DNA of 37,203 nt from a virus. Both the position numbers and the translations under genes were made by a program. The notes beneath the pieces are model-generated. The model had not been told where the DNA came from, did no database searches, and saw only the letters and a program-made list of their open reading frames with translations. Where the stretch lies: positions 1 to 37,203 of IMG/VR virus record IMGVR_UViG_3300042445_002511. One strand, written 5' to 3'. Shown here piece by piece: positions 1-37,203 of this stretch. Every line of letters begins with the position of its first letter. Positions within the stretch are counted from its first letter, which is position 1.

Positions 1-93
1 GTTAATTTTACCAGAATCTACAAATTGAGTTTTTAGCTGTTCTATTGAAGCTTCAGTTATTAATATTTGTAAAAGTGAAGATAATTTTATCAT
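1..93 (-). CDS. 5' end of an unidentified gene, cut by the window edge
   Basis: An ATG at 93 opens 31 codons that run without a stop to base 1. The product begins MIKLSSLLQILITEAS and continues into a Gln/Lys-containing segment ending VDSGKIN. It starts 11 bases after the stop of the preceding gene on the same strand, the usual tight spacing here. There is no Shine-Dalgarno sequence, as for nearly all genes in this window. The visible part is too short to assign a function. It could be a chance open frame, but the spacing and strand favour a real gene. Confidence 0.5.
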   Translation of the reverse strand, partial: MIKLSSLLQILITEASIEQLKTQFVDSGKIN

Positions 94-104
94 GATAATA
101 AATA

Positions 105-569
105 TTACACTAAGTCTACTATTTTATAAATTTTAGTATTAAGTGTTTTTAGTTCGTTATGCTGAGTTAATAAAATACTATTTTTATAGTGTTGCCAATC
201 AATTCTAAATGATGGGTCAACTACACCTCTATTTAATGATTTAATTAATTCATTAAGAGCATTAATTGTATATAGTGTGTTTGATTCTTTTTTACGATGT
301 ACTAATATTGTATTTGTTGGTATCGTGTTCACGTTACCTTGATCAATGTTATAAGTAATAACATACTCACCTGTATTTTGAACATGTAAAACAAAAATCT
401 TGTTATACATTATATCATATGTTTTAGAAACCTCATTTATTAGCCCGTCTAATCCCTCTAAAGCAATGAAGGTACATAGTAACCTATTATTCACGTCGAA
501 TGTATTAAAAATGTGTTGGAAGTCATAATTTATCGAATTATACATATCGCTGTTTTTATTTAAAGTCAT
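105..569 (-). CDS. hypothetical protein, 154 residues, downstream of the polymerase
   Basis: I do not recognise this protein. The open frame extends back to an ATG at 659, but that start lies deep inside the polymerase gene, within the sequence encoding its motif C region. I prefer the ATG at 569, which gives a 14-base overlap with the polymerase stop and has GGG about 10 bases upstream. The product starts MTLNKNSDMYNSINYDF and is a mixed alpha/beta soluble protein with no transmembrane segment and no obvious catalytic motif. Its overlap with the polymerase gene suggests translational coupling. A role in replication is a guess from position only. Confidence 0.6.
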   Translation of the reverse strand: MTLNKNSDMYNSINYDFQHIFNTFDVNNRLLCTFIALEGLDGLINEVSKTYDIMYNKIFVLHVQNTGEYVITYNIDQGNVNTIPTNTILVHRKKESNTLYTINALNELIKSLNRGVVDPSFRIDWQHYKNSILLTQHNELKTLNTKIYKIVDLV

Positions 570-1833
570 AACTGTTACCCGTATTGGTTTTAATTTGTAA
601 TTTGTATTTTGTAAAAATTTCACTAATTTTAGGTAAAATATCATCCTCACTTTTATCATAGTCTAATAAAAACGAATCATAAGTGTAAAGTACAATTTTT
701 GTATTTTTACCCCTTAATACCTTATGTATATCCATCAATATATTCATATTGTTAGATGTTTCCATATTTTGTAATATATAATTAAACAACTTGTTTGGAT
801 TCATATTATCCAGGTTCTTCAACTCATATCTGTACTTAGATATAGGACAATTGTAATATCCTCCGTATTGTAAAGTGTCCCAAGCATCATCCATAAACAT
901 TTGTATTTTCTTAAAATACTCTAGGTGAGCATATTCTTTGAATACTCCTCCGTATAGTTGTTTAAATGTTAATTCCTTAGCTGTTTTATAATCCACACCA
1001 TACATTTCCGCAAACGAGGCGTGTATGTCTTTGTCTCCAAAATCATATCCAATTAGTTGAGCAGCAAGTGTTGGGTGATAAGCCGATATATCCATTTCTA
1101 CAAATATATCATTACTTGGAACAAAGCTTGACCTTGTTTCTTTTTTTAGTGCTGCAAAGTTAATACCATTATAGGAATTAGCGGGTCTGCGAGTTGTAGT
1201 ATAGATATTATATTGCGTGAATATTTTATCATTGTCAATTGAATAGTAGTCATTATTTGTTTCATAGTATGTTTCAAATATTGGTTTATTAAATGTTATA
1301 CCGTTTTTTTCAATCCCAAATAAAGCCAAAGTAACCCGGTTATTATAAAATTCAAACCACTCGGGCAAATGGTGTGGTATTAATGGTTTTATTTGGTTAT
1401 ACACGGTTTCACACAGTTCATAGTGTTTTGATACCGGTATTATACGATTGATATCTTGCTTGTATGGAAAACGTTGATAAATGTGTTGGTGTGTGAAAGT
1501 GGGTTGTATATCCGTAGGAGATATTAGTGATATATCGCAACATGCTTTTATCTGAAAGTAATATAAAAATTGTTTCTTATTGCGTACCCACAATTCTGGG
1601 ATGTCTTTTAAAACACTTTCAACATGATTTTTACTTATGTGTAGTGTTTCACTGTGGTTGACACATATTAGATATCCTTTAGTGTCATCAAGTGGTCTAA
1701 TATAGACTAGTGATACTTTATTTAAGGCAGGATGGATATTAGAATTGAATGGAATTACCTCAACAAATGCTTTTTGTGTCTTAAGATTGTATAAGACTTT
1801 TAGTTGATCTAATGTTTCAATAATATAATACAT
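556..1833 (-). CDS. divergent family-A (PolI-like) DNA polymerase, 425 residues
   Basis: This is probably a template-directed DNA polymerase. A Pol I-type arrangement is visible: a T-R-R-P-A-N...G-I-N stretch (about 213-225) like the TGR...PNLQNIP region, motif A with Asp248 (MDISAYHPTL), a DIH triad at 269-271, motif B as K286-xxx-F290-xxx-Y294-G295, and motif C around Asp386 (YTYDSF). Several usually invariant residues differ. The QxE of motif A is replaced by A-Y-H, the Arg four before the motif B Lys is Tyr, and the His-Asp-Glu of motif C reads Tyr-Asp-Ser. The first 200 residues may be a decayed exonuclease domain (FVEV near 23-26), but I see no DxE pair. At 425 residues it is short for the family. 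It sits directly after the baseplate genes. The family call is fairly sure; activity and proofreading are not. Confidence 0.78.
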   Translation of the reverse strand: MYYIIETLDQLKVLYNLKTQKAFVEVIPFNSNIHPALNKVSLVYIRPLDDTKGYLICVNHSETLHISKNHVESVLKDIPELWVRNKKQFLYYFQIKACCDISLISPTDIQPTFTHQHIYQRFPYKQDINRIIPVSKHYELCETVYNQIKPLIPHHLPEWFEFYNNRVTLALFGIEKNGITFNKPIFETYYETNNDYYSIDNDKIFTQYNIYTTTRRPANSYNGINFAALKKETRSSFVPSNDIFVEMDISAYHPTLAAQLIGYDFGDKDIHASFAEMYGVDYKTAKELTFKQLYGGVFKEYAHLEYFKKIQMFMDDAWDTLQYGGYYNCPISKYRYELKNLDNMNPNKLFNYILQNMETSNNMNILMDIHKVLRGKNTKIVLYTYDSFLLDYDKSEDDILPKISEIFTKYKLQIKTNTGNSYDFK

Positions 1834-1881
1834 AACCTATTTTAGGCTATAATATACTAAATAAAAATTAGACAGCCAAAT

Positions 1882-2487
1882 TTAAACATAATACTTTGTA
1901 AAGTCGAATTTTAAGTAAGCATCAAATTGAGGTAGTGATAAATTTTTCATAGTTAATAAAACTATGTTACGATTTACTGTTGCAACTTGGTCTTTAACAC
2001 CTATTAAGTTCCAAGGAATATCAAATGGTTGATATAATGACCAAAGTATATCTAAAGATTTAGATATTAATTTATCAAATGTTGTTTTATCTATTTCAAT
2101 ATACATAATTTCATTTGTTTTTTTACAAAAATAACGTCTGTATTCTCCTACTTGATAATCTTGTTGAGTTGGGATATTTGGATTAAATACTGGTTTGTAT
2201 AAAACTGTTGTAGGTTTTGATACTAGATTATTATATGAATAACCAGTAACAGTTATTACTTCAGGCAGTTTTATTTCATCTGATGTAATTAAAGGATTAA
2301 CAAATGTTTCTATAGTTGTTTGGGTTAATTCTTCTACTGGTGTATCATTTTGATTTTTACCTGTAAAATATTTACCAGTTGAAGTAATAAAGTAATATCC
2401 AGTATAATTTTGGCCTGTAGATTTGAATTGAAATTCTCCTCCATTAGTGTATTGATTAGGTGTTATTTGAGATAAAGGATAATACAT
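1882..2487 (-). CDS. baseplate-region hypothetical protein, 201 residues
   Basis: The protein begins MYYPLSQITPNQYTNGGEF and is rich in Tyr, Thr and Asn with alternating hydrophobic residues, suggesting a mostly beta structure. There is no signal peptide or membrane segment. It starts 6 bases after the stop of the hub gene, so the two are almost certainly co-transcribed and probably co-assembled. I recall proteins with this type of opening next to hub genes in aquatic T4-like phages, which supports a baseplate role. That is memory of a family and not a match I can show. No enzymatic motif is visible. Confidence 0.7.
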   Translation of the reverse strand: MYYPLSQITPNQYTNGGEFQFKSTGQNYTGYYFITSTGKYFTGKNQNDTPVEELTQTTIETFVNPLITSDEIKLPEVITVTGYSYNNLVSKPTTVLYKPVFNPNIPTQQDYQVGEYRRYFCKKTNEIMYIEIDKTTFDKLISKSLDILWSLYQPFDIPWNLIGVKDQVATVNRNIVLLTMKNLSLPQFDAYLKFDFTKYYV

Positions 2488-2493
2488 TATTTT

Positions 2494-5400
2494 TTATTTT
2501 AATAATTCTTGAATCCAAGCTGTTCTATTAATTGAATTTAAAGCTCTTTGATAATCTAGTATAATAGCACTACTTGCTCCTCTATTTTGAGTTTTAGTTA
2601 TTGCTGTTGCGTTATTAGTATAATCAATATCTTTATCTAATTCATTACCAAATATACCCTTATATTTACCTAATACTAGAATTCTAATAGATAGATTTTC
2701 ATCAAGTACACTATCTGGGTTATTAACTATATTAATTCTTGCTCCTTCTACGATTAAAAGATTTTGAATTTTTTTATAATTACCTTTAGATGTAATTTGT
2801 GTTAATCCTCTACCTCTATATTTATATCCATCTCCTACTTCATCATTACTTCCTCCGCTATAAACAAAATTTGCTGTAGATTCAGGATTTGAAAATATAT
2901 TTCTTATTTGTTGATCTGTTTTTCCTTTTGTTTTTGTTTTAAATATAGATTTAATTCTTGCTAATCCTTCTGGTGTATTTGCATTGTAACGTAAATTTTC
3001 TACTTTATTAGGAACTAATCCTGCTTCAGCTTGTGCTACAGTTAATATAGCTGTTAATTGTGATTTATCTGTTATTCCATAACTAAGAGATGTTTGTATA
3101 ATTTTTTCTACAATATCTCTATATGATTCAGGTATAGGATCTCCTTCATTAGTAGTGATACCACTCGCGTCATTTATAACATCATTTAAAAGAAATCTTG
3201 TTGGTTTATTTGTTGTTTTAGGTAATGATAAAGAGTCAATAGTTGTATTCCACATATTATTTTCAATAGTGTGGTTTACTCCTTTAATTATAAATACCAT
3301 TTCTCTATTATAATTAGAAGGTAAATAATTTGTATCAACTGTAAATTCTTGATAAATTTTCATTCCTGATAGGCCTGCCATAGTTAATGAAATATTAATA
3401 GGAATAAATCCAGTTGATGTAGTAGCTGATCCGGTCTGTTCATACATTAGTTGCTGACCATAAGAAATAAATGTATTTAAAACAGAACTATAAGAACTAA
3501 ATGCATTTGTATCCCAAACAGGTAATGCATTATTACCCATATTCATACTTTTAACAAATGTAATATAATCATTTACAGTAGTTTTATATTGATTATCAAG
3601 TGATGATGATGGTAAAAGATAAGGATCACCAATAAACTCAATTAATCTACTATTTAATCCTTTATTTAATCTAGATAATGCAGTAGCATCTTCTCCTACT
3701 ACTCTTTGACGTGCCGCGGCTCCAATAGTAATCATACTAGCAAATTGAGGTGTTAACTCAGTTTTCATAGTAAAATCTTTTATAAAACCTGCTGAGCCTG
3801 AGCCTTCAGATCTTAATGGATTATATCCATATAAATCAAACACAGATGATTCTGTATTTAAGTTACCAAGTCTAGCTAAAGCTAATGTTTCTTCACCAGC
3901 TACTCCTAATGGAACTTTTTTAGCTTCATTTATTTTATTATTAAAATAAGCTATTACTTCATCTTTTTTATATAATTTATTTTGATCTATAAAACGAAGT
4001 GTATTTGTATCTTCATCAATCACAGGAACTATATTATTAATACTACCTAAACAACTACCAATAGTTTGTCCTAATGATTTAAAAAAATCAACTAATGCTA
4101 TTTTAGAACTTGGTGCTGTTATTAATTCATCTAATTTATCTTTTATAAATTTAAAATTAACATAAACATTCATAAGATTTCCATATGTTTCTTCTTTAAT
4201 AGATACTTCAAATGGAGAAGCAGTTGGTATAATTTTAACATCATTAATTCCTACTGTTATGTCTTTTTTTACTAATATTTTACTTGGATCAGTACTTAAT
4301 TGAAAATCTAAACAATTTATTATATTAGTTTCAGAATTATAATCTATATTTAATATTTTATATTTTGAATTTCCTTGGTCAATAGTAGGTATAATACTTT
4401 GTTCAATTATTTTTAATAAAGCTCCTAATCGAATATAATAAGAAGGACTATCTTCAGTAGCACCTGACCAGGTTTGTTTTAACACATCTTGTAATTTGTT
4501 ATTACTTAATGATGTGGTAATTGATACACTATTAATATTTTTAGTTCCACTAGTAGCAGCATCCATTAGCCTTTTTAGAGTATCTAATATAGCATGAATA
4601 TTACTTTTATTACGTTCATTCACTATACTAGTAGGACTATAATCATCTCCTGCTGTTGCTGTTTCAATAGATGTTAAAACTTTTGTTGCTACTGTATTTG
4701 GGTCAGCTGTTAATATATTTACTTTAAGTGATTCAATAATATCTCCTACACTTCTAACTGTTAATACAATATTGTAACTTCCATCAGAATTAAAATTCCA
4801 ATTAAAATTAACTACTTTACCTAATATAGCATCATAATTACCATTACTATCATAACGAGCATTAACTATTTGACCTAAAAGTATATCTACATTAGGTGAA
4901 TCACTAAAAAACTCATTTTGTAATGATTTAGGTGTTGTTTGAGGTGTTCCTTTATTATCAAGATAAATAGTATGACCCCACTCTAATAACACATAAAAAC
5001 CTAAACGTAAATATAATGTATCAATTATTTCAAATTGAGATTTATCCCAACATTTAATATTAATAGTTGCTGTTTTTAATGAACCTATATTTTCACTTTT
5101 AATATTAGCTGATGTTATACCAGGCATTGGTCTTAAACCAAAACTATTTGAATCTGTTCCCCATCCATAAGAGTAATTATTAAAAACTGATGCTGTTGAA
5201 GGTTTTATTTTAGGTATACCTCCTTTTAAAGATCCTCCTAGTTCAGTTACACCAGCAAATAAAATAGCTTTTTTAGCTAATTCAGCTCCTGTTAAATTTA
5301 AAGTACCAATATATGGGTTATTAAGTTCTGCTGAGTTTTCAATGCTAACAGAAGACATTAATCTTACAAATGATGTAGAGGCATTAATATAATTAACAAA

Positions 5401-5508
5401 TTCTGGTGTTCTAGGGTTGTTAGAATTAAAACCAGAAGCTAAAGCTTTTTGACGAACTTTTATTTGATTAGTTATAGTAGGATGAAATCCTTCTCCTAGA
5501 ATATTCAT
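2494..5508 (-). CDS. baseplate hub protein fused to a C-terminal GH19 lysozyme/chitinase-like domain
   Basis: This 1004-residue protein is probably the central hub at the tail tip. The N-terminal third has the hub-like segment PMPGI (127-131), followed by a segment ending LLEWGHT (174-180) that recurs in phage hub proteins. From about residue 810 to the end it resembles a GH19 glycoside hydrolase, as in many phage endolysins. It has AQAEAGL with the candidate catalytic Glu828, then VENLRYNA, then GDGYKYRGRGLTQIT near 892. GH19 enzymes cleave beta-1,4 links in peptidoglycan or chitin, so the domain would open the cell wall during injection. The gene follows the LysM-like protein with a 1-base gap. 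The GH19 assignment is firm; the hub assignment rests on the motif and gene order. Confidence 0.82.
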   Translation of the reverse strand: MNILGEGFHPTITNQIKVRQKALASGFNSNNPRTPEFVNYINASTSFVRLMSSVSIENSAELNNPYIGTLNLTGAELAKKAILFAGVTELGGSLKGGIPKIKPSTASVFNNYSYGWGTDSNSFGLRPMPGITSANIKSENIGSLKTATINIKCWDKSQFEIIDTLYLRLGFYVLLEWGHTIYLDNKGTPQTTPKSLQNEFFSDSPNVDILLGQIVNARYDSNGNYDAILGKVVNFNWNFNSDGSYNIVLTVRSVGDIIESLKVNILTADPNTVATKVLTSIETATAGDDYSPTSIVNERNKSNIHAILDTLKRLMDAATSGTKNINSVSITTSLSNNKLQDVLKQTWSGATEDSPSYYIRLGALLKIIEQSIIPTIDQGNSKYKILNIDYNSETNIINCLDFQLSTDPSKILVKKDITVGINDVKIIPTASPFEVSIKEETYGNLMNVYVNFKFIKDKLDELITAPSSKIALVDFFKSLGQTIGSCLGSINNIVPVIDEDTNTLRFIDQNKLYKKDEVIAYFNNKINEAKKVPLGVAGEETLALARLGNLNTESSVFDLYGYNPLRSEGSGSAGFIKDFTMKTELTPQFASMITIGAAARQRVVGEDATALSRLNKGLNSRLIEFIGDPYLLPSSSLDNQYKTTVNDYITFVKSMNMGNNALPVWDTNAFSSYSSVLNTFISYGQQLMYEQTGSATTSTGFIPINISLTMAGLSGMKIYQEFTVDTNYLPSNYNREMVFIIKGVNHTIENNMWNTTIDSLSLPKTTNKPTRFLLNDVINDASGITTNEGDPIPESYRDIVEKIIQTSLSYGITDKSQLTAILTVAQAEAGLVPNKVENLRYNANTPEGLARIKSIFKTKTKGKTDQQIRNIFSNPESTANFVYSGGSNDEVGDGYKYRGRGLTQITSKGNYKKIQNLLIVEGARINIVNNPDSVLDENLSIRILVLGKYKGIFGNELDKDIDYTNNATAITKTQNRGASSAIILDYQRALNSINRTAWIQELLK

Positions 5509-5509
5509 A

Positions 5510-5806
5510 TTAACTATTTATAACGTTATAATTATTTAATACATTAGCTGGATAAGCTGGTATTCTTAATTGTACTCCTTCAGGTATGATTAAACTTCCA
5601 AGTGTAACTTGTGGATTAGCAGCCGCTATTATCCACCATAAAGAACTATCTTGAAAATATTGTTGTGCTAATACATCAAACCTATCTCCTTGCTCTGTGT
5701 AAACATAAATGTCTTCTGGAGTTAAGGCAATTTCTGGATAACGAACTGTTTTATAAGCTTGTTTTCCATTTATTTTAGTTAAAGGTATATTGATATATCT
5801 ATTCAT
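5510..5806 (-). CDS. small LysM-like baseplate protein (gp53/gpX type)
   Basis: This 98-residue protein has a central LysM-type pattern. GDRFDVLAQQYFQDSSLWW is followed by IIAAANP, and a GSLIIPEGVQLRIP ending matches the second half of LysM folds. Such small proteins (P2 gpX, the C-terminal part of T4 gp53) sit at the hub-wedge junction of contractile tails. The start codon overlaps the stop of the upstream baseplate gene by one base (TAATG), implying coupled translation. No signal peptide is present, so this is a virion structural LysM and not a secreted cell-wall enzyme. The exact equivalent in T4 is not certain. Confidence 0.75.
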   Translation of the reverse strand: MNRYINIPLTKINGKQAYKTVRYPEIALTPEDIYVYTEQGDRFDVLAQQYFQDSSLWWIIAAANPQVTLGSLIIPEGVQLRIPAYPANVLNNYNVINS

Positions 5807-7851
5807 TAAATGTAATTATTGGTATCATAATTGTTATGATCACCTGTGTTTAAAGCTATAAATCGTTCTGGGCCAAATGTTGATACTTGGTTACCTCTTA
5901 ATTGATTTCCATTATTATCACGACCAGCTAATATGTTAGTTCCAGCGTAAGTGTTAGTTTGTTTTCTTGGAACAAAGTTATGTATTGGAGTAAAGTTAAA
6001 TCCTGATACTCTAATTATATGTGGTAGTTCTTTAACTGAGTTGTCACTTTCTGCGTTTGTATCATTAATTCCTATTTCCCAAGGTGATTCTGATGGTACA
6101 TCATATGTTAAACTAGTTATAAACCCTGGTTGAGAATATAAATATCCTCCTACAGTAAGCCTAACTAAAGATCCTCTCATGTATCCTTCTTCACTATAAT
6201 CAGGCATTAAATTTGAAGCTAAAAAATTTAGCTTTTGATACATTGGTATAAGTTCTTGTTTTGATTGAGCCGCTATAGTCCAAGACATATTTATTGTTCT
6301 ATCAAAAGTATTATATGTGTAGAATTTTTCACCTCTACCTACATATTGGGCTGATGACCAATCTGCTGTGTAATTATCTGAAAATGAATCTATAAATGCT
6401 CTAAAATGTATAAATACTCCTTCTTCTGGATCTTTATTATTAATAGCTTCAATTCTAAATTTAACTAAATCGTTTGTATCTGTTTCTGCTACAGTACGAG
6501 AATTATATAGTTGTTTAGCATTAATTCTATCTAAAGGACCTAAAATCTTTCCTTCTGAATTTTTTTTACCCTCTGTATAACTAAAAATATTTCCTGCTGA
6601 ACCAGGATTGCCTAAAAATATTCGACCTTTACCATCTAATCCTCCATTTATAGTTTGATTTTGTCCAATATCATAAGATGGAGCATTTGATAATACTTGT
6701 GATGAAGTAAATGGAGTATTATTTATATTTTTTCTTAATTCTGCTCTAAAATCTTGAAATTTAGGAGCTCCATAATTTTGTATATTATTAGAAGCTGATA
6801 CTATTTGTTCTTGGTTATAAACATTTGTACTATTAGCTGACGCTAAAGGTGAAGGAGCGAATCCTTGACCTGGTTCTGGTTGATATACACTACGTCCTGA
6901 ATCAAATAAATCAGCACCACCTGCTGTTAAATTTAATCCACCAATATCTTTACCGCCATTAAATTGTTTAGCTACAGCTGATGGGCTATTACTTAATCCA
7001 AATAATAAATCTTTACGCAAATCAATTTTAGGACGAGTAAAAGCAGCAAATCTTTTAGCTTCTACAGGAGGAGTTATAAAATCTTGTAAAACAAATCCTT
7101 TTGAATTTGATATTAAGGGATTTATAATATTAAGTCCTAAATTTGGATTTTTTACTCCTGCGTCTCCAAAAAAGTTAAGTAATGCTGGGTTGTTTTTTCC
7201 TGTTCTTTGGGTTTCTACATTAATAACAGTTTGACCAACACCTAAATCAGCTCCTGGGCCTCCTTGATATGTTAATATATTAGTATCAGATGATTTAACA
7301 TTTATTAACCTATTAGTTAATTCTACTAATCTATTTTCTGCTCCACTATCACCGCCTCTAACATAAATTATAGTATCATTATCTCCATACTTAGGTAATC
7401 TAAATCCATTTGGAGTTAATCCTTGCTTATAAAAATGTAAACCGGCAGCACTTACTCCTACTTGAGCTAGTGTGTTAGTAGGAGTATAAGGACCTGCGTT
7501 TATTAATATATCAGGATTTGCGGCTTCATTAGCTTGAGTCCTAACATTTGTTTGTGATAATAAGTTTTGTTTAGCTATAAAAAGTAAACCAGGTGTGGTA
7601 GTAAAAAATTTCCCTAGACGAATAATGTCTTTACCTGATCTCGATACAATTAGAGCTGCTTCATTTGCTGTTGCATCAATAAGTCCTACACCAGTTGTTG
7701 AAAAAGGTGAAGTACCAAAAGGAGCAGCAGCATCCACAAACTCTTCTTTAGCAACAGGTGTTTTAATAAATGGTTGTTTAGTACCACCTACTTGTCCATT
7801 ATTACCGTATTTTAGAGATTTAAATTTAGTTTTTAGAGTTAATAAACCCAT
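5806..7851 (-). CDS. large baseplate/tail-tip protein, 681 residues
   Basis: This is probably a structural baseplate protein. The N-terminal 350 residues are rich in Gly, Asn, Pro and Ala with little predicted helix. The C-terminal part (about 480-640) is a compact beta-rich domain with FIDSFSDNYTADWSS, YVGRGEKFYTYNTFDRTI, a helix-like SKQELIPMYQKLNFLAS, and QPGFITSLTYDVP. That pattern resembles tube-like and tube-initiator domains of baseplates (compare T4 gp48/gp54), but I cannot prove the match. It overlaps both neighbours by one base, linking it to the small gene before it and the LysM-like gene after it. An alternative is a wedge protein. Confidence 0.65.
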   Translation of the reverse strand: MGLLTLKTKFKSLKYGNNGQVGGTKQPFIKTPVAKEEFVDAAAPFGTSPFSTTGVGLIDATANEAALIVSRSGKDIIRLGKFFTTTPGLLFIAKQNLLSQTNVRTQANEAANPDILINAGPYTPTNTLAQVGVSAAGLHFYKQGLTPNGFRLPKYGDNDTIIYVRGGDSGAENRLVELTNRLINVKSSDTNILTYQGGPGADLGVGQTVINVETQRTGKNNPALLNFFGDAGVKNPNLGLNIINPLISNSKGFVLQDFITPPVEAKRFAAFTRPKIDLRKDLLFGLSNSPSAVAKQFNGGKDIGGLNLTAGGADLFDSGRSVYQPEPGQGFAPSPLASANSTNVYNQEQIVSASNNIQNYGAPKFQDFRAELRKNINNTPFTSSQVLSNAPSYDIGQNQTINGGLDGKGRIFLGNPGSAGNIFSYTEGKKNSEGKILGPLDRINAKQLYNSRTVAETDTNDLVKFRIEAINNKDPEEGVFIHFRAFIDSFSDNYTADWSSAQYVGRGEKFYTYNTFDRTINMSWTIAAQSKQELIPMYQKLNFLASNLMPDYSEEGYMRGSLVRLTVGGYLYSQPGFITSLTYDVPSESPWEIGINDTNAESDNSVKELPHIIRVSGFNFTPIHNFVPRKQTNTYAGTNILAGRDNNGNQLRGNQVSTFGPERFIALNTGDHNNYDTNNYI

Positions 7852-8129
7852 TAGTCTGCTCTAACTTCGTTGTATTTTACTAATGAATTTGAATTTGTAA
7901 TATCAAGTTGTGATGGTAATGGTAATCCATTAATTAAATCTCCATCATCATATGATGTATAAGCATCATTTACTTCTGATTTGTAATCACCGTTAAGTGA
8001 ATAACCTGGTGTATTACCAAAAGCATGTAATTTTGATTCTTTTGTAGCACCTACATTTGTTGGAGGAGTAGCACCGTTATATTTACTTTGGTTTGAACCT
8101 CCTGTTTTTAGTTTATCTAATAATCCCAT
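7851..8129 (-). CDS. small baseplate-region protein, 92 residues
   Basis: The protein begins MGLLDKLKTGGSNQSKYNG and is Gly/Asn/Ser rich, with no membrane segment or known motif. Its start resembles that of the next protein (MGLLTLKTKF), so the two may share a docking peptide. The stop overlaps the next start by one base. An ATATTTATA motif lies 22 bases before the start, so this gene probably opens the baseplate transcription unit. The function is unknown; a minor tail-tip component is the best guess. Confidence 0.62.
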   Translation of the reverse strand: MGLLDKLKTGGSNQSKYNGATPPTNVGATKESKLHAFGNTPGYSLNGDYKSEVNDAYTSYDDGDLINGLPLPSQLDITNSNSLVKYNEVRAD

Positions 8130-8151
8130 TGTTTTATGTTTTTAAGTTTAT

Positions 8152-8159
8152 TATAAATA
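8152..8159 (-). promoter_or_regulatory. TATTTATA motif, putative phage promoter before the baseplate genes
   Basis: The coding strand reads AATATTTATAATAAAC here, in the 36-base gap between the tape measure and the 92-residue gene. The box ends 22 bases before the ATG. It is one of eleven matching sites in gaps. Confidence 0.5.
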
Positions 8160-8165
8160 TTAATA

Positions 8166-10685
8166 TTATGTTGTTTTATAAGTACCCATTGAAACTGCTG
8201 TACCTAATCTAGTACTGTCTATATATATTACACCTTCTTTATTTAATATGTTGGTTAGTAATTTTTCTACAGCCATCATACGATCTACTAATGGTGTTAA
8301 GTTTATTTGAGATGTAGATGATGATCTTATATTTTTATCTAAAGGTGATTGGTTATTACCTTCTAAATTAGTGCCAGCTACAATAGTATCATTATCATTA
8401 AAAGAGTATGTTCCTTCAGGTGCTGATAGGACACGCTTACCATATCCTGGCGATACAGCGTCATCAGCTAAATATGATTTACCTATAGCATAAATTGATG
8501 CTGCTGCTGCTGCTGCTAATAAAGCCCCTACAACTGGTATACCTATTACAGTGTTCATAGCTTTTAAAGCTAAAGTTCCTAATACTGATTTACCTTCTTT
8601 TTTGGCAAATAATAATTTTATTTTATCATAAGCGATACTAATTAATGTTTCATTATTTACTTTTTTTATAGCTAAATAAGATAAAGTAAAAGCACCAGCT
8701 AATACATAAGCTACATCCTTAGCTTCAGTTAATAATCCAACTATATAACCTAAACCTTCACCTATTTTACCTAAAGTATATGTCACTGGTGTTAATATAA
8801 CATTAATTAAAGGTAATATGTTAGTAACTAAATTCATAAATGGAGATACTATTTGTAGTATAGGCTCGGCTAATGATACAAATAATTCTCTTAATTTTTC
8901 TATAGTGTTATTAAAACGCTCGGCTACTGATTGTTGTTGAAATTGTAATGCTAATTGATCATTACCTAAACGTTTTTTAGCTTCTTCTAAACTAGTTGAT
9001 TTAACTAATCTATCAAAAGCTTGTTTTGCTGTTTCTCCTTCTTCAGCTGATAATGCTGCTAATGCTTCTCTATCTATTAATGATTGAGCTAAGTCATCTC
9101 TAGTTAATCCAGCAGCATTTGCAATAGCTTCTTGTTGGATTCTGTTCATATTAGCAAAATCAGCAGATGTACCTACTTGTCTTGCTATTTCAGCGGCGGC
9201 TCCAATTGAGTCACCTTGTAATGCTAAATATCTAGCTTGTTCAAAATTTAAATCTTTACCAGTTAATAATTCAGCTTCTAATTCATTTGATATTGATTGT
9301 TCAAAATTTAATAATCCTGATGCTATTTTATCAGCTTGTTCTAAATTTAAACCAAATTGTTTTGATTTAACTACAGATTCAGCTAAAGCTGATGCTCCAC
9401 CTTTTAATGATAATTTAAGGGCTGCTGATGCTTTACTAACTTCTCGTAAAACATCTTTTTCATTAACTACTAATTTATTTTGAGCTGCATATGCTTCTGC
9501 TGCTCCTAATATTTCAGATGTATTATCTTCTAATGTTTTACCATTAACTAAAGATATTTTTTGAATACCTATTAATTCATCATTAGTATAACCTGCTTGT
9601 TCTCTTAATTTAGTAAAAGTAATTAAATCTTTTTCATTTAATACAGCATTAGAACCTAATGATTTACCAACAGCTATTACACTTTCATTTAATCCTCTAG
9701 TATTAACAGCGGCGTCAGCGGTTAAATTTGCTGTTTGAGTTAATTGAGTATTTAATGTTAAAGCTTCTCTATAACTCATATTAAAGGCTTTAGCAGTATC
9801 ACCTGCTAATTTGTCTGTACCTTTAAGAGCTTCTACTAACTCTTTTGTTAAAAGTGATAATGGATCTTTAAATGATTCTAATAATTGAGCTCCTGCTTCT
9901 TTGATTCCTACTTTTAATACTTTAAATTTATTAACAAAACTATTAACATATTTAGGATCTTTTTCAAGTTGTTCAGCGAATTCTCGCATTTTTTCATTAA
10001 CTTTATCTAAACCTAAAGCATTCGCTAAACCTCCAAGACCTAATTTATCTAAAGCAGTTTGGACACCACTAACAGCAGCGCCTCCTATACCCATTAATTT
10101 GCTAATTCTTTCTTCTTGTTTAATTCGAATATTAGCTTTATCAATAATAGTGTTTATACTAGAATCTTCATCTTTTAAAAAATTAACAGCTGACTTTTGT
10201 GATTCAGTAAGATTTTTAAAAATTGATGTTCTTCTATCTATTTTTTCATTGATGCCAGCTTCTTGTAATATTTGAGTAGCTGCTAATTTAGTTTCAGATT
10301 GGTATTTTAATATTTTTTCTTTATGCTGTTCTAATTGTTTTTTAGATAATTTATTGATGCCTTCTTCTTCATATTTAAGATTTTTAGCTTCTTTAATTAT
10401 ATTTTTAAAACCATTAGAAAACTCTTTAGTTGAACTTACAGCTTTTGGATCAATTTCTTTAACTATTGCTTTTAAAGTTGTTGAAAGATCACTAAATGAA
10501 GATTTTGTATTTTCTACACGATATTGAACACCTTCTAAAGCTGTTTCTAATTGCTGGATAGTTGTTTCAGCATTTTTAATATTAGTAACATCCCAGTCCT
10601 TAAATGGATTTCGGTCGCCTAGTGCTTTATAAGCTTTCTCTATTCGTCCTAAAAGTTTTTCTATATCTTCTTTACTAGTCGCCAT
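8166..10685 (-). CDS. tail tape measure protein, 839 residues
   Basis: This is the ruler and scaffold for tail length. The protein has a long helical, Lys/Glu-rich N-terminal half (about 1-270) and a long Ala/Leu/Asn-rich helical middle. Hydrophobic segments follow at about 580-670 and 715-734 (GIPVVGALLAAAAAASIYAI), as in membrane-active tape measures. A C-terminal patch then reads SPGYGKRVLSAPEGTYSFND. It lies right after the chaperone gene and before the baseplate genes, the standard place for a tape measure. At roughly 0.15 nm per residue the tail would be about 125 nm long; this is an estimate from the family rule. An ATATTTATA box lies 13 bases before the start. No muralytic domain is visible, in line with the GH19 domain being on the hub. 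Confidence 0.88.
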   Translation of the reverse strand: MATSKEDIEKLLGRIEKAYKALGDRNPFKDWDVTNIKNAETTIQQLETALEGVQYRVENTKSSFSDLSTTLKAIVKEIDPKAVSSTKEFSNGFKNIIKEAKNLKYEEEGINKLSKKQLEQHKEKILKYQSETKLAATQILQEAGINEKIDRRTSIFKNLTESQKSAVNFLKDEDSSINTIIDKANIRIKQEERISKLMGIGGAAVSGVQTALDKLGLGGLANALGLDKVNEKMREFAEQLEKDPKYVNSFVNKFKVLKVGIKEAGAQLLESFKDPLSLLTKELVEALKGTDKLAGDTAKAFNMSYREALTLNTQLTQTANLTADAAVNTRGLNESVIAVGKSLGSNAVLNEKDLITFTKLREQAGYTNDELIGIQKISLVNGKTLEDNTSEILGAAEAYAAQNKLVVNEKDVLREVSKASAALKLSLKGGASALAESVVKSKQFGLNLEQADKIASGLLNFEQSISNELEAELLTGKDLNFEQARYLALQGDSIGAAAEIARQVGTSADFANMNRIQQEAIANAAGLTRDDLAQSLIDREALAALSAEEGETAKQAFDRLVKSTSLEEAKKRLGNDQLALQFQQQSVAERFNNTIEKLRELFVSLAEPILQIVSPFMNLVTNILPLINVILTPVTYTLGKIGEGLGYIVGLLTEAKDVAYVLAGAFTLSYLAIKKVNNETLISIAYDKIKLLFAKKEGKSVLGTLALKAMNTVIGIPVVGALLAAAAAASIYAIGKSYLADDAVSPGYGKRVLSAPEGTYSFNDNDTIVAGTNLEGNNQSPLDKNIRSSSTSQINLTPLVDRMMAVEKLLTNILNKEGVIYIDSTRLGTAVSMGTYKTT

Positions 10686-10698
10686 TTAAGTATTTTGT

Positions 10699-10706
10699 TA
10701 TAAATA
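10699..10706 (-). promoter_or_regulatory. TATTTATA motif before the tape measure gene
   Basis: The coding strand reads GATATTTATAACAAAA in the 31-base gap between the chaperone extension and the tape measure ATG, ending 13 bases before it. The bases after the core differ from most other copies (AAC instead of AAT), so the conserved part is ATATTTATA. Confidence 0.5.
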
Positions 10707-10716
10707 TCAAAGGCAT

Positions 10717-11010
10717 CTATTTTTTAGATGCCCTTGTATGATAAGTTGGTGTATTTGATTGTTGTAATTTTTGTTTAGCTGATTTAACATCAGCAAAATC
10801 TATTTTATTAGGATCTGATTTTGTAGATTTTGAATATGCTTCTGATTCTTGTTGTTTTTGATCTGCTATAAAATTATATGTAGCCTGTCTTAACCATATT
10901 GGCATATTATATACAGTTTCATGATCATAACCACCATTTCCATAATAACATATATCATGGATGGTTTTAAATAGATATGATCTATAACTCAGAGTCAGGC
11001 CAAAAAAAGT
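10717..11010 (-). CDS. out-of-frame extension of the tail chaperone gene (probable programmed frameshift product, GT-like)
   Basis: A 62-residue open frame with an ATG at 10905 sits here, but the same frame stays open far upstream of that ATG. It runs back through the stop of the gp26-like gene to a TAA at 11011-11013. Between that TAA and the ATG at 10905 there is no ATG, GTG or TTG in frame. The upstream part is not random-looking: it reads IHDICYYGNGGYDHETVYN and leads into MPIWLRQATYNFIADQ. The frame is +1 (equivalently -2) relative to the gp26-like gene, and the overlap contains T7 at 11008-11002. A shift there would append about 95 residues to the upstream protein. The position, just before the tape measure, is where tail chaperones such as lambda G/GT and the Mu pair use frameshifting. 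The C-terminus is Lys/Gln/Ser rich. Independent translation from 10905 remains possible. Confidence 0.72.
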   Translation of the reverse strand, partial: TFFGLTLSYRSYLFKTIHDICYYGNGGYDHETVYNMPIWLRQATYNFIADQKQQESEAYSKSTKSDPNKIDFADVKSAKQKLQQSNTPTYHTRASKK

Positions 11011-11719
11011 TTAAATTAATTGGAATAGTGACCTCCGTACCACCATCTAAAACATATTTTAAATCTACGTCAGGTTGAACTTGTTTAATATAATCTCTTA
11101 ATGATCTAGAATCTCTAGCCAATAAATAATTATCTACAAATTCTCTAATTGTTTGTTCTTCTCTATCACCATTAACTGATGTAATAATATATTTTAAACG
11201 AGTAGATAATTCAGGTGAATTTTCTTTGTTAATTTTTTTAAGACCTTCTAATTCTTTATCAATTTTCTTTTCGTCAGCTGATGTTAATATTTTAAATGTA
11301 ATTTTAGTACCTAAATGAGGTAAAGTATATGAAAATTCATTAACTCCTTTAGTGATTAAAGATTCATCAAATGGTTTATTATCTAATGATGATAAATCTA
11401 CAGTATGTGATTGTCCATCATATTCAAATGTGTAATTACCTCCGTAACCTAAAATACGAGCAGCTATAAATAAAGCGTTTTTATCACCAATAATTAAATC
11501 ATCATAATTAATTTTAGTAATAATTAATGATTGAAGCATTTTATCTAAAACTGTACCTTGTTTGATATAATTCTGGTTAGTTAAAATATCTTCTTCTTTC
11601 GCCGTCATATATTTCATTTCGATTTTACCGCTTGATAACGGGTTATCTTCAGAATATAGCAAGCCTTTTGATGGTAGTTCTACCGTTTCTGTTGGGAATT
11701 TGTGTTTATTGTCTTCCAT
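10982..11719 (-). CDS. T4 gp26-like protein, probable tail assembly chaperone
   Basis: This 245-residue protein begins MEDNKHKFPTETVELPSKG and has the pattern ELPSKGLLYS...GKIEMKYMTAKEEDIL. I associate that pattern with the T4 gp26/gp51 baseplate family of T4-like phages. It is mixed alpha/beta, highly charged and soluble, with no membrane segment. It ends NFFWPDSEL, and the codons for Phe-Phe form a T7 run only 20 bases before its TAG. The gene lies between the tail tube and the tape measure, the classic chaperone position. Together with the downstream out-of-frame coding stretch, it is best read as the short form of a frameshifted chaperone pair. An ATATTTATA box and a terminator lie upstream, so it starts a new transcription unit. 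The T4 gp26 name is a family memory and not a computed match. Confidence 0.75.
   Translation of the reverse strand: MEDNKHKFPTETVELPSKGLLYSEDNPLSSGKIEMKYMTAKEEDILTNQNYIKQGTVLDKMLQSLIITKINYDDLIIGDKNALFIAARILGYGGNYTFEYDGQSHTVDLSSLDNKPFDESLITKGVNEFSYTLPHLGTKITFKILTSADEKKIDKELEGLKKINKENSPELSTRLKYIITSVNGDREEQTIREFVDNYLLARDSRSLRDYIKQVQPDVDLKYVLDGGTEVTIPINLNFFWPDSEL
11002..11008 (-). other. T7 slippery run, candidate +1/-2 frameshift site
   Basis: The coding strand reads AAC TTT TTT TGG CCT in the gp26-like frame. The window in which a shift can rescue the downstream frame is only 29 bases (11010 to 10982), and this run lies within it. A +1 or -2 slip keeps Phe codons paired. A -1 slip would hit TGA two codons later. 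Transcript slippage on the same run is an alternative. Confidence 0.6.
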
Positions 11720-11751
11720 AAATTTGATTTGTTTATAACTATGTTTATATA

Positions 11752-11759
11752 TATAAATA
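11752..11759 (-). promoter_or_regulatory. TATTTATA motif before the gp26-like gene
   Basis: The coding strand reads ATATATTTATATATATAAAC, between a terminator and the gp26-like ATG, ending 32 bases before the ATG. The order terminator then box suggests that a new transcript starts here. Confidence 0.52.
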
Positions 11760-11765
11760 TATGAG

Positions 11766-11794
11766 AAAAAAAGAAGCTCGCCAAAAGGCGAGCT
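11766..11794 (-). terminator. rho-independent terminator after the tail tube gene
   Basis: The coding strand forms an 8-bp GC-rich stem, AGCTCGCC with GGCGAGCT, closed by a TTTT loop, followed by TCTTTTTTTC. It lies about 30 bases after the tail tube stop and would end the sheath-tube transcript. A C-rich stretch (CCCCTCCCCC, near 11813-11822) lies between the tube stop and the hairpin. Confidence 0.88.
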
Positions 11795-11825
11795 ATCTTA
11801 ATCCTGTATTTCGGGGGAGGGGTTT

Positions 11826-12314
11826 TTAGAAATTTAATACACAATAATCTGGTTGTACTGTCATTGTGATGTTTTGAGCCGCTGACTCATTATCCCAACT
11901 GTAATCACCAAAGTTTATGTCTGTAATTAAAGCACCAACAATGATCCATTCTGAAACGATATCACCTACTGGTCCTAATACGTTTAATGTTAAGTCTTTC
12001 TTGTAGAAATCACTGTAACCATCTCTACCAGTTACTGATTCGTGATGTAAACGTAGCCATTCCATTACTGCCTGAGCTCCTGAAGGAGTGATTGGATCAA
12101 ATAATGTCATTTGAATAGCACCCCATTTAGTTTTACCTTTCACAAAACGTTGAACGTTAATATGATTTAAAACCACTGTATCTTGAGTTAATGACACTGC
12201 ATTTACGCCTTTTACAATAAATGCTGGTATACCAGTCATGCTTAATAAAAAGCGGTTTTGCTGTTTTGGCTCAAATTGGGTGAAAAATATATCGTTTGAA
12301 TTTACAATTGCCAT
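11826..12314 (-). CDS. tail tube protein (gp19-like), 162 residues
   Basis: This is the inner tube subunit of the contractile tail. Its length matches T4 gp19 (163 residues). Visible family-type features are an N-terminal F-x-Q-F-x-x-K-x-x-N-R-F segment, WGAIQMTLFDPITPSGAQAV, a WLRLHHE helix, LTLNVLGPVGDIVSEWIIVGALI, and a closing NITMTVQPDYCVLNF. These give the beta-barrel pattern shared by tube proteins and Hcp. It directly follows the sheath gene with a 56-base gap containing an ATATTTATA box, and a strong terminator follows it. Only one tube-like gene is evident in the window. Confidence 0.9.
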   Translation of the reverse strand: MAIVNSNDIFFTQFEPKQQNRFLLSMTGIPAFIVKGVNAVSLTQDTVVLNHINVQRFVKGKTKWGAIQMTLFDPITPSGAQAVMEWLRLHHESVTGRDGYSDFYKKDLTLNVLGPVGDIVSEWIIVGALITDINFGDYSWDNESAAQNITMTVQPDYCVLNF

Positions 12315-12346
12315 GTTTTTATTTTGTTATGTTGTTTGTTCTTTAT

Positions 12347-12354
12347 TATAAATA
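12347..12354 (-). promoter_or_regulatory. TATTTATA motif before the tail tube gene
   Basis: The coding strand reads AATATTTATAATAAAG in the sheath-tube gap, ending 32 bases before the tube ATG. A separate promoter for the tube would fit its need for high expression. Confidence 0.52.
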
Positions 12355-12370
12355 TTATCTAATTTAATCC

Positions 12371-14080
12371 TTACGCTGGGAAAGTTGCTCCTGTAGGTAA
12401 GATATTGAAATCTAAGTAAATAAATTCAGCTGTTCTTGTTGGTTGAATATAAATCTGACCAATTAATTGATTTCTGTCAATTACGTCTGCTGTATTATTT
12501 GTATCATCCATAATTACTCTAAATGCATATAAACCTTGTCTTTGTTGAACTGATGTTAAATATGGATTTACTTGTGATAAGAATGCGTTTCTAGTTGCTA
12601 ATGTATTTTGTTCAAACACTAATGTGTTAGCAATTTGTGAAATGTAGTTCTTAAGAGCAATTAATAATCTTCTAACATTTACTCTATCTAAAGCTGACGC
12701 TTGAGTTTGTAATGTTTTCTGACCATATACTACTGTACCTGTTCCAGGGAATGTAGCAATAGGATTTACTTTGTTTGTATATAAAGTATCTCTACTTGAT
12801 TGAGGTAATTTTTGAGCTGCTCTAATTACTTGTAATCCACCTCTGTTAATACCAGCTGGTGCAAACCAAGGCTCAGAAACTGAATCATTGAATGCGTAAA
12901 CACCACCTATTACTGTTGAAGCTGGAACCCAAACATTTTTACCAGTTGATGAGTCAAGTACTTGAACCCAAGGCCAATATGTTGCTGCATATGATGTATT
13001 TATTGAGTTAGCTACTGAAGTTACAGTTGATAAAGTTTGTGTACTATATCCAACTAAATCTACTACATATAAACTATCACCACGTGTTTGTGTGTTAGTA
13101 ACAATAGTATTACATTGTGTAGCATGAAAATCTTTAATCAAACCTGGAGTTAAGATAATATTGAATTTGTAATCATCTTGATTAGCTAATAAGTCAATCA
13201 TATTATCATAACTAGTTCCTACTAATCCTTGAGTATCTGTAGCATCAATTTGATCATAGAATTTAGCTCCGGCTTTAATAGTACCTGTAGCTCCTGTGAA
13301 TGAACCACTAGCGTTAACTGGGATCGATCCTGTAAATTGTGTTTTAGCAACTCCTGTATTATCAAAATAGTTTGGTGTTAAATTATTAACCGCACTTACA
13401 TATACATAACGTGATCCATTAAAATATGAACCTGATGTTTCGATTTGATTAGTTGTTGGGTTATAATTTTGTACTTGATCGCCAATTACTCTTGAAATAA
13501 AGTTAGATGCAAATGGGTCTAATGATAAGTTAGTGAAAGTTTCTAATACAGTTTGATTATTTGTATTATCATTTCCTTGACGAATTAATAAGCTAAATGT
13601 ACCTGATGATGTATCAGAATTTAATATTTGCCATCTAACGTTATTTTCTGTACCAGAAGTTAATGAACCGCTTAAATCTAAACTAGATGAGCTATTCATG
13701 ATAGTACCTTTAGATATTGTATTTAATACAATAGTTGCTGAACCTGTAGCTCCGATACTTCCAATAGTTGTACTTGTTGCTACTGACCAATCAGCACTTT
13801 TACTTACTACTCTAGCTACTAATAATGAAGTACCATTGTTGTTAAAGTAATTAAATGCCGCTTGTGAAGTAAGATAAGCGTAACTATCACTACCACTTTG
13901 AAATGCTCCTCCAAATTTATTTAAATAATCACTATATGAAGTAACAATAGTTGGAATTTCGATAGGACCTAAAACTGTAGGACCTATAATTGCTGCACCT
14001 ACTGAAACTGGTTGCTGTCTGATAAACGATGAATCGTTTTCTCTTGCTAATACACCAGGGGAAATTAATGTTTCTGCCAT
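12371..14080 (-). CDS. tail sheath protein (gp18-like), 569 residues
   Basis: This is the contractile outer sheath subunit. It opens MAETLISPGVLARENDSSF, the extended N-terminal arm of sheath proteins, followed by VSVGAAIIGPTVLGP and an SYSDYLNKFG segment typical of the family. The C-terminal region has VNPIATFPGTGTVVYGQKTL, a long helix containing NVRRLLIALKNYI, and a closing FIYLDFNILPTGATFPA. The middle, about 120-300, is variable and Ser/Thr rich, as expected of surface-exposed domains. It is somewhat shorter than T4 gp18 (659 residues). It has its own ATATTTATA box upstream and the tube gene directly downstream, so the tail shaft genes form one unit ending at the terminator near 11780. 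Confidence 0.93.
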   Translation of the reverse strand: MAETLISPGVLARENDSSFIRQQPVSVGAAIIGPTVLGPIEIPTIVTSYSDYLNKFGGAFQSGSDSYAYLTSQAAFNYFNNNGTSLLVARVVSKSADWSVATSTTIGSIGATGSATIVLNTISKGTIMNSSSSLDLSGSLTSGTENNVRWQILNSDTSSGTFSLLIRQGNDNTNNQTVLETFTNLSLDPFASNFISRVIGDQVQNYNPTTNQIETSGSYFNGSRYVYVSAVNNLTPNYFDNTGVAKTQFTGSIPVNASGSFTGATGTIKAGAKFYDQIDATDTQGLVGTSYDNMIDLLANQDDYKFNIILTPGLIKDFHATQCNTIVTNTQTRGDSLYVVDLVGYSTQTLSTVTSVANSINTSYAATYWPWVQVLDSSTGKNVWVPASTVIGGVYAFNDSVSEPWFAPAGINRGGLQVIRAAQKLPQSSRDTLYTNKVNPIATFPGTGTVVYGQKTLQTQASALDRVNVRRLLIALKNYISQIANTLVFEQNTLATRNAFLSQVNPYLTSVQQRQGLYAFRVIMDDTNNTADVIDRNQLIGQIYIQPTRTAEFIYLDFNILPTGATFPA

Positions 14081-14108
14081 GTTATTTGTTAATAAGTTTA
14101 ATGTTTAT

Positions 14109-14116
14109 TATAAATA
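14109..14116 (-). promoter_or_regulatory. TATTTATA motif before the tail sheath gene
   Basis: The coding strand reads ACATATTTATAATAAAC in the 54-base gap upstream of the sheath, ending 28 bases before the ATG. Confidence 0.52.
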
Positions 14117-14134
14117 TGTTAAAGAGTCTTAAAA

Positions 14135-14386
14135 TCATTCATTTCCAATGAATTCTCCACTATCTATATTAATGGTTCCTCTACCATATTTTGATTGAAG
14201 TTCTTGACTTAAAGTTATTTCATTTGATTTAAGTTCTTTAAGTTCTTCAGTTACTTCTTGCTTTTGTAATTTTAAATCTTGGATCGCCATTTCAATTGAT
14301 CCATATTTATCAATTAATTCAGCTCTTAATTTTTGAATTTCTTTTACTGATGAAATTTCTTGTTCTGTTAGTTTTTCTGTTTTCAT
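14135..14386 (-). CDS. small coiled-coil protein, 83 residues
   Basis: The protein is almost wholly helical and charged. Leu, Ile and Val recur at heptad spacing from about residue 6 to 65 (KLTEQEISSVKEIQKL, then LKLQKQEVTEELKELK), followed by a short tail, YGRGTINIDSGEFIGNE. No membrane segment or enzyme motif is visible. It lies between the 1483-residue fibre and the sheath, with 22 bases to the former. A chaperone or an attachment coiled coil for the fibres is plausible but unproven. Confidence 0.65.
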   Translation of the reverse strand: MKTEKLTEQEISSVKEIQKLRAELIDKYGSIEMAIQDLKLQKQEVTEELKELKSNEITLSQELQSKYGRGTINIDSGEFIGNE

Positions 14387-14408
14387 AATTTTTATATTAT
14401 TATTTTAA

Positions 14409-17400
14409 TTATCCTGTAGATACATTTACTGTTGTACTAATTGAATATATTATACCTTGTACTTCTGTATTAAACCAAATTGTTTGAGGACTTGTTATGC
14501 TTCCATTTATACGTACAGCAAAGTCACTATTTGCATTTGTTACTGCGTGATTAATTGAACCTGAATTTGATATAGGTACAATATTACTACCTGAAACTAT
14601 AGTATATGTAGGATTAAAATCTCCAATACCGCTTAATGTTGATGCTGATCCTGTTTCTGCAAGACTAGTCCACCAATGTATTAATTGTTGTGGTCGTGTT
14701 AACGCAGAACCATCTACATCTTTAAAATCAGCTATAAATGATTTATTATTTCCTGATGAAACTACTGATAAACTACAACTTACAAAATTATATGTTGAAA
14801 GTCCTATAATATTTCCTGTTACTGTTAATGAACCTGAAACTATTTGACTTCCTGTCACTACTAATGAACCTGTAACTATAGTATTACCATTTACATCTAC
14901 TGTTGCATTTGGGGTTGCTGTTTTACCAAATGCTACTTGACTTCCTGTAGCATATAGTTGAACATTACCTAATCCATCTGATAAAACTACTGTAGAGGTT
15001 AAAGCAGTTGTTCCAGCATATTTACCTATAATAGTATTATAATTCCCTGTTGTTATAGATTCTCCAGATCCAGATCCTATAAGAGTATTACTACCACCTG
15101 TAGTTAATAAATCACCGGCAAAAGATCCTACCGCTGTATTGTAAGCTCCGGATGATATTGAATATAATGCTTGGTATCCTATAGCGGTATTTGCATCTCC
15201 AGTATTATTAGCAATTGTAAGACTACCGTTTAAAGCTTCAACTCCTACAGCTGTATTATTGCTAGATGTCATATTATACATCGATTCAAATCCTATAGAA
15301 GTATTATTACTTTTATTTCGTGAGATAAATAAAGCTCTATGTCCTACTGAAGTGTTATTATCACCATTAATGTTATAAGGTAAAGTTTCATACCCTAAAG
15401 CTGTATTATTAACACCTATAGTATTATCACGTAAAGTAATAGCTCCTAAAGCTGTATTTCTACTTCCTGTTGTAGTATTTTGTAAAGTAAAAAGTCCTAC
15501 TGCTGTGTTGAATTGTCCTGTAGTAATCATATTCATAGAACCACTACCTACCATTGTATTTCCAGGTATATTAGAATTTCCTAAACCTATTTTTATAGTA
15601 CTAACTGTTAAAATATTACCATCAAATATTAAATTAGAATTTCCGGCGGCGATATTAGATGAATTTTTATAAACTACCTGATTTGCTGAACCTGCTACAG
15701 GACCTGTTGCCCCTGATAAACCTGAGGTACCTGATAGACCTGAAGTGCCTGATAAGCCTGAAAGACCTGATGTACCTGATAAACCTGATGTACCTGATGC
15801 TCCAGCTTCACCCATAGGTCCAAAACCTACATTAGTAAATCCTTCATTAGATGTACTATAATCTGAAATGAAATATAATGGATTTCCTATTGATCTAGCT
15901 GTTGTATGTCTTAATGTATTATTTTGATAATATCTTACATTATAACCATCATAAGTTATATAAAATTTATCACTTAAACTATAGGTTCCAGTATATTGTA
16001 CATTGGTTAATTCAGTAATAGTAAATTGATTACCACTTGCTTCAAATTGGAAACTAAAGTCTATTAAAGTCGGATCTTCTGGCGTTCCAGATATGGTTTC
16101 TATTAAGCCAAAAACTACAGCTATATTGTCATTTGTTGTTTGGGCAGTAGTGTAAACTCCTCTTGCATATCCTTGAGTTGAATATACATAAGCGTCATAA
16201 CTGCTACCACCTCCACCTGTGTTTATAAATGTTGATGAATTAGTTCCATAAGAAGTATTTGAAAATACAGGAGTAAAAATTGGAGTTCCTATAAGACCAG
16301 ATAAACCTGAGGTACCTGATAGACCTGATTCACCTGAAAGACCTGATAAACCTGAAGTTCCGCTTAAGCCTGAAAAACCTGACAAACCTGAAGCGCCGCT
16401 TAAGCCTGAAAAACCTGACAAACCTGATGTACCTGAAAGGCCTGAAGTACCTGAAAGACCTGATGTACCTGATAAACCTGATGTACCGCTTAAGCCTGAA
16501 AAACCTGATAAGCCGGATAAACCTGAAGTACCTGATAAACCAGATTCACCTGAAAGACCTGATAAACCTGATGTACCGCTTAAACCTGAAAAACCTGACA
16601 AACCTGATGTACCTGAAAGACCAGATTCACCTGAAAGACCACTTGTGCCTGATAAGCCTGATAAACCTGATGTACCTGATAAGCCTGAAAAACCTGATAA
16701 GCCAGATAAACCTGATGTACCTGAAAGGCCTGAAAGACCTGATGTACCTGAAAGTCCTGATAAACCAGAAGCTCCTGATAGGCCTGACGCGCCTGAAAGA
16801 CCTGATGTGCCTGAGAGACCTGATGTGCCTGAGAGACCTGATGTGCCTGATAAACCTGAAAGTCCTGAAGTGCCTGAAAGACCTGATGTGCCACTTAAAC
16901 CTGAAAGACCAGATGTACCTGAAAGACCAGATAAACCTGATGCACCCGATAAACCTGAAGTTCCACTTAGGCCGGATAAGCCTGAAGCACCGCTTAAGCC
17001 TGATGCGCCTGATAAGCCTGAAGTTCCGCTTAGGCCTGAAAGGCCTGAAGTGCCACTTAGACCTGAAAGACCTGATGTGCCACTTAAGCCTGAAGTGCCA
17101 CTTAAGCCTGATAAGCCTGAAGTTCCGCTTAGGCCTGAAAGGCCTGAAGTGCCACTTAAACCTGATAGACCAGATGTGCCGCTTAGACCTGATGCTCCTG
17201 AAAGACCTGATGCTCCTGAAAGACCAGATGAGCCTGTTAAACTTAAATCAGTTCTATAGACTATATCTCCTAAATTATTAGAGACTAATATTCTTGTTTC
17301 AGTTGTGCCGGCCGCTAAAGTAGGTAAAGCTAAACTTCCTAAAAGGGAAGTACTTCCTGTAACTTGAAAACTACCTGATATTTTAGTAGTTCCTATTAAT

Positions 17401-18860
17401 GTTTGAATATCATTAGTAGCATCACCAAACTGGTTAGAACCAGATGAATAAATCACAGATGAAGTTTCATATATTGTTGTTAAATATGTTATACTACCTG
17501 TTCCGTTAACTGTTAAATTTCCAGTTACTGATAATGTTGTTCCGTCATAAGTGAAATTAGAAGAACCTGCTGGATTATTAGATCCGTCTTTGTAAACTAC
17601 TTGATTTGCTGAACCCGCTATAGGACCTGTTGCTCCTGATAAACCTGAAGTGCCACTTAAGCCTGATGTACCTGAAAGACCTGATAAGCCTGAGGTGCCA
17701 CTTAAGCCTGATAAACCTGATGTACCACTTAGGCCTGATAAACCTGAAGTACCACTTAAACCAGATGTGCCACTTAGACCTGAAAGACCTGAAGTGCCAC
17801 TTAAACCTGAAAGACCTGAAGTTCCGCTTAGGCCTGAAGTACCGGATAAACCTGATGTTCCATTTAAACCTGAAAGACCTGAAGTTCCGCTTAAACCTGA
17901 TAGACCTGAAGTTCCGCTTAGGCCTGAAAGGCCTGAAGTACCACTTAAACCAGATGTACCTGAGAGACCTGAAGTTCCGCTTAAACCTGATAGACCTGAA
18001 GTACCTGAAAGACCTGATGCGCCTGATAAACCTGAGGTGCCACTTATGCCTGATGTACCTGATAAGCCTGATAAGCCTGATGTACCTGATAAGCCTGATA
18101 AGCCTGATGTACCTGATAAGCCTGAGAGACCTGAAGTACCGCTTAAGCCTGATAAGCCTGATGTACCTGAGAGACCTGATGTGCCTGATAAACCTGAAGT
18201 GCCATTTAAGCCTGAAAGACCTGATGTACCGCTTAAACCTGATAGACCTGATGTACCTGAAGTGCCACTTAGACCTGAGAGACCAGATGTACCGCTTAAG
18301 CCTGATAAACCTGAGGTGCCGCTTAAGCCTGACAGACCTGAAGTACCGCTTAAACCTGATGTGCCTGAAAGACCTGATAAGCCTGAGGTACCACTTAAGC
18401 CTGAGAGACCTGATGTGCCTGAAAGACCTGATGTACCACTTAAGCCTGATAAACCTGAAGTGCCACTTAAGCCTGATGTACCTGAAAGACCAGATAAACC
18501 AGAAGTACCGCTTAGGCCTGAAAGACCAGAGGTGCCGCTTAATCCTGAAGCTCCTGAAGCTCCTGAAACTGTAGGTGTAATAGCAAATGAAGCTGTTAAT
18601 GCATATGAAGCTGATGTAGCTGTAAGCGCGTAAGAAGCTGTAGTAGATGTAAATGAATTTCCTGCGTAAGATGCAGTACCAGTAAATGAGGGAGCAGTAA
18701 TATTGCCTGTTACATCTAATGGACCAATAACATTTAATGAACCACTTATAGTTATATCATAAGCTGAATTACCTGTTAAGGCATCAATTGATTGAGAAAC
18801 TTGTTGAGCTTGTACGGTTGCACCTGTTGTTATGCCCGCATTAGACAGTACTTGAGCCAT
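14409..18860 (-). CDS. giant collagen-like tail fibre with YadA-head-like repeats, 1483 residues
   Basis: This is a probable trimeric virion fibre. A short N-terminal region (about 1-95) has [20 protein letters not shown] and ASYA-type repeats. It is followed by a Gly-X-Ser tract of about 310 residues, a beta-repeat spacer, a second tract of similar length, a unique globular insert (about 855-1015), and a short third tract. Next comes a YadA-head-like left-handed beta-roll region with repeats such as [20 protein letters not shown] (about 1090-1300), then a C-terminal beta domain ending [14 protein letters not shown]. The tracts have Gly at every third place, Leu, Thr, Ala, Phe or Glu after it, and nearly always Ser third, with no proline. 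The gene lies after a terminator and an ATATTTATA box. The receptor is unknown. Confidence 0.85.
15709..15805 (-). repeat. short collagen-like Gly-X-Ser tract, third block of the 1483-residue fibre
   Basis: About 30 residues of GLS/GTS triplets, encoded by imperfect 9-base units. It separates the globular insert from the YadA-like repeat region. Confidence 0.85.
16296..17235 (-). repeat. collagen-like Gly-X-Ser tract, second block of the 1483-residue fibre
   Basis: About 313 residues of Gly-X-Ser triplets with more varied X residues than the other tracts (Leu, Thr, Ala, Phe, Glu). At the DNA level, 9-, 18- and 27-base units vary by synonymous codons (TCA or AGT for Ser, TTA or CTT for Leu). 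The complementary strand gives long proline-rich open frames that are not genes. Confidence 0.9.
17227..17300 (-). repeat. 74-bp direct repeat shared between fibre genes, copy 1
   Basis: By eye it is identical to 30317-30390 and differs at five positions from 32306-32379. It encodes the junction between a beta spacer ([20 protein letters not shown]) and a collagen-like tract. The next 29 bases (17302-17330) match 32381-32409 instead of the 30391 region, so the unit is mosaic. Confidence 0.88.
17630..18570 (-). repeat. collagen-like Gly-X-Ser tract, first block of the 1483-residue fibre
   Basis: About 313 residues, mostly the nine-residue pattern GTSGLSGLS, with rare Ala, Asn or Ile changes. 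It is framed by an N-terminal ASYA-type region and the spacer starting [18 protein letters not shown]. Confidence 0.9.
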
Positions 18861-18874
18861 TTAATAGTTTTTAT

Positions 18875-18882
18875 TATAAATA
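18875..18882 (-). promoter_or_regulatory. TATTTATA motif before the 1483-residue fibre gene
   Basis: The coding strand reads CATATTTATAATAAAAAC, ending 14 bases before the ATG and lying just after a terminator hairpin. Confidence 0.52.
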
Positions 18883-18891
18883 TGGAAAGAT

Positions 18892-18920
18892 AAAAGAAAA
18901 ACCGCTATTGCTAGCGGTTT
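18892..18920 (-). terminator. rho-independent terminator after the 153-residue gene
   Basis: The coding strand forms a 9-bp stem, AAACCGCTA with TAGCGGTTT, around a GCAA loop, followed by a T-rich tail (TTTTTCTTTT). It lies 21 bases after the stop of the 153-residue gene and before the promoter-like box of the giant fibre. Confidence 0.85.
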
Positions 18921-18941
18921 AGTATATTATATAATATATAA

Positions 18942-19403
18942 TTAATCTATTTGGATTAATTTATAAAATACAGTATAATTATCTCTATTTTTAACATCAT
19001 TAAATTCATTTAATTTAAATTCATGATGTTCAATTTCTTTTACTTCTTGTAATAAAGTATTAAACTCTTCTTGAAATTGTATAAATAATGGATTCAATTC
19101 AGCTGGGTTGATTATATTACCTGATTCATCTTTTTTTTCATTAATCCACATATTAAGACTAATATTGCCGTTTTCATCTTGTGAGCCATGTTTTATAACT
19201 AAATCTTCTTTGAATTGATCAATAATAGATTTTTCAGATGATGTTTTTTTAGCTAAATCATTTAACCAGTATTTAGTAGGTAAATGTAAATCTTCACTTA
19301 ATAAACCTAATGATATTGTTTCTCCAGTTGCTTGATCTACAAAACCATTAAGTTCTGTATCAAGTTTATAAATTTCATGTAATGTTAATTTAATATGAGC
19401 CAT
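18942..19403 (-). CDS. hypothetical protein, 153 residues (possibly DUF1617-like)
   Basis: This is a soluble, mostly helical acidic protein opening MAHIKLTLHEIYKLDTELNGF. Its central helix reads KYWLNDLAKKTSSEKSIIDQF and its ending is VFYKLIQID. The pattern of a short substrate-like opening, a TKYWL helix and a closing beta strand resembles small phage proteins grouped as DUF1617, whose function is not known. I cannot confirm the match. Its start overlaps the stop of the membrane-protein gene by one base, so the two are translationally coupled, and a terminator follows. A chaperone role is possible. Confidence 0.62.
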   Translation of the reverse strand: MAHIKLTLHEIYKLDTELNGFVDQATGETISLGLLSEDLHLPTKYWLNDLAKKTSSEKSIIDQFKEDLVIKHGSQDENGNISLNMWINEKKDESGNIINPAELNPLFIQFQEEFNTLLQEVKEIEHHEFKLNEFNDVKNRDNYTVFYKLIQID

Positions 19404-19669
19404 TATTGATCAGCTTTAACTTGTTTTGGTTTTTTAGTTGATTTTGTTTTATTACTATAGTAATGTTTTTTCTTTTTCGCTGACTGTGTATGTTCAGTAA
19501 ATGGTTTTTCTTCTGCTACCGGAGCGTCTTCAAAGTGAGGATAGTCTTCAACAGGGAATAAAGAATTTGGTTTAGTGTTTGTAGATGTGTTTTCTTTTCC
19601 TACAATTACAGATACAAAAATAATTGCTGCTAATAGTGCAATTACAATAAAAATTAAAAATGATGACAT
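19403..19669 (-). CDS. small single-pass membrane protein, 88 residues
   Basis: One strong transmembrane helix occupies about residues 4-24 (SFLIFIVIALLAAIIFVSVI). An acidic/Pro-rich middle follows (FPVEDYPHFEDAPVAEEKPF), then a very basic tail (KKKKHYYSNKTKSTKKPK). There is no lipobox. It could be a spanin-like or holin-like protein or a membrane anchor, but nothing specific is visible. It is odd inside a tail-fibre cluster. An ATATTTATA box lies 36 bases before the start, so it heads a two-gene unit with the 153-residue protein. Confidence 0.68.
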   Translation of the reverse strand: MSSFLIFIVIALLAAIIFVSVIVGKENTSTNTKPNSLFPVEDYPHFEDAPVAEEKPFTEHTQSAKKKKHYYSNKTKSTKKPKQVKADQ

Positions 19670-19705
19670 AATTTTTTAATGGGGTTTATGGGTTAAGTTT
19701 ATATA

Positions 19706-19713
19706 TATAAATA
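19706..19713 (-). promoter_or_regulatory. TATTTATA motif before the membrane-protein gene
   Basis: The coding strand reads GTATATTTATATATATAAAC, nearly the same as the copy before the gp26-like gene, ending 36 bases before the ATG. Confidence 0.52.
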
Positions 19714-19738
19714 TACAAGGATAATTTAAAAATCCAAA

Positions 19739-20485
19739 TTAAAGTTTACTTTTTCTTAGTTCTTTTAATTCTTCTAAATTATATTCTATAGATTCAATAT
19801 CTCTATCTATAAAAGTACTATCTAAACCTTTATGAATTACTCCTCCTGGTAGGCATAGTATAAAAGGATTTTCAGTTAGTTTACCTGGTGATTTTGGATT
19901 CCAATGAGTTAATTCCCAATCTAAACCAGCATTCCATGATGCATTCATGTATGGATAATCATACATTCTATCTAAAGGAATAGGCATCATATTTTTAATA
20001 TCTTTAACACGCATAACCATATGTCCAGCTCTACAAGCTCTTTTTTCACATAAACATCCAAATTTAGTTTTAATCCAACTTAATTCTTCATGTTCTTTAC
20101 TCATATAACCTGTAGCTACATACTTGTTAGGGTATGTATTTAAAATATCACAATATATACTTATTGGATCTTCAAATATATTATCTTGGTCTGTAAATTG
20201 AATAAAATCATAATCATCTAAGTTTATGTTTTCTAACATTTGAAGTAAAGCACCTCGTTGACCTAAATTAAATTCTGAGTTGTAAACTATAAAGTTATTA
20301 TTAATATTTTTATTAATAATTTTTAATATTTCCTCTTTATTTTCTTGATCTGAGTTTTCAACTATGTAAATAGTGTTTGTTAATCCAGATTCTTGGATAT
20401 CTTTTAATGAGTTAATAACATTTTTAATATGATGAGGTCTATTAAATGATGTTAATAAAGTAATTATTTTATTAGATTTTGACAT
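19739..20485 (-). CDS. GT2-type glycosyltransferase, 248 residues
   Basis: This is probably a nucleotide-sugar-dependent transferase with a GT-A fold. The opening KIITLLTSFNRPHHIKNVI matches the first strand and helix of GT2 enzymes. IYIVENSDQENKEEIL corresponds to the second strand, and FIQFTDQDN (95-102) supplies a DxD-like metal site at Asp99/Asp101. A later W-x-x-x-L-D-W-E stretch (ASWNAGLDWELTHW) resembles the acceptor-side acidic motif. There is no signal peptide or membrane segment. It starts 2 bases after the preceding glycosyltransferase gene ends, so the two form a pair. The sugar and acceptor are unknown; the neighbouring Ser/Thr-rich fibres are candidate acceptors. Confidence 0.82.
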   Translation of the reverse strand: MSKSNKIITLLTSFNRPHHIKNVINSLKDIQESGLTNTIYIVENSDQENKEEILKIINKNINNNFIVYNSEFNLGQRGALLQMLENINLDDYDFIQFTDQDNIFEDPISIYCDILNTYPNKYVATGYMSKEHEELSWIKTKFGCLCEKRACRAGHMVMRVKDIKNMMPIPLDRMYDYPYMNASWNAGLDWELTHWNPKSPGKLTENPFILCLPGGVIHKGLDSTFIDRDIESIEYNLEELKELRKSKL

Positions 20486-20487
20486 TA

Positions 20488-21813
20488 TTATTTATTTAAA
20501 ACCTTTAATATATCTTTTATTTGGATTAAATTCATACATTCTTTTCTTTCTGGTTGTTGAGCGTCTAACCACCATCTTCTATCATAGTAATTTTTACCAC
20601 AATCTTTTTCTATATATTTTACTCTATAATGTTTAGCATGATCATTATAAAATGGTGTTAAACAAATACCTACATTAGGTTTAATTGAAGAAGCAAAATG
20701 GTGAAAAAATGTATCTACACTTAACCATAAATCAGATTCTTCAATTAAACCAGCTAATTCAGGAATTGATTTATCTAAAACTTTTTCATCTACTCCGGCT
20801 TGACAATAAGGAGAAACAGGTAATTTAGTATAATATGAAGGTAATTGGTTATCTTTATGAGAGCCTACTTGAACAACATAATAACCTAATTTTTTTAATT
20901 CATATACTAATTTAAACCATTTAAGTTCTGACCAATCTTTATTAGAATCTTGTCCTCCAACTTTAGCAGCTGTAATACTAATTAAAGCTAATGGTTTGTT
21001 TGTGTTATTTGTAATTTTATTTTTAGGTCCTGTATATTTTAAAATATCATTTATTTCTCGTTTTTCTCCATATAATTCAAAAAATGCATCTATAATTGTA
21101 GTTATGTTATTTGTAGACCCATAAGTATAAACAAATCGTTTATATCCTCCAAATAATTCATCATCCCAACCAATAAATCCTTTACATTTAATATGTTCTA
21201 AAGAAGATGGATATACACAAGATATATAACAATCTTTACCTATTTTTTCTAATAAGGGATAAGCCATAACATGATCACCTAATCCACCATCTATATAAAT
21301 TATTCTGCTGTAGAATAAAGGGTGTGATCTTTTTTTATCATATCTTTCTGAATCTGAAGATATATCTGGATAGAATGATGCTTTAGTTTTTTGAGTAATT
21401 AAATCCGCTATAAACCATATTATAGATTGATATTTAGTGTCCCAATTAAGGCGTAATAAATCACTTGTTTTTGCTAATAAATAGGTATTATTAAGTATAT
21501 CCCAGTCTTTAAAGTCAAAGTGTGTATTAGACTCATCTATAATTAAACTATATTCAGTTTTAGTTTTAGATATAAGTTCTACAAGAGAAGGTACAGATTG
21601 GTTTTCAGTTGGTGATACACTATAAAAATAAGCAAGTGATGTTAGCTTATTTAATATATTTGGTTTTGACCAAGGTGTAATATCTTTACAATTAACTTGT
21701 AAAGTATGGAATTGAGATTTTAAAGGATGTTTATGTAATTGATCTAATAAAGTTAATAACTTAGTTTCATTCTCCGTATGAATGATAACAGTTATTTTAT
21801 CATTTTGGGTCAT
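20488..21813 (-). CDS. two-domain glycosyltransferase: GT-A-like N-terminus and GT9-like C-terminus, 441 residues
   Basis: The C-terminal region (about 170-441) resembles GT9 (heptosyltransferase-type, GT-B fold). It has GGLGDHVMAYPLLEKIG at 176-192, KDWSELKWFKLVYELKKLGY near 292-311, and a nucleotide-site-like SVDTFFHHFAS at 365-375. The first 160 residues have a GT2-like opening (ITVIIHTENETKLLTLL) and a DES (93-95) where a DxD motif would be expected, so this half may be degenerate or only structural. It is paired with the next glycosyltransferase gene and surrounded by fibre genes. It may modify virion fibres, host surface sugars, or phage DNA; only the first is suggested by position. The C-terminal family call is the surest part. 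Confidence 0.76.
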   Translation of the reverse strand: MTQNDKITVIIHTENETKLLTLLDQLHKHPLKSQFHTLQVNCKDITPWSKPNILNKLTSLAYFYSVSPTENQSVPSLVELISKTKTEYSLIIDESNTHFDFKDWDILNNTYLLAKTSDLLRLNWDTKYQSIIWFIADLITQKTKASFYPDISSDSERYDKKRSHPLFYSRIIYIDGGLGDHVMAYPLLEKIGKDCYISCVYPSSLEHIKCKGFIGWDDELFGGYKRFVYTYGSTNNITTIIDAFFELYGEKREINDILKYTGPKNKITNNTNKPLALISITAAKVGGQDSNKDWSELKWFKLVYELKKLGYYVVQVGSHKDNQLPSYYTKLPVSPYCQAGVDEKVLDKSIPELAGLIEESDLWLSVDTFFHHFASSIKPNVGICLTPFYNDHAKHYRVKYIEKDCGKNYYDRRWWLDAQQPERKECMNLIQIKDILKVLNK

Positions 21814-21867
21814 AACTTAATTGTATATAATAATTATAATGTAATAACTTTAATTTATTAAGCCAAA

Positions 21868-22269
21868 TTATACTACTGATCCTGATAAATCTACTATCTC
21901 AAAAGTTACTGATGGATTAAGTTCAGATAGTTTAGTCACAATAGCTTCATGAGAAGCTAATAGTACATTACCTTGAACATCTGTTTCTACAGTTCCAAAG
22001 TTTACAGCGTTAATAAGTATAGAACCTGTATAAGCAGGAGCAACATAATTTTCAGGAGTAATTACTACAGAAGAATCATAAGAAGGATAATAAGCTGGTT
22101 TAAAATTCCATATTTCAATATCTACTTCTACTGATGTGCCGTTATTAATAGCACATTGGATGTATAAATATGTTCCATTATAATATTGATCAATAGAACC
22201 AGAAGTAATTGTACTTTGATTGCTGTTATATTTCCAAACTGGGTTGAAATTTGATATTTGTATAGCCAT
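21868..22269 (-). CDS. small beta-rich virion-type protein, 133 residues
   Basis: It opens MAIQISNFNPVWKYNSNQ and consists of alternating hydrophobic and Ser/Thr residues with no helix-rich or membrane segment, as in small fibre-associated proteins. It follows the 192-residue protein after 18 bases, and an ATATTTATA box ends only 8 bases before its ATG. I do not recognise the family. Confidence 0.62.
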   Translation of the reverse strand: MAIQISNFNPVWKYNSNQSTITSGSIDQYYNGTYLYIQCAINNGTSVEVDIEIWNFKPAYYPSYDSSVVITPENYVAPAYTGSILINAVNFGTVETDVQGNVLLASHEAIVTKLSELNPSVTFEIVDLSGSVV

Positions 22270-22277
22270 AATTTTAT

Positions 22278-22285
22278 TATAAATA
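22278..22285 (-). promoter_or_regulatory. TATTTATA motif 8 bases before the 133-residue gene
   Basis: The coding strand reads AAATATTTATAATAAAATT directly before ATG. If it is a promoter, the transcript would have almost no leader. Confidence 0.42.
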
Positions 22286-22287
22286 TT

Positions 22288-22866
22288 TTAAGGATCAAGA
22301 TAATTTAAAGTTAAACCTAAATGTCTGTAGTAATTACTAGCTGGGCCTATAGATGATCCATTACCTGTATTCTTAGCATTAACTCCACTTACTGAATATA
22401 AAGTAGTTCCTGTGTCAACATCATATAATAATATATCTACAAGAGTTCCAGCGGAAACGGGGACATTAGAGAAATACACAAATAATCCATCTCCACTCAC
22501 TGTGGTATCTATATTTGAGTTACTAGCATTACTACCCCCGGAACTAAGAGGATCTACATAAGCTACATTATTACCTGTTCCTAAATCAATACTAATGTTA
22601 TTTATATCAGAAGAAGCATTATTAGTAAAATTAAAATCAAATAATATATTAGCCCCTTGGTCTAAATTATAAAATTGACTTATCAAAAAATTATTACCAG
22701 GAGATATTGCGTTATTATAAATAGCTAAACCAGCGGATGAATTTCTATTAATCACAGCATATGAACCTCTAGATGCACTTGCTAAAGTAATTAAAGTAGT
22801 ACTTGATCTACCAAGTTCAACATTTAACATACTAGAAGAAATAGGGCCTGAAGCTGGTATCGCCAT
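22288..22866 (-). CDS. fibre-associated protein with MAIPASGPISSS-type N-terminus, 192 residues
   Basis: The start MAIPASGPISSSMLNVELGRSST is a recurring opening of small phage tail proteins, probably a docking segment. The rest is Asn/Ser/Gly rich and beta-like, with a middle section (ILFDFNFTNNASSDINNISI) that may be a jelly-roll or lectin-type domain, and an ending NYYRHLGLTLNYLDP. It begins 2 bases after the stop of the S74 fibre, so it is probably co-expressed with it. A tail-fibre accessory or adhesin role is inferred from this. Confidence 0.65.
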   Translation of the reverse strand: MAIPASGPISSSMLNVELGRSSTTLITLASASRGSYAVINRNSSAGLAIYNNAISPGNNFLISQFYNLDQGANILFDFNFTNNASSDINNISIDLGTGNNVAYVDPLSSGGSNASNSNIDTTVSGDGLFVYFSNVPVSAGTLVDILLYDVDTGTTLYSVSGVNAKNTGNGSSIGPASNYYRHLGLTLNYLDP

Positions 22867-22868
22867 AT

Positions 22869-25580
22869 TTATTTAGTTTTAAGTTGTTCTTCTAGATTAT
22901 TTACTTTATTAGTTAATTCTTTAATAGCTTCAATTAATAAAGGAACTAGTTTTTCATATTTGACAGCTTTATATCCACTGTCTCTAGTAGTAACTACTTC
23001 GGGTAGTATAGATTCAATTTCTTGAGCTATAATTCCTACATCTTTACCTTCAAAACCATGTAATATAGTTAAATCAGGATCTGGTTTCCAATCAAATGTA
23101 TTACCAGATATTAAATTTACTTTATATAAAGCGTTTTCTATAGGTTGTATATTTTCTTTTAAACGAATGTCTGAGGTTGAGAATGCTACTACATCATTTG
23201 AAGCATCAAATCTACCTACAGTTGCACTAGCTCCTATTCCACCAATAGCTAATGAACCCGACATTGTAGTTCTACTTCCAGTAGCGTAAAATTTAATATT
23301 TCCTGATCCATCTGTTAAGACTACAGTTGATGTTAAACTTAATGATGATGAGAAGCCTCCTATAATTGTATTATTACTACCTACAACATTATAACCTGCG
23401 TCTTTTCCTATGAATATATTATTAACTCCAGCTATATTATTATACCCTGCTCTGTATCCTATATTTATACTATAATTAGCACTATTTATAGAAAAACCAG
23501 CAGTAGTTCCAATAGAAATAGTATGAATGCCCGTTTTCATATCATAGGCAGTTTGGTATCCTAGAGCTACATTATTATTAGCTGTGTTAGTAGCAGCACC
23601 TGCTGGATTTCCTCTCATTGCTTGATATCCTAAAGCACAGTTATATTGAGCTGATGTGTTAGTAAAATAATAATGAGAAGTGTATCCAAATCCTAAATTA
23701 GCTTGGCCTGATGAAAGTTGCCCACATTGTGTTCCAAAGTAAGTATTATAGTTAGCAGTAGTGAGGGAGTTTGCACCAGCAGCAAATCCAAAAATAACAT
23801 TACCTATACCAGAAGTGATAGCAGCTCCCGCTAAGTTACCGTAAACTGTATTTCTTATAGCTCCCGTAGTTGTAGCTTGTAAGGAACCACTTCCTATAGC
23901 AGCTGATGTTGAGTCATTAAGTAATCCTTTCCATATCCATACTGTATCTATATCTAATCTTTTTCTTAAAGGATTTATGTTTATAGATGCATTATCTAAT
24001 GGGGCTGTTGCGCCTGTTGAAGCCGCAGTAAATGTTAAAAATCTATTAGCATCAGTATTATCTACAGCTACTGTTATAGTTGCCGGGGCCGCTCCTGATA
24101 AACCTGAGGTGCCTGAAAGTCCTGAAAGACCAGATGTGCCTGATAAGCCTGATAAGCCTGAGGTACCACTTAGACCTGATGTTCCTGAAAGACCGGATAA
24201 ACCTGAAGTACCACTTAAGCCTGAAAGTCCTGAAGTTCCACTTAGACCTGATAAGCCTGAAGTTCCACTTAATCCTGAAAGGCCTGAAGTACCTGAAAGA
24301 CCTGATAGACCTGAAGTGCCACTTAAGCCTGATAAACCGGATGTGCCTGATAAACCAGATAAACCTGATGTACCTGATAAACCTGAAAGACCAGATGTAC
24401 CACTTAGACCTGAAAGACCAGATGTACCTGATAAGCCTGATAAACCTGAAGTACCACTTAGACCTGATGCTCCTGATAGGCCTGATGTACCTGAAAGACC
24501 TGATAATCCTGATGCTCCTGATAATCCTGATGCTCCTGATAAGCCTGATGTACCTGAAAGACCTGATAATCCTGATGCTCCTGATAAGCCTGATGTACCT
24601 GATAAGCCTGATGTACCTGAAAGACCTGATAATCCTGATGCTCCTGAAAGTCCTGAAGTACCTGATAAGCCTGATGTACCTGAAAGACCTGATAATCCTG
24701 ATGCTCCTGAAAGTCCTGAAGTACCTGAAAGTCCTGATAAACCAGAAGTACCGCTTAGGCCTGAAAGACCAGATGTACCACTTAAGCCTGAAAGTCCTGA
24801 AGTACCTGAAAGTCCTGATAAACCTGAAGTACCGCTTAGGCCTGAAAGACCAGATGTACCACTTAAGCCTGAAAGTCCTGAAGTACCTGAAAGTCCTGAT
24901 AAACCTGAAGTTCCACTTAGACCTGAAGTACCTGATAAACCAGATGTACCACTTAAACCAGATAGGCCTGATGTACCTGATAAGCCTGAAAGGCCTGAAG
25001 TACCGCTTAAACCAGATAAACCTGATGTACCTGATAAACCTGAAAGTCCTGAAGTGCCACTTAAACCAGATAGACCTGATGTACCTGAAAGTCCTGATAA
25101 ACCAGAAGTACCACTTAAACCTGATGCTCCTGAAAGACCAGATGCACCTGACGGTCCAGCTAATGTATTATATCCTAAAGTTTTAGTTGATGTATTATAA
25201 GTTACAGCTACTGTATCTGAGGTAGAAGGCAAAGTAATAGCTTTAATTGATCCACTTAATTGGATTGAGTTATCACTACCTGAAATTACAATAGGTTCTG
25301 CTCCGTATTTACCTAAGAAAACTGAGTTGTTAGCATTAGCTTGTATCACTGGTAAACCAGCAATTGTATTTACTGAAAATAAAACTCCTGATAAATCATC
25401 GTCTACTGAAAATAAAGTACCTTGGTTACCATTCACAGTAAAGATATTGGTTCTACCTGTAGAACCTGAGCCATATAATACCAATGAACCTGAAGCTCCT
25501 TGAGTGATATTTTCAATATATCCTAATGAGCTTGTAAAGCCCATTATACTCGAGGCTGGTGTTATTCTAATATCTGCCAT
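22869..25580 (-). CDS. collagen-like tail fibre with C-terminal S74 self-cleaving chaperone domain, 903 residues
   Basis: This is a trimeric fibre type. The N-terminal region (about 1-140) has ITPASSIMGFTSSLGYI and beta repeats. It is followed by a Gly-X-Ser tract of about 355 residues, a YadA-head-like roll (about 560-760), and a peptidase S74 domain starting near 795. The domain shows STSDIRLKEN with Ser803 and Lys808 at the spacing of the Ser-Lys dyad, then GFEGKDVGIIAQEIESILPE and KYEKLVPLLIEAIKEL. In this family the domain helps the fibre trimerise and then cuts itself off before the serine, so the mature fibre would be about 802 residues. The DNA of the collagen-like tract shares a 122-bp identical stretch with the 1374-residue fibre. 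Confidence 0.88.
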   Translation of the reverse strand: MADIRITPASSIMGFTSSLGYIENITQGASGSLVLYGSGSTGRTNIFTVNGNQGTLFSVDDDLSGVLFSVNTIAGLPVIQANANNSVFLGKYGAEPIVISGSDNSIQLSGSIKAITLPSTSDTVAVTYNTSTKTLGYNTLAGPSGASGLSGASGLSGTSGLSGLSGTSGLSGLSGTSGLSGLSGTSGLSGLSGTSGLSGLSGTSGLSGLSGTSGLSGTSGLSGTSGLSGLSGTSGLSGLSGTSGLSGLSGTSGLSGLSGTSGLSGLSGTSGLSGLSGTSGLSGLSGTSGLSGASGLSGLSGTSGLSGTSGLSGASGLSGLSGTSGLSGTSGLSGASGLSGLSGTSGLSGASGLSGASGLSGLSGTSGLSGASGLSGTSGLSGLSGTSGLSGLSGTSGLSGLSGTSGLSGLSGTSGLSGLSGTSGLSGLSGTSGLSGLSGTSGLSGLSGTSGLSGLSGTSGLSGLSGTSGLSGTSGLSGLSGTSGLSGLSGTSGLSGAAPATITVAVDNTDANRFLTFTAASTGATAPLDNASININPLRKRLDIDTVWIWKGLLNDSTSAAIGSGSLQATTTGAIRNTVYGNLAGAAITSGIGNVIFGFAAGANSLTTANYNTYFGTQCGQLSSGQANLGFGYTSHYYFTNTSAQYNCALGYQAMRGNPAGAATNTANNNVALGYQTAYDMKTGIHTISIGTTAGFSINSANYSINIGYRAGYNNIAGVNNIFIGKDAGYNVVGSNNTIIGGFSSSLSLTSTVVLTDGSGNIKFYATGSRTTMSGSLAIGGIGASATVGRFDASNDVVAFSTSDIRLKENIQPIENALYKVNLISGNTFDWKPDPDLTILHGFEGKDVGIIAQEIESILPEVVTTRDSGYKAVKYEKLVPLLIEAIKELTNKVNNLEEQLKTK
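24095..25160 (-). repeat. collagen-like Gly-X-Ser tract of the 903-residue fibre
   Basis: About 355 residues of Gly-X-Ser, mostly GTSGLSGLS units with occasional Ala. It is bounded by [14 protein letters not shown]-type starts and GLSGAAPATITV at the end. Confidence 0.92.
24526..24647 (-). repeat. 122-bp exact repeat shared with the 1374-residue fibre, copy 1
   Basis: By eye it is identical to 32060-32181 over its full length, inside collagen-like tracts of two different genes. The identity extends over synonymous positions, so it reflects recent DNA exchange. Confidence 0.85.
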
Positions 25581-25589
25581 TTTTTATTT

Positions 25590-25937
25590 TTAAATTTGTG
25601 GATCAGGCAAAGGCACTGTCCATTCTGGTGTTGCTAATAAATCTAATATAGGTTGATATTTATATTCTGGGTATACAGGGTTATATATAGAAGAAGGACG
25701 ACCGTATGTTCCTGCTTCTACTATATAATATTCAGTTTGTCCTGTAGTAGCATCAGTGTAACTTGATGTATAGCTTGCTGTTACTACAATTACATCATAT
25801 TTTACAAATGTTTTTTCTTCATCAACTGATAATCTTAAAGTAGTAGGATTTGCTTCTAATACTTGAGAAAAATCAATTGAGTTAGTTACATTTGTTGGTA
25901 TTACTAACCAACGTCTATTTGGAAATTCATTACTCAT
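25590..25937 (-). CDS. small conserved-type virion protein, 115 residues
   Basis: It opens MSNEFPNRRWLVIPTNVTNSI, has a middle with TTLRLSVDEEKTFVKYDVIVV, and closes LDLLATPEWTVPLPDPQI. I recall small proteins of this shape (RRY-V-IP ... TLR-S-D-KTFVKY ... TPEWT) next to fibre genes in aquatic phages. No enzyme or membrane motif is visible. It starts 12 bases after the stop of the lectin-like gene, and an ATATTTATA box lies only 4 bases before its ATG. A role at the fibre attachment is plausible only. Confidence 0.65.
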   Translation of the reverse strand: MSNEFPNRRWLVIPTNVTNSIDFSQVLEANPTTLRLSVDEEKTFVKYDVIVVTASYTSSYTDATTGQTEYYIVEAGTYGRPSSIYNPVYPEYKYQPILDLLATPEWTVPLPDPQI

Positions 25938-25941
25938 ATAT

Positions 25942-25949
25942 TATAAATA
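25942..25949 (-). promoter_or_regulatory. TATTTATA motif 4 bases before the 115-residue gene
   Basis: The coding strand reads AATATTTATAATATATG, with the ATG at the end of that string. As a promoter it would give a leaderless message, so an RNA-level or other role is possible. Confidence 0.38.
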
Positions 25950-27161
25950 TTAACTTAAATTAAAACGTGTCTTATATTTTTGATAATTTTGTTGTACTTC
26001 ATCTGCTGAAAGAGCTCTGTTGTATATTTTTGCAACAGGAATAGTTCCTGACCAAGCATAATTTCCTCCAGCTGCCCAGTATCCTATTTTAAAACCATCA
26101 CTAAAATTTGCAGTTCCTGTTGAACCTTGAGCTCCTGCGTAATATCCATTTCTCCATACTCTAACATTAGTACCATCATATGTTATAACACAATGGATAT
26201 ATCCTGAAATTGATGGTGAAGTTGAGTGATAAAATTCACCAAAAACTCCTCCATGAGTATATGCCCAACTATAATCTCCATATTTGTAAAAAGCAGTATT
26301 AGTTCTACTAGCTATAGGCATTTTACCTTCTGCTCCTTTATAAGCTACATATTCTATAGTATATTGAGATACAGTACCAAAATTTGTTGGAATATTAATA
26401 ACATCATCAGTTCCATCAAAATACATTTGTGCATTTGAAGTGTATGACATGTTAGTTAAATCTATAGTTGGATTATTTACTAAAGGAAGTAAACCTTGAG
26501 TTGTTGAACGAGTAGTCCCAGAAGGAATAATTTGTTGAGGTGGTCTAATAGTATCTCCAGGACATATACTTACCGCAGCTATTGATATTTTATTTGCTAC
26601 ATAATATTGATAATACCATAATCCTGTATATCCTAAAGCTGCATTAGCATTTGTTGTAAAAGTATTCCAAGCATGATACCAACCATCTCCTAAAGATTCT
26701 ACTTTATTTGTATCAAATACTCCATATTCTGTAATATAAGCACCTGCACTTGTATATTCATAATGATACATAAAATTAGGATGTGTGTATCCTGAAGTAC
26801 TTTTATATATTATCTGATAAGAATAAATTTGTCCTGGTAACCATATATTACTATTAAAACCTCCAGTATATTGAAAAAGATTTGGGCAACATTGTTGTCC
26901 TGGTGATGAATTAATTACTTCAACACTTTGTACAGTTCTTTGTCCTAAAGTAGGAATATAAGCTGTTTCTGTATAACCATTAGATTCAAAAAATACTCCA
27001 GGTGAATATGTAGTTATATTATATCCATTATAATTTCTATTTGCTCCTGTTGTTATATTTGTGCCTGGTTGTCCTATATATGAATTATAAGTATCACCAG
27101 TATCATACATAAATACTGATCCACTCATTACTACACTTCCATATCCATTTGCTGATGACAT
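25950..27161 (-). CDS. lectin-like protein: carbohydrate-binding-type N-terminus plus LamG/ConA-like C-terminus, 403 residues
   Basis: The C-terminal half (about 240-400) has the LamG/ConA-like pattern. MYFDGTDDVINIP leads into YTIEYVAYK, CVITYDGTNVRVWRNG, and the ending YNRALSADEVQQNYQKYKTRF. The N-terminal half is Tyr/Gly/Thr rich, with a segment FMYHYEYTSAGAYITEYGVF and a Gly-Asp-Gly-Trp turn that resembles a carbohydrate-binding jelly roll. Cys-Cys at about residue 93 is unusual. There is no signal peptide. It shares its YNR-L-E-QNY-K-RF ending with the 216-residue protein. The likely role is binding host surface sugars. Confidence 0.72.
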   Translation of the reverse strand: MSSANGYGSVVMSGSVFMYDTGDTYNSYIGQPGTNITTGANRNYNGYNITTYSPGVFFESNGYTETAYIPTLGQRTVQSVEVINSSPGQQCCPNLFQYTGGFNSNIWLPGQIYSYQIIYKSTSGYTHPNFMYHYEYTSAGAYITEYGVFDTNKVESLGDGWYHAWNTFTTNANAALGYTGLWYYQYYVANKISIAAVSICPGDTIRPPQQIIPSGTTRSTTQGLLPLVNNPTIDLTNMSYTSNAQMYFDGTDDVINIPTNFGTVSQYTIEYVAYKGAEGKMPIASRTNTAFYKYGDYSWAYTHGGVFGEFYHSTSPSISGYIHCVITYDGTNVRVWRNGYYAGAQGSTGTANFSDGFKIGYWAAGGNYAWSGTIPVAKIYNRALSADEVQQNYQKYKTRFNLS

Positions 27162-27186
27162 ATTTTGTTATTATATTTTAAATTTT

Positions 27187-27212
27187 AAAAAAAGGGGCGC
27201 TTTCACGCCCCT
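27187..27212 (-). terminator. rho-independent terminator after the 375-residue gene
   Basis: The coding strand forms a GC-rich stem, GGGGCG with CGCCCC, around a TGAAAG loop, followed by TTTTTTT. It lies about 50 bases after the stop of the 375-residue protein. Confidence 0.85.
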
Positions 27213-27216
27213 CTTT

Positions 27217-27258
27217 GCTATGTAAACATAGCACCACGTGTCCCCCCGCAGAGGGACA
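27217..27258 (-). other. two further hairpins in the 3' untranslated region of the 375-residue gene
   Basis: A 6-bp stem, GCTATG with CATAGC (loop TTTA), lies at 27217-27232. A second stem, TGTCCC with GGGACA, lies at 27239-27258. Together with the terminator they make three hairpins in about 70 bases, in a GC-rich patch of AT-rich DNA. They could stabilise the message or form a small structured RNA. Confidence 0.5.
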
Positions 27259-27263
27259 TATCT

Positions 27264-28391
27264 TTAACTATATAAACTATTAAATTGAGTATATAGTGAT
27301 GAATTAAATGTCGTATTATAAATATATGTTTGACCAAAATTAATAGATGATCCTACTTGAAAAAAATAACTACCTCCACGTTGTCCTATTTGACTTGGTC
27401 CAGAAATACCATTATTATTATTATAACTAACTCCTCCAAATTGTAATATAGGAGAATATGATATACAATTTAGTCTAGCTAAATTCATAAAATAATAATA
27501 TAATATAGATTGTGAACTAGCATTTTCTACTGTTCCTCCTGTTGCACAATTATAAAATCCTGGTTGTCCTGCTACAAGTCCTTGTTTTCGTTTTACTTTA
27601 CTATGTCCTGTACTACCTGATTTTGTTTTTTGGTTCCATGCTATACCAACGCATTGAGCAATATTTTCTTGAGAATTATTTACAAACATTTTAACATTAA
27701 TATCCTGTGTAGTAGAAGCAAATGATATAGAATTACTTTGTAATTGTATTGTAAGTAAATACCATTCATTTAAATTAAATTTATAATCAGTATAAACACT
27801 TGCTTGATATTTAGCACAACAAATAGCTGCTCCAAATGATATTGGTGCAAATGTTGATCTATAATTAGTTACACTACTAGCATTTTTATAATAAGGAGCC
27901 ATAGCTCCAAATTGTATATATCCATTTTCTTGATTTCCTGTTCCTGAATATGAGTAATCAAATCGAGCTAATCCTGCTCGTTTTGATTTTGTAACAAATC
28001 CAGAATCACCGGGATGGTTTGGGTCTGATTGATGTTTATATGATCTTGTATTACCATATTTAGTAGGAAATTGTACAATTTTAACCCATAATGATATAGT
28101 GTATACCCTTGTATTAGCTGTATTTAAATTATAAACTGAACTAGCAATATTTTGTAAAGATAATTCAGGAGAAATAACATCTTGGTAACTACCGGATGAA
28201 TACACATCATCATATGATGAAGTATATTCAGTGTTTACTCTTCTAGGTCCTGTAATGGCTCCATTTGAAGGAGCAGCTACATCAGGTGCTAGTGAAGATG
28301 TAAAATTATTAAATAATGTTGTTGAACCTGGTTGGAACATAAACATTAAATTTTCTTTATTAGGTAGTATTGGTCCTGCTGAGGTTGGCAT
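27264..28391 (-). CDS. probable ConA-like (LamG-type) adhesin, 375 residues
   Basis: A segment YTISLWVKIVQFP (about 97-109) fits the LamG beta strand seen in such adhesins, and YLLTIQLQSNSISF plus IKMFVNNSQ-like stretches fit later strands. The protein closes GQTYIYNTTFNSSLY, a weaker version of the YN-L-E ending of its neighbours. The first 90 residues (MPTSAGPILPNKENLMFMF) may be a docking segment. It is Ser/Tyr/Asn rich with no membrane helix. It starts 1 base after the stop of the 216-residue protein, so the two are translated together. The LamG call is weaker here than for the neighbours. Confidence 0.6.
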   Translation of the reverse strand: MPTSAGPILPNKENLMFMFQPGSTTLFNNFTSSLAPDVAAPSNGAITGPRRVNTEYTSSYDDVYSSGSYQDVISPELSLQNIASSVYNLNTANTRVYTISLWVKIVQFPTKYGNTRSYKHQSDPNHPGDSGFVTKSKRAGLARFDYSYSGTGNQENGYIQFGAMAPYYKNASSVTNYRSTFAPISFGAAICCAKYQASVYTDYKFNLNEWYLLTIQLQSNSISFASTTQDINVKMFVNNSQENIAQCVGIAWNQKTKSGSTGHSKVKRKQGLVAGQPGFYNCATGGTVENASSQSILYYYFMNLARLNCISYSPILQFGGVSYNNNNGISGPSQIGQRGGSYFFQVGSSINFGQTYIYNTTFNSSLYTQFNSLYS

Positions 28392-28392
28392 A

Positions 28393-29043
28393 TTATAATC
28401 CGAATCTTGATTTTAAAGCGTTATAGTTTTGAGTCATTTCTGTTGTTGTGAGTACTCGGTTGTAGACTAATACAAAACTAAATTCGCCTGTACTATATTC
28501 TGAATTAGCGTAACCAATTTTACCAACAGTAATACCTGCTGGTCCTTGTGATCCACCATTATTAGGACCTCCAGTTAATATATTGTTTGTATATGAAGCA
28601 TAACTATCTCCACTTACATTTCCTAGAGCAGTTACTATTCTCCAATTAGTATCATTGGCTCCATTTTGAACAGGTGATACCCATCCTTCAGCGTAATAAT
28701 TTTCTGTTGAGTTGTTCCAACACCCAATTAACCAGTTATTTGATGTAGCATTAATCATTCTACCTCTAGTACCACCACTATATCGAGCAGCACCCATTAC
28801 TGTATTATTAGTACTTGGTAAACTAGGACTATTAGTTCCAACATAATCATCAGCACCATCGAATGTTAATACACCACCATTTGTTTGATTATATCCAACT
28901 CCATTATATAAAGTACCATTATTACCATTTCCTGATAAATCATAAATTGTAGTACCAGTACCTGGATATGAATTTTTATCAGCTGAGTCCCAGTGTAGTA
29001 TTAATCCGTTTGTTATTATACTAGGTCCATAAATTAAAGCCAT
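28393..29043 (-). CDS. LamG/ConA-like lectin-fold protein, 216 residues
   Basis: The whole protein looks like one LamG/laminin-G-3-type domain. It starts with a docking peptide, MALIYGPSIITNGLI, then LHWDSADKNSYPGTGTTIYD, LSGNGNNGTLYNG, LTFDGADDYVG, and closes FSFVLVYNRVLTTTEMTQNY. Such domains bind glycans and are used as receptor-binding modules on phage fibres. Its C-terminal pattern is shared with the 403-residue protein. It starts 3 bases after the 1374-residue fibre stop. An AAGGAG lies about 9 bases before the start, one of the few SD-like matches, but it is also the last codons of the fibre gene. Confidence 0.8.
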   Translation of the reverse strand: MALIYGPSIITNGLILHWDSADKNSYPGTGTTIYDLSGNGNNGTLYNGVGYNQTNGGVLTFDGADDYVGTNSPSLPSTNNTVMGAARYSGGTRGRMINATSNNWLIGCWNNSTENYYAEGWVSPVQNGANDTNWRIVTALGNVSGDSYASYTNNILTGGPNNGGSQGPAGITVGKIGYANSEYSTGEFSFVLVYNRVLTTTEMTQNYNALKSRFGL

Positions 29044-29046
29044 AAC

Positions 29047-32000
29047 TTAAATCTCCTTATCAAATTCTGTAACTAATTTATCTATATCTTTTCTTTCTGC
29101 AAATATTGAATAGTAGCAATCTAATGTATCACCTTTATATCCTAAAGTAACTCCATATTCATTAACTTCTTTAATCCAAATTTCTTGGAATTGACCTATA
29201 GGCGTTATACTTACTGTTAAAGTGTCCTTGTGAATTAATGCGTACCAATAGTTAGGTAACGTTATATAATCGGTGTTTATAAGTCTACCACGAATATAAA
29301 CCGAGTGTTCCGGTCCTTCTAAAACACCATATTGTAATCTTTTACCTAGTTGGGTAGGGTGATCAATTATGAATGATTTAACAGTTGCTGTTAAGGTTCC
29401 ATTAACATTTAATGTTGAACCATCAAAGGTTAAATTAGCTGAACCTGCGGGATTATTAGATCCGTCTTTGTAAACTACTTGATTTGCTGAACCGGCTACT
29501 GGGCCTGTAGCTCCTGATATACCTGAAGTTCCTGAAAGACCAGATGTGCCACTTAAACCAGATGTGCCTGATAAACCTGATGTACCGCTTAGGCCTGATG
29601 TGCCGGATAAACCTGATAAACCTGATGTACCACTTAAGCCACTTGTTCCTGATAAACCTGATGTACCGCTTAAACCTGAAAGTCCTGAAGTACCACTTAG
29701 ACCTGAAAGACCTGAAGTACCACTTAGACCTGAGAGACCAGATGTGCCACTTAAGCCTGAAAGTCCTGAAGTACCACTTAGGCCGGATAAACCAGAAGTG
29801 CCACTTAAACCTGAAAGTCCTGAAGTACCTGAAAGTCCTGAAGTTCCACTTAAACCAGATAGACCTGAAGTACCACTTAGGCCTGATAAGCCTGATGTAC
29901 CGGATAGACCGGATAAACCAGAAGTGCCGCTTAAACCTGATAAGCCTGATGTACCTGATAAACCTGAAAGACCTGATGTACCTGAAAGGCCGGATAAACC
30001 TGATGTACCATTTAAGCCTGAAAGGCCTGAAGTGCCACTTAAGCCTGATGTACCTGAAAGACCTGATAAGCCTGAGGTACCACTTAAGCCTGATAAACCA
30101 GATGTACCTGAAAGACCTGATGTACCACTTAAGCCTGAAAGGCCTGAAGTGCCACTTAGACCTGAAAGACCAGATGTACCACTTAAGCCTGAAGTACCTG
30201 ATAAACCTGATGTACCACTTAAGCCTGAAAGGCCTGAAGTACCGCTTAGACCAGATAAACCTGATGTACCTGAGAGGCCTGAAGCTCCACTTAATCCTGA
30301 TGCTCCAGATAAACCTGATGAGCCTGTTAAACTTAAATCAGTTCTATAGACTATATCTCCTAAATTATTAGAGACTAATATTCTTGTTTCTGTTGTTCCT
30401 ATATTTAAAGCAGGTAGAGCAAAACTTCCTGAAAGTGAAGTACTTCCTGAAACTTGGAAACTACCAGTAACAGAAGTAGCTGTTCTTAATGACCAAGTAC
30501 TAGCATCATGTTGTGCTCTAATATTACCTTGACTATCAGCTATAATAACATTATTTGATAAACCTGCGGTTAAACCAATAACATTAGCTCCTAAAATTGT
30601 ATTATATCGTCCTGTAGTAATACCTCTACCTGAATCGTATCCAATAGCTACATTATTATCTCCTGTAGTTACATCACGTAAAGCTTGAGTACCTACTGCA
30701 GTATTATTACTTGCTGATGTTTGGGAAAATAAAGTATCATATCCTACACCAACATTATAACTACCTGATGTACTTGTTAGTAATGCTCTATTACCATTTG
30801 CTGTGTTGTAACTACCAATACTATTATTACTTAATGATGAATCACCTACTGCGTTATTTCTTGTTCCTGTTGTATTTCTTTGTAAAGCAGAAGCTCCAAG
30901 AGCTAAGTTTCTATCTCCAGTATTAAAAATAGTTGTAGCACCTTGCATTGCTCCATTACCAATAGCAATATTATATAGTCCTCCTTGTTGATTATATAAA
31001 GCACTACCACCTATAGCTATACTTCCAGTAACAGCTGATCCTGTTGTTAAATACATAGTAGCATATCCTATTGCTGTTGAATCTCTAACACCAGTAGATA
31101 ATCCTAAAGCAAAAGCACCCACTGCTACTGTATTTCTAGAGGTTCCAATTAATGATGGATATGCACCAGCTCCAAATATTTCATTTGATGTTGCTGCGTT
31201 AGGTCCAGGATTTGTTATACTTCCTGATATAATAACAGAACCTGTTACTTGTAAACTACCTGTTACTTTAGAAGTACCAATTAATAATTGAACATCATCA
31301 GTAGCGTCTCCAAACTGGTTAGAACCAGATGAGTAAATTACAGACGCTGTTTCGTATATTGTATTTAAATAAGTTATACTACCTGTTCCGTTAACCGCTA
31401 AGTTACCAATTACAGTTAATGTAGTTCCATCATAAGTGAAGTTACTTGAACCTGCTGGATTGTTAGAACCATCCTTATAGACTACTTGATTAGCTGAACC
31501 TGCTACTGGACCTGTTGCTCCTGATAAACCTGAAGTTCCTGATAGACCTGAAGTACCACTTAAGCCACTTGTTCCTGAAAGACCAGATGTACCTGATAAA
31601 CCAGATAAGCCTGAAGTACCGCTTAAACCTGATAGACCTGAGGCGCCGCTTAGGCCTGAAGTTCCTGAGAGACCCGATGTACCACTTAAACCTGAAAGAC
31701 CAGATGTGCCACTTAGACCTGAAAGACCAGATGTACCACTTAAGCCTGAAGTTCCACTTAAGCCTGAAGTACCTGATAAACCAGATGTACCTGAGAGACC
31801 TGAAAGACCAGATGTACCACTTAAGCCTGAAAGTCCTGATGTACCTGATAAACCAGATAAGCCGGATGTACCGCTTAAGCCTGATAATCCTGAAGTGCCA
31901 CTTAAGCCTGATAAACCTGATGCTCCTGATAGGCCGGATGCACCTGAGAGACCAGATGTACCGGAAAGTCCGGATGTACCGCTTAGGCCTGATGTACCTG

Positions 32001-33171
32001 AAAGGCCTGAAAGGCCTGAAGTGCCACTTAAGCCTGAAAGTCCTGAAGTACCACTTAGACCTGATGCTCCTGATAAGCCTGATGTACCTGAAAGACCTGA
32101 TAATCCTGATGCTCCTGATAAGCCTGATGTACCTGATAAGCCTGATGTACCTGAAAGACCTGATAATCCTGATGCTCCTGATAAGCCTGATGTACCTGAT
32201 AATCCTGAAGTACCACTTAGACCTGAAAGACCAGATGTACCTGAAAGGCCTGATGTACCGCTTAAACCTGAAGTACCTGAGAGACCTGAAGCTCCTGATA
32301 AACCAGATGAACCGGTTAAACTTAAATCGGTTCTATAAACTATATCTCCTAAATTATTAGAGACTAATATTCTAGTTTCTGTTGTGCCGGCCGCTAAAGT
32401 AGGTAAAGCAAAACTTCCTGAAAATGAAGTACTACCAGTTACTTGTAGATTACCACTTGAACTAATATAAAACTTATTATAAGCGTTAAATGTATTACCG
32501 TCTTCAAAAAGTGCAGAAGATGTTAAATGGTCTCCTCCTTGTCCTTTTAATATTGCGTTATTAGTAGTACCTTGTTCGTTTCCTAAACCAATTGTGTTTC
32601 TAGGACCTGACATTAATAAACCACCGTCATATGTTGATCCTGATGGATTAGCATATATCCAACGATTTTTTTCAGAATCCCAAAGTAATGAACCTGTTGA
32701 TGAGTTACCAAATGATCCAGAATCTATTACTTCAATACCTCCATATCGAACTGAAGGTGCGTCTGTGTTTAATACAATTGTACTATCTCCTACTATGACA
32801 ACAGAAGATGTTACATTAGTAAATGATGCTGTACCTAATACACTTAAATTTCCACTTATAATAGCATTACCACTCACATATAATCCTGATGATGATATAG
32901 CTGTTGTAGTAATGTTTCCTTGTTCTGTTACTTGTTGTAGGGTAGGGATATATGAAGCGCTCGCAGCAATATTAGCATATGAAGCACTTAATGCATTTAT
33001 AGCATAAGATGCTGTACCAAATAATGATCCTGTGAATGAAGGAGCAGTAATAGTTCCTGTTGTACTTATTGAAGCTGAAGAAAAACTAGCAACTTCACTT
33101 CCACTAACTGATAATGCTATTATACTAGCACTTATCTGATTTAATCCATTTGGAGTTTTACCTGTATACAT
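29047..33171 (-). CDS. giant collagen-like tail fibre, 1374 residues
   Basis: This is a probable trimeric fibre with two Gly-X-Ser tracts (about 285-555 and 950-1220). The N-terminal region (about 1-280) has ASYA-type repeats and a beta domain with VVIVGDSTIVLNTDAPSVRY that is also seen in the 673-residue fibre. Between the tracts lies a YadA-head-like roll with repeats such as NTAVGTQALRDVTTGDNNVA (about 690-880). The C-terminal domain (about 1265-1374) contains FIIDHPTQLGKRLQYGVLEG and CYYSIFAERKDIDKLVTEF. The former is a recurring fibre-tip segment in aquatic phages. It precedes the three lectin-fold genes. Receptor binding is inferred. Confidence 0.86.
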   Translation of the reverse strand: MYTGKTPNGLNQISASIIALSVSGSEVASFSSASISTTGTITAPSFTGSLFGTASYAINALSASYANIAASASYIPTLQQVTEQGNITTTAISSSGLYVSGNAIISGNLSVLGTASFTNVTSSVVIVGDSTIVLNTDAPSVRYGGIEVIDSGSFGNSSTGSLLWDSEKNRWIYANPSGSTYDGGLLMSGPRNTIGLGNEQGTTNNAILKGQGGDHLTSSALFEDGNTFNAYNKFYISSSGNLQVTGSTSFSGSFALPTLAAGTTETRILVSNNLGDIVYRTDLSLTGSSGLSGASGLSGTSGLSGTSGLSGTSGLSGLSGTSGLSGTSGLSGASGLSGLSGTSGLSGTSGLSGASGLSGLSGTSGLSGASGLSGTSGLSGLSGTSGLSGLSGTSGLSGTSGLSGTSGLSGASGLSGASGLSGLSGTSGLSGLSGTSGLSGLSGTSGLSGLSGTSGLSGLSGTSGLSGTSGLSGTSGLSGTSGLSGLSGTSGLSGLSGTSGLSGTSGLSGASGLSGLSGTSGLSGLSGTSGLSGTSGLSGTSGLSGTSGLSGATGPVAGSANQVVYKDGSNNPAGSSNFTYDGTTLTVIGNLAVNGTGSITYLNTIYETASVIYSSGSNQFGDATDDVQLLIGTSKVTGSLQVTGSVIISGSITNPGPNAATSNEIFGAGAYPSLIGTSRNTVAVGAFALGLSTGVRDSTAIGYATMYLTTGSAVTGSIAIGGSALYNQQGGLYNIAIGNGAMQGATTIFNTGDRNLALGASALQRNTTGTRNNAVGDSSLSNNSIGSYNTANGNRALLTSTSGSYNVGVGYDTLFSQTSASNNTAVGTQALRDVTTGDNNVAIGYDSGRGITTGRYNTILGANVIGLTAGLSNNVIIADSQGNIRAQHDASTWSLRTATSVTGSFQVSGSTSLSGSFALPALNIGTTETRILVSNNLGDIVYRTDLSLTGSSGLSGASGLSGASGLSGTSGLSGLSGTSGLSGLSGTSGLSGTSGLSGTSGLSGLSGTSGLSGLSGTSGLSGTSGLSGLSGTSGLSGLSGTSGLSGTSGLSGLNGTSGLSGLSGTSGLSGLSGTSGLSGLSGTSGLSGLSGTSGLSGLSGTSGLSGLSGTSGLSGTSGLSGLSGTSGLSGLSGTSGLSGLSGTSGLSGLSGTSGLSGLSGTSGLSGLSGTSGLSGTSGLSGTSGLSGLSGTSGLSGTSGLSGTSGLSGTSGLSGTSGISGATGPVAGSANQVVYKDGSNNPAGSANLTFDGSTLNVNGTLTATVKSFIIDHPTQLGKRLQYGVLEGPEHSVYIRGRLINTDYITLPNYWYALIHKDTLTVSITPIGQFQEIWIKEVNEYGVTLGYKGDTLDCYYSIFAERKDIDKLVTEFDKEI
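29512..30330 (-). repeat. collagen-like Gly-X-Ser tract, second block of the 1374-residue fibre
   Basis: About 270 residues of GTSGLSGLS-type triplets. One GLN and one GIS triplet interrupt the pattern, as in the 1483-residue fibre. Confidence 0.9.
30317..30390 (-). repeat. 74-bp direct repeat, copy 2
   Basis: By eye identical to 17227-17300, in a different fibre gene 13 kb away. The sequence just beyond it diverges. Confidence 0.88.
31510..32315 (-). repeat. collagen-like Gly-X-Ser tract, first block of the 1374-residue fibre
   Basis: About 268 residues of GTSGLSGLS-type triplets with several Ala changes; it includes the 122-bp repeat shared with the 903-residue fibre. Confidence 0.9.
32060..32181 (-). 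repeat. 122-bp exact repeat, copy 2
   Basis: By eye identical to 24526-24647, inside the first collagen-like tract of the 1374-residue fibre. Confidence 0.85.
32306..32379 (-). repeat. 74-bp direct repeat, diverged copy 3
   Basis: Five differences by eye from copies 1 and 2. The following 29 bases (32381-32409) are identical to those after copy 1. Confidence 0.8.
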
Positions 33172-33173
33172 TT

Positions 33174-33506
33174 TTATGATATTTCTAAAACAGATACAAT
33201 TACATCAGCTGATGTTACTGCTGATGATGTTACACTCATATAGTCATTAGGTTCTAATACTACTTTTTGATCACCTCCTACTAATACAAGAGCTCCACCA
33301 GGTGTAATGATAGCACTTTTTATTAAATATACTGTTATTGTTGCTGAGTTGTCTGTAACTTGTACATCTACTGTAATGTTATTTGATGTTGTATTCGCTA
33401 CATTGACACCAATAACTGTAGTTGTGGTTGCTGCTGGTGTAGTATAAACAGTTGAAGGTGATGTACCTACATTAGCTGTTAATTTATTTTTAAATGTATT
33501 TGCCAT
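33174..33506 (-). CDS. small virion structural protein, 110 residues
   Basis: The protein opens MANTFKNKLTANVGTSPSTVY, then carries beta-rich Thr/Val stretches, and ends DYMSVTSSAVTSADVIVSVLEIS. It resembles a group of 100-120 residue tail or neck proteins in T4-like phages of aquatic hosts, with a core (VGVNVANTT-like, LVLVGGDQKVVLEPND) that looks like an Ig-type beta sandwich. No membrane or enzyme motif is seen. It lies 2 bases before the 1374-residue fibre and 1 base after the 100-residue gene. A role as fibre base or decoration is inferred. Confidence 0.68.
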   Translation of the reverse strand: MANTFKNKLTANVGTSPSTVYTTPAATTTTVIGVNVANTTSNNITVDVQVTDNSATITVYLIKSAIITPGGALVLVGGDQKVVLEPNDYMSVTSSAVTSADVIVSVLEIS

Positions 33507-33507
33507 A

Positions 33508-33810
33508 TTATCCTAATGCTATTGCGTATGCTAATGAAATGTCTACTAAACTTACTCCGTCTTGATAAAAAGCTCCGTTTGTTAATGATACTGACCCAGA
33601 TACATTAACTGAACCTGATATATTAACAGATCCTGTATTCCAAGCATCTGTTACAACTAATTCTTGAATTGATTCTCCTAAAGATGAAGATTTTTCGAAA
33701 TATAATTTACCATCATTTGTATTGATGGCTAATTCGCCTAATTCTAATTGGGATGTAGTGGGTTTATTACCAGCTACAGAACTTCTGCGTAGTTTTACTT
33801 GTTGGGCCAT
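33508..33810 (-). CDS. short fibre-base protein with Mtd-N/tail-fibre-like N-terminus, 100 residues
   Basis: The opening MAQQVKLRRSSVAGNKPTT followed by SQLELGELAINTNDGKLYFEK matches the widespread fibre N-terminal motif (P-T-x-x-L-x-x-GELA-N-DGKLY) seen in the Mtd-N and related families. The second half has three short V-N-I-S-G-S-type beta repeats and ends ISLAYAIALG. In longer proteins this motif docks the fibre to the virion; here almost nothing follows it, so it may be a shortened fibre or a base peg. It starts after a terminator and an ATATTTATA-like site. Confidence 0.75.
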   Translation of the reverse strand: MAQQVKLRRSSVAGNKPTTSQLELGELAINTNDGKLYFEKSSSLGESIQELVVTDAWNTGSVNISGSVNVSGSVSLTNGAFYQDGVSLVDISLAYAIALG

Positions 33811-33823
33811 ATCTATGGAATAT

Positions 33824-33847
33824 AAAAAAAGGACCTATATAGGTCCT
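33824..33847 (-). terminator. rho-independent terminator after the 673-residue fibre
   Basis: A perfect 18-bp palindrome, AGGACCTATATAGGTCCT (33830-33847), is followed on the coding strand by TTTTTTT. It lies about 30 bases after the 673-residue fibre stop. Unusually, the promoter-like box at 33849-33856 is just upstream of it. Confidence 0.8.
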
Positions 33848-33848
33848 G

Positions 33849-33856
33849 TATAAATA
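33849..33856 (-). promoter_or_regulatory. TATTTATA motif before the 100-residue gene, upstream of a hairpin
   Basis: The coding strand reads CCATATTTATACAGGACC, ending 38 bases before the ATG. A transcript starting here would begin in or near the terminator hairpin and might lose one arm of it. Confidence 0.42.
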
Positions 33857-33879
33857 TGGGTAAATTCTAGAATAATGCC

Positions 33880-35901
33880 CTAGAATGTACCTCCATCTAT
33901 AAGATTTGATGCTACCATTATACTTCCACTATATTGAATCAAATCACCAGATTGTGAAGGAGAAATATATGCTAAAGTTTTAGCAGCTGACATATAAGTA
34001 AATTGAATTAATCCAGCTGATGAACCATCATATATTCCTAATGAACCTGATAAATAAGGAGCACTTATATTTCCTGTAGATGAAATTGTTCCTGATACAA
34101 TTAAGTTTTGGAATAATGTATTAACATATGATGCTGTAGCAGCATTAAGAGCATAAGATGCACTTGTTGCTTGTAAAGCATATGATGATGTTAATGCTTC
34201 AGCGGCGTATGATGCTGTTCCTAACAATGAGCCTGTTACTCCATTAGTGATATTTAATGAACCACTGATTATAACATTTTGGTTGAGAATATTAACATAA
34301 GACGCACTTGTAGCATTTAAAGCATATGAAGCTGTTGTGGCATTAAAAGCATATGACGCACTTAAAGCATAAGATGAACTTAAAGCTTGGGCAGCATAAG
34401 ATGCAGTTCCTAATAATGAACCTGTTACACCATTAGTAATATTTAATGAACCAGTAATTGTAACATTTTGGTTAAGAATATTAACATATGATGCACTTGT
34501 AGCATTTAAAGCGTAAGATGCACTTGTTGCGTTTAAAGCATATGATGATGTTGTAGCATTTAAAGCATATGAGGCGGTAGTTGCATCTAAGGCGTATGAT
34601 GCACTTGTTGCATTTAAAGCATATGATGCTGAAGTAGCATAATCAGCGTATGATGAAGTTCCTATTAATGAACCTGTAATACCTGCTGATGCAATTAAAC
34701 TACCTGTAATTTGAGTATTTGAGTTTATAGATACTAAAGTACCTGTATCTGTAATATTAGTATCAACTACTGTATTATTACCTGTACCTTTAATAACTCG
34801 GTTTAAAGAAGGAAATACTTCACTACCTTTAGAACCTGAAGGACCAGTTAAAATACCAGCTGATTTTCCTGTTTCTTCTACTGTCATCCAGTAATCATTA
34901 TTACCGTTCCATTCAAAAGATGCTGTAGAATTTGATCCAGTATCATAAACCATAATACCAGCGTAAGGAGCTGTAGGTGAATCTGCATTTAATATAATAA
35001 ATGAGTCACCAATAATTACTGCTGATCCTGTTACTGTTTTAGTATAACCGAATGAAGCTGTTCCAAGAACTACTAAGTTCTGATTTACTAAAATATTAGA
35101 AGCAGTAATATTTAATCCATCTGCTATAGTTAAAGCAAATCCTGCTGTTGAAGCATATGATGCACTTGTTGCATTTAAAGCATATGATGATGTTGTAGCA
35201 TTTAAAGCATATGAAGCTGTTGTAGCATTAAAAGAATAAGATGCACTTAATGCATAAGATGAACTTAAAGCTTGAGCAGCGTAAGATGATGTGCCTAATA
35301 ATGAAGCAGTAATACCATTTGTAACACCTAATGAACCAGTAATAGATACTATACCAGTATTAAGAATTTTAAAGAAATTAGAACTACCACTAACTACTTG
35401 AAATGTAGTAGGTCCAACATCTACTGATGCTGTGACTGATCCTGAATCAATTTGATTTAAGTTTAAACCTACAACACTTGAAGCTGATATATTTGTTAAG
35501 CCACTACCATTACCTTGAAATGATCCACTAAATGAACCTGAAGCTGTAATATTAGGTAATGTAGAACCACTTAAGTTACCAGCTAAGTTCATTGTAGTAT
35601 TACCCGCTGAACTTAATATATATAAGGTATTGTTTCCTACAGCATAAAATGGAGTACCATCTAATACATTACCGTAAGAAGCTGAAAGAATTGTTGGTAC
35701 TGTTGATCCTTGATAAATTTTAGAAGCTGGTTTATAAACACCAGTTAAACCACTATCAGCTTGTGATGGTGAACCGTATAATATAAAAGGACCACTTAAG
35801 TCACCAATTGAACCTGAAGCAACAAGTATTTCAGCGTTTTGGGTAGTTACGTCCTTTACATTATTTATACTCCCTCTTCTATTTTTTATTATTTGAGCCA
35901 T
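33880..35901 (-). CDS. fibre protein with ASYALNAT beta repeats, 673 residues
   Basis: This is a probable trimeric fibre without a collagen-like tract. It opens MAQIIKNRRGSINNVKDVTT, a fibre-base-like segment. A beta domain with ISASSVVGLNLNQIDSGSV follows, then long runs of [10 protein letters not shown]-type repeats (about 200-255, 420-475 and 515-590). Between them is a domain with SAVIIGDSFIILNADSPTAP (about 290-350), also seen in the 1374-residue fibre. It ends in a small beta domain with AGLIQFTYMSAAKTLAYI. Such repeats are common in fibres of aquatic phages. The spacing to the previous gene is 27 bases, holding an ATATTTATA box; a terminator follows it. Confidence 0.8.
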   Translation of the reverse strand: MAQIIKNRRGSINNVKDVTTQNAEILVASGSIGDLSGPFILYGSPSQADSGLTGVYKPASKIYQGSTVPTILSASYGNVLDGTPFYAVGNNTLYILSSAGNTTMNLAGNLSGSTLPNITASGSFSGSFQGNGSGLTNISASSVVGLNLNQIDSGSVTASVDVGPTTFQVVSGSSNFFKILNTGIVSITGSLGVTNGITASLLGTSSYAAQALSSSYALSASYSFNATTASYALNATTSSYALNATSASYASTAGFALTIADGLNITASNILVNQNLVVLGTASFGYTKTVTGSAVIIGDSFIILNADSPTAPYAGIMVYDTGSNSTASFEWNGNNDYWMTVEETGKSAGILTGPSGSKGSEVFPSLNRVIKGTGNNTVVDTNITDTGTLVSINSNTQITGSLIASAGITGSLIGTSSYADYATSASYALNATSASYALDATTASYALNATTSSYALNATSASYALNATSASYVNILNQNVTITGSLNITNGVTGSLLGTASYAAQALSSSYALSASYAFNATTASYALNATSASYVNILNQNVIISGSLNITNGVTGSLLGTASYAAEALTSSYALQATSASYALNAATASYVNTLFQNLIVSGTISSTGNISAPYLSGSLGIYDGSSAGLIQFTYMSAAKTLAYISPSQSGDLIQYSGSIMVASNLIDGGTF
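34110..35300 (-). repeat. ASYALNAT-type coding repeats in the 673-residue fibre
   Basis: Short, imperfect repeats encode [18 protein letters not shown] units of 7-8 residues, clustered at about 34130-34650 and 35150-35300. They would give a regular beta-stack with small side chains inside. Confidence 0.8.
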
Positions 35902-35920
35902 TTTTTGATATTATGTTTGT

Positions 35921-35928
35921 TATAAATA
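35921..35928 (-). promoter_or_regulatory. TATTTATA motif before the 673-residue fibre gene
   Basis: The coding strand reads TTAATATTTATAACAAAC in the 27-base gap, ending 19 bases before the ATG. Confidence 0.5.
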
Positions 35929-36183
35929 TTAAAAGAATCCTCCTAAGTCTATCACATTGTTAGACCCGGTATCTCCAAAAGATCCTAAATTTTGTATTGT
36001 TAATTTTGCTTTTTCTACTTCAGCATTAATTAAAGTTTGTACTATATTCATAGTACCTGATATTATAAGCGCGGAACCTGAGATGTTAGTTTGTGTTAGA
36101 GTAGTAGTACCACGTACTGCTAAACTACCAGTGATATCTAACGATCCTGTTGTATTAATATTTTTAAATCTTATTCTTGACAT
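35929..36183 (-). CDS. small beta-repeat virion protein, 84 residues
   Basis: The protein reads MSRIRFKNINTTGSLDITG and goes on with SLAVRGTTTL and SGSALIISGTMNIV-type strands, the same beta-repeat style as the large fibres, ending NNVIDLGGFF. It overlaps the stop of the gp15-like gene by one base (TAATG), so it is translationally coupled. It may be a connector at the collar or fibre base. No enzyme or membrane motif is seen. Confidence 0.65.
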   Translation of the reverse strand: MSRIRFKNINTTGSLDITGSLAVRGTTTLTQTNISGSALIISGTMNIVQTLINAEVEKAKLTIQNLGSFGDTGSNNVIDLGGFF

Positions 36184-37203
36184 TATGCTACTATGAATTT
36201 ACCGTTTCCTATTACTTCATCTCCAGAATCTAAAGGTAATGAAAAATTAGCTAAATGATTATCTACTGTTAATACTACATTACTTCCACTATTAACTACA
36301 GATATAATAGATTGTGGTTCTAAATATAAACCATTTGTATAGAAGTTAAATTTCATCACTCCTGTATCTGTAATATTAGGTGGTACTGATGCTGTGTTAA
36401 AGTTATTTATTGTCGCCACTGAAGTTCCATTTACTGTTCCATCAGGATATGTTGAAGTATAAGAACCAGTAACAGTATTTGCTTTTACTACTGTGTTTAA
36501 AGCTAAATAATTAAATATAGCTAAATCTATAGTTGATGTGTTTCCATCAAATGAAGCTAATGATACTTGATCTAAGAATCTTACATTTGACGATAATATA
36601 GGAGCATTAGATTTGACCATGGCGTCGTTTGATGTTGTTTCTAAATTTATAATAATTTTACTTTTACTTGAAAATTTCTTAATTGAATTAAGATCTTTTT
36701 GTAATACTTCTGGAACTATATGTCCCTGTACTTTAATATTAAATGTACTTCTAACTAATCTTTCAGCATTATTTTGTAATTCTGTTACTGTATTAAACGA
36801 ATCAATACGAGTTTGGAATTGGAAATGCTCTGGGTTTCCCCAATATGAATCTGAAGCGTATTCAATTGCTTCTACTATTTTATTTAATTGCGCTACATAG
36901 TAAGTAAATACTACACAACTATAATTTAATGTTACATAATCTGGTACTACTGAAGCATAATATGTTTCTGTAGGTATTCTATTTGTTAATACTGCAAAAT
37001 TACTGTATGCATTATTAGGTGAATATCTTTTTTGAGTGACACTAACATTATGAGGATTATTAGCATCTAATTTATTAGCCACAGTACGATTTTTTTCTAT
37101 ACTGTCTCTTTTAAACATAATAAGCGGAGCCATAATAGCACCGTTTACATCTCTATAGTAACCATCCTTTTGATATGATTTCCATTTTTCAGGTGAACCA
37201 TAT
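36183..37203 (-). CDS. gp15-like tail terminator (sheath-capping) protein, N-terminus outside the window
   Basis: An ATG at 37133 gives 316 residues, but the frame stays open for 23 more codons to the edge, ending in coding-like sequence (GSPEKWKSYQKDGYYRDVNG). The real start is therefore probably outside. The core APLIMFKRDSIEKNR, then PDYVTLNYSCVVFTYYVAQLNKIVEAIEYA, resembles T4 gp15 (its VDFSYNAPF and IYELSIFTRYEDDMFQIVEQ). Gp15 caps the tail tube and sheath and joins the tail to the head. The C-terminal part (about 240-316) has FYTNGLYLEPQSIISVV, a small beta domain often attached to virion proteins. The next gene overlaps its stop by one base. The assignment is by pattern and gene order. 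Confidence 0.62.
   Translation of the reverse strand, partial: YGSPEKWKSYQKDGYYRDVNGAIMAPLIMFKRDSIEKNRTVANKLDANNPHNVSVTQKRYSPNNAYSNFAVLTNRIPTETYYASVVPDYVTLNYSCVVFTYYVAQLNKIVEAIEYASDSYWGNPEHFQFQTRIDSFNTVTELQNNAERLVRSTFNIKVQGHIVPEVLQKDLNSIKKFSSKSKIIINLETTSNDAMVKSNAPILSSNVRFLDQVSLASFDGNTSTIDLAIFNYLALNTVVKANTVTGSYTSTYPDGTVNGTSVATINNFNTASVPPNITDTGVMKFNFYTNGLYLEPQSIISVVNSGSNVVLTVDNHLANFSLPLDSGDEVIGNGKFIVA

Follow-up and report, generated by a model that had tools for sequence, protein, structure and literature searches.

Probable programmed +1 frameshifting in the tail assembly chaperone gene of a largely uncultured clade of phages

The gene of a gp26-like tail assembly chaperone (TAC) in the viral DNA analyzed here (hereafter the window, 37,203 nt in length) very probably gives rise to two proteins, TAC-N and TAC-NC, from one mRNA by programmed +1 frameshifting, as suggested by comparison with related sequences. 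The two-frame layout and the site at which the frames can be joined are conserved in relatives, the +1 frame is coding, and a choice of base is observed before the run of T in the site. Frameshifting of TAC genes is already known, and the +1 variant proposed here runs opposite to the -1 shift of related phages.

Two overlapping frames immediately precede the tape measure gene, a gene layout of the G/GT type (Table 1). The coordinates of the 0-frame gp26-like ORF of 245 residues ending at 10982, given in the original prediction, were confirmed, as were those of the +1 (equal to -2) frame, open from after the TAA ending at 11011 to 10717, with ATG 10905 as the first ATG, GTG or TTG. The T7 run at 11008-11002, the peptide quoted from the +1 frame and the 29-base stretch in which a shift is possible were also given correctly, and -1 slippage indeed ends at once, with a stop after two codons (TTG GCC TGA). 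The 3' end of the TAC-N ORF reads AAC TTT TTT TGG CCT GAC TCT GAG TTA TAG, where TAG occupies positions 10984-10982, the P-site TTT corresponds to 11005-11003 and the A-site TGG to 11002-11000. Runs of T7 are commonplace in the window (22 found vs. 32.7 expected from shuffling), so the run in the window by itself is weak proof of a shift site, and it is the relatives that carry weight.

Table 1. Features of the TAC locus and adjoining tail genes in the window.
Feature	Coordinates	Strand	Remarks
TAC-N, gp26-like tail assembly chaperone, 0-frame product, 245 aa	10982..11719	minus	ORF
TAC-C, 94-codon +1-frame C-terminal domain	10717..11001	minus	GLTLSYRS...RASKK; TAA 10719-10717
Shift site C-TTT-TTT-TGG-CCT (preceding base, T7, GGCCT)	10997..11009	minus	
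62-residue stub ORF, what gene callers would report	10717..10905	minus	ATG at 10905
Tail tape measure gene, directly downstream of the TAC locus	8166..10685	minus	match to Flavobacterium phage immuto
Tail tube gene, directly upstream of TAC-N	11826..12314	minus	phrog_4542 tail tube, E 6e-24
Tail sheath gene	12371..14080	minus	E 3e-167 to annotated immuto sheath

The tape measure gene showed 29% identity to the annotated tape measure of immuto (580 columns, E 8e-53), and the tail tube gene 57% identity to the immuto gene in the same place, annotated there as 'tail completion protein'. Elsewhere in the window, the minus strand encodes three very long proteins (14409-18860, 22869-25580 and 29047-33171) in which GLSGTSG-type repeats predominate and which are probably fibres of the virion; long ORFs on the strand opposite these genes are probably spurious. 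In a protein of 1004 aa (2494-5508, minus strand), residues 799-977 form an endolysin-like domain (phrog_181, E 5e-17), and the protein may be a hub component that includes a lysozyme-like region.

The tail chaperone identity proposed for the gene holds, TAC-N belonging to the same family as T4 gp26 and gp51. All three match phrog_150 (baseplate hub), with E-values of 4e-10 for TAC-N of the window, 7e-71 for gp26 and 3e-84 for gp51. In T4 the family is represented by two genes, and gp51 covers 45 more positions of the phrog_150 profile. No match above the cut-off was found in Pfam for TAC-N or TAC-C, and a sequence search of the PDB with profiles of TAC-N and TAC-C, the latter profile including two faulty rows, gave nothing significant. 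The AF2 model of TAC-N has a pLDDT of 90.8. Foldseek comparison of this model with the PDB found nothing at E 0.001, with the HK97 TAC ranked second (E 0.8) behind an unrelated lipocalin. When 709 of the PDB chains from this comparison were re-aligned, the best two were 3klu (YqbN, presumably a tail assembly chaperone; Z 5.0) and 2ob9 (HK97 TAC; Z 4.7), modest scores against the usually trusted value of 8. Viral models matching TAC-N included those of SP-15 and of several T4-like baseplate hub proteins.

In IMG/VR, 428 relatives of the 0-frame protein were found, and 80 of them were kept; the C domain is in the +1 frame in all 81 loci of the window and this kept part. The set was widened with queries from more distant members, at most 80 loci being kept per query, and comprised 215 sequences, 212 with a TAC-N ORF, represented at 95% protein identity by 125 sequences. 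Among the 212, 199 have the C domain in +1 and three have it in frame 2, and in ten it was undetected; in frame 0 it was found in none of the 212 sequences or 125 representatives. The representatives include 115 with the +1 layout, two with the C domain in frame 2 (split genes) and eight without a match to TAC-C. Reading of these eight by eye assigned LIS04, GXN1, RM378 and SP-15 to +1, and Atu_ph07, PA5oct, RAS14 and LR756511 to -1. The hidden C-terminal extension of the original prediction is thus borne out by 115 of the 125 representatives, and the +1 layout is common to the isolates immuto, Mel-JY01, RM378, SP-15, LIS04 and GXN1. In immuto the site reads TTT CTT TGG. Homologues with stops between the frames or without a slippery run had been named in advance as grounds for refutation; the comparison was carried out and did not refute the extension. 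One locus, L145, had been taken as -1 in a first pass by longest frame; this assignment was rejected, as homology placed its C domain in +1. Locus L122 has no stop within its contig. Scans with the SP-15 and RM378 proteins returned only matches at 100% identity. In Rhodothermus phage RM378 (L187), where TTT TTT TGG and the +1 layout are kept, the adjoining tube gene is annotated on the opposite strand.

A sequencing or assembly error in the homopolymer would leave what is seen in the window, a single-base difference of run length in a viral contig, but its probability is negligible, the same layout being present in contigs with an identical protein and in isolates. Three viral contigs with an identical gp26 protein (L001-L003) have the same T7 junction, which makes an assembly error unlikely. 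The exact 15-mer TTTTTTTGGCCTGAC was found in IMG/VR at no fewer than 120 loci, and at 118 of the 120 listed it is preceded by TAC-N in frame 0, with TAC-C in +1; in L327 TAC-N is present and the contig ends 9 bases past the motif, and L313 carries the motif by chance, within the T-tail of a terminator-like hairpin. This signature marks a coding region that is missed or shortened in the public annotations of immuto (L081), SP-15 (L188), LIS04 (L084) and GXN1 (L085), which contain either no gene there or a stub of about 36-39 aa.

Whether the +1 frame is coding was assessed by pN/pS in 80 ungapped sequences (508 pairs) over codons 10-32 after the slip, the 24 or so codons that immediately precede the stub Met. 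The values were 0.16 for the +1 frame and 1.8-2.0 for the other two; the +1 frame before its first ATG is under purifying selection, in agreement with the coding character ascribed to the region before 10905. In the next stretch examined, of 45 codons, the +1 frame is free of stops in all 115 representatives, five contigs ending inside it, and the other two frames contain stops in 115 and 106 representatives.

Production of TAC-C as a separate small protein, from its own start or by reinitiation, is highly unlikely. It would agree with the stubs annotated in immuto and SP-15, with the presence of the stub's initial Met in 94 of 112 representatives, and with TAC-C behind its own ATG in L177 and L182, but the conserved codons before the Met would then be lost. 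Moreover, the position of the first start codon in the +1 frame varies between -37 and +36 codons relative to the slip, two representatives have no start in this frame before its stop, and L184 has none before the contig end. The Met of the stub is replaced by Leu in 14 and by Phe in four of the 112 representatives; since it is replaced in 18 and the preceding codons are conserved as protein, the 62-residue stub starting at 10905 is probably not all that is made, and it is unlikely to be an independent gene. The common stub Met may provide an extra internal product. As to L177 and L182, their site is degraded, their frame is changed and their position is within the +1 clade, so that they look like a later replacement. 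In both, the C domain is encoded separately, immediately behind the stop of TAC-N, from an ATG of its own and with a new N-terminal stretch, and in the tree described below they are placed beside TTTCTTTGG members with SH-aLRT 88-99. With the slip site degraded, these sequences look like a natural loss of frameshifting.

The shift site was located by a rule, CCT after TGG, TAC, TTC or TAT, which was satisfied in 115 of 115 representatives with the +1 layout. TTT TTT TGG CCT is present in 97 of them. The codon before the P site is TTT (107), TTC (five) or CTT (three), the P site is TTT (109), CTT (five) or CTA (one), and the A site is TGG (110), TAC (three) or TTC (two). The next codon is CCT in all 115, its conservation being in part a consequence of the reading of both frames at this point. 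The allowed shift windows of the relatives intersect at -5 to +12 nt from the start of the P codon, which confines the shift to TTT TTT TGG CCT and upholds the T run as its site. Phe at the P site is encoded by TTT in 109 of 109 cases, vs. 78% of Phe in the same genes (log10 P -14.2, if the representatives are independent); after clustering at 60% identity this bias is weak (13 of 13, log10 P -1.2).

A run of T7, present in most members, could also allow RNA polymerase to slip and drop one U, and the fusion would then be formed by ordinary translation. The chance of this is very remote, as members with TTCTTTTGG (longest run T4) and with TTTCTTTGG (longest run T3) keep the +1 layout. Slippage of the ribosome with single-base +1 re-pairing fits 114 of the 115 representatives; in L083 (TTT CTA TTC CCT) it fits only with a slip one codon earlier.

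The original prediction had proposed a +1 or -2 event; the frame shared by the two stood, and the direction is most likely +1. In a -2 slip, two bases would be read twice and one extra Phe inserted (NFFFGLTL), and re-pairing is permitted alike in both directions at 104 of the 115 sites (97 TTT TTT TGG, three CTT TTT TGG, three TTT TTT TAC and one TTT TTT TTC). The five TTT CTT TGG sites, where both are possible through a first-base G-U pair, do not discriminate. Five representatives with TTC TTT TGG, however, would lose middle-base pairing in a -2 slip, and GXN1 (TTC TTT CGT) likewise mispairs, if the slip occurs at that TTT. Since TTC TTT TGG fits +1 and not -2, +1 is the sole rule fitting all sites, and the -2 slip is considered unlikely.

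The base preceding the T run deviates strongly from the expectation by codon usage in the 115 representatives: T was found in two vs. 64.4 expected, A in five vs. 23.4, C in 82 vs. 21.6 and G in 26 vs. 5.6, so that G or C precedes the run in 108 vs. about 27 expected. Both cases of T occur in GGT TTC TTT TGG, which lacks a T7 run. After clustering at 60% identity, T is found in none of 15 vs. 9.1 expected (P 2e-7). Against a stricter background, the codons preceding TTT in the same genes, which end in T in 156 of 819 (19%) and in G or C in 233 of 819 (28%), the deficit of T is smaller and the excess of G and C stands. At neighbouring codons the effect is much weaker, with G or C likewise above expectation. 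T in this position would complete the -1 heptamer T_TTT_TTT, which G or C before the run breaks; avoidance of this heptamer does not explain the avoidance of A. Among members with the C domain in -1, T precedes the run in 12 of 13, the exception being L224, and the site of L189 is uncertain.

According to the proposed mechanism, most ribosomes would stop at the TAG of the 0 frame and release TAC-N, and a fraction would slip one base forward with tRNA-Phe on the second UUU of UUU UUU UGG. The tRNA would re-pair with the overlapping UUU, and GGC would be taken in place of UGG, a putative slow codon; the TAC and TTC variants of the A site indicate that UGG is not essential. Translation would then continue in +1 to the end of TAC-C with the junction NFFGLTL, and the fusion, TAC-NC, reads as a predicted protein of 333 aa, close to the 330 or so residues originally proposed. 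For the window phage, the predicted tryptic junction peptide of the +1 product is YVLDGGTEVTIPINLNFFGLTLSYR, an extra Phe being the mark of the -2 form. In the CUU variants, the P-site tRNA-Leu would slip forward over U, similar to RF2 (UUU/CUU_U). By analogy with lambda gpG/gpGT, TAC-N may coat the tape measure and the C domain may recruit the tail tube subunit. An SD-like element was found in 9.6% of the representatives, within the 0 to 68% of controls further upstream, and RNA structure up- or downstream of the site in the 115 representatives (mean z -0.42 to -0.61 vs. control -0.34) showed no clear excess; thus no stimulator was found.

The C domain is in -1 in Syn9, S-PM2, S-SRM01, Citrobacter Ci1, Astolliot, YB07, KVP40, Vibrio K367 and Rhizobium IC12, with the site T TTT TTC in eight of the nine and CTT TTC in Vibrio K367. 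The profile of +1 TAC-C matched that of -1 TAC-C with a probability of 89 (P 2e-6, hhalign), and the -1 profile matched residues 202-245 of gp51 with a probability of 49 (P 2e-4); the direct hhalign comparison of the +1 TAC-C profile with T4 gp51 gave no match. A quick tree was built from 61 TAC-N proteins, comprising 40 of the 115 +1 representatives, four +1 isolates, 13 with -1, two split and the two T4 proteins. It shows no fewer than six changes of mode, its deep branches being long and uncertain.

This single family includes the -1 and +1 layouts as well as duplicated genes and a split gene, and these four modes make a change of direction or the loss of a recoding signal traceable and testable. 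We are somewhat inclined to the view that one chaperone family shifts in both directions, -1 in cyanophages and other T4-like phages and +1 in a large, largely uncultured clade, with a few bases deciding between them and neither an SD element nor RNA structure needed. T before TTTTTC would allow -1, and G or C before TTTTTTTGG would forbid it. The ribosomes of Flavobacterium make little use of SD pairing, and a +1 site working without an SD element or RNA structure would suit such hosts. For the ribosomes of Bacteroidota, the site is a candidate for a natural +1 site; an excerpt of PMC12421855 describes the RF2 site as working poorly in F. johnsoniae. No report of this +1 TAC site was found in the literature searched, a search that did not extend to the 2022 study of T4-like TACs. 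T4 is named as the exception to tail-chaperone frameshifting in an excerpt of a 2016 review (PMC5009743).

The closest known system is the T4-like TAC pair (gp26/gp51) and not Mu. TAC genes are frameshifted in some T4-like groups, and in T4 the TAC was reportedly described by Vladimirov, Gautam and Davidson in 2022 as duplicated, in the form of gp26 and gp51. T4-like TACs share with the window the family, a similar gene neighbourhood, the corresponding Phe-Phe position and, in the -1 members, a homologous C domain. They differ in the site, since the nine -1 members mostly have T TTT TTC, and the clade of the window is predicted to shift +1 on S-TTT-TTT-TGG-CCT, the base before the run being mostly other than T (T in 2 of 115). 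Excerpts of PMC12846349 and PMC10885494, which cite the 2022 study, mention -1 polyT sites for T4-like phages and also T4-like phages whose short and long forms have a gene each.

The likeness to lambda G/GT and Mu is one of layout, a short and a long chaperone being encoded by one gene just before the tape measure. The TAC shift of Mu is -2. In lambda G/GT, according to an excerpt of PMC5009743, it is -1, unlike the +1 here, and the TAC of the archaeal virus HSTV-2 is called there 'very likely +1'. HSTV-2, likened here by description alone, resembles the window in having a probable +1 TAC shift in a myovirus and differs in its archaeal host.

The RF2 gene (prfB) has the +1 site CUU_UGA_C (excerpt of PMC12421855), with CUU_U as the standard and UUU_U as a minority form (excerpts of PMC5009743 and PMC12421855). 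As in RF2, the site of the window has CUU or UUU in the P site followed by U, with a slip of one base forward, and such a P site (CUU_U or UUU_U) was found in 114 of the 115 representatives. In RF2 the A site holds the stop UGA, whereas in the clade of the window it holds a sense codon, and the SD-like element and release factor autoregulation of RF2 are both absent from the site described here. The replacement of UUU_U by CUU_U in five representatives echoes the RF2 site.
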